From assembly GCA_022072455.1 (NCBI GenBank), contig JAJVHY010000027.1, forward strand, positions 8,500 to 66,067: 57,568 nt of DNA. Reading direction: 5' to 3'. Within the stretch, counting starts at the first letter, position 1, and each line of letters begins with the position of its first letter. Below the pieces are notes generated by a model. That model was given only the letters and a program-made list of their open reading frames with translations. It was not told the origin of the DNA and made no database searches. Positions 1 through 57,568 of this stretch are shown here, piece after piece. The position numbers were made by a program, and so were the translations under genes. This stretch comes from Verrucomicrobiia bacterium (lineage in GTDB: Bacteria > Verrucomicrobiota > Verrucomicrobiia > Palsa-1439).

Positions 1-765
1 CCGGGATCATCCACACCGTCATCCAAACCGGCTGCGAGTTCAGTCTCAACACCAACCTCACCACCGTCGCCGTGGATGGCGTCAGCTTCACCAACCTCTT
101 TGTCTCCGCCACCGGCACCGCCTGCACTTGGACAGCCAGCGCCAATGTCCCGTGGCTGACCAATCTCTTTCCCGCGAGTGGCACCGGCACCGCGCCGGTC
201 GTCTTCAGCATCCTCCCGAATGCCGGGCCCAGTCGGACCGGTGAAGTCACCGCAGCCGGGATCATCCACACCGTCATCCAAACCGGCTGCGAGTTCAGTC
301 TCAACACCAACCTCACCACCGTCGCCGTGGATGGCGTCAGCTTCACCAACCTCTTTGTCTCCGCCACCGGCACCGCCTGCACCTGGACAGCCAGCGCCGA
401 TGTCCTGTGGCTGACCAACCACTTTCCCGCGAGTGGCACCGGCACCGCGCCGGTCGTCTTCAGCGTTCTGCCCAATGCCGGCCCCAGTCGGACCGGTGAA
501 GTCACCGCCGCCGGGATCGTCCATACCGTCATCCAGTCCGGCTGCGAGTTCAGTCTCAACACCAACCTCACCACCGTCGCCGTGGATGGCGTCAGCTTCA
601 CCAACCTCTTTGTCTCCGCCACCGGCACCGCCTGCACCTGGACAGCCAGCGCCAATGTCCCGTGGTTGACCAATCTCTTCACCGCCAGCGGCACCGGCTC
701 CACTCCGGTCGCCTTCAGCATCCTCCCCAATGCAGGCGAGACGCGCACCGGTGTCGTCATGGCAG
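1..765 (+). repeat. Three tandem 255-bp coding repeats
   Basis: The sequence CCGGGATCATCCACACCGTC at position 1 recurs at 256, and with one change (CCGGGATCGTCCATACCGTC) at 511, giving an exact 255-bp period and an in-frame 85-codon unit. The copies differ at only a few positions at DNA level, whereas the next unit (from about 766) is clearly diverged. Such near identity points to recent duplication or ongoing homogenisation. Copies may continue upstream of the window. Confidence 0.92.
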
Positions 766-1436
766 CCGACATTGAGCACTTGGTCATCCAAATTGGTTGT
801 GAATTAACTATGTCGCCAACCAATTCCTCGTTCACCGCGACGGGAGGACTCGGCGGATTCTCGGTGAACCCCAATGGCACCGCGTGTGTCTGGACAATCA
901 CTGCACCGGCGGACTGGATCACGATTGACTCACCAACCAATGGAGCCGGCTTGACGGTTGTCAGCTATAGCGTCCAGACCAACACCACCACACTCCCGCG
1001 CACCGCGACAATCACCGTCGCTGGCGTGAGCCATGTTGTTGAGCAGGCCGCAGCTGAATTGCCGCCCTTTGTGCAATGGCAACTCGACAACTTCAAATGC
1101 ACCAATTGTCCCGAAGCGGCAACCACCGCGGACCCTGATGGCGACGGTCAGGATAACTGGGCCGAATTCCTCGCGGGGTTCGCCCCCACCAACAGCGCGT
1201 CATTCTTCCAGATCACCGGCCTGAATGCCGAAGGACCAGACCTTCGCGTGAATTGGCTGGCCGGGGGCGGACGCACCAACGTCGTCCAGTCCACGGAAAA
1301 GCTGACCACTAATTTCACGGACATCAGTTCGCTCTACATCATTCCCCCCGGTGTCCCGGTATTGACCAACCACCTCCATTTGGGCGGTGCGACCAACCAC
1401 CCATCGCATTTCTACCGGATCCGTCTGGTGCCCTAG
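1..1436 (+). CDS. Secreted BACON-repeat protein, 5' truncated by window edge
   Basis: The reading frame is open from the first bases of the window, so only the C-terminal part (about 478 residues) is visible. It consists of three nearly identical 85-residue repeats and a fourth, divergent one. Each has the pattern C-x-W-x-A ... W(L/I) ... R(T)G ... I/V-x-Q-x-GC, which is typical of BACON/BACON-like beta-sandwich domains found on secreted carbohydrate-active or adhesive proteins. After the repeats comes a segment with PPFVQWQLDNF, a DPDGDG calcium-loop-like stretch (around 1133-1147) and a final module ending HFYRIRLVP. A comparable tail closes the giant protease at 4853-19015. I infer an extracellular, surface-associated role; no catalytic domain is visible in this part. 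The N-terminus, signal peptide and total repeat number lie outside the window. Confidence 0.8.
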   Translation, partial: GIIHTVIQTGCEFSLNTNLTTVAVDGVSFTNLFVSATGTACTWTASANVPWLTNLFPASGTGTAPVVFSILPNAGPSRTGEVTAAGIIHTVIQTGCEFSLNTNLTTVAVDGVSFTNLFVSATGTACTWTASADVLWLTNHFPASGTGTAPVVFSVLPNAGPSRTGEVTAAGIVHTVIQSGCEFSLNTNLTTVAVDGVSFTNLFVSATGTACTWTASANVPWLTNLFTASGTGSTPVAFSILPNAGETRTGVVMAADIEHLVIQIGCELTMSPTNSSFTATGGLGGFSVNPNGTACVWTITAPADWITIDSPTNGAGLTVVSYSVQTNTTTLPRTATITVAGVSHVVEQAAAELPPFVQWQLDNFKCTNCPEAATTADPDGDGQDNWAEFLAGFAPTNSASFFQITGLNAEGPDLRVNWLAGGGRTNVVQSTEKLTTNFTDISSLYIIPPGVPVLTNHLHLGGATNHPSHFYRIRLVP

Positions 1437-1494
1437 CGTGGGCTTGCGGACCCACCACTCGACAGCCACGCCCGATTCGCGTAGCATCAGGCTG

Positions 1495-2928
1495 ATGGAT
1501 ATCGAGACTAATGCTCGCGAGTTGCGCGCCCTCCTCGGTGCCGACGCCGTCATCAGCACACCGACCGAACTCCTCGTCTACGAGTGCGATGCCTACACGC
1601 TGGAAAAGTTTCTCCCGAACATTGTCGTTCTCCCACGCACGACCGAACAAGTCGTCGCCACCGTCAAATACTGCGCCGAGAACAAGTTGACCATCATCCC
1701 CCGCGGCGCCGGCACCAGCCTGAGCGGTACCGTGTTGGCTGTTGACGGAGGCGTGATGATCGGGCTGGCGCGGATGAACAAGATCCTCCACGTGGATGTC
1801 CGCAATCGCCGAGCCCTCGTCGAAGCCGGTTGCGTCAACGCCTGGATTACCAACGCCGCCAAACCGCACGGGCTATATTATGCGCCCGACCCGTCGAGCC
1901 AACCGGCCTGCACCATCGGCGGCAACGTCGCCACCAATGCCGGCGGGCCGCACACGCTCAAGTACGGCGTCACGACGAACCACATCCTCGGTTTCGAGAT
2001 GGTCTTGCCGGACGGCTCGCTCGTCTGGCTCGGCGCGACACCCGATGGCGGCGAAGATGTCGATGGATATGATCTGCGCGGCGCGGTCATCGGCTGTGAA
2101 GGCATGTTCGGCATCGTCACTCGCATCCTCGTCCGCCTCACCCGCGCGCCACAAGCCTACAAAACTCTGCTCTGCGTCTTCGAGACCATCGACGAAGCGA
2201 GCCAAGCCGTCAGCGACATCATCGCTGCCGGCATCGTTCCCGGCGCGCTGGAAATGATGGACCAACCCATCACCCAAGCCGTCGAAGCCGCGTACAAAGT
2301 CGGCCTCCCCCTCGACGCCGGCGCGGTGCTCATCATTGAACTCGACGGCCTCGCCGCCGGCCTGGAACGCCAAACCCAACGCGTCATTGACCTCTGCCAG
2401 CAAAATCACAGCCGCGAAATCCGCATCGCCAAAGATGACACCGAACGCTTGGCGCTCTGGAAATGCCGGAAGCAAGCCTTCGGCGCGATTGGCCGGCTCA
2501 GCCCGAATTTCATCACCCAGGACGGCACCGTGCCGCGCTCAAAATTGCCGGAGCTGATGCGCTTCATCCGCGCGACCAGCGAGAAATACGGCCTCCGCAT
2601 CCCGAACGTCTTCCATGCCGGCGACGGCAACATCCACCCACTCGTCCTCTACGACGAACGCGACCCTGATCAAATCCACCGCGCCATCGCCGCTGGCAAC
2701 GAGATTCTCCAACGCTGCCTCGACCTCGGCGGCAGTGTGACCGGCGAACATGGCATCGGCGTTGAGAAAATTGATTTCATGGAAAAGCAGCACGCGCCGG
2801 CTGACCTCGCAGCGATGCAGAAACTCCGGCGCGTGTTCGATCCCGAGCACCGCTGCAATCCCCATAAGATTTTTCCCGGCTCGAAGCGCTGCCCCGGGCT
2901 GATCATCAAAAAACAGGCGGCCGCATGA
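1495..2928 (+). CDS. glcD: Glycolate oxidase subunit GlcD (FAD-linked oxidase)
   Basis: 477-residue FAD-binding subunit of glycolate/lactate-type oxidase, which oxidises glycolate to glyoxylate and passes electrons to the iron-sulfur subunit. The N-terminal PCMH-type FAD domain shows PRGAGTSLSG (around residues 70-80) and TIGGNVATNAGG. The C-terminal FAD-oxidase domain has GDGNIHPL and the conserved GSVTGEHGIGVEK near the end. I chose the ATG at 1495 because the protein then begins at the normal point of the family (MDIETNARELRALLG). An upstream in-frame ATG at 1387 lies inside the preceding gene and would add unrelated residues. The stop codon overlaps the glcE start by 4 bp (ATGA), indicating an operon glcD-glcE-glcF with translational coupling. 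Confidence 0.93.
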   Translation: MDIETNARELRALLGADAVISTPTELLVYECDAYTLEKFLPNIVVLPRTTEQVVATVKYCAENKLTIIPRGAGTSLSGTVLAVDGGVMIGLARMNKILHVDVRNRRALVEAGCVNAWITNAAKPHGLYYAPDPSSQPACTIGGNVATNAGGPHTLKYGVTTNHILGFEMVLPDGSLVWLGATPDGGEDVDGYDLRGAVIGCEGMFGIVTRILVRLTRAPQAYKTLLCVFETIDEASQAVSDIIAAGIVPGALEMMDQPITQAVEAAYKVGLPLDAGAVLIIELDGLAAGLERQTQRVIDLCQQNHSREIRIAKDDTERLALWKCRKQAFGAIGRLSPNFITQDGTVPRSKLPELMRFIRATSEKYGLRIPNVFHAGDGNIHPLVLYDERDPDQIHRAIAAGNEILQRCLDLGGSVTGEHGIGVEKIDFMEKQHAPADLAAMQKLRRVFDPEHRCNPHKIFPGSKRCPGLIIKKQAAA

Positions 2929-3671
2929 ACATCGTCCACAGTCCGGCAGACATGACAGTGACCGTTGCCGGCGGCGTTCCGATATCAACCCTGCAGGCGG
3001 AACTCGTGAAGAACAGTCAATGGCTGCCGGTCGATCCACCGGGCAGTCTCACAGTCCGGCAACTCCTCGACACCAACGCCAGCGGCCCGCGCCGGTATGG
3101 TTTCGGCACGATTCGCGAGCATCTGCTCGGGGTCCGGGTCCGGATGGGAGAGCAGGTCATCAATGCCGGCGGCCGAGTCATGAAGAACGTCGCCGGCTAC
3201 GATCTCTGCCGGCTCATGGTCGGGGCACATGGGACTCTCGGTGAAATTCTGGAAGCAACGTTCAAACTCCGGCCCGTGCCGGAAGTGGAGAAGTTCGTGC
3301 AGAAGCAATGCGACTCACTGGACGAAGCCGGTCAGTTGATTGAGCTGGTCTTACGTTCGCCAGTGATCCCGGTCGTACTCGATTTGGTTTCCCCGGCAAC
3401 GGTCGTTGTCGGACTGGCCGGGACACAGGAGGAAGTCGAGTGGCAGTTGCAGCAATTGCCGTTCAGTGAGCCGGGAAATCTCGACTACAACCGGGTGCTG
3501 CCGACGTGCGTTTCGGTGTTGCCATCGAAACTGATCGAGACGGTGCGCGGGTTGACGACGTTTGTGGCGCGGGCGGGCAATGGGGTTGTGTATCACGATG
3601 GGCCGAAGGAGACAGGCGAGACGCCTGTCCCACTATTGCAGCAGCGAGTCCGGGAGGCGTTCCGTGGCTGA
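2925..3671 (+). CDS. glcE: Glycolate oxidase subunit GlcE (FAD-binding)
   Basis: 248-residue second FAD-binding subunit of glycolate oxidase. It carries a PCMH-type fold with TVAGGVPISTLQAEL, the NASGPRRYGFGTIREHLLGV stretch and GGRVMKNVAGYDLCRLMVGAHGTLG, all characteristic of GlcE. It is shorter than the enterobacterial protein (about 350 residues), as is common outside Proteobacteria. It starts within the glcD stop (ATGA at 2925) and its own stop lies inside the first codons of glcF. The C-terminal region contains a palindromic repeat (3611-3629) that is read through in frame as TGETPVPLL, so the extreme C-terminus may be lineage-specific. Confidence 0.88.
   Translation: MNIVHSPADMTVTVAGGVPISTLQAELVKNSQWLPVDPPGSLTVRQLLDTNASGPRRYGFGTIREHLLGVRVRMGEQVINAGGRVMKNVAGYDLCRLMVGAHGTLGEILEATFKLRPVPEVEKFVQKQCDSLDEAGQLIELVLRSPVIPVVLDLVSPATVVVGLAGTQEEVEWQLQQLPFSEPGNLDYNRVLPTCVSVLPSKLIETVRGLTTFVARAGNGVVYHDGPKETGETPVPLLQQRVREAFRG
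3611..3629. repeat. REP-like palindrome inside glcE
   Basis: GACAGGCG-AGA-CGCCTGTC is a perfect 8-bp stem with a 3-nt loop. It lies within the glcE coding region and is translated as TGETPVP. I remember the same palindrome, with the same translated peptides, as a frequent interspersed element in Pedosphaera-like verrucomicrobial genomes; that is memory and not a check. No second copy was noticed in this window. Confidence 0.65.
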
Positions 3672-4863
3672 ACAATTCCTCGACTACGACAAGGCGCTGA
3701 CGTGCATTCACTGCGGGCTCTGCCTCGCGCATTGCCCGACTTACCTAGAGACTGGCAACGAGAACGATTCGCCGCGCGGGCGCATTTACACGATGCGCGC
3801 GATTCAGAATGACCGGCTGAAACTCGACGCGACAACGGTGAAGCACCTTGATTTGTGTCTCGGTTGCCGGGCCTGCGAAGCGGTTTGCCCCAGCGGCGTG
3901 CATTACGGCAAACTGCTGGAAACGACGCGCGAACACATCGAGAAGAATTATCGGCGATCTGTCTTTCAGACTTTTCTGCGGAAGATATTCATCGAACAGG
4001 TTTTCCCGTATCCATGGCGCACAACGATGGCCATCGCGCCGGTCAAACTGTTGCGGGCACTCGGCTTGGGCGCGCTCCTGCCGGAGATCGCCGCGTTTGT
4101 TCCGCAGGAAGCCCGCTCGGTCAAGTTGCCGGAAGTCTCGCCGGCAACCGCGCCGAAGCGCGGGCGCGTCGGATTGATTACCGGCTGCGTTCAGAGTGTG
4201 ATGTTTGGCGAGACGAATGCCGCGACGGTGAAACTACTGAATCGCGCCGGCTACGATGTCGTGACGCCGCGGGAGCAAGTCTGTTGCGGCGCGCTCTACG
4301 CGCATTCCGGCAATCTCGCCAGCGCCCGGGAAGTTGCCCGGCAAAACATCAAAGTCTTCGAGCGGGCCGAGGTTGATCTGATTGTTATCAACGCCGCCGG
4401 TTGCGGTTCGACGCTCAAGGAATACGGGCATCTGGTCGGCACGGATGCTGGCGTGAAGTTTGCCGCCAAGGTGAAGGACTTGTCCGAGGTGCTGCTGCCC
4501 CGCCAAGGTAAATGCGCCACGCGTGTGACGTTTCACGATGCTTGTCATCTCGCCCATGCTCAACGCATCACAGCCCAACCGCGCGCGTTGGTGAAAGCGA
4601 TTGCCGGCGATCAGTACGTTGAATTGCCGGAAGCGGCGATTTGTTGTGGGAGCGCCGGCAGCTACAATCTCACCGAACCCGGCATGGCTGGACAACTCCA
4701 GCGGCGCAAGGTGGAAAACATCCTCAAAACCGAAGCGTTGACAGTCGTCACGACCAATCCCGGTTGCATCCTCCAAATCCGTGCTGGATTAAAAAAAGCC
4801 GGGGCGCTCGATGTGCGGGTGGTTCATCTCGCAGATTTTTTGGCCGAGACCATCAGGGCGTGA
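3664..4863 (+). CDS. glcF: Glycolate oxidase iron-sulfur subunit GlcF
   Basis: 399-residue electron-transfer subunit with two 4Fe-4S motifs near the N-terminus: CIHCGLCLAHCP (C14, C17, C20, C24) and CLGCRACEAVCP (C65, C68, C71, C75). Two cysteine-rich CCG domains follow (VCCGALYAHSG and ICCGSAGSYN), as in GlcF and heterodisulfide-reductase-like proteins. The start is the GTG at 3664, preceded by GGGAGG at 3652-3657 with 6-nt spacing; an ATG at 3562 in the same frame would add residues unlike the family. The first codons overlap the end of glcE by 8 bp. The 3' end overlaps the convergent giant protease gene by 11 bp, so no intergenic terminator fits between them. Confidence 0.93.
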   Translation: MAEQFLDYDKALTCIHCGLCLAHCPTYLETGNENDSPRGRIYTMRAIQNDRLKLDATTVKHLDLCLGCRACEAVCPSGVHYGKLLETTREHIEKNYRRSVFQTFLRKIFIEQVFPYPWRTTMAIAPVKLLRALGLGALLPEIAAFVPQEARSVKLPEVSPATAPKRGRVGLITGCVQSVMFGETNAATVKLLNRAGYDVVTPREQVCCGALYAHSGNLASAREVARQNIKVFERAEVDLIVINAAGCGSTLKEYGHLVGTDAGVKFAAKVKDLSEVLLPRQGKCATRVTFHDACHLAHAQRITAQPRALVKAIAGDQYVELPEAAICCGSAGSYNLTEPGMAGQLQRRKVENILKTEALTVVTTNPGCILQIRAGLKKAGALDVRVVHLADFLAETIRA

Positions 4864-7800
4864 TCTTGACGCGGTAGAACGCCGGCGTCGGCGGAGCCGG
4901 GTCCGGTAATTCCAATAACGCGCCTGTGCCCGGCGTTGCCGGACCGAGGTCGCTCCAATTCGCTGCGTTCAGGGCGACGCCACGCTGGAGTTGGTAGGTT
5001 TTTCCGGCGACAGATGGGAGCCAGACATGGACGGTGCCATCTTCGATCGTGATCGCCACAATGGCCGGCACCGACTGCGCACTCAACGGCAACGTGCCGG
5101 CACTGTATTCCTGCAGATTCGTAAACCCGTCGCCATCGGGATCCGGCGGATCAGCCGGGGACAATGGATCGAGGCCGGTGGCTTGTTCCCATTCGTTCGG
5201 CAAACCGTCGCCATCCGCGTCCATGCCCACCGCGAGAATCCGCACGCCGACCGACAGGGTGCCGCCGGTGCGAACGAATCGGGCACAAGAGTTCGTGATG
5301 ACCAGGGTATTAACGACGGCCGTTCCACCGGCGAGGGTGAAGGTGCCGTTGCGGAGGTCAAGGGTGCCGGTTACCGTGACCAGACCGCCGGTCACAGTCA
5401 GATTGCCGCTGCCGGTGCCCGCGCAATCGCCAAGGGTGACGGCATTGAACTGGGCGGAGCCGCCGCTAATGATGAGGTGGCCGGTACCTTGCGCACCAAA
5501 GATGGCATTGGTTGCCTGAAGCAGACCAGCAGCAACCGCGACGGTGCCGGTGGCACCCGCATCGGTACCCAGTGTGAGTCCCCCGGTCACGAGGTTCGTG
5601 CCGCCGGAGATCGCCAGCATGCCGGTGGCGCCCGCTTTCACCCCAACACTCTGGTTGGCGGCACTGGCGGTGCCGTTGGAAAGCGTGAGTCGGCCCGGCC
5701 CGGCATAGCCGACGTAGAGGCCGGCCGTGGTTTGGAGGTCACCGGCGGTCACCCACACGGCGTTGGTGTTGGTGGCGAGGTGGCCGATGACAAGTTCGGT
5801 GCCACGGAGCAGGCCGCCGGTCAGTTGGACGGTGCCGCAGGCGTTGGATTGGTTACCGAGGATGAGGTCGCGGTACAGGAACGAGCCGCCGGCCACGGTG
5901 AGACTGCCGACGCCAGCCTGCCCGACGACGGTCGCGCCGTTGAGGACCGAGAGAGTGCCGCTGTTGAACCAGACTTCGCCGGTGGCGCCGAGAGCGTGGC
6001 CGATGCTGAATTGCTGCGCGATGGTGTTGGTGGTCCCGGCCATCGTGAGCGCGCCGTGGGCACCGGCTTGCATCCCGACGATCAGGCCAGCCGTACGGAA
6101 GGTGCCGTCCAGCGCGATGAACGCACCAGTACCGGCCGCGCCGACCACGGTGGTGCCATTGGTGACGAGAATCGAGCCGCCGCGCATCACGGCTGTACCG
6201 TCCACCACCAGCGCGGGCGCAGAATTCGGCGCGCCCTCCCCGCCGAGCGCGAAGAGGTTCGCGCTCCCGAGGTAGAGACTGCTCCAGATCGTGCCCGTGA
6301 TGGGGGAACTCCGGTACCAATAAGTCGGCAACGAACTACCTGAATAGAGGTCACCGTTCAACAGAGCCAGACCGGATATCAACGTGTTCGGGGCTGTCAA
6401 AACAGGGCCGACCACTTGCCCGGTGCTCGGGTCGAGACGATAAACTCGGCCTCCGCCGGTGGCGTACAGCCAGCCGTCACTGGTTGAGCCGGTCAGGCCG
6501 CCGCTGATGTCTCCGGAAATTGAAAACTGCGCCACGACTTGATCGAGGGCCGGATCCCAGACCAGAATCTCGTTGGTCTGGGCGCGCTGGAGGTAGACGC
6601 GGCCATTCAGGTACGCCGCGCCGTCAATCGGACTGGAGAACCCGGCATCAACGATATCGGCATCAAGCACGGCGCCGGTCTCAGGATCAAGTTCCCACAA
6701 GATGTGCGGGCCGCTGCCGTAGCCGTCAATGTAGAAGAGGCTGTTCGGCCCGGCCGCCAGACCAATCGTGTTCGCTGACGAAAGCGGCGCGACCGGCAGT
6801 GGCAGCGTGCGGCTGAACGGCGAATTCGTCCACGCCAGTTCGCTCAGTGAAGGGTTACCGGTCAACGGTCGCGCGAACGCAAACATGCGGCCAGAAGTCC
6901 CGCCCACAGCGCCGCCGTTGACGACCAGCGCCGCGTTGGTGAGATCGAGGTTGCCGGCCGCGCCGATGCGGCAATCGGTCTGAACGCGCAATGGCGTCGC
7001 CGTCGGCAACGCGGCAAGTTGAAGCGTGTTGGGCCCGTCAACGCGGAGAGTGTTCACAACGAGCGTGGTCGCGGCTTGCGCGAGGGTCTGCGCGTCGGCC
7101 AACACGGTCTTGGTTGTGGCGTTGGTGATAAAGATGACTTGATCGGCGGCTGGCGCGATGCCCAGTGACCATGCCGGCGCATCCTGCCAGTTGCCGCCGG
7201 TGGCCTGGAGCCAACTGTTGGTCTGCACCGGGCCGTAAGTGCTGAAGACATTACCGATGCCGGTATGTCCGACGCCGTCATCTGCATGCAGCCACATGCT
7301 CGCCGCGGTCGTGAGAACCGACAGATTTCCTGTCCACATGCCGTTGACGAATTCGGCGGCGTTGGTCGGATTGATGGGCACGGTTTCGACGCCTTCGAAA
7401 CGGATGTTCGGCGTGTAGCTCGACAAGGCGCCGTTCGGATTTCCCGGCGACCAGGTCAACGGGTCGGGATACCCACTCAGAGTTGCATAGTACGTCCTCG
7501 ATCCGCTGGCGAGGGTGCCACGCGTGTAGGCGATGTACAAAGATCCCGACATGCCGTTGTAGCTGAGGTCTACGAGGAGGTTGCTCGTGCCGTTGTACTC
7601 AAATGGGATGACAAATGGGAATCTGATCGACGACGCACTCGACACTGGCATGTTGGTTTGGCACACGGTCGTCCACTCGTTGGTCTGCCATTGCATGCCG
7701 GTTCCCGTGGTCAGTGCCGTGTGTTTCAGGCGGACCGTCCAGTTCTGGTATGTGACCGGCGACGAGAGCGGCATGTATACCTCCAGCCATAACGCCGTCA

Positions 7801-10800
7801 ACTGCCGCGCCGTCCCGACCTGATTGGTCAAGTACAGTGACTGCGTGCGGACTTGCGGAGAGGTACTGCCCACCGGGTAACTCAATAAACCCGAGCCACT
7901 GCCACTCACCGAAACCGGTGCCGCCCGCTGCCCGTGCAATGTCGCCGGGCCGGTGAAACTCGCAACCGGATTGTTGCCGGCATCCTGCGCAATCACCGTT
8001 ACCGGAAACGCCACGCCCACCGTCTGCGACGCGGCCACCGCACTCCAAGCAAAATGATCCAGCCCGCCACCCACCACCGTGAAAGGCGCCGACTGCCCGG
8101 CATGCCCGGACCCATCGCTCGCTGTCAACTGGATGCCGGTATCAATGTTGTTGACCCTCACCGCGCCGGTCCAGACGCCGTTCGCAAACAACCCGGTCAT
8201 CAACGGCCAAACATTCGCCGCCCCGCTGGTGCCTGTGCCGGTCAGAATAGCGGGCCCGGCATGATTCGAGATCACCAGTCCGTTCACATCCAACGCCGTC
8301 ACCGTCACTGCGAATGGCACGCCGGCCGTCTGGACACTGCCGACCGCCGCCCACGCGTAGTGCTGCACGTCGTTGTCGAGAACCAGCACCAGCGCGTTCG
8401 CCGCCGGGAAACCGGCCGCCGTGGCATCCACCGTGACCGACTGCACGCCGTCGAGTTCCGTGTCATCGATCACCGTCACGTTGAACACCGCCGACGTCTG
8501 CCCCACGGCAATCGTCACCAAGTCGGTCACGGTCAACTCGGACGTGTCACTGCTCGACAGATTCACAGTCAGATTCGTCAACAACGTCCCACTGATGAAC
8601 ACCTTGCCGGTGCCGCTCAACGTCCCCTGCCCCTCGCGCACCCAAGCCGGCACGCTCAAGGTCAACACCGTTGCCTCGTTGTCGAACACCGTGATCGTCG
8701 CGGCGGCCTCGCCCCAATTCTCCACGTGCGCCGTGACCGTGGCCGACTGCGTGCCGTCAATCAACGTCTCATCCACAATCGTCGCGGCAAACACCGCTTG
8801 CGTGGCCCCCTTCGCAATCCCGACCGTGGCCGGCACCGCCACCTCGCTCGTGTCGCTCGAACTCAGATTCACTGTCACGTTCGTACCGGCCGCCGCCGAA
8901 CAGAACACGCGCCCGGTCACCAGCATCCCCTCCGTCGCGCTCGCCGGCAACTCCAGCGCCAACGCCGCCGTTTCATCGTCATCAACTAGGATCGTGGCGG
9001 TACCGTTTTGATACCCCGGTGCCAGCGCGGTCACCGTGGCCGGCCAAGTGCCGTCGAGCAGCCCGTCGTCAACGATACTGATGTTGAACCCGGCGTTAGT
9101 CTGGCCGGCGAGAATCACCACACTGGCCGGCAATGTGGCCGCCGACAGTTCGCTGGAACTCAGCGCGACGGTCAGGTTGGCGGGCGGGGCGGAGGTAACG
9201 CTGACCGTCGCCGCCACCACACCCGCGTTCTCCCCCACGCGGCTCGGCACCGTCACCAGCAACGGACTGATGTACTCCGCCTGAAAGACATTGCCGGTGC
9301 CGCTCTTGCCGCCTGCCTCCGTCGCAATCAACGTCACGTCCCACGCCGGCTGCCAGATCGTGAAGTTCCCGCTCCACGTCCCCGCGACGAACAGCCCGGT
9401 ATTGGTCGGCGTGAGACTCACCGGGGTGCCGGCGCCGATGCACACGCTGAAGGACCCGCTGTTGTCGACAAAGTTCTGGTCGTTGTAATGCAGCGTCAGC
9501 GTTCCCGACGCCGGGGAAGTGAAGACGCCGCTGCTGCCCAGTTGAATGCAATTCCCGCCGACCTTGCCCACAAGCGACAACTCGTTCAGGCCGGGACAAA
9601 CAAACGCGCTCGTGGCCGGCACCGTCCCGAGATAATAGGCGGAGCAACTGTTCGTGGAATGCAGCCCATCGGGGTTTGTGTAACTGCTCCCGCCGGTCGC
9701 GTTCGCGATGCACCCCGACGCCTGATACGAATACACGTGCCCCGCCACCACGGCCACGACCGCCGTGCCGCCCGAACTGTTACCCAGCACGCTCACACAC
9801 ACCTGATCAAACTCACCGTGCGACCACGCGGCCAACGTGGCAGAATTCGTGAACGTCGTCACCGTGTTGTTCCCGGCATCCTGCGCCGTCACAGTGACCG
9901 GCGTGGCCAAGCCAACGTACTGCGGCGACGCAACCGGACTGATGGCCAAATGATGCAACGCACCCACCAACACGTCGAACGCCGCGCTCAACCCGGTCTG
10001 CCCCGCCCCGTCGCTGGCCGTCAGCCGCACGTTCGTATCATTATTACTCACGACGAGACTGCTGGACCAAACGCCGTTGCTGAACGCTCCGCTCACCGCC
10101 GGCGCGACCCCAACCGGCCCGCCGTCGCCCGCGCCGGTAATCAACGCCGGCCCGGCATAATTCGAGATGATCAGATTGTTCAAGTCATACGCCGTCACCG
10201 ACACGCTGAACGGCACCGCCGCTGTCTTCGGACTCGAAACCGCACCCCACGCGAAATGATGCAGGTCATTATCGAACACGTTCAACATCGCACTACCGGG
10301 ACTGAACCCAGCCGCGCTCGCCGTGACGGTGGCCGGCTGCGTGCCGTCCAACTCGCTGTCATCGACGATGGCAACGTTGAACACGACCGACGTCTGCCCG
10401 GCCGCGATACTCACGCTCGGCGGCACCGCTAATTCGGTCGTGTCGCTCGACAGCAGACTGACCGTCAATGGCGCCGGCAATGTCCCCCCGATGCGAACCG
10501 TCCCACCATTCGTGATCGTCCCGCGCCCTTCGTAGGCCGATGCCGGCAACGTCACCACCAGGTTCGTCGGCTCATTGTCAAACACCGTGATACTGGCCAC
10601 TCCGGGAATCCAATTCTGGACTGAAGCTGTCACCGTTACCGGCTGCGTCCCGTCAATCTCAATGTCATTGATAACCGTCGCCGTGAACACCGCGCTGGTC
10701 TGGCCGACCGGAATCGTGACCATAGCCGGCACGGTGAGTTCGGTCAGATCGCTCGAAGCCAGACCCACCGGCACGTTGGTCGCCATAATCACGCTGGCAA

Positions 10801-13800
10801 AGACCTGCCCGGTCACCACCCCCTCCTCCTCCGTCACGCTGGCCGGTAGCGTCAACGTGAGCGTCACCGCCTCGTTATCATGCACCCACATGACCAGATT
10901 CGTGCTGACGTACCCGGACGCCAACGCCCGCACCGTTATTGCCCGCGAGCCATCAACAATGGCGTCATCCACAACACCCAAGTCGAACACGACGTTGGTC
11001 TGGCCCGCCGGCACGACCACGCTCGCCGGCAACACAACCTCACCCAATTCGCTCACTGTGAACGTGACCGGCACATCAGTGGCGGGTGCCGTCGTCAGAT
11101 TGACTTGCCCGGTCGCCGCGAGCAGGCCAACTCCCTCCGTCACATTCGCCGGTAACTCTAACGCCAGATTGCCGGTGGATACCGCGCGGAATGGGTTGCT
11201 GTCCCCCCGCTGCCCGCTGCCATCGTCGGCGCGAATGAAGACGTTCGTCACCGGCTCCAGAATCGTGACGGTGCCGCTCCAAATTCCTGCGGTGAATGGA
11301 CCGGTGATAGTCGGCGTGAGACTGACCGCGCTGCCCGCGCCGATGCAGACGCTGAAACTTCCGTTGTTATCGCCAAAACCATCATCGTTGTAGTACAGCG
11401 TCAGTACACCTGTTGCCGGTGCGACAAACGCGCCAACAGTCCCGAGCTGCACACAGTTGCCACCAACCTTGCCGACCAAAGACCAGGCTCGCAAACCGGT
11501 GCAAATAAAACCACTGGGCGCATTACTCGTCGCAGCGCATGCCCCAGCCGCGATGGCGCCGTCCGCATCCGTTCGACACCCGCTGTAATTGAACGCAATC
11601 GAACCTGACGAACTAAACGTGTACCGCTCACCCGCCACAACATTGCCAAACACTACACCTGCGGAACTCGTCCCGCTCACGGTGCCGCAGACCTGGCCGG
11701 TCAGGGTCCCGGTCAACGCCGACAAGTACACGCTATTTGTGAAGAACGACACCGTGTTGCCGCCCGAATCCTGTGCGATCACCGTGACCGGGATCGGTGT
11801 GCTCACGTTCTGCGTTGCGCCAAGACTGCTCCAGACAAAATGATGCACCGCGCCCGGCACCACATCAAACGCCCCACTCGCGCCGGTATGTCCGCTCCCG
11901 TCGTCGGCCACCAATTGCACCCCGGTATCGGCCGTCACCACGCGCACCGACCCCGTCCACGTCCCGTTCACGAACGCGCCGCTCACGGCGTTCGACAACA
12001 CCACCACGCCGTGATCGCCCGTTGCGGTCAGGCTGACCGGGCCGGGGAAGTTCGACATGATCAGGTCGGCCACATCTCGCGCCGTCACACTGACGGTGAA
12101 CGGCACCCCGGACGTCTGCGGACTGGCAATGCCCAACCACGTGAAATGATGCGCGTCGCTGTCGAGCACGTTGACCGTCGCGTTACCGTCGGTGAACCCG
12201 GCTGCACTAGCCGTGACCGGGGCCGGCTGCGTACCGTCCAGTTCGGCATCATCGACAATCACCACGTTGAACACCACCGACGTCTGCCCCGCCGCGATCG
12301 TCACACTCGCCGGCACCACCAACTCGCTCGTATCCCCCGAAACCAACCCCACCACCAAGTCACCCGGCAACGTCCCGCTGATGCGGACGCGCCCGGCATT
12401 GGTCAACGTCCCCGCGTTCTCGTACGCCGACGACGGCAAGGTCAGCACCAAGTTCGTCGCCTCGTTGTCCAAGATGCTGATGTTGGCCGTTGCGTCCGTC
12501 CACCCAGTCACGTGTGCCGTGATCGTCGCCGACTGCGTCCCATCGATCAGCGTGTCGTCTGGGAAACTGGCGTTGAACACCACCGACGTTTGCCCCGGCA
12601 AAATGACGACACTGGCCGGCACGGTCGCTTCCGTGACATCGCTCGAAGTCAGCGTGACGGTCACGTTCGTCGCGACTGGCGCGCTCACCACGACGGCACC
12701 CGCGAGTGAAGCACCACCTTCGACGGCACTGACTGGCACGTCGAGAGTCAACGTCGCGGTGTCGTTGTCATGCACGACGAGTATCTGGAACGCGGCTGGA
12801 TAGCCGGCCGAACTGGCATGCACTGTCGTCGGTTGCGAGCCATCGAGGTCCGCGTCGTCCCCAATCGTCACGTCGAAGCTCACGTTCGTCTGGCCGGCGG
12901 GAATCGTCACCGTGGCCGGCACCGTCAACTCACTCGCGTCACCGGATTGCAGGCTGACGACCAGATCCGCCACCGGGGCCGGCGTAACTGCGACCTGACC
13001 TTGCCCGCTGAGCACGCCATCACCTTCCGTCGCGCTGCCCGGCACCGTCAACGCAAGCGCGCCGGTATAAATCACGTTGAACGCGTTGCCGTAGCCACCG
13101 TGCCCCATGCTGTCCTCGGCACGCAGAAATACGTTCGTGGCCGGCGCCAAAACGCTGACCGATCCCGTCCAGACGCCGGCGACGAAGTTGCCGGTATTCG
13201 TCGGCGTCAACGACGTGCCGCTGGCGGCGGCGATGAGCCGGACATTCGGAATCTGGGCAATGAGGCTGCCGCTCGGCGAACTCCCGCTCCACGTCAACGG
13301 ATCGCCGTAACCGCTGTCCGTGTAAAAATACAGACTGCGCGACTGGCTCGTCGCGGTGTACCGGCTCGCGCCGGAGCTGGTGTACGAACTGTTGTTGAAA
13401 CTAAAGTCCACCATCAAGCTGTCGGTGCCGTTGTAGTCGAACGGCTGGCTGAACACAAAATTGACCCAGCCGGTCGTCGTGATGCTCTGGTTCGTCTGAT
13501 ACACGACCGTCCACCCGCTCGCGTCCCACGTCGCCGTCGCGTAGTTGGTCAGCGGGCTGTGCTTGAGGCGGATCGTCCAGTTATTCATCGTCTGCGCCGG
13601 CAGCGTCGTCACATCCAACGCCAACGCGCTGATCCGTTTCGGCCCACCGAGTTCGTCGCGCAGGTAAATCACCTGGGTCCGCGCGTCGTGGTAGAACGTG
13701 TACAGTGGAAAACTCCACGCGCCCGTGCCGGTGCCCACGTTGGTGCTGATGCCGGTCGTCGCGCTCATCCCCACCGTGCCGGTGAAACTGTTCACCGTGT

Positions 13801-16800
13801 TGCTCGCTGCGTCCTGCGCCGTCACCGTCACCGCAAACGGCACCTCGACCCGTTGCGTCGTCGCGACCGAGCTGATCGCAAAATGATCGAGCGGCCCCGC
13901 CGCCACCGTGAACGGCGCGCTCTGCCCGGTATGTCCCGCGCCATCATTGGCCGTTAGCCGGACGTTTGTCCCCGAAACGGCGATCACCACGGCGCCGGTC
14001 CACGTTCCGCTCACAAACGCCGTCGTGCTGAGCGGCGCCAACGCCATCGTTCCACCGTCCCCCACCGCGCTCAAGCCGGCCGTGCCGGTGAAGTTCGAGG
14101 TGACACGATCCACCACGTCGCGCCCCGACACGCTCACACTGAACGGCGCGCCAGCCGTCGGCGTCCCACTGATTACCGCCCATGTGAAATGGTGCAGATC
14201 GTTGTCGCGTACCGTCGTCGCCGCGGTACCGGGAACAAACCCGCTCGCGCCAGCCGTGATTGTGACCGGCTGATCGCCATCAGTCTCCGTGTCATCCACC
14301 ACGGTGACCGGGAACGATGTCGTTACCTGCCCCGCCGCAATCGTCACCGTCGCCGGCACGGTCAACTCCGTCAGATCGCTCGAACTCAAATTCACCATCA
14401 AAGCCGACGGCAACGTCCCACTGATGCTCACACTGCCGGTATTGTTGACGCCCTCCGTCAACAACGCCGGCACCATGATCGTGAGATTGGTTGACTCGTT
14501 GTCGAGCACGCTGAGCACCGCGGTGCCGTCGGTCCAACCGGTCACCCGCGCAGTCAACGTCACCGGCTGCGGGCCGTCGAGGAGCGTATCGTTCGGCAGG
14601 TTGATGAGAAAATTCGTGCTGGTCTGCCCGGCCGCGACCGTCACCGTGGCCGGCACCGTCGCCTCCGTCGTGTCGCTGGACAACAACGTGATCGCCACGT
14701 TCGCCGCCGGCGCGCTGCTGATCGACACCATGCCCGTCACGGACGCGCCTCCTTCGATGGCTGTCGCCGGCACGTTCAACGTCAACGTCGCCGTCTCGTT
14801 ATCGGTGACTGTGACCGTCCGGTTCGTCGCCTGATAACTGGTCGCCCCGGCCCACACGCTCACCGCCTGCGAACCATCGAGCACCGCGTCGTCGCCAACC
14901 GTCACGTTAAAACTCACGTTGGTCTGCCCAGCCAGAATCGTCACCGACGCCGGCACGATCAACTCGGTCGTGTTGCTCGACACCAACTGCACCAGCAAGT
15001 CCGCCGCCGGCGCCACCGCCACACTGACGCGGCCGGTACTACTCAACACCCCGTCGCCTTCGCGCACCGTCGCCGGCAAGTTCAACGCGACCGCCCCCCG
15101 GTAGATCGTGCGGAACACCGTGCTCGTGCCGAACTGGCGCGTCGGCAACGCGGCGAGCAATTGCAGGTTGGTGGACGCCCCGAGCACCGTCAGCGCGCCA
15201 CTCCACACTCCGTTGGTGAACTCGCCCGTCACCGGCGGCGTCAATGGGACGACGCCACCTTGAAAGCGCAGATCGACCAAAAACCACCGCGCCGGATCCG
15301 GCGTGTTCGGGAAGACGTCCCCATCGTCCCGGTAACTCTGATGAATCGTGCCGCTGACGAAATTCGCCGCGAGATTGGTGCGCCAGAAGGACGGCTCACT
15401 GCCGGTAAAAACCCCGACCCGGTACCGGATCCCGGCATGCAACACGATCCCGGTTGTCAACGCCGTCTCCGTCCACGTGCCGACGATGCTCGCCACGCTG
15501 TCCGTCGCCAGCACGGTACCGGTATCAGTCCACAAACCGACCTTCGTGCCGGCATAATGTCGCCAATGCGTCACCGTCCACTCGTTCGTCGGCGTGAACG
15601 AATAGCCCACGGTTCGCACCGCCGTCGTGTTCGTAAACGCCGGTAGCGCGCTGCCGAGAAGGACGTTCGTGATCTGCACGCTGCCGCTGCGAATCACGCT
15701 CAGGTTTGCCGTCCCACCGAAATTCGTCGCGACGTTGTTGGCCACATCCCGCGCCGTCAGCGTGACACCAAACGGCGCCTCGACATATTGCGTCGCGCCC
15801 AGCGCACTCCACGTGAAGTGATGCACCACCGCCTGCACCACGTCGAACGCCGTACTCGTACCGGAATGGCCGCTGCCATCGCTGGCGAACAACCGCACGT
15901 TCGAGTCAAGGTTGCTGATCGTCACACTGCCGGCCCACGCGCCATTCGCGAACGCGCCACTCGTCAGCGGCAACATCGGGTTCGGGCCGCCATCACCGGC
16001 CGCGCTCAACATCACCGGCCCCGGATAATTCGAGATCGCCAAATTCCCCACGTCCCGCGCTGACACGTTCACGCTGAACGGCACCCCACCCGTCCGGGTC
16101 CCAGAAATCGTCGCCCAGGTAAAATGATCCACCTCGTTGTCCCACACCGTCCACGTCGCCGCGCCGTCCGTGAACCCGCCCGCACTGGCCGTGACCGTGA
16201 CCGACTGCGCGCCATCGCTCTCACTATCGTCCACCACCGTTACCGCGAAGACCGCCGAGGTCTGTCCCGCGCCAATCGTCACACTCGCCGGCACCGTCAA
16301 CTCCGTCAGATCGCTCGACACCAGATTCACCGGCAAATCCGCCGGTAACACGCCGCTGATCCGCACCACCCCGGCATTGGTCAACAGGCCCGCCCCCTCC
16401 CGCGCCACACCGGTCAACGTCACCACCAGATTTACCGGCTCGTTGTCCAACACATCCACGCTCGCCAGCCCGTCCGTCCAACCGGCCACGTGCGCCGTGA
16501 CCGTCACCGCCTGCATCCCATCAATCAACGCGTCGTTCACGACCGTCGCCACAAACACCGCCTGCGTCTGCCCGGCCACGACCGTGACACCAACTGGCAC
16601 CGTCAACTCCGTCGGATCGCTCGACGTCAGCGCCACGGCAAAATCCACCGTGACCGGCGTGCTCACAAACACCGTCCCGGTCACCGCCCCGGCGCCTTCC
16701 GTCACGTTCGCCGGCAAGCTCACCGTCAACATCGCCGTCTCATCGTCGAGCACATTGATCGCGGCGGCACCGGCCAAATAATTCGCGGCCGTCGCGGTGA

Positions 16801-19015
16801 TCGTCGCGGTTTGGGTGGCGTCCAAATCCGCGTCGTTCACGATCGTCACATCGAAACTGGCATTCGTCTGGCCGGCCAGGATCGTGATTGTCGCCGGCAC
16901 CGTCGCTTCCGTCGTGTCACTGGACGCCAGCGTGACCGGTACGTCATTCGTCTGCGCCGTGGGGATGCTGACCACGCCGGTCACTGTGCCGACACTCTCG
17001 CTGGCGCTGGCCGGCAACACCAAGGCCAGTTGCGACGCCGGCGCGGGTGGGCTGAACACGAGCGCATAGGTCTGCGGCGCGTTGACCGGCACGTTACGCC
17101 CCACCACGCGCACCGACCACAGCCCGGCCACGACGCCGGTCTCCACGCTGACCTGTTCGATGACGTTGGTGTGATCCTCGCCGGTCTGGACGGCGGTGGC
17201 AGGAGGATTGGCCGGGTCGAGCGTCCACGGATACCGGCGGACGTTATTGGGATCGGTCACCACGAGGTCGAGGTCGTTGACGAGCGCGAGCGCGGCGTTT
17301 TCGACGGCGGCCGGGTCGTCCCAGACGAGCGTGAATTTGACGTTGGTCGTGCCGGCAGGGACGGCGAAAGTGTGCAGATTGGTCTGCGAGTGGCCGATGG
17401 TGGCGACGAGGAAACCATTGGAGCGAACTTGCTCGACCGCCGCTTTGACTTGGACGCGACCGTAGCCGGACGCGTAGTCCGGTCCTTTGTTGAACCAGCT
17501 CGTGTCGTCGTCGAGATCGAGCGCGGTGTGGATGAACAGCGCGCGCACCAAGGCCGGCACCGGATTAGTGCCGCCGAAGAGCGCCCGGTAATCCTCGACC
17601 AGCAACCCGATGCAGCCGGACATCGCCGGCGCCGCCATCGAGGTGCCGATGTAGACGCCGTATGTGTTGCCGGGCAACGTCGATTTTATGCCACCGTCGC
17701 CACCGGCTTGGTCGCCGGGCGCGACGAGTTCCGGTTTGAGCCGGCCATCATCGACCGGCCCCCAACTGCTGAAGTACGCAATCGAGTTGTCGTCGGAGTT
17801 GATCGCACCGATGCTGAGCATGTTCTTGGCGGTGGCCGGCGGCCCGACGCAACGGTAATTCAGATAATTGGGAGCGCCGTTGGTGAGATGGCAGTCGCCG
17901 TCGTCGCGTTCGTTGCCGGCGGCGAAGATGATGTTGATGCCGCGCCCGTACAGGCCGGTAACGATCTCGTCGTACTCCGGCGCGTCGGCGCCGTAATTGC
18001 CGTAGAGCGCGCAGTTGCCGTAGCCGCTGCTGACGGTGTACATCCAGGAGTTTTGCGACAAGACGATGCTGTAGGTGTTGATGGCGGCGTTGTGCTCGGT
18101 GATGTTGCTGTTCCAATCGTGCGTGACGATGGTGGCGTTGGTCGCCATCCCGCGCCATTGCAACGCCGTGCCCCCGGCGCTGGCGCTCAACGTGCCATTG
18201 CCGGCCATCGTGCCGGCGACATGCGTGCTGTGACTGCTCGTGCCGGCCGTGTCGCCAGTGATCAGGCGTCCCGCAAAATCGGCGTGCGCTGGATCGACGT
18301 GGGCCTCGTCCCATTCACCCAACGCCACGCCCGCGCCGGTCAGATTGTAGGGCGCGGATTCGAGGAGCGTGGCCTGAACGTTGACGCGCGCACCGTCGTT
18401 GTTCGTGCTCGGCGGCGGCGGCGCTTCCTCGACCCAGCGCACGGCGTCAAGGTCGGCCAACGCGTCCAGTTTCGCGGCCGGCAAGTTGACCGTGAGCCGG
18501 CAAAGCTCGGCTTCGGTTTTCAGTACGTGCCCGCCCAACGCTTCGATGGCCGCGGTCCCGGTCGCGGGGGCGATGCCGGCAAACAGTTTGACGCGCAGCT
18601 CGACGGTATCGCCCGCGCGTTTGGCCCATTGGCCGAGGCCGGTTTGGCGGACGCGCCGCGGCATCTTGTCCGCAATCTCCACACCGCCGAGCCACCGGAA
18701 TTTGCCGTGGAGTTGCGCCGCCGGCGTACGACCGTCAACGCTGGCGAAGAAGGCGTTGTCCGGCAGGTAGTGCAGCAGGCGCACCCCCTGCGCTTCCAAT
18801 TGCTGCCGTTGGGCGGGCGTGGGCACGGCATCGAACTGCACGATCACGTGGAGCGCGGCGTGGTTGGGTTTGGCGGCGCGGAGCCGGTCGAGGTTCGCCA
18901 CGATTTCGCCGGCCGGTAGGAGTTCCTGTGATTGGAGGCGGATGGGCTTACCGTCCGCCAAGGCAGCCGCCGTGAACACGCACAGAAGAAGTCCCACCAC
19001 GCGCTTGGTGTTCAT
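4853..19015 (-). CDS. Giant secreted subtilisin-like protease with 15 Calx-beta repeats
   Basis: 4720-residue secreted protein. A signal peptide (about residues 1-20, ending AALA) precedes a pro-region and a subtilase (S8) domain at roughly 225-530. The catalytic triad is visible as D236 (GEWDE), H262 (SHSTHVAGT) and S459 (GTSMAAP), with oxyanion N368 (AAGNE). A beta-rich domain follows the protease (about 545-655). From about residue 661 to 3930 there are five supermodules, each made of three Calx-beta repeats, one domain of about 100 residues starting (D/H)HF(T/A)W, and a second domain with variable inserts. The region at about 3930-4590 looks like T5SS/PEP-CTERM-associated beta-helix repeats (GATG..VSGG). 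The tail has DADGDGLPNEWEQ, PDPDGDGFTN and a module ending FYRVKITP. The likely role is a calcium-dependent cell-surface or extracellular protease/adhesin. The gene stands alone on the minus strand. Confidence 0.9.
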   Translation of the reverse strand: MNTKRVVGLLLCVFTAAALADGKPIRLQSQELLPAGEIVANLDRLRAAKPNHAALHVIVQFDAVPTPAQRQQLEAQGVRLLHYLPDNAFFASVDGRTPAAQLHGKFRWLGGVEIADKMPRRVRQTGLGQWAKRAGDTVELRVKLFAGIAPATGTAAIEALGGHVLKTEAELCRLTVNLPAAKLDALADLDAVRWVEEAPPPPSTNNDGARVNVQATLLESAPYNLTGAGVALGEWDEAHVDPAHADFAGRLITGDTAGTSSHSTHVAGTMAGNGTLSASAGGTALQWRGMATNATIVTHDWNSNITEHNAAINTYSIVLSQNSWMYTVSSGYGNCALYGNYGADAPEYDEIVTGLYGRGINIIFAAGNERDDGDCHLTNGAPNYLNYRCVGPPATAKNMLSIGAINSDDNSIAYFSSWGPVDDGRLKPELVAPGDQAGGDGGIKSTLPGNTYGVYIGTSMAAPAMSGCIGLLVEDYRALFGGTNPVPALVRALFIHTALDLDDDTSWFNKGPDYASGYGRVQVKAAVEQVRSNGFLVATIGHSQTNLHTFAVPAGTTNVKFTLVWDDPAAVENAALALVNDLDLVVTDPNNVRRYPWTLDPANPPATAVQTGEDHTNVIEQVSVETGVVAGLWSVRVVGRNVPVNAPQTYALVFSPPAPASQLALVLPASASESVGTVTGVVSIPTAQTNDVPVTLASSDTTEATVPATITILAGQTNASFDVTIVNDADLDATQTATITATAANYLAGAAAINVLDDETAMLTVSLPANVTEGAGAVTGTVFVSTPVTVDFAVALTSSDPTELTVPVGVTVVAGQTQAVFVATVVNDALIDGMQAVTVTAHVAGWTDGLASVDVLDNEPVNLVVTLTGVAREGAGLLTNAGVVRISGVLPADLPVNLVSSDLTELTVPASVTIGAGQTSAVFAVTVVDDSESDGAQSVTVTASAGGFTDGAATWTVWDNEVDHFTWATISGTRTGGVPFSVNVSARDVGNLAISNYPGPVMLSAAGDGGPNPMLPLTSGAFANGAWAGSVTISNLDSNVRLFASDGSGHSGTSTAFDVVQAVVHHFTWSALGATQYVEAPFGVTLTARDVANNVATNFGGTANLSVIRSGSVQITNVLLGSALPAFTNTTAVRTVGYSFTPTNEWTVTHWRHYAGTKVGLWTDTGTVLATDSVASIVGTWTETALTTGIVLHAGIRYRVGVFTGSEPSFWRTNLAANFVSGTIHQSYRDDGDVFPNTPDPARWFLVDLRFQGGVVPLTPPVTGEFTNGVWSGALTVLGASTNLQLLAALPTRQFGTSTVFRTIYRGAVALNLPATVREGDGVLSSTGRVSVAVAPAADLLVQLVSSNTTELIVPASVTILAGQTNVSFNVTVGDDAVLDGSQAVSVWAGATSYQATNRTVTVTDNETATLTLNVPATAIEGGASVTGMVSISSAPAANVAITLLSSDTTEATVPATVTVAAGQTSTNFLINLPNDTLLDGPQPVTLTARVTGWTDGTAVLSVLDNESTNLTIMVPALLTEGVNNTGSVSISGTLPSALMVNLSSSDLTELTVPATVTIAAGQVTTSFPVTVVDDTETDGDQPVTITAGASGFVPGTAATTVRDNDLHHFTWAVISGTPTAGAPFSVSVSGRDVVDRVTSNFTGTAGLSAVGDGGTMALAPLSTTAFVSGTWTGAVVIAVSGTNVRLTANDGAGHTGQSAPFTVAAGPLDHFAISSVATTQRVEVPFAVTVTAQDAASNTVNSFTGTVGMSATTGISTNVGTGTGAWSFPLYTFYHDARTQVIYLRDELGGPKRISALALDVTTLPAQTMNNWTIRLKHSPLTNYATATWDASGWTVVYQTNQSITTTGWVNFVFSQPFDYNGTDSLMVDFSFNNSSYTSSGASRYTATSQSRSLYFYTDSGYGDPLTWSGSSPSGSLIAQIPNVRLIAAASGTSLTPTNTGNFVAGVWTGSVSVLAPATNVFLRAEDSMGHGGYGNAFNVIYTGALALTVPGSATEGDGVLSGQGQVAVTPAPVADLVVSLQSGDASELTVPATVTIPAGQTNVSFDVTIGDDADLDGSQPTTVHASSAGYPAAFQILVVHDNDTATLTLDVPVSAVEGGASLAGAVVVSAPVATNVTVTLTSSDVTEATVPASVVILPGQTSVVFNASFPDDTLIDGTQSATITAHVTGWTDATANISILDNEATNLVLTLPSSAYENAGTLTNAGRVRISGTLPGDLVVGLVSGDTSELVVPASVTIAAGQTSVVFNVVIVDDAELDGTQPAPVTASAAGFTDGNATVNVLDSDAHHFTWLGIASPQTSGVPFTVSVTARDVADLIMSNFPGPVSLTATGDHGVVVLSNAVSGAFVNGTWTGSVRVVTADTGVQLVADDGSGHTGASGAFDVVPGAVHHFVWSSLGATQNVSTPIPVTVIAQDSGGNTVSFFTNSVYLSALTGTLTGQVCGTVSGTSSAGVVFGNVVAGERYTFSSSGSIAFNYSGCRTDADGAIAAGACAATSNAPSGFICTGLRAWSLVGKVGGNCVQLGTVGAFVAPATGVLTLYYNDDGFGDNNGSFSVCIGAGSAVSLTPTITGPFTAGIWSGTVTILEPVTNVFIRADDGSGQRGDSNPFRAVSTGNLALELPANVTEGVGLLAATGQVNLTTAPATDVPVTFTVSELGEVVLPASVVVPAGQTNVVFDLGVVDDAIVDGSRAITVRALASGYVSTNLVMWVHDNEAVTLTLTLPASVTEEEGVVTGQVFASVIMATNVPVGLASSDLTELTVPAMVTIPVGQTSAVFTATVINDIEIDGTQPVTVTASVQNWIPGVASITVFDNEPTNLVVTLPASAYEGRGTITNGGTVRIGGTLPAPLTVSLLSSDTTELAVPPSVSIAAGQTSVVFNVAIVDDSELDGTQPATVTASAAGFSPGSAMLNVFDNDLHHFAWGAVSSPKTAAVPFSVSVTAYDLNNLIISNYAGPALITGAGDGGPVGVAPAVSGAFSNGVWSSSLVVSNNDTNVRLTASDGAGQTGLSAAFDVLVGALHHLAISPVASPQYVGLATPVTVTAQDAGNNTVTTFTNSATLAAWSHGEFDQVCVSVLGNSSGGTAVVAVVAGHVYSYQASGCIANATGGSSYTNPDGLHSTNSCSAYYLGTVPATSAFVCPGLNELSLVGKVGGNCIQLGSSGVFTSPASGTLTLHYNDQNFVDNSGSFSVCIGAGTPVSLTPTNTGLFVAGTWSGNFTIWQPAWDVTLIATEAGGKSGTGNVFQAEYISPLLVTVPSRVGENAGVVAATVSVTSAPPANLTVALSSSELSAATLPASVVILAGQTNAGFNISIVDDGLLDGTWPATVTALAPGYQNGTATILVDDDETAALALELPASATEGMLVTGRVFCSAAAGTNVTVNLSSSDTSEVAVPATVGIAKGATQAVFAATIVDETLIDGTQSATVTAHVENWGEAAATITVFDNEATVLTLSVPAWVREGQGTLSGTGKVFISGTLLTNLTVNLSSSDTSELTVTDLVTIAVGQTSAVFNVTVIDDTELDGVQSVTVDATAAGFPAANALVLVLDNDVQHYAWAAVGSVQTAGVPFAVTVTALDVNGLVISNHAGPAILTGTGTSGAANVWPLMTGLFANGVWTGAVRVNNIDTGIQLTASDGSGHAGQSAPFTVVGGGLDHFAWSAVAASQTVGVAFPVTVIAQDAGNNPVASFTGPATLHGQRAAPVSVSGSGSGLLSYPVGSTSPQVRTQSLYLTNQVGTARQLTALWLEVYMPLSSPVTYQNWTVRLKHTALTTGTGMQWQTNEWTTVCQTNMPVSSASSIRFPFVIPFEYNGTSNLLVDLSYNGMSGSLYIAYTRGTLASGSRTYYATLSGYPDPLTWSPGNPNGALSSYTPNIRFEGVETVPINPTNAAEFVNGMWTGNLSVLTTAASMWLHADDGVGHTGIGNVFSTYGPVQTNSWLQATGGNWQDAPAWSLGIAPAADQVIFITNATTKTVLADAQTLAQAATTLVVNTLRVDGPNTLQLAALPTATPLRVQTDCRIGAAGNLDLTNAALVVNGGAVGGTSGRMFAFARPLTGNPSLSELAWTNSPFSRTLPLPVAPLSSANTIGLAAGPNSLFYIDGYGSGPHILWELDPETGAVLDADIVDAGFSSPIDGAAYLNGRVYLQRAQTNEILVWDPALDQVVAQFSISGDISGGLTGSTSDGWLYATGGGRVYRLDPSTGQVVGPVLTAPNTLISGLALLNGDLYSGSSLPTYWYRSSPITGTIWSSLYLGSANLFALGGEGAPNSAPALVVDGTAVMRGGSILVTNGTTVVGAAGTGAFIALDGTFRTAGLIVGMQAGAHGALTMAGTTNTIAQQFSIGHALGATGEVWFNSGTLSVLNGATVVGQAGVGSLTVAGGSFLYRDLILGNQSNACGTVQLTGGLLRGTELVIGHLATNTNAVWVTAGDLQTTAGLYVGYAGPGRLTLSNGTASAANQSVGVKAGATGMLAISGGTNLVTGGLTLGTDAGATGTVAVAAGLLQATNAIFGAQGTGHLIISGGSAQFNAVTLGDCAGTGSGNLTVTGGLVTVTGTLDLRNGTFTLAGGTAVVNTLVITNSCARFVRTGGTLSVGVRILAVGMDADGDGLPNEWEQATGLDPLSPADPPDPDGDGFTNLQEYSAGTLPLSAQSVPAIVAITIEDGTVHVWLPSVAGKTYQLQRGVALNAANWSDLGPATPGTGALLELPDPAPPTPAFYRVKITP
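7225..17034 (-). repeat. Five-fold supermodule repeat (3 Calx-beta + A + B) in the giant protease
   Basis: Within the giant gene the order Calx-Calx-Calx-A-B occurs five times, with approximate starts at 17034, 15095, 13065, 11172 and 9263 and an end near 7225; each unit is about 1.9-2.0 kb. Calx-beta units share VPA.VTI.AGQT...F.VT..DD...DG.Q..TVTA and end VLDNE or similar. The A domain starts near 16125, 14190, 12150, 10262 and 8366. The B domain starts near 15829, 13886, 11846, 9957 and 8061 and carries different inserts. Boundaries were estimated by eye from the translation and may be off by tens of bases. Confidence 0.85.
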
Positions 19016-19101
19016 GCCCGACCCCGCATGTCAGTCATCGTCATTCCCTGTGGGCAAGTGCAACAGACGTTTCCCCTCGCCACCCAAGCCGAGAGAAAGT
19101 C

Positions 19102-19117
19102 GTCACAAACGGGTGAC
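19102..19117 (-). terminator. Possible weak terminator after uvrA
   Basis: On the minus strand, just after the uvrA stop, GTCAC-CCGTTT-GTGAC can form a 5-bp hairpin followed by a pyrimidine-rich stretch (GACTTTCTCTC). The stem is short, so this is only a candidate. The remaining part of the 19016-19136 gap should hold the promoter of the giant protease; no convincing -35/-10 pair is visible. Confidence 0.3.
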
Positions 19118-19136
19118 AGCAGGATACCGAGTCCGG

Positions 19137-21959
19137 TTACCGGTGCAAGACCAAACGCAGAAACTGACCGGTGTAGGACTCGGGCACTACACAAATTGAC
19201 TCCGGCGTTCCTTCCGCGACGATCTGGCCGCCGGCATCGCCGCCTTCGGGGCCGAGGTCAATGATCCAATCGGCCGATTTGATGATGTCGAGGTTGTGCT
19301 CGATGACCAACACTGTGTTGCCGGAGTCGCGGAGTTTGGTGAGAACGTCGAGCAGCTTTTGCACGTCAGCGAAATGCAGGCCGGTCGTGGGTTCGTCGAG
19401 GATGTAGAGCGTGCGACCGGTCGCTTTTTTGGCCAACTCACCGGACAGCTTGATGCGCTGCGCTTCGCCGCCCGAAAGCGTGGTGGCTTGCTGGCCGAGT
19501 TTGACGTAACCAAGGCCGACATCCTGCAACGTCTGCATGATGTCGCGCAACTTCGGGACGGCGCGGAAGAATTCTTCGGCCTCGTCCACAGTCATGTCGA
19601 GCACATCGGCGATGTTGCGGCCTTTATACGCGATCTCCAACGTTTCGCGGCTGTACCGGCGGCCGGCACATTGTTCACAAGTCACATAAACATCCGGCAA
19701 GAAGTGCATTTCGACTTTGATGACGCCGTCGCCGGCACAGGCTTCGCACCGGCCGCCTTTGACGTTGAAACTGAACCGACTCGGGCCGTAACCGCGAATT
19801 TTCGCGTTCGGCAACTGGGCGAAGAGCGTGCGGATTTGATCGAAGGCTTTCGTGTAAGTGGCCGGGTTCGAGCGCGGCGTGCGACCGATGGGCGATTGGT
19901 CGATGACGATGACTTTGTCGAGTTCTTCCACGCCGGTAATCCCATCGTGCGCGCCCGGCCGATCTTTCGCCCGGTAAAACTTTCGAAAGAGCGCCTTACG
20001 AAGGATGTCGTCAACGAGCGTGGATTTGCCGGAGCCGCTGACGCCGGTGATGCATGTCAATACGCCGAGCGGCAAACGGACGTCGAGGTTCTTGAGGTTG
20101 TTCTCCCGGGCGTTCTTGATCGTGAGCCAACCCTTTTTGGCTGGCCGGCGATTTTTCGGGACGGTGATCTGGATTTCACCGCGGAGATAAGCGCCGGTAA
20201 GAGACTTGGGCGTATCGAGAATCGTTTGCAGCGGACCGGCGGCGACGATGTAACCGCCATGCGTACCGGCACCGGGACCGAGATCAACGATGTAGTCAGC
20301 TTCCCGGATTGTGTCTTCGTCGTGTTCGACAACGAGGACGGTGTTGCCGAGGTCGCGGAGGCTTTTGAGAGTGTCGAGGAGCCGGGCGTTGTCGCGTTGG
20401 TGGAGGCCGATGCTGGGTTCGTCGAGGACGTAGAGGACGCCGACAAGGCCCGCGCCGATTTGGGTCGCGAGCCGGATGCGTTGGGCTTCACCGCCGCTGA
20501 GGGTGTCGCTTTGCCGGTCGAGCGTGAGATAACCAAGGCCGACGTTTTGGAGGAAGCGGAGCCGAGCACGGACTTCCCGGAGAATTTGGTCGGCGATGCG
20601 CTGCTCGGCTTCGGTGAGTTGGAGCGAATCGAAGAAAGCAATCGCGCCGGTAATACTCAGACGGGTGACGTCGATGATCGATTTGTCGCCAATGGTGACG
20701 CCGAGGCTCTCTTTGCGGAGGCGCGCGCCTTTGCAATCAGGGCACGGCATGCCGACCATGTAGTTTTGGAGGCGCGATTTGGTGAATTCGCTGTCGGTTT
20801 CCTCGTAGAGACGTTCGAGGTTCGGAATGACGCCCTCGAACTTCTTGTCCATCTTGCGCCATGCGCCCTTGCGCCAGTAGGTGAATTCGATGTCGGCCGG
20901 CGCACCGTGGAGGAGTTCCTGGGTGACGTTTGCCGGTAAGTCTTTCCACGGTGTGTCGAGGTCAATTCTGTAATGCTTGGCCAGTCCGCGCAGGAGCATC
21001 TTGTAATAGATGATGAGCCGCCGGCCACCGCGGCGCCAGGCGGTAATCGCGCCGTCGTTGATGGATTTGGTTTTGTCGGGGACAACGAGGTCGGGGTCGA
21101 GGAAGAGTTTTGTGCCGAGGCCGGAGCAGGTTTTGCAGGCGCCGTAGGGGGAGTTGAAGGAAAAATGCCGGGGGGTGAATTCGCCGTAGCTGATGCCGCA
21201 TTCGGCGCAAGCGTTGAGGGAACTGTAAAGGCGTTCTTGGTCGGGCGTCGTGACCAGCATCGTTCCCCCCCCCCATTTGAGAGCCGTCTCCACGCTGTCG
21301 GCAAGGCGCGGGCGAATCTTCGGGCTGAGAGTGATCCGGTCAACGACCAGTTCGATGTCGTGGTTGCGTTTCTTATCGAGTTTCGGCGGTTCGGCCAGAT
21401 CGATGATGGCGCCGTCAATGCGGGCGCGGACAAAGCCATCGGTTCGCATTCTTGCGAGAACATCCCGGAATTCGCCTTTACGACCACGAACCAGTGGCGC
21501 GAGGAGCACGGTCGGCGTGCCTTCGCCCAAGGCTAGGACTTGGTCAACGATCTGACTGATGGTCTGCGTCGTGATTGGCCGGCCGCATTTGTAACAGTGC
21601 GGTTTGCCGACATTGGCGTAGAGGAGGCGGAGGTATTCGAAGATTTCCGTCGTGGTGGCGATAGTGGAACGTGGGTTCGAGCCGGCACTGCGTTGCTCGA
21701 TGGCAATGGCCGGAGAGAGACCTTCAATGTGGTCAACCTCAGGTTTCTGGAGTTGTTCGAGGAATTGCCGGGCGTAAACGGAGAGACTTTCGACGTATTT
21801 GCGCTGGCCTTCGGCATAAATGGTATCAAAGGCAAGGCTGGATTTGCCGGAACCGCTCAGGCCGGTGACCACGATGAGCTTCTCACGGGGGAGAGAGAGA
21901 CTCAGGTTTTTGAGGTTATGCTGCCGCGCGCCGCTGATAACGATGGTATCTCTGGCCAT
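19137..21959 (-). CDS. uvrA: Excinuclease ABC subunit UvrA
   Basis: 940-residue damage-sensing ATPase of nucleotide excision repair; it loads UvrB at DNA lesions. It shows two ABC ATPase modules: Walker [10 protein letters not shown] (residues 33-41) and GVSGSGKST, with signature motifs [16 protein letters not shown] and [16 protein letters not shown], and Walker [11 protein letters not shown] and [10 protein letters not shown]. Zinc-binding cysteine pairs are seen at CAECG...CKTC and CEAC...CEQC. Length is normal for the family and the start [18 protein letters not shown] is typical. A run of ten G residues (template C at 21265-21274) encodes part of ALKWGGGTM. The gene is monocistronic, with its promoter presumably in 21960-22074. 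Confidence 0.97.
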
Positions 21960-22074
21960 TTCTGTTCAATCTCGAATCCCGCAGTTTAGCAGGCCGACGG
22001 GGTTTTCGCAGCCGAAATCGTGGCATAGCGGCTGCTAAAAGTACCTGCAGCAGGGAAATCAGGGATAATAAACT
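21960..22074. other. Divergent intergenic region uvrA / 22075 gene
   Basis: 115 bp separating two divergent genes. It contains an inverted repeat TTTAGCAG (21985-21992) and CTGCTAAA (22032-22039). Whether this is an operator is unknown. No clear sigma-70 promoter could be assigned to either side. Confidence 0.3.
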
Positions 22075-22389
22075 ATGGATACAACCAGCTCAGAGTTTGA
22101 GGCCGATCTCGTGAAACATACCGACCAACAGTTGGAGCAAATGCGCCAGCAGCTCGAAACACTGCACCAGCACCTCCGCACCGTGCGGCACGGCATCAAT
22201 AACAATGTCGCCGTGCTCATGGCCATGGCCGAGTTGACCCAGCGCAATCCCGCGCAGTGCGCGAAGCTGGCCCAGCTCTGTCTGGAAAAATCGCCCCAGA
22301 TCTCGGCGGCGATCGGCGGGTTCTCGGAGATGTTCGACGGCGTCTTGAGCCTCCAGGAAGAATTCGAACACCACGCCGCGACCCACTGA
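22075..22389 (+). CDS. Small helical protein with HGINN motif, unknown function
   Basis: 104-residue acidic, probably all-helical protein. The first half is coiled-coil-like (LEQMRQQLETLHQHL). It is followed by RHGINNNVAVLMAMAELT, which resembles the phosphoacceptor helix (H-x-(I/L)-N-N) of some histidine-kinase dimerisation domains and Spo0B-like phosphotransferases. No kinase ATPase domain is present, so if the resemblance is real it would be a stand-alone DHp/phosphotransfer-like protein. It is transcribed divergently from uvrA and converges on a small membrane protein gene. No convincing Shine-Dalgarno sequence stands before the ATG. The functional suggestion is an inference from one short motif. 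Confidence 0.55.
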   Translation: MDTTSSEFEADLVKHTDQQLEQMRQQLETLHQHLRTVRHGINNNVAVLMAMAELTQRNPAQCAKLAQLCLEKSPQISAAIGGFSEMFDGVLSLQEEFEHHAATH

Positions 22390-22448
22390 CTGTCTCTCAC
22401 ATTCGTCGGGGGAAGACGCGTGGGCCGATCGGCGTGACCGGTTGTGAC

Positions 22449-22466
22449 TGCGGGTTTTCCCCCGCA
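22449..22466. terminator. Candidate bidirectional terminator
   Basis: TGCGGG-TTTTCC-CCCGCA forms a 6-bp GC-rich stem with a 6-nt loop in the 88-bp convergent gap between 22389 and 22478. On the plus strand it is followed by AAGTTTACC, not a clean U-tract, so strength is uncertain. Its position suits termination from both sides. Confidence 0.4.
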
Positions 22467-22477
22467 AGTTTACCGGT

Positions 22478-22798
22478 TCAAAACTCCCCGCCCCGCGTCA
22501 CAAGCCAGCGCTCCATCAGCACCACGCCGCAAACCAGCAGGTACAAACACAACAAGATTCCGCCAAAGGTCCGCGTGGGACGGACCAGGAAAGTCCGCAC
22601 GGCAAAAACAAACCCCACGGAGTAGATGAGAAAACCACCGAGCGACCGGAGCGATAACGGGGCGGCCGGATCCCACCCAACAATCAAAAAAACCAAGAGG
22701 CAAAGCAATGCCGCCAAGCGTTCGGGGCGCTTCGGTTTGACAACCAGCTCTTCCACTTGCTGACTGTGACTCAAGCCGTTTCCATCTCCTCCATGCAC
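22478..22798 (-). CDS. Small membrane protein, unknown function
   Basis: Up to 106 residues with three predicted hydrophobic segments (LAALLCLLVFLIVGW, LGGFLIYSVGFVFAV, GGILLCLYLLVCGVVL). I do not recognise the family. The GTG at 22798 gives the longest form but has GAGGA directly against it. A TTG at 22774 overlaps the stop of the upstream ABC exporter (TTGA) and has GGAGGAG about 11 nt before it, so translational coupling from 22774 is quite possible. The tight link suggests co-transcription with, and perhaps a function related to, the exporter. Confidence 0.5.
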   Translation of the reverse strand: MHGGDGNGLSHSQQVEELVVKPKRPERLAALLCLLVFLIVGWDPAAPLSLRSLGGFLIYSVGFVFAVRTFLVRPTRTFGGILLCLYLLVCGVVLMERWLVTRGGEF

Positions 22799-24591
22799 TC
22801 CTCAATTGTTGCCGCTGTGGACTGCACCCGGCACAACTGCGCATACAATCCGTTCAATCGCATCAACTCCGCGTGCGACCCACGCTCGCTGATTTGCCCG
22901 TTCTTCAACACCAAAATCTGGTCCGCCTTCCGCACCGTGGATAACCGGTGGGCGATCACAAAACTCGTCCGGTGTGCCATCAAGCGATCCAAGGCTTCTT
23001 GTATCAGCTTTTCGGTCGCCGTGTCCACACTGGCGGTGGCCTCGTCCAAAATGAGAATTGGCGGGTCTTTCAGCAACGCCCGCGCAATGCTCACCCGTTG
23101 TTTCTCACCAACGCTGAGTTTCACGCCCCGTTCGCCCACCCGGGCATCATACTTCTCCGGCAACCGCATGATGAACTCATGACAATTCGCCGCCTTGGCG
23201 GCCTCCATCATCTCGGTTTCCGTCGCATCCAACCGGCCATACAAAATGTTTTCGCGTATCGTCCCGTTAAACAAAAACGCCTCCTGCGAGACGATCCCGA
23301 TCTGCTGCCGCAATGACTCGAGCGTCAAGTCACGAATATCGTGACCGTCAATCAACACCGCGCCCCGTGTCGCCTCATAAAATCGCGGCAACAGATTTAC
23401 CACCGTCGTCTTGCCGGCTCCGGTCGGTCCGACCAGCGCAATGGTCTCACCGGGCCGCGCGTGAATATTGACATCCCGCAAGACCGGCAAATCGCTTCGG
23501 TATTCAAAACCCACTCCCCGGTATTCCACGGCCCCTGCCACGCGCGCCGGTAACACCGTGGCGTCCGGCCGTTCGCCGATTTCGACCGGCGCGTCAAGAA
23601 TGTCGAAGACGCGTTCGCCGGCCGCACGCGCGGCTTGGAACATCTGATTCAATCCGTGCAGTTGCCGGACGGGTGAGTAAAACATGCCGATGTACGCAAG
23701 GAATCCGGCAAACGCGCCAACCGTGAGTTCACCGCGCAAGACCGCCGCGCCACCAATCCAGAATACGACGACGTAACCAATCCACGCACTAAACTCCATC
23801 GCCGGTGAGTAGATTGACCACGCGTTCATGACGCGCATTGTCGCGCGGCGGAGGTCATTCGCCTTCGTCCCGAAACGCCCCGACTCATGCGGCTCGCGGC
23901 CGTAACCTTTGATTTGGCGGATGCCTTGGAGGTTGTCGAGCAGGAGCGCGTTGAGTCCTGACGCGGCCACGCGTTGGGCGCGATACCGGTTGTGCGCCGT
24001 CATCGTGTAAATCAACGCCCCGGCCAGCAGCAACGGAAACGGAATGAACGACCACAACGTCAGCGTGGGACTGAACACAAACATCATGTAGCCGACCCCG
24101 AACAACGCGAGCAATGCCGTCGTCCCCTGTTCAATCCCGTCAATGAGAATGCGTTCCACGGCGTTCACATCGTCAATCACGCGGGTCATCAGATCACCGG
24201 AAGCGCGCTGATCAAAATACTGAACCGAGAGACGTTGGAGCTTGTCGTAGAGGTCGCAGCGCATGTCGAAGATGACGCGTTGTTCAAAGCGATTGTTGAG
24301 CTGGATTCGCAGGAAGTTGAAGATATTCTGGAGCAAACAAGCCGCCAGCAGTGCCCCCGACAACCAGTACACTTCGGCGAGTCGGCGTTGATGTAGAAAC
24401 TCATCAATCATCATCTGAATGAGCTTCGGAAACGCCAGCCCGGCCAGCGTGGTCAACACCGCACAGACCATCATCCCCAGCCCAAACCACGGATAGCGGC
24501 GCAGGTACGCAAAAACGCGCGTGAAAACCTCCCAAGCTCCCCGCTTTCGGGAGATCATGGTTTCGTCATTAACGGTGTCATGCCGGGTCAT
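22771..24591 (-). CDS. MsbA-type ABC transporter (fused permease and ATPase)
   Basis: About 606-residue half-transporter that would act as a homodimer in the inner membrane, exporting lipid, lipid A-like or drug substrates. The N-terminal half has six hydrophobic segments; the C-terminal ATPase shows Walker A GPTGAGKTTVVN, signature LSVGEKQRVSIARALL, Walker B ILILDEATASVD and an H-loop (VIAHRLSTV). The start is uncertain: ATGs at 24624, 24591 and 24558 are in frame. 24591 is preferred because it has GGTGA a few bases upstream and leaves the divergent acs promoter free. Substrate cannot be read from the sequence. A small membrane protein gene follows with overlap. Confidence 0.88.
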   Translation of the reverse strand: MTRHDTVNDETMISRKRGAWEVFTRVFAYLRRYPWFGLGMMVCAVLTTLAGLAFPKLIQMMIDEFLHQRRLAEVYWLSGALLAACLLQNIFNFLRIQLNNRFEQRVIFDMRCDLYDKLQRLSVQYFDQRASGDLMTRVIDDVNAVERILIDGIEQGTTALLALFGVGYMMFVFSPTLTLWSFIPFPLLLAGALIYTMTAHNRYRAQRVAASGLNALLLDNLQGIRQIKGYGREPHESGRFGTKANDLRRATMRVMNAWSIYSPAMEFSAWIGYVVVFWIGGAAVLRGELTVGAFAGFLAYIGMFYSPVRQLHGLNQMFQAARAAGERVFDILDAPVEIGERPDATVLPARVAGAVEYRGVGFEYRSDLPVLRDVNIHARPGETIALVGPTGAGKTTVVNLLPRFYEATRGAVLIDGHDIRDLTLESLRQQIGIVSQEAFLFNGTIRENILYGRLDATETEMMEAAKAANCHEFIMRLPEKYDARVGERGVKLSVGEKQRVSIARALLKDPPILILDEATASVDTATEKLIQEALDRLMAHRTSFVIAHRLSTVRKADQILVLKNGQISERGSHAELMRLNGLYAQLCRVQSTAATIEECMEEMETA

Positions 24592-24635
24592 GGGGTCACC
24601 ATAGCGCACCGCACGGCGTTGCATGAACAGAAAAA

Positions 24636-24664
24636 TTGACCGCCGGCCCGTCTGTCGCTACAAT
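24636..24664 (+). promoter_or_regulatory. Sigma-70-type promoter of acs
   Basis: TTGACC (24636-24641), a 17-bp spacer, then TACAAT (24659-24664). The predicted transcription start near 24671 lies 24 nt before the acs ATG at 24695. It is close to consensus in both boxes and spacing. It also rules out the upstream in-frame ATG at 24623 as the translation start. Confidence 0.75.
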
Positions 24665-24694
24665 CCGCCGCAAGCAACCTCGGGAGACCTCAAC

Positions 24695-26644
24695 ATGTCA
24701 CAGACTGATATTGTTTCTTTGCAAAAAGAGGGCAAGAAGTTCAAACCCTCTGCGGCCTTTATCAAACACGCCCACCTCAAGTCCGCCGCCGCCTACAAAA
24801 AGCTCCATACTGAATCGATCAAACAACCGCAGAAATTCTGGACCCGCGTCTCCAAGGAATTGCATTGGTTCAAACCGTGGACAAAACTCCATGAGTGGCG
24901 CGAGCCATTCGCGAAATGGTTCATCGGCGGTCAGACCAACGTCGCCTACAACTGCCTCGACCGGCACTTAACCTCCTGGCGCCGCAACAAAGCCGCCATC
25001 ATTTTCGAGGGCGAACCCGGCGACGAACGCGTCCTGACCTACACCGACCTGCACCGTGAAGTCTGCCGATTCGCCAACGTCCTCAAAGCCCATGGGATCA
25101 AAGCCGGCGACCGGATCATGATCTACATGCCCATGGTCCCCGAAGCCGCCATCGCAATGCTCGCCTGTGCCCGCATCGGTGCGACACATACCGTCGTCTT
25201 CGGCGGCTTCAGCGCCCAATCCATCATTGACCGGTTGCAGGACTCCCAAGCCAAGATGGTCATCACGGCCGACGGCGGTTACCGCCGCGGCGCGGTCGTC
25301 GCGTTGAAGCGCAACGTGGACGACGCCCTCAAACAAGCGACCGGCGTCGAACACGTCATCGTCCTCAAGCGCACCGGCACGGAAGTCGCCATGCAAGAAG
25401 GCCGCGACCACTGGTGGCACGAGGAAACCGCCAAAGTCAGCGCCGTTTGCCCCGCGGCCAAACTCGACAGCGAACATCCATTGTTCATTCTCTATACCAG
25501 CGGCAGCACCGGCAAACCCAAGGGCGTCCTCCACACAACGGCCGGCTACCTGGCCGGCACCTATCTGACCACGAAATACGTCTTCGACATCAAGGATGAA
25601 GACACCTTCTGGTGCACGGCGGACGTCGGCTGGGTGACCGGCCATAGTTACACCGTTTACGGGGCGCTCGCCAACGGCGCCACGACCGTCATGTACGAAG
25701 GCGCGCCCAACTGGCCCGAGCCTGACCGGTTCTGGCGGATCATTGCCAAATACAAAGTCACCATTCTCTACACCGCCCCGACCGCCATCCGCGCATTCAT
25801 GCGCTGGGGCGACCAGTGGCCCAAGAAACACGATCTCGCCTCACTCCGCCTCCTCGGCACCGTCGGCGAACCGATCAACCCTGAAGCCTGGCTCTGGTAC
25901 CACGAACACATCGGCCAGAAACGTTGCCCCATCGTGGACACTTGGTGGCAAACCGAGACCGGCAGCATCATGATCACCACCTTGCCGGGGGCCTGCTTCA
26001 CCAAACCCGGCAGTGCCGGACTGCCCTTCTTTGGCATTGACCCGGCGGTTGTCAACAAAGAGGGCAGCGAGTTACCGGCGAATGTCGGCGGTTTCCTTGT
26101 CGTCCGCAAACCGTGGCCGTCGATCATGCGCACGATTCACGGCGACCCCGAACGTTTCAAACGCCAATACTTCGGCGAAATCCCGAACGTCTATTTCACC
26201 GGCGACGGGTGCCGGCGCGACAAAGACGGTTACTTCTGGATCGTCGGCCGGATTGATGACGTGCTGAACGTTGCCGGCCACCGGATCGGCACCGCCGAAG
26301 TGGAAAGCGCGCTCGTCAGCAACCAGAAAGTCGCCGAAGCCGCCTGCGTTGGCCGCCCCGATTCGCTCAAGGGCCAAGCCCTTGTCGCGTTCGTCACGCT
26401 GAAGTCCGGCATTACCGCCACGCCGGAGCTGAAAGAAGAACTCCGCGCCCACGTCGGCGTCCAGATCGGACCCATCGCAAAACCCGATGACATCCGGTTC
26501 ACCGCCGCGCTTCCCAAAACGCGCTCCGGTAAAATCATGCGGCGGCTCCTCAAGGAAATCGCCGGCGGCGGCGACGTCAAAGGCGACACCACCACCCTGG
26601 AAGACCTCTCCGTGCTGGTTCAACTCAAAGCGGACGAAGAGTAA
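24695..26644 (+). CDS. acs: Acetyl-CoA synthetase
   Basis: 649-residue AMP-forming acetate-CoA ligase that activates acetate through acetyl-AMP. Typical motifs are the P-loop-like [11 protein letters not shown], the substrate and adenylate region WWQTETG, and the C-terminal catalytic lysine K613 in [15 protein letters not shown], which in this family is controlled by acetylation. Length matches bacterial Acs (about 650). The ATG at 24695 has GGGAG at 24682-24686 and lies just downstream of a good promoter. It could feed acetyl-CoA to central metabolism alongside the glycolate oxidase of this window, though no operon link exists. Confidence 0.96.
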
Positions 26645-26710
26645 ACGGCGCGCGCAGCTGATCGCCGGCAGATCAAGTCCAGTCATGCTTGCTTGTGGTT
26701 GTGGACATTC

Positions 26711-26730
26711 CCGGTAGTTTCCGCTACCGG
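26711..26730 (+). terminator. Hairpin between acs and AEC carrier
   Basis: CCGGTAG-TTTCCG-CTACCGG is a perfect 7-bp stem with 6-nt loop, 66 bp after the acs stop and 8 bp before the next ATG (26739). It lacks a U-tract. It could be an attenuating or mRNA-stability structure, or it could hide the ribosome-binding region of the next gene. A role as acs terminator is uncertain. Confidence 0.4.
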
Positions 26731-26738
26731 TTCGCGCC

Positions 26739-27737
26739 ATGAATGATTGGGCGGTAGTACTCCTGCGCATTGGCGCCATGTTTTTGGTCATTTGCGTTGG
26801 CTGGATTGGTCGGCGCCGCGGGTTCCTCGCCAATGAGACTACCGGAGTGTTGAGCCGGCTTGTAGTGGACGTCGCCTTCCCGGCCCTGGGGCTGACGTCG
26901 ATGTTGCGCACCATTGATCCTGTCGCGCTGCGTGCGAACTGGTTCTGCCCACTGCTCGGATTGGGGTTGATCGCGTTCGCGTACTTGGTGACGGCGCTGC
27001 TGTCGGCCTCTTGCCGGACCGCGGAGGAACGGCACACGTGTCTGTTTCTGACTGGCATGCCGAACTACATTTTTCTCCCCTTGCCCATCGTGGAGGGTTT
27101 GTATGGCAACGACGGCGTTCGGGTGCTGTTGCTCTACAGCATTGGTGCGGCCCTGGGTTTTTGGACAATCGGGGTTTGGGTTTTGACCGGCCGCAAGGCT
27201 CTCGGTGGCGCTCTCCGGCAACTGGCCGGGAATGCCGGGTTGTGGGCCACGATTGCCGGCATCGTGCTGGCCATCGCGTTTCCACCGTTGCGCGGATTGG
27301 AAAACCTCGACCCCCGGCAAGCGTCGCTGGCCGGCTTGGCGGGCGGGGCGCTGATCCAGGCGCTGGCAATTGTCGGCAACCTGACCATCCCCCTGTCGTT
27401 GTTGGCCATTGGCGCGCAACTCGGCGGTTTGACGACGCCGTGGCACAAGCTGTCACGCCCGCTGTGGAGCGTGGTGATCGGGCGGCTGCTGGTTGCGCCG
27501 CTGGCGACGTTCGCCGCGGTGGGATTGTTGAGCTTGACCGGCGCGCGACTGGGTGACACGCCGCGCATGGTGGGCTACCTGATCGCCATGATGCCGGTCG
27601 GCCTCAGTTGCGCTGTGATGGTCGAACGCTTTGGTGGCGACACCGAATTGGCGGCGCAGGGCGTGTTCTATACGACGCTGTTCAGTATCCTCACCGTACC
27701 CGGCCTGTATTGGCTGGTGCAACGATTGGGATTATAG
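26739..27737 (+). CDS. AEC-family (auxin efflux carrier-like) transporter
   Basis: 332-residue integral membrane protein with about ten hydrophobic segments in two halves. The N-terminal (VVLLRIGAMFLVICVGWIGRRRGFL) and second-half (LTIPLSLLAIGAQLGG) motifs are typical of the AEC family (bile/arsenite/riboflavin transporter superfamily). Bacterial members move malonate, malate or other organic anions. The substrate here is not deducible. It follows acs with a 94-bp gap and a hairpin, so co-transcription is possible. Confidence 0.85.
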   Translation: MNDWAVVLLRIGAMFLVICVGWIGRRRGFLANETTGVLSRLVVDVAFPALGLTSMLRTIDPVALRANWFCPLLGLGLIAFAYLVTALLSASCRTAEERHTCLFLTGMPNYIFLPLPIVEGLYGNDGVRVLLLYSIGAALGFWTIGVWVLTGRKALGGALRQLAGNAGLWATIAGIVLAIAFPPLRGLENLDPRQASLAGLAGGALIQALAIVGNLTIPLSLLAIGAQLGGLTTPWHKLSRPLWSVVIGRLLVAPLATFAAVGLLSLTGARLGDTPRMVGYLIAMMPVGLSCAVMVERFGGDTELAAQGVFYTTLFSILTVPGLYWLVQRLGL

Positions 27738-27810
27738 CCGGATTTCAAATTGCATATGCGGTTTTGGCTTTGCCGCATTGTTTGCGGCAGAACAATCGTT
27801 GCCGCCGGCC

Positions 27811-28260
27811 ATGGCTATTACGTTACTGAAGCACCAAACCAGCGCAGCGCATCCGGAACGCCCATTGTCGCTCGTGTGGCCATCGCGAAGACGCTGAATC
27901 AAAAAAGACTTTGGAATAAACTCGCGCATCCAGTCCCCAAGACGGCATCCCGCGCAAACCTGCAACTCGTCCACGACGCGGATTACATCACAACGGCCCG
28001 GAGTGAAATCGCACCGGGACGTTCCAAACTCTCCCCCGGCGACACCATTGTCTCGCACGAAAGCTGGACGCCGCAACGCTCGCTGCCGGCGCTGTCTGCA
28101 ACGCAGTGGATGGCGACATCGTCGAACGCGAGCACCCCATTCGGCGGCTGAATTACCGGTCACGCCGGCCAATTCCGCCGTCATCTCCAAGGTGTGCAAT
28201 CGGCGGGGGTGCGGCTCGAACAGTTGCATTTCGTTGATCATACCGGTCGACGTGGATTGA
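27811..28260 (+). pseudogene. Decayed histone-deacetylase/AcuC-like gene fragment
   Basis: No intact gene exists in the roughly 500-bp gap after 27737, but recognisable deacetylase pieces lie in order in three shifting plus-strand frames. HQTSAAHPERP (from about 27832) matches the N-terminal H-x-x-x-x-HPERP motif. TLNQKRLWNKLAHPVPKTASRANLQLVHDADYITTA and LSPGDTIVSHESW follow in another frame. Then LDAATLAAGAVCNAVDGDIVER (about 28064-28130) is in a third, and NSAVISKVCNRRG...ISLIIPVDVD (to about 28257) is back in the first. The catalytic segment between AVDGDI and NSAV (normally RPPGHH...) is missing, and the part after DVD is absent. Frameshifts, an internal deletion and 3' truncation mark it as dead. 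The 3' end overlaps the end of the opposite-strand cbpA-like gene. Confidence 0.72.
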
Positions 28261-29230
28261 AATTCGATTTCTCGCGCAGACGCTCCCAGAGCGCTTGCTC
28301 TTCGCCGGTCACTCGCGTGGGTGCTTCGATCTTCACAACGACGTACAAATCGCCCCGCGTCCCATTCACGCCCGGCAACCCGTGTCCGCGCAAGCGCAAT
28401 TGCTGTCCACTCGCCGTGCCAGGCGGAATCGCCAACGCCACCGCCTTGTCCAGCGTCGGCACGTTCACTTTCGCACCGAACACCACTTCCCACGGCGCGA
28501 CCGGCAAATCGTAGTAAAGGTCGGCGCCGCGCACGCTGAAATCGGGGTGCTTCGCAAATTTCACACGCAAATAGAGATCACCGGCGCTCCCACCGCCCGT
28601 GCCTTCGTGACCGCGACCGGCCAGACGAATCAGTTGCCCCTCACTCACCCCCGCCGGAATGCGCACGCGGTAGGTCTGCGTTTCGGCGTGCCCGGTCTGT
28701 GCGTCGGTGCGGCGCACACTGACCTCACGGCGCGAACCGCGCAGGGCTTCCTCCAACGTGACGAGGATGTCGCCTTCGATGTCCGCGCCGCGTTGTGCCG
28801 CGGTATCTTGTGCCGGCGTTCCGAAGTCGAATTGCTCGAAACCAGAGAATCCACCTCGACCGCGTCCGCCACCAAAAAATTGCTCGAAGAAATCGCTGAA
28901 GCCGGTACCACCGAAATGAAATTCAACGTCCCGTCCGCCCGTCGCACCGTGGAATGCGTCGGCTGGCTCGTGCCAGCCGGGCGGCACGCCGCCGTGTTGT
29001 TGCCAACCGGCGCCGAGTTGATCGTACTTGCGGCGTTTCTCGGGGTCGCCGAGGACTTCGTACGCTTCGTTGATGGTCTTGAACTTCTCCTCGGCCTGCC
29101 GTTTGTCGCCTTTGGCTTTATCGGGATGATACTGGATGGCGAGTTTTCGGAACGCGCGTTTGATTTCCTCCGGCGACGCGTCCTTCGCCACGCCCAGCGT
29201 CGCATAATAATCTCTGAACTCGACCGGCAT
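28238..29230 (-). CDS. cbpA: DnaJ-family co-chaperone, CbpA-like
   Basis: 330-residue J-domain protein. The N-terminal J domain (about residues 6-72) contains the HPD motif (YHPDKAKGD). A G/F-rich linker follows (GGGRGRGGFSGF), then two C-terminal substrate-binding domains (GDILVTLEEALRGS..., GADLYYDLPVAPWEVVFGAKVNVPTLDK) with no zinc finger, which is the CbpA/type II arrangement. It would stimulate DnaK and deliver clients. It is the last gene of a minus-strand chaperone cluster (mini-DnaJ, Hsp20, this gene). The 63-bp gap to the upstream hsp20 gene contains no obvious promoter. Confidence 0.92.
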   Translation of the reverse strand: MPVEFRDYYATLGVAKDASPEEIKRAFRKLAIQYHPDKAKGDKRQAEEKFKTINEAYEVLGDPEKRRKYDQLGAGWQQHGGVPPGWHEPADAFHGATGGRDVEFHFGGTGFSDFFEQFFGGGRGRGGFSGFEQFDFGTPAQDTAAQRGADIEGDILVTLEEALRGSRREVSVRRTDAQTGHAETQTYRVRIPAGVSEGQLIRLAGRGHEGTGGGSAGDLYLRVKFAKHPDFSVRGADLYYDLPVAPWEVVFGAKVNVPTLDKAVALAIPPGTASGQQLRLRGHGLPGVNGTRGDLYVVVKIEAPTRVTGEEQALWERLREKSNFNPRRPV

Positions 29231-29293
29231 CGTTCCCGCCTTCTGGCGGCGACGGCCGGTTGAGCCGCCGCCGCCACATCGGAGCTTCGTTGC

Positions 29294-29749
29294 TTACGCC
29301 ACTTTCACTTCGATTTGTTTCGGCCTGGACTTCTCGCTCTTGGCCAAGTGCACCTTCAGCAGGCCGTCTTTGAACTCCGCGTTGACCTTGCCGGCATCGG
29401 CGTCATCCGGCAGCGTGAAACTACGCACAAAGCTGCCGTACGAACGCTCGACCCGATGATACCGTTTGTTCTTCTCCTCCTTCTCGACCTTGCGTTCGCC
29501 GGTAATCATCAAGACACCCTCTTGGACGGTGACTTTCACGTCTTCCTTTTTCACCTCCGGCAGATCAGCCTTGATGAGGTACTCTTTCTCATCCTCAATA
29601 ATGTCCACCAGCGGCGCCCATTGGGCAACCGTCATGGCTTCCTCTTCCCCCTCCCGGCGGCGTGTCGGCGCGCGCCCAAAGAGACTGTCGAGGCGCGTGT
29701 GTAGGTCTTCGAGATCCTTAAACGGATCCCATCGAGTGATTCCGTTCAT
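29294..29749 (-). CDS. Hsp20/alpha-crystallin small heat-shock protein
   Basis: 151-residue small heat-shock protein that holds unfolding proteins without ATP. The N-terminal MNGITRWDPFKDLEDL and the alpha-crystallin domain (about residues 45-140) with VDIIEDEKEYLIKADLPEVKKEDVKVTV and a final KEGLLK-like stretch (FKDGLLKVHLAKSEK) are typical; the C-terminus has a PKQIEVKVA tail. Length is normal. Placement between two J-protein genes supports a stress-response cluster in which clients pass from Hsp20 to a DnaK/J system. Confidence 0.93.
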   Translation of the reverse strand: MNGITRWDPFKDLEDLHTRLDSLFGRAPTRRREGEEEAMTVAQWAPLVDIIEDEKEYLIKADLPEVKKEDVKVTVQEGVLMITGERKVEKEEKNKRYHRVERSYGSFVRSFTLPDDADAGKVNAEFKDGLLKVHLAKSEKSRPKQIEVKVA

Positions 29750-29853
29750 GTTGTGTTTTCCCTTTCTTATTCAGCGGGATTTTTGTTCGCCGCGCCTGCC
29801 GCTGAAATCATCAGGCGAGACGACCGTATTGACGGTGTTGTTAATTCCTGATT

Positions 29854-30495
29854 TCACAAAACTTCCTTTCCGCTGACGCGAAAAACCACAGTCAGAAAGA
29901 AATTGTGGATGCCGAACTGCGTCAGCGGCAAACGCAGCACGTACCCGTTACGAATGCCGGCAGGGTAGTTGATATCGACCGGGCACTCCGTCGTCAGCGT
30001 CCCATGGCCGGCACAGCGCCAACATTCATACCCGGCAAGATGACCGTGACCGCCACACGTCGAGCATTCCGCGCGCGCCGGTATTTCCACCCGCACCCGG
30101 CCACCAGTGCGGGCTTCGACCGGGTCGAGGATCACTTCGAGTGTCAGACTCTCCAGATGTTCGGCTTTCGGTTGATCGAACCCGCTAAAATTACTCCACA
30201 GCCGGTCAAACAACTCGTCGAACGACGGCTGAACAGTCGCAAATTCATTCAGCGCCATGTCACGGAAACCGGTCACTGGTTCGACAGGGCGACGACGGAT
30301 CTGCCGGTCGTAATCGCGACGTCGCGCTGGGTCGCTCAACGTCGCGTACGCCTCTTGGGCCTCAATGAACGGGCCGGTAGTGAGCCCGGACTTATCCGGA
30401 TGCAGTTCCAACGCCCGGCGTCGAAACGCCGCCTTAATTTCCTCGACGCTCGCGTCAGCACTAATTCCGAGGATAACGTAGAAATTCTGTTTCAC
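29854..30495 (-). CDS. Short DnaJ-like protein with half zinc finger
   Basis: 213 residues. An N-terminal J domain (about 4-68) has the HPD motif (LELHPDKSGL), and a linker is followed by a single C-terminal-type beta domain (LTLEVILDPVEARTGGRVRVEIP). Inserted in this domain are only two C-x-x-C-x-G-x-G-like motifs (CSTCGGHG and CWRCAGHG), where canonical DnaJ has four, enough for one zinc site. The second substrate-binding domain and dimerisation region are absent. The start is a GTG at 30495 with GGAGG seven bases upstream, and the gene leads the minus-strand chaperone cluster. It could be a specialised DnaK partner for the adjacent Hsp20; that is inference. Confidence 0.82.
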   Translation of the reverse strand: MKQNFYVILGISADASVEEIKAAFRRRALELHPDKSGLTTGPFIEAQEAYATLSDPARRRDYDRQIRRRPVEPVTGFRDMALNEFATVQPSFDELFDRLWSNFSGFDQPKAEHLESLTLEVILDPVEARTGGRVRVEIPARAECSTCGGHGHLAGYECWRCAGHGTLTTECPVDINYPAGIRNGYVLRLPLTQFGIHNFFLTVVFRVSGKEVL

Positions 30496-30727
30496 CGCAT
30501 TTCCTCCTCATGCCCAATTGCATCCTTAACACCAATGCCGTCTCAGGTGCCACGTTGCATAGTGCGTGCCGGATTCTCCCCGCATCCACAGGACACGCAT
30601 TTATCGTCACTTACACAAACAAGGTCCGACAACTGGGACAAGTTGACCAAAACAGTGTGTGTCAGAACCTGCAAAGCGCGACATTTTGACGAACCGCTAC
30701 CTGCGTGTGCTATAAATCCAACCGACA
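30496..30727. other. Divergent intergenic region, chaperone cluster / hrpB
   Basis: 232 bp between divergent genes. No gene is visible. The ribosome-binding site of the mini-DnaJ gene and a hrpB promoter candidate (30686-30716) lie at the two ends. No CIRCE element or clear heat-shock promoter was found for the chaperone genes. Confidence 0.5.
30686..30716 (+). promoter_or_regulatory. Candidate hrpB promoter giving a very short leader
   Basis: TTGACG (30686-30691), a 19-bp spacer and TATAAA (30711-30716), the latter preceded by TGC, making an extended -10. The predicted start near 30722 is only about 6 nt before the ATG at 30728, and no Shine-Dalgarno sequence is present, so the mRNA would be almost leaderless. 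Confidence 0.5.
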
Positions 30728-33238
30728 ATGCGACCGCAAGACTTGCCCATTATTGAGATCAAAGACGGACTGATCGCCGCGACGGCGAAATACCGGCGGC
30801 TCATTCTCACCGCCCCTACCGGCTCCGGTAAGTCCACCCAAGTCCCACAGTTCCTTGTGGATTCAGGATTCACCGGCCAAGTCGTCATCCTCCAACCCCG
30901 CCGCCTCCCGGCCCGACTCCTAGCCGGCTGGGTTGCGCAATCCCGTGGCGGCAAAGTCGGCGACGAAGTCGGGTACCAAATCCGGCTCGATAATGTCACG
31001 AGCGACAAGACCCGCATCCGGTATGTCACGGAAGGCATCCTGCTCCGGCAAATGCTCAACGACCCCAAACTCACCGGCATCAGCGCGATTCTCTTCGACG
31101 AATTCCACGAACGTCATCTCTACGGCGACATCACCCTCGCCCGCGCGTTGCAGATTCAAGAGACGACGCGCCCCGATCTTCTCATCATCGTGATGTCCGC
31201 CACACTGGACGTGAACGCGGTCGAGAAATACCTCCAGCCCTGTCTCGTCCTCGAATCCAAAGGCCGCACGTTCCCGGTCGAGACTCAGTATATCTCGCAC
31301 CCAGTCGGCGACATGCCGGTCTGGGACGTGGCCGCCGAAGAATGCGAACGCCTCGTCCGTTTGCACCGCGAAGGCGACGTCCTCATCTTCATGCCCGGCG
31401 GTTACGAAATCAGCCGCACCGTCCAAGCCGTCAAAGACATGCTCGGCAGCAAATTCATGGTCTTACCGCTGCACGGCGAACTCCCGCCCCACGAACAAGA
31501 CGCCGCCGTCGCCCGGTACGATCTCCGCAAAGTCGTCGTCGCCACCAACGTCGCCGAAACTTCGCTCACCATCGACGGCGTCCGTCTGGTCATCGACAGC
31601 GGCCTCGCCCGCATCCCCCGGTACGATCCGCATCGCGGCATCAACACCCTTCTCATCGAAAAAGTCAGCCGCGCCAGTTCCGATCAACGTACCGGTCGCG
31701 CCGGCCGCACCGCGCCAGGCATCAGTCTCCGTCTCTGGACACAACGCGAACATGAATCCCGTCCCGCGCAAGAACTGCCGGAGATCAAACGTCTCGACCT
31801 CGCGGAAGTCGTCCTCACGCTGAAAGCCAGCGGCGTTGACGATGTGAAAGCATTCCGTTGGCTCGAACCACCCGACCCGCGTTCGCTCGAACGTGCGGAA
31901 GTATTGCTCGAAGACCTCGGCGCGCTTGACCATCACCAACGCATTACCGACCTCGGGCGCCGCATGCTCGCGTTCCCGTTGCATCCCCGGTATTCCCGAA
32001 TGCTGTTGGCCGCGCATGAAATCGGCTGTGTCCGGCAAATCGCGCTCATCGCGGCACTCACTCAAGGCCGGTCACTCCTCACCCGTGGCGATGGCCGGCA
32101 AGTCCGCGATTCGCGCGATGAACTTTTCGGCGGCGAAACCGCGTCCGACATGTTCGTCCTGATGCGTGCGTGGCGCTATGCCGACCGGAATGGCTACGAT
32201 CTCCGCCGCTGCAAAGCGCTCGGCATCCACGCCCAGTCCGCCCGGCAAGTCGGCCCGTTGTACGAACAGTTCATCGACATCGCGAGACGCGAGAAACTCG
32301 ACGTGAGCGAGAAGCCCACGACGAACGAGGCGATTCAACGCTGCATCCTTGTCGGCTTCTCCGACCATCTTGCCCACCGGCTTGATGCCGGCACGCTGCG
32401 TTGCGAGATCGTGCATAACCGGCGCGGCCTACTCGCACGCGAGTCGGTCGTGACGGCACCGCTGTTTGTCGCGACTGAGATTGCCGAGATCGAAGGCAAG
32501 GAAGTGAATGTGCTTTTGAACCTCTGTACCGAGGTGAAGGAAGACTGGTTGAAACAACTTTTCCCAGAGGATTTTCAGGAGACACGAGCCGTTGCACTGG
32601 ATGAAAGCCGGCGCGTGGTCTGCCGGATTCAGCGACGCTTTCGTGACTTGGTGTTGGACTCGAAGCCGACCAACGACGTCCCACGCGATGAAGCGGCGCG
32701 GATTCTGGCCGAAGAAGTCGTGGCCGGTCGTCTCAAGCTTAACGAGTGGAACGACGCCGTCGAGCAGTGGATTCTGCGCGTGAACTGGTTGAAGGAATGG
32801 ATGCCGGAATTGGAACTCCCCGGAATCACCGACGAGGACCGCACAACACTCATCCAGCAACTCTGCCTTGGGTCGTTGAGTTACAAGGAAATCAAAGACA
32901 AGCCGGTTTGGCCCGTGGTGAAATCATGGCTCTCCGGCCAGCAGCAAGCGTGGATTGACGAATACACCCCGGAACGCATCGAACTGAAATCCGGCCGGCG
33001 TGCGAAAGTCACCTACTCTGCCGACGGACCGCCGACGCTCGCCGCCCGCATCCAGGACTTGTACGGCACAAACTCACTATCGATCGCCAGCGGTCGCGTG
33101 CCGCTCCGGATTGAAGTCCTCGCGCCAAACAATCGCCCCATCCAAACCACTGAAAATCTCGTCGGCTTCTGGCGCGAACAATACCCGAAGTTAAAAGTCG
33201 AGTTGCAGCGCAAGTATCCGAAGCACGAGTGGCGCTAG
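30728..33238 (+). CDS. hrpB: HrpB-like DEAH-box RNA helicase
   Basis: 836-residue superfamily 2 helicase. Motif I APTGSGKSTQVPQF, motif II DEFHER (the HrpB variant of DEAH), motif III SATLD, motif V NVAETSLTIDGVRLVIDSGLAR and motif VI QRTGRAGRTAPG are all present. Helicase-associated and HrpB-type C-terminal regions follow (LPGITDEDRTTLIQQLCLG, RIELKSGRRAKVTYS). Length agrees with HrpB (about 820). The biological role of HrpB in bacteria is poorly defined, with RNA processing or ribonucleoprotein remodelling usually assumed. Its 3' end overlaps the convergent cystathionine gamma-synthase gene by 4 bp. Confidence 0.92.
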   Translation: MRPQDLPIIEIKDGLIAATAKYRRLILTAPTGSGKSTQVPQFLVDSGFTGQVVILQPRRLPARLLAGWVAQSRGGKVGDEVGYQIRLDNVTSDKTRIRYVTEGILLRQMLNDPKLTGISAILFDEFHERHLYGDITLARALQIQETTRPDLLIIVMSATLDVNAVEKYLQPCLVLESKGRTFPVETQYISHPVGDMPVWDVAAEECERLVRLHREGDVLIFMPGGYEISRTVQAVKDMLGSKFMVLPLHGELPPHEQDAAVARYDLRKVVVATNVAETSLTIDGVRLVIDSGLARIPRYDPHRGINTLLIEKVSRASSDQRTGRAGRTAPGISLRLWTQREHESRPAQELPEIKRLDLAEVVLTLKASGVDDVKAFRWLEPPDPRSLERAEVLLEDLGALDHHQRITDLGRRMLAFPLHPRYSRMLLAAHEIGCVRQIALIAALTQGRSLLTRGDGRQVRDSRDELFGGETASDMFVLMRAWRYADRNGYDLRRCKALGIHAQSARQVGPLYEQFIDIARREKLDVSEKPTTNEAIQRCILVGFSDHLAHRLDAGTLRCEIVHNRRGLLARESVVTAPLFVATEIAEIEGKEVNVLLNLCTEVKEDWLKQLFPEDFQETRAVALDESRRVVCRIQRRFRDLVLDSKPTNDVPRDEAARILAEEVVAGRLKLNEWNDAVEQWILRVNWLKEWMPELELPGITDEDRTTLIQQLCLGSLSYKEIKDKPVWPVVKSWLSGQQQAWIDEYTPERIELKSGRRAKVTYSADGPPTLAARIQDLYGTNSLSIASGRVPLRIEVLAPNNRPIQTTENLVGFWREQYPKLKVELQRKYPKHEWR

Positions 33239-34437
33239 ATCTGATCGAGTGCCTGTTTCAGGTCGGCGATAAGATCGTCCACGTCTTCGAGACCGAGGGC
33301 GATGCGGACGAGGTTATCCACCATGCCGATGGACTTGAGGTATTCCTCGGGGTAATCGAAGAACGACATCATCGCCATCTGCGTGACGAGACTTTCGCTG
33401 CCGCCGAGGCTCGGCGTAATCAAGAATAATTCGAGTGCATCGATGAACTTGCGCGCTTCCTTGTCGCCGCCTTTGACAAGGAACGTAATGACGCTACCAA
33501 AGCCGGTCATCTGCTCCTTCGCAATTTTGTGGTCGGGATGCGACGGCAGACCGGGATACCAGACCTTCTCAATCTTCGGATGCGCTTCCAACATCTTCGC
33601 GACGGTGAGACCGGCTTCGTTGTGATGTTTCATGCGCAGCGCGAAAGTCTTCAAACCGCGTTCCAACAGAAAACACGTAAACGGCCCCGGCGTCGCCCCC
33701 ATCATCCGCTGCATCCGGTAAAGGTCGACAAGCAACTCGTTCTTACCGAGTGCAACACCGGCCAAGAGATCATTATGGCCACCAAGGTATTTCGTCGCAG
33801 AATGAATCACAACGTCCACACCCAGCGCGAGCGGCTTGATGTTGTACGGCGTCGCCAACGTCGCGTCGATCATCGTCAACACCTTGTGTTGCCGGGCAAT
33901 CTTGACCACGGCCGGGATGTCGAGCACCCGGAGGTATGGGTTGGTCGGTGATTCAGTAAAAATGATATTCGTGTTCGGCCGGATGGCTTTCGCGATCGCG
34001 TCCGCGTTCGGATCCACAATCGAAACCTGCATCCCGAATTCCGCGAGAATGTTCGTCGCAAAATCGCGCGTCTGCCGGTAGCAATCTTTCGTAAAAATGA
34101 TGTGCCCGTTGCGGCGCATATACGTCTGCAACGCCATGACGACCGCGCTCATGCCGGTGGAAAAGAGCAACGCCCGCTCCGCGCCTTCGATGGCGGCAAG
34201 CTTGCGTTCGCATTCCTGCTGCGTCGGATTGCCATACCGGCCGTACTCGTGTTCCCGGATGATGCGGCCCTCGCTCTTGGCCTGCATGAACTCCAACACG
34301 GCATCAGTCGAGTCGAAGTAATAGTTCGACGTCTGCATGATCGGCGTCGAGACCGAGAAATGCGCCTTCGCTTCCCGCTCGTGACCATGAATCGCGAGTG
34401 TTGCCGGCTTGTAGGATTTGGAAGTTTTTTTGGCCAT
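33235..34437 (-). CDS. metB: Cystathionine gamma-synthase, plant-like
   Basis: 400-residue PLP enzyme of the Cys/Met metabolism family; it joins an activated homoserine to cysteine to give cystathionine for methionine synthesis. The PLP lysine is K216 in HSATKYLGGHND. Features recalled from plant CGS are unusually well matched: EYGRYGNPT, DCYRQTR, FTESPTNPYLRVLDI, LEAHPKIEKVWYPGLPSHPDH, QMTGFGSV and the C-terminal DNLVRIALGLEDVDDL. Plant CGS uses O-phosphohomoserine, and the gene sits 3 nt behind a plant-like threonine synthase that uses the same substrate, so O-phosphohomoserine is a likely donor here too. Methionine gamma-lyase or O-acetylhomoserine enzymes are less likely alternatives. Confidence 0.85.
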   Translation of the reverse strand: MAKKTSKSYKPATLAIHGHEREAKAHFSVSTPIMQTSNYYFDSTDAVLEFMQAKSEGRIIREHEYGRYGNPTQQECERKLAAIEGAERALLFSTGMSAVVMALQTYMRRNGHIIFTKDCYRQTRDFATNILAEFGMQVSIVDPNADAIAKAIRPNTNIIFTESPTNPYLRVLDIPAVVKIARQHKVLTMIDATLATPYNIKPLALGVDVVIHSATKYLGGHNDLLAGVALGKNELLVDLYRMQRMMGATPGPFTCFLLERGLKTFALRMKHHNEAGLTVAKMLEAHPKIEKVWYPGLPSHPDHKIAKEQMTGFGSVITFLVKGGDKEARKFIDALELFLITPSLGGSESLVTQMAMMSFFDYPEEYLKSIGMVDNLVRIALGLEDVDDLIADLKQALDQI

Positions 34438-34440
34438 CGC

Positions 34441-35793
<1,353 letters not shown>

Positions 35794-35839
35794 TCACCCA
35801 CCGGCACACGCAAGGCAAATGTTGATCGGAAGAATTCAC

Positions 35840-35868
35840 TTGCGGTTGACCGATCGGTCAACTACTGT
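35840..35868 (+). promoter_or_regulatory. tetR promoter with operator filling the spacer
   Basis: TTGCGG (35840-35845) and TACTGT (35863-35868) are separated by exactly 17 bp, and the spacer is the palindrome TTGACCGATCGGTCAAC. The full 18-bp palindrome GTTGACCGATCGGTCAAC spans 35845-35862. A repressor bound there would block RNA polymerase directly. The predicted start, about 35875, lies a few bases before the GTG at 35879. The palindrome is seen directly; the promoter boxes are moderate matches. Confidence 0.7.
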
Positions 35869-35878
35869 CCGCCCGCGC

Positions 35879-36484
35879 GTGAAACCGGCCCTCGATACAA
35901 AACACCGCTTGCTGGAAGCGGCCAACGAACTCATCTGGACGCAGAGCTACGGCTCCGTGAGCGTGGATGACATCTGCGCGAAAGCCGATGTGCGCAAGGG
36001 CAGTTTCTATCATTTCTTCCCGTCCAAGTCTGACCTCGCCGTTGCCGCCATCGAAGAATGCTGGCAGCAGAGCCGCGAGTGGTTGGACAAGATTTTCTCG
36101 ACTCAGAACCCGCCGTTGGAACGGATTGAGCAGTACTGCGCCGCGGTTTACGAACATCAGAAAGAGAAAGCCAAGAAGATCGGCAAGGTGTGCGGGTGCC
36201 CGTTTGCATCGCTCGGATCGGAACAGAGCACGTTGGACGAGCCGATTCGCCAGAAAGGGAAAGAGATCTTTAACCGCATGGACAAGTATCTGGAGACGAC
36301 CTTGCGCGATGCCGCCCGGGAAGACTTGATTGGCAAGACTGACTCCGCCGCTGCCGCCCGTGATGTACTGGCGTTGGTGGAAGGAATTTTACTGGAAGCA
36401 AAAGTCCAAAATGATTTGGAAATCATCAAACGCCTCAAGCCGGCCGTGTTCCGGTTTCTCGGCATTAGCCAACACGTAAAATAG
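35879..36484 (+). CDS. TetR-family transcriptional regulator
   Basis: 201-residue one-component repressor. The N-terminal helix-turn-helix (about residues 9-55) shows LLEAANELIW...YGSVSVDDICAKADVRKGSFYHFFPSKSDL, the classic TetR pattern. The C-terminal ligand domain has no recognised specificity. I prefer the GTG at 35879: the ATG at 35819 would place the operator and promoter inside the coding region, and the protein from 35879 begins eight residues before the first helix, as usual. It directly precedes the RND efflux genes (16 nt), and similar palindromes lie before it and between it and them, so it most likely represses itself and the pump. Confidence 0.88.
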   Translation: MKPALDTKHRLLEAANELIWTQSYGSVSVDDICAKADVRKGSFYHFFPSKSDLAVAAIEECWQQSREWLDKIFSTQNPPLERIEQYCAAVYEHQKEKAKKIGKVCGCPFASLGSEQSTLDEPIRQKGKEIFNRMDKYLETTLRDAAREDLIGKTDSAAAARDVLALVEGILLEAKVQNDLEIIKRLKPAVFRFLGISQHVK

Positions 36485-36497
36485 ACTGGTCAGTCAA
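36482..36497 (+). promoter_or_regulatory. Second TetR-type operator before RND genes
   Basis: TAGACTG-GT-CAGTCAA: half-sites TAGACTG and (reverse complement) TTGACTG differ at one base. The first operator has perfect half-sites TTGACCG around AT. The shared layout T(T/A)GAC(C/T)G-N2-C(G/A)GTC(A)A suggests recognition by the same repressor. It overlaps the tetR stop codon and ends 3 nt before the ATG at 36501. Confidence 0.62.
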
Positions 36498-36500
36498 ATA

Positions 36501-37601
36501 ATGAAAAGACGAATGTTCATCATGTTGGGGGCCGTTTTGTTGGTCGCCGCGGCCTTGGCCTTTGTTAAAATCACCCAATTCCGCAAAGGCATGGCCATGA
36601 TGCAGGCCATGCAACCGCCACCGGCCGCGGTCACCACTGTCGTCGTGCAACAGGAAGTTTGGCAACCTACTGCGCGCGCCGTCGGCTCCCTCAAGGCAGT
36701 CAACGGAGTCGCCGTGAGCACGGACCTGCCCGGCATCGTTGCGGAAATCGCGTTTCAATCCGGCGCGGAAGTCAACAAAGGCGATCTCCTCCTGAAGCTC
36801 GACAGCCAACAAGAGCAGGCGCAACTCCGTTCAGCCGAGGCCCGCCGCGATCTGGCCAAACAAAACCTCGACCGCCAGAAAGAACTCGTTGCCAGCGGCG
36901 CTGTATCGCAGTCGAATCTCGATTCCGCCGACAGCCTCTACCGGCAGGCGGTGGCGGCTGTGGATGAAGCCCGGGTCCTCATTGCCCGCAAGAACATCAC
37001 CGCCCCGTTCGCGGGCCGGTTGGGCATCCGACAAGTTGACCTCGGCCAGTACCTGAATGTCGGCGCGCCAATCGTGCAGTTGGAATCCATTGACCCGATT
37101 CACGTCGAATTCGCCGTCCCACAACAAAACCTCGCGCAAGTCAGCGTCGGCAAGAAATTGCGACTGAAAGCGGCCGGCCTGAATGGCGAGGAATTTACCG
37201 GCGAAGTTACCGCCGTCGAATCGCGTCTCGATGCCGCCACGCGCAACGTCATGATTCAAGGCACCGCCGCCAACAACGCCGGCAAGCTGCGGCCCGGCAT
37301 GTTCGTGGAAGTCGAAGTTTTCTTGCCGGAGCAAGAAGTTGTGACCGTCCCGGCTTCGGCGATCAGCTACGCGCCCTATGGCGATTCAGTTTTCGTCGTG
37401 AAAGATGGCAAGACCGTCGAGCAACAGTTTGTCAAACTCGGGGCCATGCGCGGCGACAAGATCACCGTTCTGACCGGCTTGAAGGCCGGTGACGAAGTCG
37501 TCTCCTCGGGTGTCTTCAAGCTCCGCAATGGCGTCCCCGTGCAGGTCAATAACAGCGTCCAGCCCGGCAACAACACGAACCCGAATCCGCCGAACACATG
37601 A
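36501..37601 (+). CDS. RND efflux periplasmic adaptor (membrane fusion protein)
   Basis: 366-residue adaptor linking an inner-membrane RND pump to an outer-membrane channel. An N-terminal hydrophobic anchor (about 5-22) is followed by a lipoyl-like half (GSLKAVNGVAVSTDLPGIVAEIAFQSGAEVNKGDLLLKLD), an alpha-helical hairpin (about 105-160), the second lipoyl half (ITAPFAGRLGIRQVDLGQYLNVGAPIVQL) and beta-barrel and membrane-proximal domains. This is the MexE/AcrA family. It has no convincing Shine-Dalgarno sequence and starts just after the operator. It overlaps the permease gene by 4 bp (ATGA). Confidence 0.93.
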   Translation: MKRRMFIMLGAVLLVAAALAFVKITQFRKGMAMMQAMQPPPAAVTTVVVQQEVWQPTARAVGSLKAVNGVAVSTDLPGIVAEIAFQSGAEVNKGDLLLKLDSQQEQAQLRSAEARRDLAKQNLDRQKELVASGAVSQSNLDSADSLYRQAVAAVDEARVLIARKNITAPFAGRLGIRQVDLGQYLNVGAPIVQLESIDPIHVEFAVPQQNLAQVSVGKKLRLKAAGLNGEEFTGEVTAVESRLDAATRNVMIQGTAANNAGKLRPGMFVEVEVFLPEQEVVTVPASAISYAPYGDSVFVVKDGKTVEQQFVKLGAMRGDKITVLTGLKAGDEVVSSGVFKLRNGVPVQVNNSVQPGNNTNPNPPNT

Positions 37602-40600
37602 AATTCACCGACCTTTTCATCCGCCGGCCGGTCGTGGCGACCGTCGTCAACCTCGTGATCCTGCTCGCGGGCTTTCAGGCAATTCGCTCGCTCAATGTCC
37701 GGCAATACCCGCGCAGCGACATTGCCGTCATCACCATCAAAACCGCCTACGTCGGCGCCAATGCTGACCTCGTTCGCGGATTCGTCACAACCCCGCTCGA
37801 ACGTGCCATCGCCAGCGCCGACGGTATTGATTACATCGAGTCCCAGTCCGCGCAGAGCCTCAGCACCATTTCCGTGCATCTCCGGCTCAACTACGACAAC
37901 AACGACGCGCTGACCCAGATCCAGTCAAAGGTTGCGCAAGTCCGCAACGACCTGCCGCCTGAGGCTGAAGCGCCGGTCATTGATATCGAAACCAGCGACA
38001 ACCGGTTCGCCGCGATGTACTTGAGTTTCTACTCCGACGATCTCGACCAAAATCAGATCACTGATTACCTGACGCGCGTTGTGCAGCCCAAACTGACTGC
38101 CGTGGCCGGCGTCCAGAAAGCCGACATCCTCGGCGCGCGAACCTTCGCGATGCGCGTCTGGCTGAAAGCGGACCGGCTCGCGGCCTTGAACATCTCCCCG
38201 TCCGAAGTTCGCGCCGCACTCGGCGCCAACAACTATCTTTCCGCCGTCGGCGCCACCAAAGGCGCGATGGTCTCGATGAACCTGACCGCCAATACCGACC
38301 TTCGCACCCCCGAGGAATTCCGGCAGCTCGTCATCCGCGAAACCAACGGCACCATCGTCCGCCTCCAAGATGTCGCCGACGTGCAACTCGGCGCGGAAAA
38401 CTACGACGATGAAGTGCGGTTCTCCGGCCAGAAAGCCACGTTTATGGGCGTCTGGGTATTGCCGACCGCCAATTCGCTTGACGTGATCAAAGCCGTGCGT
38501 GCGGAACTGCCGATGATCGAAAAAGAATTGCCGGTGGGGATGAAGCTGGGCATTCCCTACGACTCCACGAAATACATCCGCGACGCGATTCACGAAGTGA
38601 TCCGGACGCTCGTGGAAACGCTGATCATCGTTGTGGTTGTTATCTTCCTGTTCCTCGGTTCACTCCGGTCCGTCTTGATCCCCGTCGTCGCGATTCCCAT
38701 CTCGCTCATCGGCGCGGTGTTCTTGATGCTCGTGTTCGGGTTCACGTTAAACTTGCTCACCTTGTTGGCAATCGTGTTGTCGGTCGGGTTGGTCGTTGAC
38801 GACGCGATTGTTGTCGTCGAAAACGTCGAGCGGCACCTCCACGAAGGCGCGTCGCCTTTCGAGGCGGCAATCCGCAGTGGCCGGGAACTATTCAGTCCGA
38901 TCATCGCGATGACCATCACGCTTGCGACCGTGTACGCGCCGATCGGTTTCCAAGGCGGCCTGACCGGCGCGCTCTTCCGCGAATTCGCGCTGACACTGGC
39001 CGGCGCCGTCACCGTTTCCGGCATCGTCGCCATCACGCTCTCGCCAATGATGGCGTCAAAACTCCTGCGCGCCAAAGACGCGGACGCCGGTTTCGCCGGC
39101 ATGATCAGCCGACATTTCGATGTGCTGCGCCGAAAGTACATCCAACTCCTCGGCGGCACCCTGCGCTGGCGACCGGTCACCCTCACCCTTGCCGGCCTTG
39201 TCATCTTGTTGATGGTGCCATTCTTCATGTTCTCCGGCAGCGAACTCGCGCCGAAGGAAGACCAAGGCTTTATCATGGCTGTCATCCAAGCTGCGCCCAA
39301 CTCGACACTTGACCAGACCTTGCTCTACACCGAGAAAGTCCACGAGGCTTTCAAGTCAGTCCCCGAAACCGAAAACACGTTTCAAATCACCAGTCCGTCG
39401 TTCGGCTTTGGCGGCATGACCGTCAAACCGTGGAGCGAACGCAATCGCAACACCGAAGTCATTGTCGGCGAAGTGTTCGGCAAACTCTCCGCCATTCCCG
39501 GCATCCAAGCCATCGCGTTCACCCCCTCGCCCTTGCCGGGCGGCGGCGACTTCCCGGTGGAATTCGTGATCGCCTCTACCGCCGAACCGCGCGAACTTCT
39601 CGAATTCGCCAACCAACTCGTCCTGAAAGCGTTCGCGAGCGGCCTCTTCATGTATGCCGACACCAATCTGAAATTCGACCAGCCCCAGACTGAAATCGTC
39701 TTCGACCGCGACAAGGTGGCCTCGCTCGGCGTGAATCTCCAGCAAGTCGGTGCCGACCTCGGCACGATGCTCGGCGGCAACTACGTGAACCGGTTCAGCA
39801 TCCAAGGCCGCAGCTACAAGGTCATCCCCCAAGTAACGCGCGCCCAGCGGCTCACCCCCGAACAACTCCAGGAAATGTACGTCAGCGGCCCTGGCGGCAA
39901 ACTCGTCCAACTCGCGACATTCGCGACACTGAAACAGACGACCGAACCGCGCCAGATTTTCCGGTTCCAGCAACTCAACTCCGTGAAAATCCAAGGCGCC
40001 ATCGCGCCCGGCGTGACGCTTGATCAAGCTCTGAAAATGCTCGAAGACGAAGCCGCAAAGATTCTCCCCCGCGGCTACCGGGTGGACTACGCCGGCGAAG
40101 CCCGGCAACTCCGCACCGAAGGCAGCAACCTCAACACGACGTTAATCCTCGCGCTGATCCTGATCTTCCTCGTGCTCGCCGCGCAGTTTGAAAGTTTTCG
40201 CGACCCGCTCATCATCCTGCTCGGCTCGGTGCCGCTGGCGATGTCCGGTTCGCTCCTGTTTACGTTCCTCGGGTTCACGACGTTGAACATTTACAGCCAG
40301 ATCGGACTGATCACGCTCGTGGGGCTCGTCTCAAAGAACGGCATTCTCATCGTCGAATTCGCCAACACCCTCCAAGCCGCCGGCAAGTCCAAGCTCGAAG
40401 CCGTCGTCGAAGCCGCCGGCACGCGGTTGCGACCGGTCCTGATGACCTCATTTGCGACGATTGCCGGCCACTTCCCACTGGTTCTCGCCACTGGCCCCGG
40501 GGCGGGCTCGCGCAACAGCATCGGCATTGTCCTCGTCACCGGCATGGCAATTGGGACGGTATTCACGCTCTTCATCCTGCCTTCCATCTATATGGCCATT

Positions 40601-40660
40601 GCCCGCGATCGCGCGCAAGCGCCCACACCCGCCGCCGAATTGGAAGAGGTGGTGGCATGA
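37598..40660 (+). CDS. RND-family multidrug efflux permease (HAE1)
   Basis: 1020-residue inner-membrane proton-driven pump of the AcrB/MexF type. It has the typical N-terminus (FTDLFIRRPVVATVVNLVI), large periplasmic loops and about twelve membrane segments. The key proton-relay acidic pair is visible in GLVVDDAIVVVENVERH, and the second-half repeat is GLVSKNGILIVEFAN. Length is normal. It would export drugs or other amphiphiles through the adaptor (36501) and outer-membrane channel (40657). Four-base overlaps on both sides indicate one transcription and translation unit. Confidence 0.96.
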   Translation: MKFTDLFIRRPVVATVVNLVILLAGFQAIRSLNVRQYPRSDIAVITIKTAYVGANADLVRGFVTTPLERAIASADGIDYIESQSAQSLSTISVHLRLNYDNNDALTQIQSKVAQVRNDLPPEAEAPVIDIETSDNRFAAMYLSFYSDDLDQNQITDYLTRVVQPKLTAVAGVQKADILGARTFAMRVWLKADRLAALNISPSEVRAALGANNYLSAVGATKGAMVSMNLTANTDLRTPEEFRQLVIRETNGTIVRLQDVADVQLGAENYDDEVRFSGQKATFMGVWVLPTANSLDVIKAVRAELPMIEKELPVGMKLGIPYDSTKYIRDAIHEVIRTLVETLIIVVVVIFLFLGSLRSVLIPVVAIPISLIGAVFLMLVFGFTLNLLTLLAIVLSVGLVVDDAIVVVENVERHLHEGASPFEAAIRSGRELFSPIIAMTITLATVYAPIGFQGGLTGALFREFALTLAGAVTVSGIVAITLSPMMASKLLRAKDADAGFAGMISRHFDVLRRKYIQLLGGTLRWRPVTLTLAGLVILLMVPFFMFSGSELAPKEDQGFIMAVIQAAPNSTLDQTLLYTEKVHEAFKSVPETENTFQITSPSFGFGGMTVKPWSERNRNTEVIVGEVFGKLSAIPGIQAIAFTPSPLPGGGDFPVEFVIASTAEPRELLEFANQLVLKAFASGLFMYADTNLKFDQPQTEIVFDRDKVASLGVNLQQVGADLGTMLGGNYVNRFSIQGRSYKVIPQVTRAQRLTPEQLQEMYVSGPGGKLVQLATFATLKQTTEPRQIFRFQQLNSVKIQGAIAPGVTLDQALKMLEDEAAKILPRGYRVDYAGEARQLRTEGSNLNTTLILALILIFLVLAAQFESFRDPLIILLGSVPLAMSGSLLFTFLGFTTLNIYSQIGLITLVGLVSKNGILIVEFANTLQAAGKSKLEAVVEAAGTRLRPVLMTSFATIAGHFPLVLATGPGAGSRNSIGIVLVTGMAIGTVFTLFILPSIYMAIARDRAQAPTPAAELEEVVA

Positions 40661-42072
40661 AACACGTCGCGGTACTCACCCTTGTCATTCTGACCGGCTG
40701 CGCCGTCGGCCCGGATTACCGGTCACCGAAAACCGAGTTACCGGCCAACTGGTCGGAGTCGCACGCCGGTGGGATCACCAACCGCACTGCCCAACTTGCG
40801 CAGTGGTGGAAGACGTTCCAGGATCCCGAGCTTGATTCGCTGATCGAACGCGCCTTGCTTGCCAACCACGATCTGCGGATGGCTGCCAGTCGGTTGCGTG
40901 AGGCGCGCGCGCTGCGAGCCGGCCGGTACTGGGACATGCTCCCCACCATCGAAGGCCAGGCGGCGTACATCAACGCCCGCACCAGCAAAAACGCCCAAGT
41001 CTTCCCGATCGACAAGATCAATACCGAAACCTACGACGCGCATTTCGATGCCGTCTGGGAGATTGACGTCTTCGGACGCAAACGCCGCGGCCTCGAAGCC
41101 GTCAAAGCCAACTTCGCCGCAACGCAGGAAGATCAACGCGACGTTCTGGTGAGCGTGCTGGCGGAAGTGGCACGCAATTACGTCGAACTCCGCGGCTTTC
41201 AACGCCGGAGCGCCATCACCCGCGACAACATTGCGGCGCAACAAGTCGCCCTCGACCTTACCCGCGCGCGATTCAAGGGCGGCATCAGCAGCCAGCTCGA
41301 CGTCGCGCAAGCCGCCGCCTTGCTGGCCGGCACACAATCACAGTTGCCGGTGCTCGAAGCCGCCACCAAACAGACGCTCCACCGGTTGGCGGTATTGATC
41401 GGCCAAACGCCGGACAAATTGCTGGCGGAGCTCGTGCCAGCCGGCCCAATTCCCGGCATCCCGCCGGAAGTGCCGGTCGGCTTGCCCTCTGAGCTATTGC
41501 GCCGCCGAGCCGACATTCGCCGCGCCGAACGCCGACTCGCCGCGACCACTGCCCGCATTGGCGTCGAGACGGCGGAGTTGTTCCCGAAGTTCTCGCTGAT
41601 CGGCACCGGTGGACTACAGAGCTTGAGCACGAGCGATTGGTTCAGCGGCGGCAGCCGGTATTGGACCGCAGGACCGACGGTGACGTGGCGGTTGTTTGAA
41701 CTCGGTAAAATCCGCAGTCAGATCAAGGCCGCAACGGCGCGGGAGGAAGAAGCGCTCGCGTTCTACGAGCAATCCGTGTTGCTGGCATTGGAGGATGTCG
41801 AGAACGCGTTGGTGAACTACGCGCAGGAGCAGGAGCGCCACCGGTCACTGCACGCGCAAGTCGCCGCCAACCGGCAAGCCGTCGAGCTGGCCAACGAGCT
41901 TTACAGCAAAGGCAACAGCGATTTCCTCACCGTGCTGGATGCGAAGCGTTCGCTTTACCGGGCCGAAGACGATCTCGCGCAATGCGAGCGCACCGTGACC
42001 ACCAACCTCATCGCACTCTACAAAGCGCTCGGCGGCGGGTGGGAAGAAATCAAGCTGGTTGAGAAGCGCTAG
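40657..42072 (+). CDS. Outer-membrane efflux lipoprotein (NodT/OprM family)
   Basis: 471-residue channel subunit of the tripartite pump. The N-terminal signal ends in a lipobox (ILTGC, lipidation at C15) followed by AVGPDYRSPKTELPANW, the standard start of NodT-type outer-membrane factors. Two repeats of the TolC/OEP domain follow (for example SLIERALLANHDLRMAASRLREARA and LPSELLRRRADIRRAERRLAA). It completes the regulator-adaptor-permease-channel operon. Its stop overlaps the convergent lysyl oxidase gene by 4 bp. Confidence 0.94.
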   Translation: MKHVAVLTLVILTGCAVGPDYRSPKTELPANWSESHAGGITNRTAQLAQWWKTFQDPELDSLIERALLANHDLRMAASRLREARALRAGRYWDMLPTIEGQAAYINARTSKNAQVFPIDKINTETYDAHFDAVWEIDVFGRKRRGLEAVKANFAATQEDQRDVLVSVLAEVARNYVELRGFQRRSAITRDNIAAQQVALDLTRARFKGGISSQLDVAQAAALLAGTQSQLPVLEAATKQTLHRLAVLIGQTPDKLLAELVPAGPIPGIPPEVPVGLPSELLRRRADIRRAERRLAATTARIGVETAELFPKFSLIGTGGLQSLSTSDWFSGGSRYWTAGPTVTWRLFELGKIRSQIKAATAREEEALAFYEQSVLLALEDVENALVNYAQEQERHRSLHAQVAANRQAVELANELYSKGNSDFLTVLDAKRSLYRAEDDLAQCERTVTTNLIALYKALGGGWEEIKLVEKR

Positions 42073-42812
42073 TTGCGGACGCGCACCGGGACGGCGGTGC
42101 TATTGTTCTGATAATCGTGCTCCGGCAAGATGCGGTCAGGATTGACCTCGACTTCCAGTGTGTACTTACCAGGCGCGAGGCCGGTGATGTCGATATACTG
42201 GCAATCCAGCGCCTGATCATAGACGTCCGCCCACCCGGCACTGATGCCTTGGTTCGCGATGCAATCATGGAAGACCGCGCCGATTTTCGATTTGTAGGGC
42301 AGCGAGTCGAGCATGCAAAACCCCTGTTTCCGGCCGGTAATAAACTCGCCACTCTCCGCGAGTGTACCGAGCAGCGCCTGATTGGCCGGGTCGGAGACCG
42401 GCAGCGACCAGTCGCGGCTCTTGCGCCACGCTTTGTAACCGGCTTTTGTCCAGAGCCTGTATTCAGTGAATTGTTCGAGGTGGTAATGGCCGTGGCACTC
42501 GCTGAAATGAAACAACAGCGAACACTCGGCCGGTGCGCCGATGAAAAGCGCTGTCTCACCGATGTTCGGCGTCGTGGTGGTAAAGCGGAGTAACCGCCGT
42601 AATCCCGGTGTCGCGATGCAGCCTTCGATGTACTGGCAACTGTTGGTCGCGATGAATTCCTGCGTGATGGACCGGTCTTTTTTCAACGGTTGCTTGGCCA
42701 CGATCAAGTCCGGCAAGAGCGGCCCCGCCGGCGTGGCGCAGGGCCCGAGTTGTGCGGTCACGGAACCAGTGCATACCAGCACAAAAAGGAAACAGACCAA
42801 GGCCACCTTCAT
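42069..42812 (-). CDS. Secreted lysyl oxidase-like copper amine oxidase
   Basis: 247 residues from the ATG at 42812, giving a clean signal peptide (MKVALVCFLFVLVCTGSVTA). An ATG at 42875 would add 21 residues unlike a signal. The body matches the lysyl oxidase domain: copper ligands CHGHYH (H107, H109, H111); K162 in TGRKQGFC and Y198 in ADVYDQALDCQYIDIT, which align with the lysine and tyrosine that form the lysyl tyrosylquinone cofactor in animal LOX; and the C-terminal GKYTLEVEVNPDRILPEHDYQNN. It would oxidise lysine side chains or amines outside the cytoplasm, possibly cross-linking surface proteins. It lies downstream of two membrane-protein genes. Confidence 0.88.
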   Translation of the reverse strand: MKVALVCFLFVLVCTGSVTAQLGPCATPAGPLLPDLIVAKQPLKKDRSITQEFIATNSCQYIEGCIATPGLRRLLRFTTTTPNIGETALFIGAPAECSLLFHFSECHGHYHLEQFTEYRLWTKAGYKAWRKSRDWSLPVSDPANQALLGTLAESGEFITGRKQGFCMLDSLPYKSKIGAVFHDCIANQGISAGWADVYDQALDCQYIDITGLAPGKYTLEVEVNPDRILPEHDYQNNSTAVPVRVRN

Positions 42813-42877
42813 GACTGGGGTTCTTATGCCAATCCCTGCTCCCCGGCAAGAAAAACGCAACCCGCACCGCAACAAAT

Positions 42878-43582
42878 TTAGACGCGGTCGCGTTCTTCCA
42901 GCGCGGCCAGCAACACCGCGATGGCACGCCGCAATTCTCTTTCCTGCGGCGTCAAATCCGCGGCTGTCGCCAGCCGGTGGAGGCGCGCTTGCACCAATTG
43001 CACGGCCGCCAGCGAGTCATTCAGGCAATCCAGCGCCGAAATTCCGCGACTGTCTTTCGTACGCAACAGTTGGTGAAAATCCGCCTCTAACTGCGCGCCC
43101 AATTGTGCCACCAGTGCCGGATCCTGGCCGACGCGAAGCAGTTCCTTGATCTGGTCCTGCCGGCTGACGAGGAAATCATCCACCATCGTCGCCACATGCG
43201 GGGCCAATTCCTGGAGTTGTTGCCGGACCATCGCGAGAGTCCGGGTCTCGAATTGCCGCCGCGCTGCCGGCATCTGTTCGATGGCCAAATCCGGCAATTG
43301 CCGGATGGCTGCCGGCACTTCTGTCACCAGCCTGTCAGCGAGTTCGCGGCCATTGTCACGCACAAAACCGGCGGCGTAGTGGTTCGCCAAGGCTGCCGCC
43401 GGTTTCGGCTGCAGCAGATTCTGATGAAGGAAGTACGTCAGGCAGCCCATGTAGACGCCGACGAAAATCACGCCCCCGACAAAAAACCCGCGCGTGCGCC
43501 GGTAGGTCTGCTGGGCTTTGACGAGTTGAGCGTCAACACATTCGACAACGGCAACCTCAACGGAAAGCGGGGTCTGGCTCAT
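42878..43582 (-). CDS. Membrane-anchored helical protein B, unknown function
   Basis: 234 residues from the ATG at 43582, which overlaps the upstream stop (TAATG) and has AAGGAG eight bases before it. A single hydrophobic segment (GFFVGGVIFVGVYMGCLTYFL, about residues 32-52) is followed by a long helical, Gln/Leu/Arg-rich region with ELAPHVATMVDDFLVSRQDQIKELL. Its layout mirrors the preceding gene product (short N-terminal cytoplasmic part, one membrane segment, helical outer domain), so the two may be paralogues or partners. No known family was recognised. Confidence 0.75.
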   Translation of the reverse strand: MSQTPLSVEVAVVECVDAQLVKAQQTYRRTRGFFVGGVIFVGVYMGCLTYFLHQNLLQPKPAAALANHYAAGFVRDNGRELADRLVTEVPAAIRQLPDLAIEQMPAARRQFETRTLAMVRQQLQELAPHVATMVDDFLVSRQDQIKELLRVGQDPALVAQLGAQLEADFHQLLRTKDSRGISALDCLNDSLAAVQLVQARLHRLATAADLTPQERELRRAIAVLLAALEERDRV

Positions 43583-44319
43583 TATTGGTTCTCCTTGCCA
43601 AGCGAAGTTTCCTGCATAAATCGGGCGTATTCCACCGGCGCCATCTCGCGCAGGTTTTCCTGCAACAAGTTCGCGCACAACACCGCCACTTCCCACGTGA
43701 CGGGCCGGTTCTTCACCGTCTCGGCTTCCAGTTCGCGGATCAGGTGAATATCATTGAAAATTCCCTGCATGGAAGCGACATAGGGATTCATGATGCTGGA
43801 ACCGATGTTGAGCAACCGCGCCTCGGTTTCCCGCGTCAAGTTGGCCACCAGCCTGGCCACAGCCGCGTCGGTCATCTCCGGAAACATCTGGCGGATTTTG
43901 GCTTCGCGTTCAGCAATGACCTTGCCTAGCGATTCCTGCAATGTCTCATGAATCCGCGCCGGCATTTCCTGGCGGAGTGTTTCGAGTTCTTGGGCGGCTT
44001 TCGCCGTCAACTCCGGCGTCCGTGCCTGCAACTGTCCCAATTCGGTTTTGACCACCGGCATGAGTTTGTCGAGCGTACCCATCGTCAACGTGGTCACCTC
44101 CGGCACCACCTCCCGGCGGAAACCGCCAGCCAGTTCCGCAACAAACTCCTCCTGCTGCGGCCCCTTGTTGATCAAGTCGAGCGCCGCACTGCGCAACACG
44201 AACAAGCCGGTCAGAATTATGACGCCACAACTTACGGTCGCGCCGATCTTCCACCAGCGGAGCCGACGGTTCAACTCGTCAATCTCCGCAAATTTTTTCT
44301 GCACAACCTCAATAATCAT
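43582..44319 (-). CDS. Membrane-anchored helical protein A, unknown function
   Basis: 245 residues. A short N-terminal helix (VVQKKFAEIDELNRRLRW) precedes one membrane segment (KIGATVSCGVIILTGLFVL, about 24-42) and a long extracytoplasmic helical region with MPVVKTELGQLQARTPELTAKAAQELETLRQEMPARIHETLQ. The ATG at 44319 has AGGAG nine bases upstream. It is the first gene of a three-gene minus-strand operon ending in the lysyl oxidase. I do not recognise the family; a periplasmic coiled-coil scaffold is conceivable but unproven. Confidence 0.75.
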   Translation of the reverse strand: MIIEVVQKKFAEIDELNRRLRWWKIGATVSCGVIILTGLFVLRSAALDLINKGPQQEEFVAELAGGFRREVVPEVTTLTMGTLDKLMPVVKTELGQLQARTPELTAKAAQELETLRQEMPARIHETLQESLGKVIAEREAKIRQMFPEMTDAAVARLVANLTRETEARLLNIGSSIMNPYVASMQGIFNDIHLIRELEAETVKNRPVTWEVAVLCANLLQENLREMAPVEYARFMQETSLGKENQ

Positions 44320-44451
44320 ATCGCCGATCTCCTGAAACTTTCATTACGGTTGACGGACAACACAACCCGGATAATTCAGCAGGATGCTTGCCAATACTCG
44401 GGCCAATTGCTGATTGCCGCCGCCATCCTGCCTTCGTATCTTGCGTCACCT

Positions 44452-44817
44452 ATGTCCGACCAACCGCCTCAACTCCGCACGGTTCTCGCGCGCGGCTTCC
44501 GCCGGAAATGCCCCCGGTGTGGCGAAGGTGACTTGTTCAAGAGATGGATCACGCTGCACGACCGGTGTCCCGTCTGCGACTTGCAATACCTCCAAAATCA
44601 AGGCGATCTCTGGGGCTACCTGCTGTTGATTGACCGGGCCGTCTTCATCTTTCCGCTGATCGTGGTAATTTACTTCCGGATCTACAACCCCTACTCGGTT
44701 TGGTTTTATATTTTCGTCGCCGCGCTGATTGGAGGATTGCTCTACAGCCTGCCCCACCGCAACGGCATGAGCGTCGGCCTCGAATATTACTGGCGGAACC
44801 GTCCCCCGCGGACTTGA
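44452..44817 (+). CDS. DUF983 family membrane protein
   Basis: 121 residues. The N-terminal half has two CxxC pairs (RRKCPRCGEGDLFKRW and DRCPVCDLQY), typical of DUF983, likely a zinc ribbon. The C-terminal half has two hydrophobic segments (AVFIFPLIVVIYFRI and FYIFVAALIGGLLYSL). The ATG at 44452 is chosen because it places RGFRRKCPRCGEG near the start as in the family. Function is unknown. The next gene starts 35 bp later. Confidence 0.82.
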   Translation: MSDQPPQLRTVLARGFRRKCPRCGEGDLFKRWITLHDRCPVCDLQYLQNQGDLWGYLLLIDRAVFIFPLIVVIYFRIYNPYSVWFYIFVAALIGGLLYSLPHRNGMSVGLEYYWRNRPPRT

Positions 44818-44852
44818 CGCCTCCCCCCCGGCCACTTAGCATCCGCCCGCCC

Positions 44853-46691
44853 ATGAAAAAAATCGTGCTTATCTTTATCGCGCTGACGTTGTTCGTCGCC
44901 GCGGCCATTCTCTTCTACAATCGCGGTGGCCGCGCGCCTGTCGGCGCCGCCCTCGTACCGGAAAGCACACTGCTCTTCCTCGACATCCCGGACTTCCAAG
45001 CCAGCCGGAACCAATTTCTCGATACGCCCACGGCCGCCTTTTGGCGCGAACCGGAAGTGCAAGCCTTCCTCGAACAACCTCTTGCCGCCTGGCGCGCCGC
45101 CACCGGTGCCACTTCCACCACAGACGAGCAACGCGGCCTCGACCAACTCCTTGCCCTCCCCCAAGGCGAAGTCTTTGCCGCCCTCACCCAATTCGCCGCC
45201 ACCCCCAAACCCCGCGTCACCGGCATTATCGGCGTGGACCTCAAACTCCGCAAAACCCAAGCCCTCGCCTACCTCAAAATCTACGAACACAAATTGACCA
45301 AGTACAACCCCACCGCCACCCTCGACAAGAAAACCTACTACGGCGTGGACTACACCATCGTCCGCCTCAACTCCCAACCCCAACTCTGCCACGCCTTTCT
45401 CGGTGCCCTCTGGGTCGTCGCCTCCGACGAAGACCAGCTCCGCGACGTGATTGCCCGCCATACCGGCCATGCCGACTCCGACACACCCACATTGGCCGGC
45501 AGCCCGCGCTACACCACCGCCCTCCGGCAACTCCCGCCCGGCACCGCCGCCCGCGCCTTCGTCAATGTCGAAGAACTCGTCCGCCAATTCGGCATGGCCC
45601 TCCTCATGGCCGCCCAAGCCACTCCCGCCCTCCAAAACATCGGCAACATCGAAGCCACCGCCGCCGCCGTCAAACTCACCCCTACCGGCCTTACCGACTC
45701 CACTCTGATCACCTACCTCAAAGACCGGCCTGCTGAACCACCCATCGCCCGCCGCACCCTCACCGCCGCTCCGGCCGACTCCGCGCTCTACTCCGTCCAA
45801 ACCACCGACCTCGCCAGCGTGTTCAAAAACCTCATGGAAGCCCTCGCCCGCTCCGGCAACCCCACCGCCACAAAAATGGGCGGCGACTTCGACAAGTTTC
45901 TCGCCGATGCCGGCGTGCGGCTCGCCGACGATTTTCTCGCCCACCTCGGCCCGGAAGTCGCCTACATCGGCAATTGGCGCACCGGCGCCCGCGCGCCGGA
46001 TTTTGCAATTGTCATCGAAGTCAAAAACCGCGCCGCCATCGGCACCAAATACGCCACCATCGTTGACATCCTCAACCAGACCACCGGCCGCACCGACACC
46101 CTTACCCACGCTGGCGAAACCCTGCACGTCATTCACACCGAAAGCAGCTACGCGGTCCCGACCTACTGCCTCACCGACCAGTTTTTTGTCCTCGCGCTGA
46201 CGCCGGACTATGCAAAGGAAATCATCACCCAACTCAAATCCGGCACCCCCGCCCTCGCCGGCAATACCGACTTCCAACAAGCCAGCCGGCAAGTGCCCAC
46301 CGGCGGCTCCTCATTCACCTACTGCGACCTTCGCCAGGTCATTGGCGGCCTCTACACCTTTGCCCATACCCAAGCCACCAATACCGACGCCACCGCACTT
46401 ATTGCTTGGAACAAACTCCCCCAACCGACCACCATCGCCCGGCATCTCGGCCCCTACGTATCCACCACTGTTGAAAACGCCCGCGCCGCTACCACCACCA
46501 GCTACTCACCGCTGGGCAAACCGGTCACCTTACTCGTTGCCTTGGCGGGCGGCATTGCCGCCGCGCAGCCACTCCTCGCGCAACTTCCGCTCGACGCTAT
46601 TCCAGGGTTGCCCACCATGTCTTCAGGTAGGGCCGCTCCCCCTCCGCCAGCCGGTAATCAAACGGCACCGTCGCGAACTCCAACGCCGTGA
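44853..46691 (+). CDS. Large exported DUF3352-like protein, unknown function
   Basis: 612 residues with an N-terminal membrane anchor or signal (KKIVLIFIALTLFVAAAILFY) followed by ALVPESTLLFLDIPDFQASRNQF, which recalls the opening of DUF3352 proteins (ALxPADTxxYLxVPD). The rest is an Ala/Thr/Pro-rich globular region with no catalytic motif that I recognise. Codon use is strongly C-ending. The C-terminal 31 codons (TMSSGRAAPPPPAGNQTAPSRTPTP and preceding residues) are encoded antisense to the end of the RluA-RlmI gene, a 95-bp convergent overlap, which suggests the original stop was lost and the frame extended. Confidence 0.72.
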   Translation: MKKIVLIFIALTLFVAAAILFYNRGGRAPVGAALVPESTLLFLDIPDFQASRNQFLDTPTAAFWREPEVQAFLEQPLAAWRAATGATSTTDEQRGLDQLLALPQGEVFAALTQFAATPKPRVTGIIGVDLKLRKTQALAYLKIYEHKLTKYNPTATLDKKTYYGVDYTIVRLNSQPQLCHAFLGALWVVASDEDQLRDVIARHTGHADSDTPTLAGSPRYTTALRQLPPGTAARAFVNVEELVRQFGMALLMAAQATPALQNIGNIEATAAAVKLTPTGLTDSTLITYLKDRPAEPPIARRTLTAAPADSALYSVQTTDLASVFKNLMEALARSGNPTATKMGGDFDKFLADAGVRLADDFLAHLGPEVAYIGNWRTGARAPDFAIVIEVKNRAAIGTKYATIVDILNQTTGRTDTLTHAGETLHVIHTESSYAVPTYCLTDQFFVLALTPDYAKEIITQLKSGTPALAGNTDFQQASRQVPTGGSSFTYCDLRQVIGGLYTFAHTQATNTDATALIAWNKLPQPTTIARHLGPYVSTTVENARAATTTSYSPLGKPVTLLVALAGGIAAAQPLLAQLPLDAIPGLPTMSSGRAAPPPPAGNQTAPSRTPTP

Positions 46692-48111
46692 TCGCCCGGC
46701 CCGCCGCCCGAATCGCCCGCTCAAAATTCTCCGGCGTCAACGTCCGCTGATTCGACGAACAGAACAGCGTCCCGCCCGGCGCCACCAACGGCGCCGCCAA
46801 GACAGCCAACTCCGCGTAATCCCGCTCCGCCCGGAAAGACCGTCCCTTCTTCGTCGTCGCAAACGTCGGCGGATCGAGTAACACCACGTCCCACCGGTCA
46901 CCCCGTTTCGCAAATTTCTTGAGCCACTCAAACACATCCCCAAAAACAAAATCGTGTTTTTCCGGGTCGAGCTCATTCGCCCGGAAATTCTCCTTCCCCC
47001 ACTCCAAATAATTCCGCGACAAATCCACACTCGTCGTCACCGCGCCCGCCTTCGCTGCCGCGACTGAGAACGCACACGTGTACGCGAAACAATTCAACAC
47101 CCGCTTCCCAACCAGCGGCATCTGCAGAAGCCGGCGCCGATTCTCCCGTTGATCAAGGAAGATCCCGGTCGACAACCCCTCGCCGAATCCAATCAAAAAC
47201 GTCAACCCGTTCTCCCGAACCGGAAACCGTCCGCTCACCGGCTCACCCGCAGTGCAGACTGGCGCACTCCGCGACTGTTTCGTCGCGAGTTGCTCATAAA
47301 CGGCGGCGCCGTTCAGTGGCGGCAACACGCTGGTCTCCGTCAGCCGTTGCGCGAACAAACATCCCGCATAGTCATCCACAATCACCCCCGGCAAACCGTC
47401 CGCCACCCCGCTGACCAACCGAAAAGCGTTCGTCTCCACCGGATCGAACAACAACTCGCGGAACTCTCGCGCCGCCGTCAGCGGCTCCAAATCCTCAAAC
47501 ACCGCCGGAATGCTGGCCGTGTACGTGACCGGCTCGTTCGTGGCCGGATGCACAAATGTGATCCGATGCGCGTGCAACATCAACCGCGGTGCCGGCGTAT
47601 CGCCGTACTTGGAATCGCCCAACACCGGAAACCGGCACGTCGCCGCATGCCGGCGAATCTGATGCGTCTTGCCGGTGACCGGCTCGGCTTTGATCAGATG
47701 ATTCTCACCGACCGGCGCGACGTATTCGAACCACGTCTGCTCATTCGGTCCCTCTTCACAGAACCGGTGCCGTTTCGGCCGGCTGGTCGAGAGGAACAGG
47801 TATTCCTTTTTGATTTTGTGCTGCGTGAATTGCCGGGTCAGCGCTTGATTCGCCTGCATGGACTTTCCGAAAACAAGCACTCCCGAAGTCTCTTTGTCCA
47901 GCCGGTGCAAGATGGAAAGTTTCCACCCGCGTTTCAGCAACCACTCATGCAACCCATCCGGCGCAAACCGGTCTGGCTTGTGGGTATTGATGCCGGAGGG
48001 TTTGTGAACCACCAGCACATCGGCGTCTTCCGCGAGAATCAAGGGTAACACGCGGCCAAGTACTAGCCGCATCATCCCCCAGGCAAAAGACAATTCCGCG
48101 CCAACTTCCAT
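46597..48111 (-). CDS. RluA-type pseudouridine synthase fused to RlmI-type rRNA methyltransferase
   Basis: 504 residues combining two RNA-modification enzymes. The N-terminal half (about 25-215) is an RluA-family pseudouridine synthase with catalytic aspartate D72 in HRLDKETSG and VHKPSG. The C-terminal half (about 230-504) is a class I SAM-dependent methyltransferase of the RlmI/RlmK type, with GIFLDQRENRRRL, VLNCFAYTCAFSVAAAKAGA (SAM loop) and DPPTF. The PUA domain of RlmI is missing and may be replaced by the synthase domain. In-frame ATGs at 48111, 48075 and 48072 are all possible starts, and none has a clear Shine-Dalgarno sequence. The likely target is 23S rRNA. Confidence 0.87.
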   Translation of the reverse strand: MEVGAELSFAWGMMRLVLGRVLPLILAEDADVLVVHKPSGINTHKPDRFAPDGLHEWLLKRGWKLSILHRLDKETSGVLVFGKSMQANQALTRQFTQHKIKKEYLFLSTSRPKRHRFCEEGPNEQTWFEYVAPVGENHLIKAEPVTGKTHQIRRHAATCRFPVLGDSKYGDTPAPRLMLHAHRITFVHPATNEPVTYTASIPAVFEDLEPLTAAREFRELLFDPVETNAFRLVSGVADGLPGVIVDDYAGCLFAQRLTETSVLPPLNGAAVYEQLATKQSRSAPVCTAGEPVSGRFPVRENGLTFLIGFGEGLSTGIFLDQRENRRRLLQMPLVGKRVLNCFAYTCAFSVAAAKAGAVTTSVDLSRNYLEWGKENFRANELDPEKHDFVFGDVFEWLKKFAKRGDRWDVVLLDPPTFATTKKGRSFRAERDYAELAVLAAPLVAPGGTLFCSSNQRTLTPENFERAIRAAGRAITALEFATVPFDYRLAEGERPYLKTWWATLE

Positions 48112-48247
48112 TTTATATTCTGAAGTCTCCCTTTGGTTCGAGAGTGAGTGAGTCAGACTCGCCTTTTGTTCCCACGAATTTTATTCCGTTGCGAAATAGC
48201 GCTAATCTGCGCAATCTTCGGGAACAAGTCAGCACCTCGTGCATCTC
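48112..48247. other. Divergent intergenic region, RluA-RlmI / sigma factor
   Basis: 136 bp. It holds a short direct repeat (GAGTGAGTGAGT) running into a palindrome GAGTC-A-GACTC (48150-48160). No confident promoter was identified for either side. Confidence 0.35.
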
Positions 48248-48760
48248 ATGGACAGCGGCAAGCAACCCAGTTTTGAGGAGATCGTGGAATCACACTATCG
48301 CGGCTTGTATCAATTCGCCCTGAGCCTGACCGGCGCAGAGGCGGAAGCCGGCGACCTCACGCAACAGGCTTTTTTCATCTGGGCCAAGAAAGGCAACCAA
48401 CTCCGGGAAATCAGCAAGGTCAAATCTTGGCTCTTCACGACGCTTCACCGGGAATTCCTCCAGTCCCGGCGCCGGCAAAGCCGATTCCCGCACGTCGAGA
48501 TCGAATCAGTTGCCAACGAAATCCCGCCACTCCCCCCGGCCCTCGTCAACGAACTGGACGGTGCCACCGTGCTGGCCAAACTCCGTCAAGTAGATGATTT
48601 GTGCCAAGCGCCGCTCGCGCTCTTTTATCTCGAAGACCTGCCGTACAAAGAGATCGCGGAAATCCTCGGCGTCCCAGTCGGCACCGTCCAATCCCGGATC
48701 GCCCGCGGCAAAGCGCAACTGGCCGCCCTGCTCCAGACCAAGGAGGCCGGCCGTGGATAA
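48248..48760 (+). CDS. ECF-like sigma-70 family RNA polymerase sigma factor
   Basis: 170 residues. Region 2 (about 8-75) shows FEEIVESHYRGLYQFALSLTGAEAEAGDLTQQAFFIWAKKG and KSWLFTTLHREFLQSRRR. Region 4 (about 110-160) shows LPYKEIAEILGVPVGTVQSRIARGKAQL, a helix-turn-helix for -35 recognition. The ATG at 48248 is preferred to the GTG at 48239 since both give the same fold and ATG is the stronger codon; neither has a good ribosome-binding site. The 3' end overlaps the next gene by 8 bp, the normal arrangement for a sigma factor and its regulator. Confidence 0.9.
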   Translation: MDSGKQPSFEEIVESHYRGLYQFALSLTGAEAEAGDLTQQAFFIWAKKGNQLREISKVKSWLFTTLHREFLQSRRRQSRFPHVEIESVANEIPPLPPALVNELDGATVLAKLRQVDDLCQAPLALFYLEDLPYKEIAEILGVPVGTVQSRIARGKAQLAALLQTKEAGRG

Positions 48761-49484
48761 TCAGAAAATCCGCGAACTCATCGAAGTCTATCGCCCCGGT
48801 CTTGACGATCAGGACGAACAATTCGCCGAACTGATCGCCGCCCTTCGGAACGACCCCACCTTGCAACGGCAACTCGACGAACGCGTCGCCCGCGATTTGG
48901 CGGTTCGCAACAAACTCCGTGCCGTCGCCCCGCCCGCCGACCTGAAAGCCCGGCTGCTTTCGGAACAAAAAGTCAGCGCATTCCCCTTCAACCTCACCCG
49001 GCAACCACGCTGGCTCCAAGCCGTCGCCGCCGTCATCCTGCTTGGCCTCGCCATCCTCTGGCTCCGTGCCACCCGGCAAGATGCCTTCCTGGAATTCCGG
49101 ACCGAAATGGCACAATTAGTTGCTACTGAATTCCCCCTCGACACCCACACCAATAACCTCGCCGCCCTCCAACAAATTTTTTCCGCCAAAGGCTGGCCGG
49201 CCAGTTACGTCGTTCCGCCGGCACTGAGAAAACTCCACATCGAAGGCGGCTGCCTCCGCGAATGGCGCGGGAAAAAAGTCGCGCTCCTTTGTTTCGAGAC
49301 CAAAACCAATGGCGACGTCTGGCTGTTTGTCGTTGACCGCCAGGTCACCCCCGACGCGCCGACGACCGCAGATCCACAGGTTACGCAAACCGGCAACATC
49401 ACGACCGCAAGTTGGACGAGTGGCGCCTACACTTACCTGCTCGCCACCGAAAACCCCACCGTCCCCATCCACTCGTATTTTTGA
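48753..49484 (+). CDS. Membrane partner of the sigma factor, probable anti-sigma protein
   Basis: 243 residues starting at a GTG with AGGAGG six bases upstream and overlapping the sigma gene. The N-terminal cytoplasmic part (about 1-85) is helical and charged (IRELIEVYRPGLDDQDEQFAELIAALRNDPTLQRQLDERV). One membrane segment follows (WLQAVAAVILLGLAILWL, about 91-108), then a soluble outer domain with YVVPPALRKLHIEGGCLREWRGKKVALLCFET. It has no HxxxCxxC zinc motif, so it is not a standard zinc-binding anti-sigma. The role is inferred from position and topology only. Confidence 0.7.
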   Translation: MDNQKIRELIEVYRPGLDDQDEQFAELIAALRNDPTLQRQLDERVARDLAVRNKLRAVAPPADLKARLLSEQKVSAFPFNLTRQPRWLQAVAAVILLGLAILWLRATRQDAFLEFRTEMAQLVATEFPLDTHTNNLAALQQIFSAKGWPASYVVPPALRKLHIEGGCLREWRGKKVALLCFETKTNGDVWLFVVDRQVTPDAPTTADPQVTQTGNITTASWTSGAYTYLLATENPTVPIHSYF

Positions 49485-49495
49485 GCCGCGACCAC

Positions 49496-50122
49496 TTACC
49501 GGTCCAAATCGCTCCACGCTCCCGGCGTCTCAATATCCCAACTCCCCGGCAACCCGACGAACCGCACGCTTCCATCCGCCGCTAAAACATTCGCCCCACC
49601 GGCATGATTGCGCGCCGCGCCCGCCCCAAAGAAAATATCCGCCAGTAACGCCTTCCCGCCCTGCCCGTCGAGCCGCACCGGCGCACCGGCCGCGAAACCA
49701 CGCATATAATAACTGCTGGCCGTCAGTCGACCCGCAACCCCAAGATTCTGCACGCCGGTATCAGGCGCGTTCAGCGTAAAGCCGCGCGCGGCGGGACAGA
49801 AGAACACCCGGCCGAGTTGCTTCCCAGCGCCCGGCAATAGTTGGCCGTACAAGAGATACTCGGACTCCTGCCAAATGACGTAGCCACTCTGATCGCGCAC
49901 GGGCAAGCGGTCGAAGTCATCGTTGTAAATCGTGGCGGCCTGCCCGAGTTGGCGCAGGTTGTTGACGCAAGCCGCCGCCCTGGATTTTTCTCGGGCGGCA
50001 CCGAGGCTCGGCATGAGCAACGCAGCCAGCGTCCCCACGATGGCCGCCACCGCCAGAATTTCCACCAGGGTGAAGCCCGCCCTCCTTGGTGCGTTCTTCC
50101 CCACGCGCGCGTTATCGCACAT
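49496..50122 (-). CDS. Type II secretion/type IV pseudopilin-like protein
   Basis: 208 residues. A prepilin leader ends in RRAG before FTLVEILAVAAIVGTLAALLMPSL, the N-methylation/cleavage motif with E at +5 and a hydrophobic helix. The C-terminal NHAGGANVLAADGSVRF is the H-X9-DG motif common in Planctomycetes, Verrucomicrobia and Lentisphaerae pseudopilins. The ATG at 50122 (GAGGGG just upstream) is preferred to 50149. It is divergent from a second pseudopilin gene at 50257. Confidence 0.87.
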   Translation of the reverse strand: MCDNARVGKNAPRRAGFTLVEILAVAAIVGTLAALLMPSLGAAREKSRAAACVNNLRQLGQAATIYNDDFDRLPVRDQSGYVIWQESEYLLYGQLLPGAGKQLGRVFFCPAARGFTLNAPDTGVQNLGVAGRLTASSYYMRGFAAGAPVRLDGQGGKALLADIFFGAGAARNHAGGANVLAADGSVRFVGLPGSWDIETPGAWSDLDR

Positions 50123-50188
50123 TCGCCCCTCTGACACCAGCCAAAACATGGCGCCGTTGGCGCGGTGTTTTTTCTTGCGTCTTTTACG

Positions 50189-50216
50189 GTGTTACCATAT
50201 TTGTAAATCGTAACAC
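50189..50216. promoter_or_regulatory. Dyad GTGTTAC-N14-GTAACAC between pseudopilin genes
   Basis: Perfect 7-bp inverted repeats separated by 14 bp, located 40 bp before the GTG at 50257 and 66 bp from the divergent start at 50122. Half-site centres are 21 bp apart, about two helical turns, so a dimeric regulator could bind one face. It would control the pseudopilin/PEP-CTERM/uptake gene run. No regulator gene lies next to it. Confidence 0.5.
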
Positions 50217-50256
50217 TATTAAAACGAGATTCCCAACTTCGCCTGGTGGATGTCGC

Positions 50257-50847
50257 GTGCCGGATGCGTTCACGTTACTGGAATTGTTGGTCGTCGTGGC
50301 CATCATCGGACTTCTGGCGGGATTACTCTTGCCGGCGTTGGCGAATGCGCGGCGGAAATCCCACGAAAGTGCGTGTCTCAGCAACCTCCGCCAACTCAGC
50401 TTGGCGGCGACGATGTACGCTGACGAATGCGGTAGCTATCCGCCCGCTTGGATCAACAGCACCGCCCGCTGGATGGATCTGCTCAAGCCCTATGTGCCGA
50501 AGAAATCTGGCGCTTATGTCTGCCTCAGTGACACCCAGAAAATTCCCCTCCCATGGGATCCGACGATCACCATGAGTTTTGGGATCAACACGTTCAACTT
50601 CGCCGGTAACCGGTGGTGCTTTTGGTACGGCGTCAAACTGCGCGATGTCGTTCGCCCGGCGGGCACAATCCTGTACGCTGACTGCACGCCCGGCAAGTAT
50701 TACGCCGGCGGTGGGAGCACGTTCACCGACCCGGTAGTGGACGTGCATTACCGGCACCCGAACCAGAGTTTCAATGCCGTCTACTGCGACGGCCATGCTG
50801 AACGCAAAACAAAAACCCAGCGTTCCGATTGGGACGCGTCACAATAA
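50257..50847 (+). CDS. Pseudopilin-like protein heading the PEP-CTERM/uptake run
   Basis: 196 residues from the GTG at 50257, which has GGTGGA six bases upstream and gives a very short leader (MPDA) before FTLLELLVVVAIIGLLAGLLLPAL. The soluble part has CLSNLRQLSLAATMYADE, typical of this family, and ends with a near H-X9-DG motif (HPNQSFNAVYCDGHAE, here H-X10-DG). The only further in-frame upstream ATG (50086) would add a long leader that overlaps the divergent gene. It lies 15 nt before the PEP-CTERM gene, so the two are probably co-transcribed. It could belong to a secretion or surface-assembly machine. Confidence 0.82.
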   Translation: MPDAFTLLELLVVVAIIGLLAGLLLPALANARRKSHESACLSNLRQLSLAATMYADECGSYPPAWINSTARWMDLLKPYVPKKSGAYVCLSDTQKIPLPWDPTITMSFGINTFNFAGNRWCFWYGVKLRDVVRPAGTILYADCTPGKYYAGGGSTFTDPVVDVHYRHPNQSFNAVYCDGHAERKTKTQRSDWDASQ

Positions 50848-50862
50848 TCCGAAAGGCTCCTC

Positions 50863-51900
50863 ATGAAATCCACTTGTAACCTACTGACCGCGGTGGCGAT
50901 GTGTTTCGCCGTCCACACCAGCCAAGCGGGCTACAATACGCCCGGCACCAACATCCAAACGGTGCTGACCGGTACAGTGGACAACGGTGCGATGTACATC
51001 CAAAGCGTCCCGACTTGGCTCAACGCAACGCCCGCCCCGGGGGGGCTGCAACCGTACACCAATACCACCTCGTTCGTGCTACCGGCGGCCACCGACATCG
51101 TACTGGGACGGATCCTGTTCACGTTCTGGGGTGCCACACCCAATTACACCAATGCCGCCAACGTTTCATTCAACGGCACCAGCCTGGCCTCGCTGACCTT
51201 CGGCACCACCACCGACACCAACCCGATGTACAGCGCCACCCAACCAAACGTCTATGGCAGCGGACTCGGGCCTTGGCTGGTCTCGGTTCCCGTAACGGCT
51301 TCACTCGTGCATACTGATGGCACGCCCAACACGGTGACCATCGCCGAGTCACTGCCGACTGTTGATGGCCGGCTGTTGCAGGTTACCTTCCTCTCCGTCT
51401 ATCAGGATGCGCTCACGCTCAATAACCAATTCAGCTACAGCATCGCGGAAGGCAGTGGCGACATCTACGGTAATCCCGCGAGCGGCCCCGGCCGCACTGA
51501 TTTCCGCGAAGTTGCGCTCGGCCTCGGCAACCCCGCGAATGTCAGCGCTGCGACACTCACCGCCCTGTACACCTACGGCACCGCCGGTGAGAACGACCAA
51601 CTGCGCTTCAATGACACCGCTCTTGGCGGTAGTGGCAGCAACGATGTCGCCAACTGGAGCAATACCCTCACCGGCACAAACCAAGGCCCAAACCTCGTCA
51701 GCTTCGACGTGAAGGGCCACCTTAATGAAACCAATACCGCCCGTTTTACCGTCGCTCTTGCTGATGTCTCGGGCACGCGCGAAGGAACACTGCGACCCTC
51801 AATGGTTGCGCTAGGGATCACGACGATACCGGAGCCGTCGACATTCCTGCTGGTCGGCCTCGGTCTCGGCGCGCTGTTGCTGCGGCGGCGCAAATCATGA
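50863..51900 (+). CDS. PEP-CTERM surface protein, possibly DUF3344-like
   Basis: 345 residues. A signal peptide (KSTCNLLTAVAMCFAVHTSQA) leads a beta-rich domain with ANVSFNGTSLASLTFG, TVDGRLLQVTFLSVYQ and a Thr/Asn/Gly-rich C-terminal part. It ends in a complete PEP-CTERM signal: IPEPSTFLLVGLGLGALLLRRRKS (proline-glutamate-proline, hydrophobic helix, arginine cluster), recognised by exosortase. The central domain recalls DUF3344 domains of archaeal surface proteins, but I am not sure. It shares a 4-bp overlap (ATGA at 51897) with a solute-binding protein gene, suggesting that the protein is part of an uptake system as a surface component. Confidence 0.85.
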   Translation: MKSTCNLLTAVAMCFAVHTSQAGYNTPGTNIQTVLTGTVDNGAMYIQSVPTWLNATPAPGGLQPYTNTTSFVLPAATDIVLGRILFTFWGATPNYTNAANVSFNGTSLASLTFGTTTDTNPMYSATQPNVYGSGLGPWLVSVPVTASLVHTDGTPNTVTIAESLPTVDGRLLQVTFLSVYQDALTLNNQFSYSIAEGSGDIYGNPASGPGRTDFREVALGLGNPANVSAATLTALYTYGTAGENDQLRFNDTALGGSGSNDVANWSNTLTGTNQGPNLVSFDVKGHLNETNTARFTVALADVSGTREGTLRPSMVALGITTIPEPSTFLLVGLGLGALLLRRRKS

Positions 51901-52649
51901 TTCAGTGGCTGTCCATTCTGTTGTTGGCGGTCGTGGCCAACGCCGAACCGCCGCAACGCGTCCTCAGCCTATGCACCACCGCCACCGATGTGCTTTGCGC
52001 CATTGGCGCGACGAACCAGCTGGCCGGCATTGACGAATATGGTCGCGTCGTGCCGGGGACGACCAACGTGCCGGTCATCGCCAAGGGCAGCGCGCTCTCC
52101 CGCGAAGAAGTCATCGCCCGCCGGTTCGATCTCGCGTTCCTCTGGTGGTATCAGGACGACGCGGCAAAACTCCTGCAGGATGTCGGCGTTCCGGTCGTTC
52201 GGCTGCGCGCCGGTCGCGCCGCCGAATTACCGGCCACCGTCCGTCTTATCGGCCAGCAGACCGGCCACGAAACGGCCGCCGCCGAACTCGCCGACGAACT
52301 CAGCGCGTTTCTAAAATCGCAAACCAACCAGCCGGCGAAACCGCCGCGTGTCTATCTCGAACTCTACGGCGCGAACATAACCGTCGGGGGCGACAGCTAC
52401 CTCAACGACCTCATCACCCTTGCCGGCGGCACCAACGTCGCCGCCGACATCCAGCGCAGCAGCGTTGTGTTCTCGACCGAACAACTCATCGCCGCCAAGC
52501 CAGACGTGGTGCTCTTCGTCAACGGCTTCACAAAACCCGCCATTCCGCACGCCCACATCGTCGGCATTGACCGGCATTGGCTCGTCGCGGGAAGTCGCCT
52601 GGCGGAAGCAGTCGCTCATCTCCGCGCGCTCATTCACAAGGAAAACTGA
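51897..52649 (+). CDS. BtuF/FecB-type solute-binding protein
   Basis: 250 residues with a signal peptide (IQWLSILLLAVVANA) and a periplasmic-binding fold of the helical-backbone type: RVLSLCTTATDVLCAIGATNQLAGIDEYG at the start, then REEVIARRFDLAFLW and TEQLIAAKPDVVLFVNG. This family binds corrinoids, haem or ferric chelates. Substrate is not deducible. It is coupled to the PEP-CTERM gene before it and the radical SAM gene 1 nt after it. The membrane permease lies two genes downstream; no ATPase gene is adjacent. Confidence 0.88.
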   Translation: MIQWLSILLLAVVANAEPPQRVLSLCTTATDVLCAIGATNQLAGIDEYGRVVPGTTNVPVIAKGSALSREEVIARRFDLAFLWWYQDDAAKLLQDVGVPVVRLRAGRAAELPATVRLIGQQTGHETAAAELADELSAFLKSQTNQPAKPPRVYLELYGANITVGGDSYLNDLITLAGGTNVAADIQRSSVVFSTEQLIAAKPDVVLFVNGFTKPAIPHAHIVGIDRHWLVAGSRLAEAVAHLRALIHKEN

Positions 52650-52650
52650 A

Positions 52651-53388
52651 ATGGCTTTTCATCGCATCACCTACAACGAGAAACACCGGTTCGCCACCGT
52701 CCACAACTTCGGCTGTACACTGCGATGCCCGACGTGCAGTTACAAACTCCGCAGCGGCGCGAATGGCATCCCCGGCCAAATCACGCCGCGCCCGACGACC
52801 TTTCTCTCGATGGATGAAGTCCGTCGCGCCTTGCGCAGTGTGCCGGTCGAAAGAGTCAATTTCATGGGCGGCGAACCGACCGTCGCCGTCGAGTTGCCGG
52901 AGGCACTCGCGTTCTGCAAACAGGAACTCGGCGTCCGCACCTTTCTCGGTCACACCATCGGTCTCCATCTCCCGTTGCCGAATCTCGACGGCGCGAATGT
53001 CGGCCTCAAAGCCTGGGACGACGCCACCCATCGCCGCTACACTGGCCGCGAACGCAAACCGTTCTTCGACAACTTCGCCGCCGCTTACCGCGCGGGCTTG
53101 GAAATGCGCGCCAACATCGTCTTCATCCCCACGTTCGTGGACCTCGACCAAGTCGAAGCCGTTGCCGCATGGGTCGCGTCCATTGACCGGGCGATTCCAT
53201 TTCATGTCATGGGCTACATCCCCGTGCCCGGCCAACCGTTCCCGCGCCCAACCGCCGACCAAATGGATCAAGCCGTCGCCGTCTGCCATCGCCACCTTGA
53301 CAACGTTGGCGCTTCGCATCTCACCGTCGAGGAAGCGTTGAATCTCATCCCGCGCGACGACCGCTTCGACGTTCGCGAAATCGCATGA
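52651..53388 (+). CDS. Radical SAM protein within the uptake operon
   Basis: 245 residues. The radical SAM cluster motif CTLRCPTC (C22, C26, C29) binds the 4Fe-4S cluster, and the SAM-contact motif GGEP (73-76) follows. The fold is a short radical SAM core without a recognised SPASM or B12 domain; VMGYIPVPGQPF near residue 190 may form part of the core's end. It lies between a solute-binding protein and a FecCD permease, with an ATGA overlap to the latter, so its substrate may be the compound taken up. The reaction is unknown. Confidence 0.85.
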   Translation: MAFHRITYNEKHRFATVHNFGCTLRCPTCSYKLRSGANGIPGQITPRPTTFLSMDEVRRALRSVPVERVNFMGGEPTVAVELPEALAFCKQELGVRTFLGHTIGLHLPLPNLDGANVGLKAWDDATHRRYTGRERKPFFDNFAAAYRAGLEMRANIVFIPTFVDLDQVEAVAAWVASIDRAIPFHVMGYIPVPGQPFPRPTADQMDQAVAVCHRHLDNVGASHLTVEEALNLIPRDDRFDVREIA

Positions 53389-54347
53389 AGACCGGTCTCG
53401 TCGTTGCGCTGCTCGTCGTGGCGCTCCTTGCGCTCGCCACCGGCAGCGTCCACATCCCGGCCACCGAAATTGCCGGTCGACTTGCGCGCGCCGCGACCGG
53501 CCAAGGCACCGGCGACACCGCCGACCAAATCCTGCTGCAAGTCCGGTTGCCGCGCGTGGCGCTCGCCATCGCCGTCGGCGCGGCGTTGGCGCTCGGTGGA
53601 CTCGCCTCACAAACTCTTTTCCGCAATCCACTCGCGACGCCCTCGATCATCGGCGTCTCCAACGGCGCCGCGCTCGGCGCGGTCGCCGCAATGCTGGCCG
53701 GAATCGCCGCGCCGCTTGGCAGTTTCGCTGCCGGGCTGGCGGTCGCCGCCCTCGTGTTCACGCTGGGCCGGCGCGGAACATATTTTGGCCAAACGCTGCT
53801 GCTGGCCGGCATCGCCATCGCCGCGCTCTGCTCCGCGCTGACCACCGGTGCGCTCTACCTTGCCGGCGAACGCCTGCCGGCGGTGATCTTTTGGTTGATG
53901 GGCGGACTCTGGCAGGCCAACGGTCGCGCCGCGCTGGTGATGTTGCCGGTCGCTTTGGCCGCCCTCGGGGTGATGCTCGCGCTCGCCCGGTCGCTCAACG
54001 TCGTGCTCGTCGGCGAAGCCTCGGCGCGCGACCTCGGAGTCAACGTGCCACGTCTCCAATACACGCTACTGGCGCTCATCACCGTCACCGCCGCGACTGC
54101 CGTGAGCCTGACCGGCGTGATTGGATTCATCGGGTTGATCGTGCCGCATCTTTTGCGCTTGGCGGTCGGCGGTGATCATCGTCGGCTCGTGCCGGCCACT
54201 GCGCTTGGCGGCGCGTTGCTGTTGCTGATGGCCGACACGTTGGCGCGGACGCTCGCCGCGCCGGCAGAAATCCCGGTCGGCATCCTCACCGCACTCGTCG
54301 GCGCGCCGGTATTTCTGTGGCTGTTGCGGCGGAGGAGGACGCTGTGA
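53385..54347 (+). CDS. FecCD/BtuC-type ABC transporter permease
   Basis: 320-residue multi-spanning inner-membrane protein. Characteristic motifs are VRLPRVALAIAVGAALALGGLASQTLFRNPLATPSIIGVSNGAALG and, near the end, TGVIGFIGLIVPHLLRLAVGGDHRRLVPATALGGALLLLMADTLAR. It would form the translocation pore for a metal chelate or corrinoid with the binding protein at 51897. The usual ATPase subunit is not next to it, so an ATPase must come from elsewhere. It starts inside the radical SAM stop codon. Confidence 0.92.
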   Translation: MKTGLVVALLVVALLALATGSVHIPATEIAGRLARAATGQGTGDTADQILLQVRLPRVALAIAVGAALALGGLASQTLFRNPLATPSIIGVSNGAALGAVAAMLAGIAAPLGSFAAGLAVAALVFTLGRRGTYFGQTLLLAGIAIAALCSALTTGALYLAGERLPAVIFWLMGGLWQANGRAALVMLPVALAALGVMLALARSLNVVLVGEASARDLGVNVPRLQYTLLALITVTAATAVSLTGVIGFIGLIVPHLLRLAVGGDHRRLVPATALGGALLLLMADTLARTLAAPAEIPVGILTALVGAPVFLWLLRRRRTL

Positions 54348-54387
54348 ACTTGCGTTCTTCTTACCGGCTGCCTGGCGAAATAGTCTC

Positions 54388-55053
54388 ATGAATACCCATA
54401 CGCATCATCACCTCCAGTCTGATCCGCGAATCAACTTCTTCGACCTACAGGCTCCGGGTTGGGAAAGGAACGCGGCGAAAAACGCCTACAATTTGTCACG
54501 ACTCGATGAGTTGCGGGCGCGGCTTGGATTGCGTCCAAGCATCGACGTGGTCGAAGTCGGCTGTGGCACCGGGTTGGTGACCGGCTGGCTGGTCAATTGC
54601 GTGCAGCCCGGTCGGGTGTTGGCCGTGGATTTCTCGCCGGCGATGCTCGCGCAAGCGCAAGCCAAACGTCTTGCGGCGGAATTCCGATGCCTCGACATCT
54701 GCCACGAAGCACCGGCTGCCGGCGCGTTTGATCTGGCGTTTTGTTTTCAGGTGTTTCCTCATTTTCGCGATCAAACAGCGGCGCTGCGGAACTTGGCGAG
54801 GGCGTTGAAGCCGGGTGGGCGACTGGTGGTGGTGCATCTGGTTGGCCGGGCGCAACTCAACGAGTTTCATCGCGGTTTGGCGGAGCCGGTGCATCAGGAC
54901 CGGTTACCGGCGCCGCATGAATGGCCGGCGTTACTCGCGACGGCCGGTCTGGAACTAGTGCGCTGCGAGGACCGGGCGGATTTGTTTTTGGTGGAGGCCA
55001 AATGCGGATGGGTAAATCAAAAAGGGAGAATGCAATGCGACAAGGATCAGTGA
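54388..55053 (+). CDS. Class I SAM-dependent methyltransferase
   Basis: 221 residues of the Rossmann methyltransferase type: motif I VVEVGCGTGLVTGW, motif II ALAVDFSPAML-like VLAVDFSPAMLAQA, motif III-IV FDLAFCFQVFPHF and post-motif LKPGGRLVVVHLVG. The N-terminus is His-rich (MNTHTHHHLQSDP). It follows the permease by 40 bp and overlaps the next gene by 19 bp. The substrate is unknown; modification of the transported ligand or a derived cofactor is conceivable. Confidence 0.85.
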   Translation: MNTHTHHHLQSDPRINFFDLQAPGWERNAAKNAYNLSRLDELRARLGLRPSIDVVEVGCGTGLVTGWLVNCVQPGRVLAVDFSPAMLAQAQAKRLAAEFRCLDICHEAPAAGAFDLAFCFQVFPHFRDQTAALRNLARALKPGGRLVVVHLVGRAQLNEFHRGLAEPVHQDRLPAPHEWPALLATAGLELVRCEDRADLFLVEAKCGWVNQKGRMQCDKDQ

Positions 55054-56012
55054 GCCGGTTTATTGACCATCATTATCGACACTTCAATGCGGCGGCGCTC
55101 AAGGACGCGGCGGAAGGCTACACGCGTCACTTGGATCAAGGTGGGATGATGTTTATGACCATCGCCGGCGCGATGAGCACAGCGGAGTTGGGACTTTCGT
55201 TGGCGGAGATGATCCGGCGCGACAAAGTGCACGCCATTTGTTGCACCGGGGCAAACCTGGAGGAGGATGTGTTTAATCTCGTCGCGCACGATCATTACGA
55301 ACGCGTGCCGCACTACCGCGATCTCACGCCAGCCGATGAACACAAATTGCTCAAGCGGCACATGAATCGTGTCACGGACACGTGCATCCCGGAAGGCGAA
55401 GCGATGCGCCGCATCGAATCAGCCGTGTTGGAAGAGTGGGTCGCGGCGGACAAAAAGGGCGAACGCTATTTCCCCCACGAATTCATGTTCAAGATTCTCC
55501 GCAGCGGTAAGCTCAAGAAGTATTATCAGATCAATCCGCGCGACAGTTGGTTGATGGCGGCGATGGAGAAGAATCTGCCGATGTTCGTGCCGGGTTGGGA
55601 AGATGCCACCTTGGGCAATATGTACGCCGGCCATTGTGTCGAAGGCCACGTCAAGAACGTCCACACGGTCCGCACCGGCATCGAGTACATGATGGCATTG
55701 GCGGAATGGTACACGCGGACTAGTGCCAAGCGGTCCATCGGCTTTTTCCAAATCGGCGGCGGCATTGCCGGCGATTTTCCGATCTGCGTCGTGCCGATGT
55801 TGCATCAGGATTTGCGCCGCACGAAAGTGCCGCTCTGGGGCTATTTCTGTCAGATCAGCGATTCGACGACGAGCTACGGTTCGTATTCCGGCGCTGTGCC
55901 AAACGAGAAAATTACGTGGGGCAAACTGGGCGTGAAGACGCCGAAGTACATCATCGAGTCCGATGCCACCATCGTCGCGCCGCTGATGTTCGCCAAAATC
56001 CTCGGATGGTAA
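55035..56012 (+). CDS. Deoxyhypusine synthase-like protein
   Basis: 325 residues of the deoxyhypusine synthase family (NAD-dependent transfer of an aminobutyl group from spermidine). Conserved blocks are MTIAGAMSTAELGLSLAEMIR, GANLEEDVFNLVAHDHYERVPHYRDLT, QIGGGIAGDFPICVVPML and YGSYSGAVPNEKITWGK, in which K297 matches the catalytic lysine that forms the enzyme-substrate intermediate. The ATG at 55035 has GGGAG six bases upstream. Bacteria lack eIF5A, so bacterial members are thought to make homospermidine or modify unknown amines. It overlaps its neighbours on both sides. Confidence 0.87.
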   Translation: MRQGSVSRFIDHHYRHFNAAALKDAAEGYTRHLDQGGMMFMTIAGAMSTAELGLSLAEMIRRDKVHAICCTGANLEEDVFNLVAHDHYERVPHYRDLTPADEHKLLKRHMNRVTDTCIPEGEAMRRIESAVLEEWVAADKKGERYFPHEFMFKILRSGKLKKYYQINPRDSWLMAAMEKNLPMFVPGWEDATLGNMYAGHCVEGHVKNVHTVRTGIEYMMALAEWYTRTSAKRSIGFFQIGGGIAGDFPICVVPMLHQDLRRTKVPLWGYFCQISDSTTSYGSYSGAVPNEKITWGKLGVKTPKYIIESDATIVAPLMFAKILGW

Positions 56013-57388
56013 ACCACGTCGCCATCTTTCGGGGTGCGCCGTCCTACGAGGACGCAACCGCCATCCAGAGCTTGGTGAACTCCGCCGTGGATGCGCTTCG
56101 CTTGCCGGCGGATTTCATTCGGCCCGGCGACCGGGTCGTGCTCAAACCCAATTGGGTCAAGGAGCACAATTTGCGGCGGCCCGACGATGAGCAAAGCTGG
56201 CTGACGGTCGTGACGCATCCGGCGGTGATCCTGGAGGTGGCGCGCTGGGCGGCGCGCCGGTTGCAAGGTCGTGGGGCAATCACTATTTGCGACGCGCCGC
56301 AAAGCGATTCGTCATTCGACAAAATCCGCGCGTACTGCCAGTTGGATAAACTCCGCGAACGCTGCGTGCGGGAATTTCCCGGGATTACTTTCCAAGTGTT
56401 GGATTTGCGTTCGGAGGGCTGGATTGCTCGCGATGGCGTCCCGGTGGCGCGGACGCAACTGCCGGGTGATCCGGCCGGGGTGGTCAACATTCATCTCGAC
56501 GAGAACAGCGAATTCATCGGATACCGGGGACAAGGCCGACTTTACGGCGCGGCGTATGACTTCGCGGTGACGAACCGGCAACACTGCGACCCGCGGCACG
56601 AGTATTTGTTCTCGCGCACGCCGCTGGCGGCGGATGTGCTCATCAATCTTCCCAAACTGAAAACCCACAAGAAGGTCGGCCTGACGGTCGCGCTGAAAAA
56701 CATGATCGGCACGACCGCCCGCACGAATTGGCTGCCCCGGCACACCGAAGGCACGCCGGCGCAAGGGGGCGATCAATTTGCCGATTCCACCGGCAAGCTG
56801 AAAATCGAATCCGTCGTGATGGGCGAAATCAAACGGATACTGAAAGATCGCCACCGGCTCGCGCGGCTGTTTGTGCCGCTGAAAAAACTGGGGCGCTTGT
56901 ATTTTGGCGACACGGAAACCACCGTGCGATCTGGCAACTGGCACGGCAACGACACCTGCTGGCGCATGATTCTCGATCTCACGAAGTGTCTTGTCCATTA
57001 CGACGGCACCGGCGAGCGCCGCCAACAACCGTTACGGTATCTCGTTGTGGTGGACGGCATCATTGCCGGCGAAGGCGACGGCCCAATGGCGTGTGATCCG
57101 CGACCGTGTGGCGTGATCATGGCCGGGACGCACCCGGTTGCCGTGGATTGTGTGGCGGCGACACTGATGGGGTTCGATTGGCGCAAAACCAAACTGCTCC
57201 GGAATGCCTTTGAGATTACCCGTCTGCCCATCGTTGATTTTTCTGCCGCTGACATCCAGGTAGTTTCCAATCAATCCGGTTGGACCGGCCGGATGGAAGA
57301 TATGAAAGACTGTTTCGAGTTTCGGCCGCATTTCGGCTGGGCCGGTCACCTCGAAACCGACGAACGTCTCGCAAGGACACGCGCATGA
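56006..57388 (+). CDS. DUF362 domain protein
   Basis: 460 residues. Hallmarks of DUF362 are GDRVVLKPNWV, THPAVILEVARW, INLPKLKTHKKVGLTVALKNMIG and a C-terminal DGIIAGEGDGPM...GTHPVAVDCVAATLMGFD. Many family members carry ferredoxin-like cysteines, but none are visible here. The true start is the ATG at 56006, overlapping the upstream stop by 7 bp. Function is unknown. The gene is coupled to hldD by an ATGA overlap, so a role in cell-envelope or sugar-nucleotide chemistry is possible. Confidence 0.87.
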   Translation: MVNHVAIFRGAPSYEDATAIQSLVNSAVDALRLPADFIRPGDRVVLKPNWVKEHNLRRPDDEQSWLTVVTHPAVILEVARWAARRLQGRGAITICDAPQSDSSFDKIRAYCQLDKLRERCVREFPGITFQVLDLRSEGWIARDGVPVARTQLPGDPAGVVNIHLDENSEFIGYRGQGRLYGAAYDFAVTNRQHCDPRHEYLFSRTPLAADVLINLPKLKTHKKVGLTVALKNMIGTTARTNWLPRHTEGTPAQGGDQFADSTGKLKIESVVMGEIKRILKDRHRLARLFVPLKKLGRLYFGDTETTVRSGNWHGNDTCWRMILDLTKCLVHYDGTGERRQQPLRYLVVVDGIIAGEGDGPMACDPRPCGVIMAGTHPVAVDCVAATLMGFDWRKTKLLRNAFEITRLPIVDFSAADIQVVSNQSGWTGRMEDMKDCFEFRPHFGWAGHLETDERLARTRA

Positions 57389-57568
57389 AGAAGTTTACGG
57401 ACAGTCGAATTCTGGTCACCGGCGGCGCGGGTTTCATCGGCAGCGCCTTGATTTGGGGATTGAACCGGCGTGGCTGCGAGACAATCGTTGTCACCGACTA
57501 TCTCGCGCAGTCTGAAAAGTGGCGCAATCTTGCGCCGTTGCGATTCGAGGATTACATCGAAGCCGACG
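57385..57568 (+). CDS. hldD: NAD-dependent epimerase, HldD-like, 3' truncated by window edge
   Basis: Only the first 61 residues are present. VTGGAGFIGSALIWGLNRRG is the NAD(P)-binding glycine motif of extended short-chain dehydrogenases. The following TIVVTDYLAQSEKWRNLAPLRFEDYIEAD resembles ADP-L-glycero-D-manno-heptose 6-epimerase (HldD), which makes the lipopolysaccharide heptose precursor. Start ATG overlaps the DUF362 stop by 4 bp. Another sugar-nucleotide epimerase cannot be excluded from so short a fragment. Confidence 0.75.
   Translation, partial: MKKFTDSRILVTGGAGFIGSALIWGLNRRGCETIVVTDYLAQSEKWRNLAPLRFEDYIEAD

Follow-up and report, generated by a model that had tools for sequence, protein, structure and literature searches.

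What does a lysyl oxidase (LOX) gene encode, and what might it do, in a verrucomicrobial bacterium? The animal LOX family cross-links collagen and elastin and stiffens collagen; to our knowledge, the bacterial enzymes have no settled role. We analyzed a stretch of 57,568 nucleotides of a Verrucomicrobiia genome (the window), in which one open reading frame (ORF) encodes a small protein of this family. Our best explanation, which we hold at a probability of about 80%, is that the product is exported and works as an amine oxidase that depends on copper and a quinone.

The LOX gene and its catalytic residues

The ORF list placed the gene, encoding 247 amino acids plus a stop codon, on the minus strand at exactly the position given in the initial annotation. 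The features considered below, in window coordinates, are as follows.

42069..42812, minus strand: lysyl oxidase gene (ORF call; PF01186, E 1.2e-27)
42753..42812, minus strand: predicted signal peptide, residues 1-20 (hydropathy, low pLDDT; cleavage site inferred, SVTA/QLG)
42480..42494, minus strand: copper motif H107-x-H109-x-H111 (84/84 domains; equals LOXL2 H626/H628/H630)
42354..42446, minus strand: insertion that follows the copper strand and precedes the LTQ lysine, with helices predicted at residues 123-132 and 142-153 (spacing count, AlphaFold2)
42327..42329, minus strand: K162, the LTQ lysine (84/84 domains; equals LOXL2 K653)
42219..42221, minus strand: Y198, the LTQ tyrosine (84/84 domains; equals LOXL2 Y689)

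Lysyl_oxidase (PF01186) was the sole Pfam match of the protein at the default threshold, with 97.3 bits against a curated cut-off of 20.4; an NCBIfam search gave no match, and human LOXL2 was the only sequence match in the PDB. The window protein is a member of the lysyl oxidase family. The three histidines, K162, and Y198 were found where the initial annotation had put them, and they align with the LOXL2 residues listed above, for which the copper and LTQ roles have been described (PMC10532419). Together with the Pfam match, this alignment bore out the claim that the protein is a lysyl oxidase in which no copper or LTQ residue is missing. All five residues were invariant in 84 aligned LOX domains, made up of the window protein, 79 of the 80 loci that we collected from public genomes, and four domains fetched earlier; the remaining locus (L009) has a broken frame and was excluded for that reason. 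The scan patterns were CHxHxH or QGxxxGWxD, which means that the histidines were partly selected for, while K162 and Y198 lie in neither pattern. Given the E value of the PF01186 match and the invariance of the five catalytic residues, the residue pattern is not due to chance.

The start codon is supported by two Acidobacteria gp2 MAGs (L009 and L010), whose LOX proteins align with the window protein at 42% identity, beginning at residue 1 and continuing across and beyond the signal peptide. The G+C content of the gene is 58.5%, compared with 61% in the window, and its third positions resemble those of the neighboring genes. The stop codon overlaps by 4 bases the end of a convergent gene for an outer-membrane efflux protein (OEP; 40657-42072, plus strand). 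Since this OEP gene has relatives at 55-61% identity in several members of the family, including ones without LOX, the contig fits its genome. The same strand carries, upstream of LOX, two ORFs in succession (42878-44319, minus strand) that have no Pfam match and each contain a single strongly hydrophobic segment; for the farther of the two, a paralogue with 32% identity was found elsewhere in the genome.

The N terminus of the LOX protein is hydrophobic (mean hydropathy 2.1 over 19 residues, 3-21), and pLDDT is low in residues 1-20 of the AlphaFold2 model, which is consistent with a putative signal peptide. The initial annotation had described a clean signal peptide; the hydrophobic stretch is there, and its reading as a signal peptide is a prediction from hydropathy. 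In a Gram-negative cell, a signal peptide alone takes a protein to the periplasm only, and the predicted signal therefore points to a periplasmic location, with a further system needed to reach the outer surface. The mature chain contains eight cysteines.

Predicted fold, insertion, and possible relation to CARDB domains

AlphaFold2, run on 79 sequences with a row from a plasmid collection left out, returned a LOX model with a mean pLDDT of 90.3. Its best structural match by a wide margin was human LOXL2 5ZE3 (VIA-align Z 20.1, 2.2 Å over 184 residues; Foldseek E 3.5e-14), and the structures ranked next had Z scores of 7.9 and below. As modeled, the protein has the LOX catalytic-domain fold. 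The HxHxH motif is predicted on a loop and a short strand (109-112), K162 immediately after strand 157-161, and Y198 at the end of strand 194-198, and the order of the strands agrees with that of LOXL2 (PMC9659206). The window protein shares with the LOXL2 catalytic domain the fold, the HxHxH motif, the LTQ lysine and tyrosine, and a 36-residue spacing between the latter two; however, identity is ~30%, SRCR domains are absent, and two additional helices are inserted ahead of the LTQ lysine. The initial annotation had named a model with K162 and Y198 far apart as grounds for rejection. This test is invalid because in 5ZE3, a zinc-bound unprocessed precursor, Lys653 and Tyr689 are 16.6 Å apart, yet the enzyme matures, and AlphaFold models of LOX proteins include near as well as far arrangements of the pair (PMC9659206).

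The spacing from H111 to K162 is 51 residues in the window protein, 51 in the acidobacterial L010, and 47 in a Euryarchaeota MAG (L015), compared with 21-29 in the other 81 of the 84 domains; the insertion is thus common to these three genomes only. In the tree, the three proteins grouped weakly (63/96), and placing the window protein with the main verrucomicrobial clade was not rejected by the AU test (p 0.395). We therefore claim a shared insertion rather than a proven clade. No neighbors were shared among the LOX loci of the window, L009, L010, and L015. Lying beside the LTQ lysine, the insertion could alter access, which we counted against the reading as an active enzyme.

The highest-scoring structure after LOXL2 was a CARDB domain (3idu) at Z 7.9; another CARDB domain and a domain of a putative cell-surface protein each scored 7.2, and scores of this size may reflect a common arrangement. 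For 20 of 79 LOX domains, Pfam CARDB (PF07705) matched with E values no higher than 1, the best being 9.5e-6, and in the members inspected singly the match fell in the last strands. In the window protein, the domain concerned is residues 34-247 (window 42072-42713, minus strand). We compared a LOX profile with a profile of 23 CARDB domains gathered independently of LOX. The comparison gave a probability of 91.9, a P of 6.9e-7, and a score of 46.3 over 34 aligned columns, while the maximum of 100 column-shuffled comparisons, the sole type of control, was 17.2. Both domains start with PDL.V and finish with G.Y.L.V..[DN]....E...NN. A literature search found no paper linking LOX with the CARDB domain. 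Shared descent of the two is plausible. We tentatively propose, at somewhat less than even odds, that a CARDB-type surface domain became the LOX catalytic domain by gaining, between the strands of its N-terminal and C-terminal parts, the insertion that holds HxHxH and the LTQ Lys and Tyr. The window protein would then belong to a small branch in which two more helices are inserted close to the active site.

Relatives and distribution

Bacterial and archaeal LOX proteins were reported in 2015, from five bacterial groups, and Verrucomicrobia are absent from the main text of that report (PMC4448552); the window gene is a new member of a family already known in bacteria. PF01186 matched in 6 of 388 sampled genomes of the phylum, and among these six L007 is a probable CARDB cross-match and L006 is divergent and lacks the histidines. 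Calling the enzyme rare in bacteria is correct as far as this phylum goes, which is the scope of the count. Within its family, the window genome alone among 11 carries LOX, and we counted this sporadic occurrence against the reading as an active enzyme. A single-protein scan of genome contigs gave no match, an alignment-based scan of public genome contigs yielded the 80 loci, and the viral contigs scanned contained none. Identity of the window protein to its relatives is about 40%. L006 (1111-1770, plus strand), from another genome of the class, retains the LTQ lysine and tyrosine without HxHxH and, from these residues, may be an inactive relative.

The LOX proteins of Luteolibacter, Haloferula, and other Verrucomicrobiota (L003-L005, L048, L061) have the same catalytic residues, but they carry an N-terminal extension of ~330-360 residues and form their own clade, whereas the window protein falls outside that clade and consists of the domain alone. 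L003 and L005 come from genomes of the same class as the window, and their LOX groups with those of Haloferula and Luteolibacter in the tree, which points to Verrucomicrobiota as the phylum. N-terminal extensions of ~340-490 residues were also seen on the LOX of L041, L044, L045, and L056 (Sphaerotilus, Leptothrix). HTU-LOX of Haloterrigena turkmenica and the other haloarchaeal proteins (L077, L086, and L088 are in our alignment) are exported LOX domains with all catalytic residues, as here, where export is predicted. In contrast to the window protein, they form a separate supported clade and lack the insertion, and activity, predicted here, is known there.

Probable activity and candidate roles

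HTU-LOX, in which the conserved His, Lys, and Tyr are present, has amine oxidase activity that is sensitive to BAPN and relaxed in specificity, with many small amines accepted (PMC6452851). The full set of copper and LTQ residues and the hydrophobic export signal suggest that the window enzyme is probably active as well; cofactor formation and activity are what we infer from the family, over and above its residues and fold. After export, the domain would fold as a beta-sandwich with disulfides and bind copper through H107, H109, and H111. Copper and O2 would convert Y198 to dopaquinone, which K162 would attack to give lysyl tyrosylquinone, and the quinone would oxidize primary amines, either small ones or those of lysine side chains, to aldehydes with release of NH3 and H2O2. 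As to the natural substrate, our most likely guess is that the enzyme oxidizes amines or exposed lysines with low specificity, in the periplasm or near the cell, a guess favored because HTU-LOX, the one characterized archaeal homologue, behaves in this way.

Three other accounts of the protein were weighed. It might cross-link surface or matrix proteins of the organism through oxidized lysines, like animal LOX, and the initial annotation had suggested the giant surface proteins as substrates. The predicted export signal and the chemistry would permit this, HTU-LOX oxidizes lysine polymers and lysozyme (PMC6452851), and Sphaerotilus and Leptothrix, which form sheaths, also have LOX genes (L041, L044, L045). 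However, the giant ORF (4853-19015, minus strand; 4720 amino acids) lies ~23 kb away and encodes a subtilase domain at residues 258-519 with a sub-threshold TSP3 match, and it is rich in A, T, V, and G with 0.6% lysine. Collagen repeats (PF01391) were searched for in the genome and not found, no gene family was conserved beside LOX across the 80 loci beyond near relatives, leaving no conserved neighbor as a possible substrate, and the signal peptide would reach the periplasm only. The proposed cross-linking of the giant proteins thus found no support, and we consider a cross-linking role in general unlikely. Sphaerotilus and Leptothrix are a setting in which such a role could be tested. The largest neighbor cluster at the LOX loci was probably made up of shadow ORFs antisense to LOX itself, and we set it aside.

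Detoxification of amine-bearing antimicrobials appears quite improbable. This role is suggested by the convergent RND-OEP operon that ends against LOX in the window, by RND genes near LOX in L045 and L075, and by the oxidation of polymyxin and aminoglycosides by HTU-LOX (PMC6452851). But the genome has seven full-length RND matches and another two that are each split in two, RND genes lie within 6 kb of LOX in 2 of 80 other loci, and because such genes are abundant in the genome we estimate, without a formal test, that this proximity is about at chance level; moreover, the OEP gene has relatives, at 55-61% identity, in family members that lack LOX. We give even less credence to an inactive relic or binding protein that keeps only the fold, although HTU-LOX activity was undetectable in its own host (PMC6452851) and the divergent L006 has lost HxHxH while keeping the lysine and tyrosine. 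The window protein retains all catalytic residues at ~40% identity to its relatives, an intact frame, and the predicted export signal, and drift would not have spared exactly the catalytic residues.

The window gene adds to the family a small bare-domain LOX whose active site is intact, found in a lineage where the relatives sampled have no such gene; the protein would be convenient for testing in vitro. Whether LOX arose in prokaryotes or eukaryotes was left open when the bacterial and archaeal proteins were described (PMC4448552), and the relation to CARDB, if it holds, bears on that question: a CARDB origin would place the beginnings of the enzyme, the animal ones included, among prokaryotic surface proteins.

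Follow-up and report, generated by a model that had tools for sequence, protein, structure and literature searches.

A predicted NikR-repressed operon for nickel-chelate acquisition, including a radical SAM enzyme, in a Verrucomicrobiia bacterium

Gene content of the locus and its continuation on a second contig

We analysed a window of 57,568 nucleotides (positions 8,500 to 66,067 of contig JAJVHY010000027.1), the last part of which carries genes for a pseudopilin, a PEP-CTERM protein, a BtuF/CeuE-type receptor, a radical SAM enzyme, a FecCD/BtuC-type permease and a methyltransferase, preceded by a predicted NikR-type operator (Table 1). All six genes of the preliminary description were recovered at the place and with the domains it had given them, as judged by Pfam and NCBIfam profile scores. 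The pseudopilin has the prepilin N-terminal motif of type IV pilins and type II secretion pseudopilins, with an N_methyl score just over the cut-off, and the PEP-CTERM protein has the sorting signal (PF07589). The overlapping stops and starts that were said to link the six genes occur at two of the five junctions (PEP-CTERM/receptor and radical SAM/permease, 4 bp each), whereas at the other three the genes stand apart, by 1 nt between receptor and radical SAM, 15 nt between pilin and PEP-CTERM and 40 nt between permease and methyltransferase. Nor does the unit end at 55053, as had been proposed, since three further genes follow with overlaps: one for a deoxyhypusine-synthase-like protein, which stayed under every NCBIfam equivalog cut-off listed, one for a DUF362 protein and hldD. 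A relative of the methyltransferase (52% identical) was found near the cassette in another locus (L007), where a divergent pilin is also present; in the window such a second pilin may share the operator region and be controlled by it.

Table 1. Features of the locus in the window and at the start of contig C7.
Feature	Position	Strand	Details
Second pseudopilin, divergent	49496..50149	-	ORF and prepilin motif
NikR-type operator GTGTTAC-N14-GTAACAC (predicted)	50189..50216	.	ends 41 nt upstream of pilin start codon
Pseudopilin, cassette-specific subfamily	50257..50847	+	GTG start; PF07963 N_methyl 21.6 bits vs cut-off 21.2; TIGR02532 23.4 vs 16.3
PEP-CTERM surface/exported protein	50863..51900	+	PF07589 28.9 bits vs 20.7
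BtuF/CeuE-type substrate-binding protein (receptor)	51897..52649	+	Peripla_BP_2 53.3 bits, above cut-off
Radical SAM enzyme, 245 aa	52651..53388	+	CX3CX2C; PF04055 47.7 bits vs 29.5
FecCD/BtuC-type permease	53385..54347	+	PF01032 283 bits, above cut-off
Class I SAM methyltransferase	54388..55053	+	Methyltransf_11
Deoxyhypusine-synthase-like protein, start uncertain	55035..56012	+	PF01916 138 bits
DUF362 protein	56006..57388	+	PF04015 93 bits
hldD (ADP-heptose epimerase), truncated by contig end	57385..57568	+	TIGR02197 positions 1-52
ABC ATPase	C7 775-1527		first complete gene on C7, directly after hldD
NikR	C7 1574-1993		NF003381 184.8 bits vs 105; NikR_C match; right after ATPase
CbiM-like	C7 2186-3112		ECF CbiMQO-type transporter part
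CbiQ	C7 3112-3705		ECF CbiMQO-type transporter part
ECF ATPase	C7 ~3693-4451		ECF CbiMQO-type transporter part

The window ends with its contig (C26) inside hldD, and the remainder of this gene opens contig C7 (L061:2-778); positions 72-315 of TIGR02197 are matched there, with about 57 bp unseen between the two parts. From the split gene we infer that C26 and C7 adjoin. The ATPase that comes next on C7 was best matched by the ATPases of other cassettes (L096 68%, L005 58%, L007 60%); between the NikR gene and the CbiM-like gene no clear NikR palindrome was seen by eye. The earlier statement that no ATPase gene is present is thus right within the window but not beyond it, and the incomplete transporter deduced from it was rejected on account of the ATPase following the remainder of hldD. 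Because the ATPase, NikR and CbiMQO-type genes come after the rest of hldD, the importer is probably complete, with its cognate ATPase past the contig break, and nickel-controlled. Its Peripla_BP_2 receptor, FecCD permease and ATPase, the last by the presumed adjacency of C7, are the parts of a type II ABC importer (BtuFCD/NiuBDE class).

Recurrence of the radical SAM gene and its neighbours

Members of the 245-residue radical SAM family are found in Verrucomicrobiota, Planctomycetota and Armatimonadota and in archaea of the Thermoplasmatota, and the recurrence of the enzyme's neighbourhood in four phyla and two domains is a gene order beyond chance. In 23 of 49 loci the radical SAM gene is immediately flanked by the receptor gene on one side and the permease gene on the other, and a FecCD permease is near it in 27 (the 49 exclude L006, which shares its contig with L038, and L142, which duplicates locus L017). 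The neighbourhood is thus conserved in many genomes, and the family is not one that mostly occurs without transporters, which were the two points on which the preliminary description had staked its proposal. Its idea that a specific metal ligand is taken up with the help of a radical SAM enzyme of its own is supported. The genes of the loci were picked mechanically from ORFs and labelled by their similarity to proteins of the window and of a few loci, so that strongly diverged genes would escape the counts; contig ends truncate L046 and L050, the enzyme of L050 is identical to that of L049, and the tree was made without L006 and L095. The occurrence of the family is sporadic, since it was found in none of ten other genomes of the window's own genus and family. 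In the Methanomassiliicoccales neither a BtuF nor a FecCD gene adjoins the enzyme, and in all five Armatimonadota loci it adjoins a pilin without a BtuF (ECF-like transporter genes are adjacent in two); the enzyme is therefore not bound to a single transporter. In eight Methanomassiliicoccales loci taken around NikR (L106-L113) no BtuFCD adjoined NikR, and a small archaeal protein (F19) beside CobW had no Pfam or NCBIfam match.

A pseudopilin is found upstream of the radical SAM gene in 27 of 30 bacterial loci (that of L049 being of the ordinary type) and in none of 19 archaeal loci. The cassette pilins form a subfamily marked by R67, W119, YY144-145, R162 and F168, present in 22-25 of 25 cassette pilins versus 0-3 of 10 other pilins (R67 22/25 vs 1/10, W119 25/25 vs 0/10, R162 25/25 vs 3/10, F168 23/25 vs 1/10; the L038 pilin counted as a cassette pilin and the L049 pilin excluded). 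The structure model of the pilin (pLDDT 52.7) was too poor for use. Relatives of the PEP-CTERM protein were found in only four of the 49 loci, a count blind to PEP-CTERM proteins from other families: the window and, at the same place and with 38-47% identity, L096, L007 and L005. The coupling of a surface-anchored protein to the receptor that had been described is therefore only weakly general, and a general role for the PEP-CTERM protein was rejected. The conserved putative surface partner in bacteria is the pseudopilin, rather than the PEP-CTERM protein.

NikR-type operators and the cargo

The operator is a perfect palindrome and the sole such site in the whole 4.8 Mb genome, in which the reversed control pattern had 0 matches; it is identical to the delta-proteobacterial NikR consensus, GTGTTAC-[N13/14]-GTAACAC, given in the accessible part of PMC545781. 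A sigma-70 scan found no promoter near it. A degenerate palindrome search of 16 genomes returned sites in three, of which two (G000 and G261) lie upstream of a cassette and the third (G322) away from its cassette; the full palindrome was absent from the other 13. In an Armatimonadota genome, another perfect site with an N14 spacer (L139:10367-10394) stands in front of the pilin and radical SAM genes.

NikR-type half-sites were counted before the first cassette gene of 44 loci (L006, L050 and the Armatimonadota loci L138-L141 not included): 34 were found against 1.37 expected (~25-fold), in 23 of the loci, an enrichment whose Poisson value overstates the significance as related loci are not independent. 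Among other genes in the same loci the background was 27 of 551 for half-sites and 1 of 551 for spaced pairs. Of the 37 matches to FecCD in one Armatimonadota and nine archaeal genomes, 14 were examined as loci, and none of these 14 has a spaced pair. The rule used found no half-site in 21 loci, 13 of them in families f17/f22, one of which (L045) does carry a palindrome, one that escaped the rule. A NikR gene lies within 5 kb of the cassette in six of the 49 loci (NikR_C confirmed in L039 and L017), and NikR_C was found in all 12 genomes behind the first loci, archaeal genomes among them. In the archaeal locus L098 the cassette is flanked by NikR, HypA, HypD and HypF genes, and the window's own genome encodes a NiFe hydrogenase large subunit.

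With the upstream palindrome and a NikR gene in the genome, the locus has two marks of a NikR regulon, and nickel is very probably the cargo. Receptors for haem, B12 and siderophores make up most of the PDB relatives of the receptor's family profile; entries 4ino/4ls3, which bear the name of nickel ABC transporter binding proteins, are also among them. The corrinoid, haem or metallophore named earlier as ligand is not supported as such: both the NikR operators and the genes for NikR speak for nickel, a cargo that had gone unnamed, although a nickel metallophore would be one of those metallophores.

Possible roles of the radical SAM enzyme

In an alignment of 44 family members C22, C26, C29, GGEP 73-76, H101 and H185 are invariant (44/44 for the cysteines and GGEP), and with CX3CX2C, the GGE motif and PF04055 the enzyme belongs to the radical SAM superfamily. 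Radical_SAM was the only Pfam domain above cut-off in its 245 residues; the HemN/HemW-type domain, an architecture typical of the haem-opening enzymes HutW, ChuW and HmuW, was not found. The fold model (pLDDT 88.9) is activase-like, with as closest fold the pyruvate formate-lyase activating enzyme 3c8f (Z 20.9, 210 residues, rmsd 2.8), of which the peptide-bound entry 3cb8 gave Z 20.6, and with NifB (18.8) as best non-activase match. That activating enzyme has the same length, but the identity is 16% and the glycyl-radical activase equivalog cut-offs were not reached (best YjjW model, 29.9 bits vs 250.2). The model has the activase fold; a shared fold does not show function.

Taken together, we think it rather likely that the window holds the first half of a NikR-repressed nickel-chelate acquisition operon that works like NiuBDE of Helicobacter. 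When nickel is plentiful, Ni-bound NikR would occupy the operator and keep the operon off; when nickel is scarce the operon would be expressed, the BtuF-like receptor would capture, outside the inner membrane, a nickel complex for import by the FecCD permease and the ATPase encoded past the contig break. The radical SAM enzyme would be a recurrent part of the nickel-starvation response and would make or chemically finish the organic nickel ligand (nickelophore), a job that we assign to it tentatively; the dedicated pseudopilin, confined to bacterial loci, has about an even chance of being a surface or outer-membrane helper.

According to the accessible part of PMC5140060, H. pylori NiuBDE (formerly CeuE/FecDE) imports nickel, is linked to NikR and belongs to the same type II class, with parts from the families seen here (receptor, FecD-type permease, FecE-type ATPase), a promoter that is a possible NikR target and a NikR-regulated receptor gene, but that part describes neither a radical SAM enzyme nor a pseudopilin or PEP-CTERM protein with it. 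The nikMNQO genes of delta-proteobacteria, as far as the source text extends, carry a NikR box of the same consensus, and C7 likewise has NikR and then a CbiMQO-type ECF transporter; here, in contrast, the box is borne by a BtuFCD-type importer with a radical SAM enzyme and a pilin. In the open literature searched, no pathway dedicated to a nickelophore was found to include a radical SAM enzyme, and radical SAM or pilin terms do not occur in PMC3534369 and PMC11247825.

The modelled activase fold would fit protein modification as well as nickelophore synthesis, the closest activase acting on a protein, and it is conceivable, if on the unlikely side, that what the enzyme modifies is one of the system's own proteins: the pseudopilin in bacteria, to give a nickel-binding surface filament or peptide, and the receptor or another protein in archaea. 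The place of the pilin before the enzyme in most bacterial loci, their adjacency without a BtuF throughout the Armatimonadota loci, the distinct cassette pilin subfamily (R67, W119, R162, F168) and the top fold matches, including the peptide-bound entry, are consistent with this, but the archaeal loci have no pilin, yet their enzymes are 31-57% identical to that of the window.

We regard as improbable that the substrate of the enzyme is the imported complex, an organic nickel compound (e.g. a nickel tetrapyrrole) that it would open or strip within the cell to free the nickel. For this the radical SAM enzymes HutW, ChuW and HmuW (the last called class C), encoded within operons for anaerobic haem uptake and acting on haem, set a precedent in the accessible parts of PMC10404700 and PMC10035031, and the receptor has haem and B12 binders among its PDB relatives. 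The window's enzyme differs from them in its activase-like fold, its NikR link and the lack of a HemN/HemW-type Pfam match, which disfavours haem-type ring opening. In Armatimonadota, moreover, it stands without an adjoining BtuF-type receptor and, in two loci, beside genes of ECF-like transporters, which are not known for chelates.

It is highly unlikely that the enzyme sits in the operon for co-regulation only and activates, like a glycyl-radical activase, a nickel-independent substitute enzyme under nickel starvation: the fold would suit this, as would the predicted NikR repression of a nickel-free hydrogenase in Desulfovibrio desulfuricans (accessible part of PMC545781), but the ten window genes scanned include no glycyl-radical enzyme as partner, and co-regulation alone does not readily account for the position between receptor and permease. 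A corrinoid, haem or iron chelate as cargo, with NikR control incidental or wrong, is just as improbable and was set aside because of the NikR-type operators in both domains of life and the NikR, hyp or ECF CbiMQO-type genes adjoining some cassettes; receptor and permease are similar to BtuF/BtuC and haem systems at family level, but the window proteins reached no equivalog cut-off for BtuF (43.5 vs 234), BtuC (254.8 vs 461 and 226.9 vs 334) or haem receptors.

Returning to the nickel-chelate operon that we favour, the small radical SAM enzyme could, with somewhat less than even likelihood, serve certain bacteria and archaea generally under nickel starvation; it would make a nickel-specific chelator or radically modify a dedicated surface pilin to capture nickel, the product being imported by the partner transporter of BtuFCD type. 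The cassette predicts an additional nickel route in archaea and Verrucomicrobiota and suggests a likely role for an unnamed and unstudied radical SAM family, and one pseudopilin branch of these bacteria would gain a testable link to nickel.

Gene order and probable completion of the importer

The six genes reported in the preliminary description (pseudopilin, PEP-CTERM protein, BtuF-like receptor, radical SAM enzyme, FecCD permease and methyltransferase) were all recovered, in the same order and with the same domains; the overlaps said to link them were found at two of the five junctions, while at the other three the genes are separated by 1, 15 and 40 nt. Beyond the methyltransferase the run takes in genes for a deoxyhypusine-synthase-like and a DUF362 protein, then hldD; the window and contig C26 share their end point, 61 codons inside hldD. 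A search of the same genome for NikR, the nickel-sensing repressor, led to a second contig, C7, that starts within hldD (profile TIGR02197): profile positions 1-52 are matched by the window end and 72-315 by the start of C7, with about 19 residues unseen between them. On C7, hldD is followed by genes for an ABC ATPase (4 bp overlap with hldD), NikR, a CbiM-like protein, CbiQ and an ECF ATPase; the CbiM-like protein scores below its equivalog cut-offs, and the ECF transporter may carry either nickel or cobalt. The ABC ATPase is closest to those encoded 3' of the permease in related cassettes (loci L096, 68%; L007, 60%; L005, 58%), and the four nearest relatives (L096, L005, L007 and L094) are common to ATPase, permease and receptor. 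From this we infer that C26 and C7 are neighbours and that the importer, formerly described as incomplete for want of an ATPase, is complete, its ATPase gene lying directly after hldD.

The four genes between permease and ATPase may represent an insertion in the operon: they were not seen at this position in the other cassettes of the 49-locus set, and of the four the methyltransferase alone has a relative close to another cassette, that of L007. Gene ends overlap from the methyltransferase onward in this interval.

Coordinates of features in and around the cassette (L061 is the start of C7; L143 lies on contig C43 of the Phycisphaerae genome G322)
Feature	Location	Strand	Remark
Divergent pseudopilin gene	window 49496-50149	-	start about 40 nt from NikR operator
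Intrinsic-terminator-like hairpins	window 50150-50169		between operator and divergent pilin
NikR-type palindrome GTGTTAC-N14-GTAACAC	window 50189-50216		end 41 nt 5' of pilin start codon
Radical SAM enzyme gene	window 52651-53388	+	245 residues
Methyltransferase, deoxyhypusine-synthase-like, DUF362 and hldD genes	window 54388-57568 and L061:2-778		between permease and ATPase
Palindrome GTATTAC-N13-GTAATAC	L143:4425-4451		perfect; away from cassette

Association with NikR and its putative operator

NikR is encoded within 5 kb in 6 of 49 loci (L005, L017, L039, L040, L041 and L098), somewhat beyond 5 kb in L007 and L103 and across the contig break for the window, and all 12 genomes from which the first loci came have NikR_C. 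Genes for NikR, HypA and HypD flank the L098 cassette, with HypF and an AIRS-domain protein, which by its sequence we read as HypE-like, close by. The motif GTGTTAC-[N13/14]-GTAACAC is given as the NikR signal of metal-reducing delta-proteobacteria in a 2004 study (PMC545781). The window site is the only exact match in the 4.8 Mb genome (reversed control pattern, 0). A looser search of 16 genomes recovered one site in each of three and none in 13; these sites lie 5' of the cassette in two genomes (G000 and G261) and elsewhere in G322, where the L143 palindrome may be another NikR target. The Armatimonadota locus L139 has an independent perfect N14 site 5' of its pilin-radical SAM pair.

The interval from -250 to +130 of the first cassette gene holds 34 half-sites (expected, 1.37), spread over 23 of the 44 loci, among which close relatives are not independent; a further 551 genes from these loci include 27 with a half-site and one with a spaced pair. 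The archaeal half-sites recur 5' of the Methanomassiliicoccales enzyme genes and of several receptor-enzyme-permease operons. No spaced pair occurred at the 14 FecCD loci examined from 37 FecCD matches (nine archaeal and one Armatimonadota genome). By the rule used, 21 of the 44 loci lack a half-site, 13 of them in f17 and f22, two families of the window's phylum; one of the 13, L045, does carry a palindrome, missed by the rule. From the operator position, both window pilins, including the divergent one, might be nickel-controlled; L007 too has a divergent pilin. Intrinsic-terminator-like hairpins number 6 in the 1-kb stretch scanned, against 1.0 expected.

Context, sequence and distribution of the radical SAM enzyme

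The enzyme gene is flanked directly by receptor and permease genes in 23 of 49 loci, lies immediately 3' of the receptor in 29 and has FecCD nearby in 27. In the five Armatimonadota loci the pilin adjoins the enzyme without the BtuF-type receptor. Immediately 3' of the enzyme, L138 encodes a CbiQ-like protein, L142 (one locus with L017, NikR lying further on) an ABC ATPase, and L139 and L140 a receptor of another type, an SBP_bac_1 protein. In L141 a receptor gene of non-BtuF type, by sequence, similarly follows the pilin-radical SAM pair. In three Methanomassiliicoccales loci (L008, L009 and L011) the radical SAM gene comes first in a run, ahead of genes for a methyltransferase, a CobW/HypB/UreG-type GTPase and a protein of 150 aa that matches nothing in Pfam or NCBIfam; a CobW-type gene and a small protein similar by eye lie near NikR in L110 and L111. 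In other Methanomassiliicoccales (L012-L016 and L097) a pyridoxamine-phosphate-oxidase-like protein is encoded 3' of the radical SAM gene.

Invariant in 44 members are N19, C22, C26, C29, Y31, GGEP 73-76, H101, G132, G149, P160, H185, P191, P193, P200 and D236. The structure model (pLDDT 88.9) best matches PFL-activating enzyme (Z 20.9, 210 residues), followed by NifB, Mmp10, viperin, SuiB and MoaA; no curated family cut-off was reached except that of the general Radical_SAM domain, and no glycyl-radical partner was found among the window genes scanned.

With each of 84,980 species represented by a single genome, a pattern scan able to reach only close relatives found 13. Profile searches, in counts that include the genomes on which they centred and use even draws from larger groups as phylum sets, recovered the family in 19 genomes out of 288 from the window's phylum, in 2 of 57 relatives (0 of 10 other genomes of the window's genus or family), and in 3 of 343, 12 of 243 and 5 of 251 genomes of the phyla of the Phycisphaerae, a Methanomassiliicoccales and the Armatimonadota locus, respectively. 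In a tree with an arbitrary root and a poorly resolved close placement of the window's own sequence, well-supported branches force two label changes; the Methanomassiliicoccales sequences are nested in the bacterial group, separate from the other archaeal ones, which suggests transfer of the gene between domains. The near-identical enzymes (branches <0.04) of L039, L040 and L041, from genomes of f22 and f17, suggest recent transfer.

Pseudopilin and possible role of the system

Of 30 bacterial loci, 27 have a same-strand pseudopilin gene 5' of the enzyme, and contig ends truncate two of the remaining three; none of 19 archaeal loci has one. Cassette pilins are distinguished from other pilins of the same loci by R67 (22/25 versus 1/10), W119 (25/25 versus 0/10), Y144 (23/25 versus 3/10), Y145 (22/25 versus 2/10), R162 (25/25 versus 3/10) and F168 (23/25 versus 1/10); L049 has a pilin of ordinary type, and the pilin structure model was too poor for use. 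Modification of the pilin or the receptor by the enzyme is the main rival explanation of its role, and we hold it to be rather unlikely; breakdown of an imported nickel compound by the enzyme is less likely still and seems improbable.

The cargo of type II importers of the BtuFCD/NiuBDE class is typically a metal chelate, not a bare ion. With sufficient nickel, NikR would repress the operon; when nickel is short, receptor, permease and ATPase would import a nickel complex. The Helicobacter pylori receptor CeuE/NiuB binds nickel, according to PMC5140060, and the title of a reference cited there has organic metallophores modulating its nickel affinity. The present system would work like NikR-linked NiuBDE, with transporter parts of the same class, but here the radical SAM enzyme is added, plus the pseudopilin in bacteria. 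By titles and the starts of abstracts, the open literature on nickel/NikR, nickelophores or metallophores with radical SAM held no description of this system, and that on nickel uptake with a pseudopilin yielded nothing; subscription papers fell mostly outside this scope. One non-transport catalyst, the enzyme, is constant across the cassettes, whether partnered with a BtuFCD-type or, as it seems, with an ECF-type transporter, so that the making of a nickel ligand, which we tentatively propose as its job, is the role that fits the largest number of contexts.
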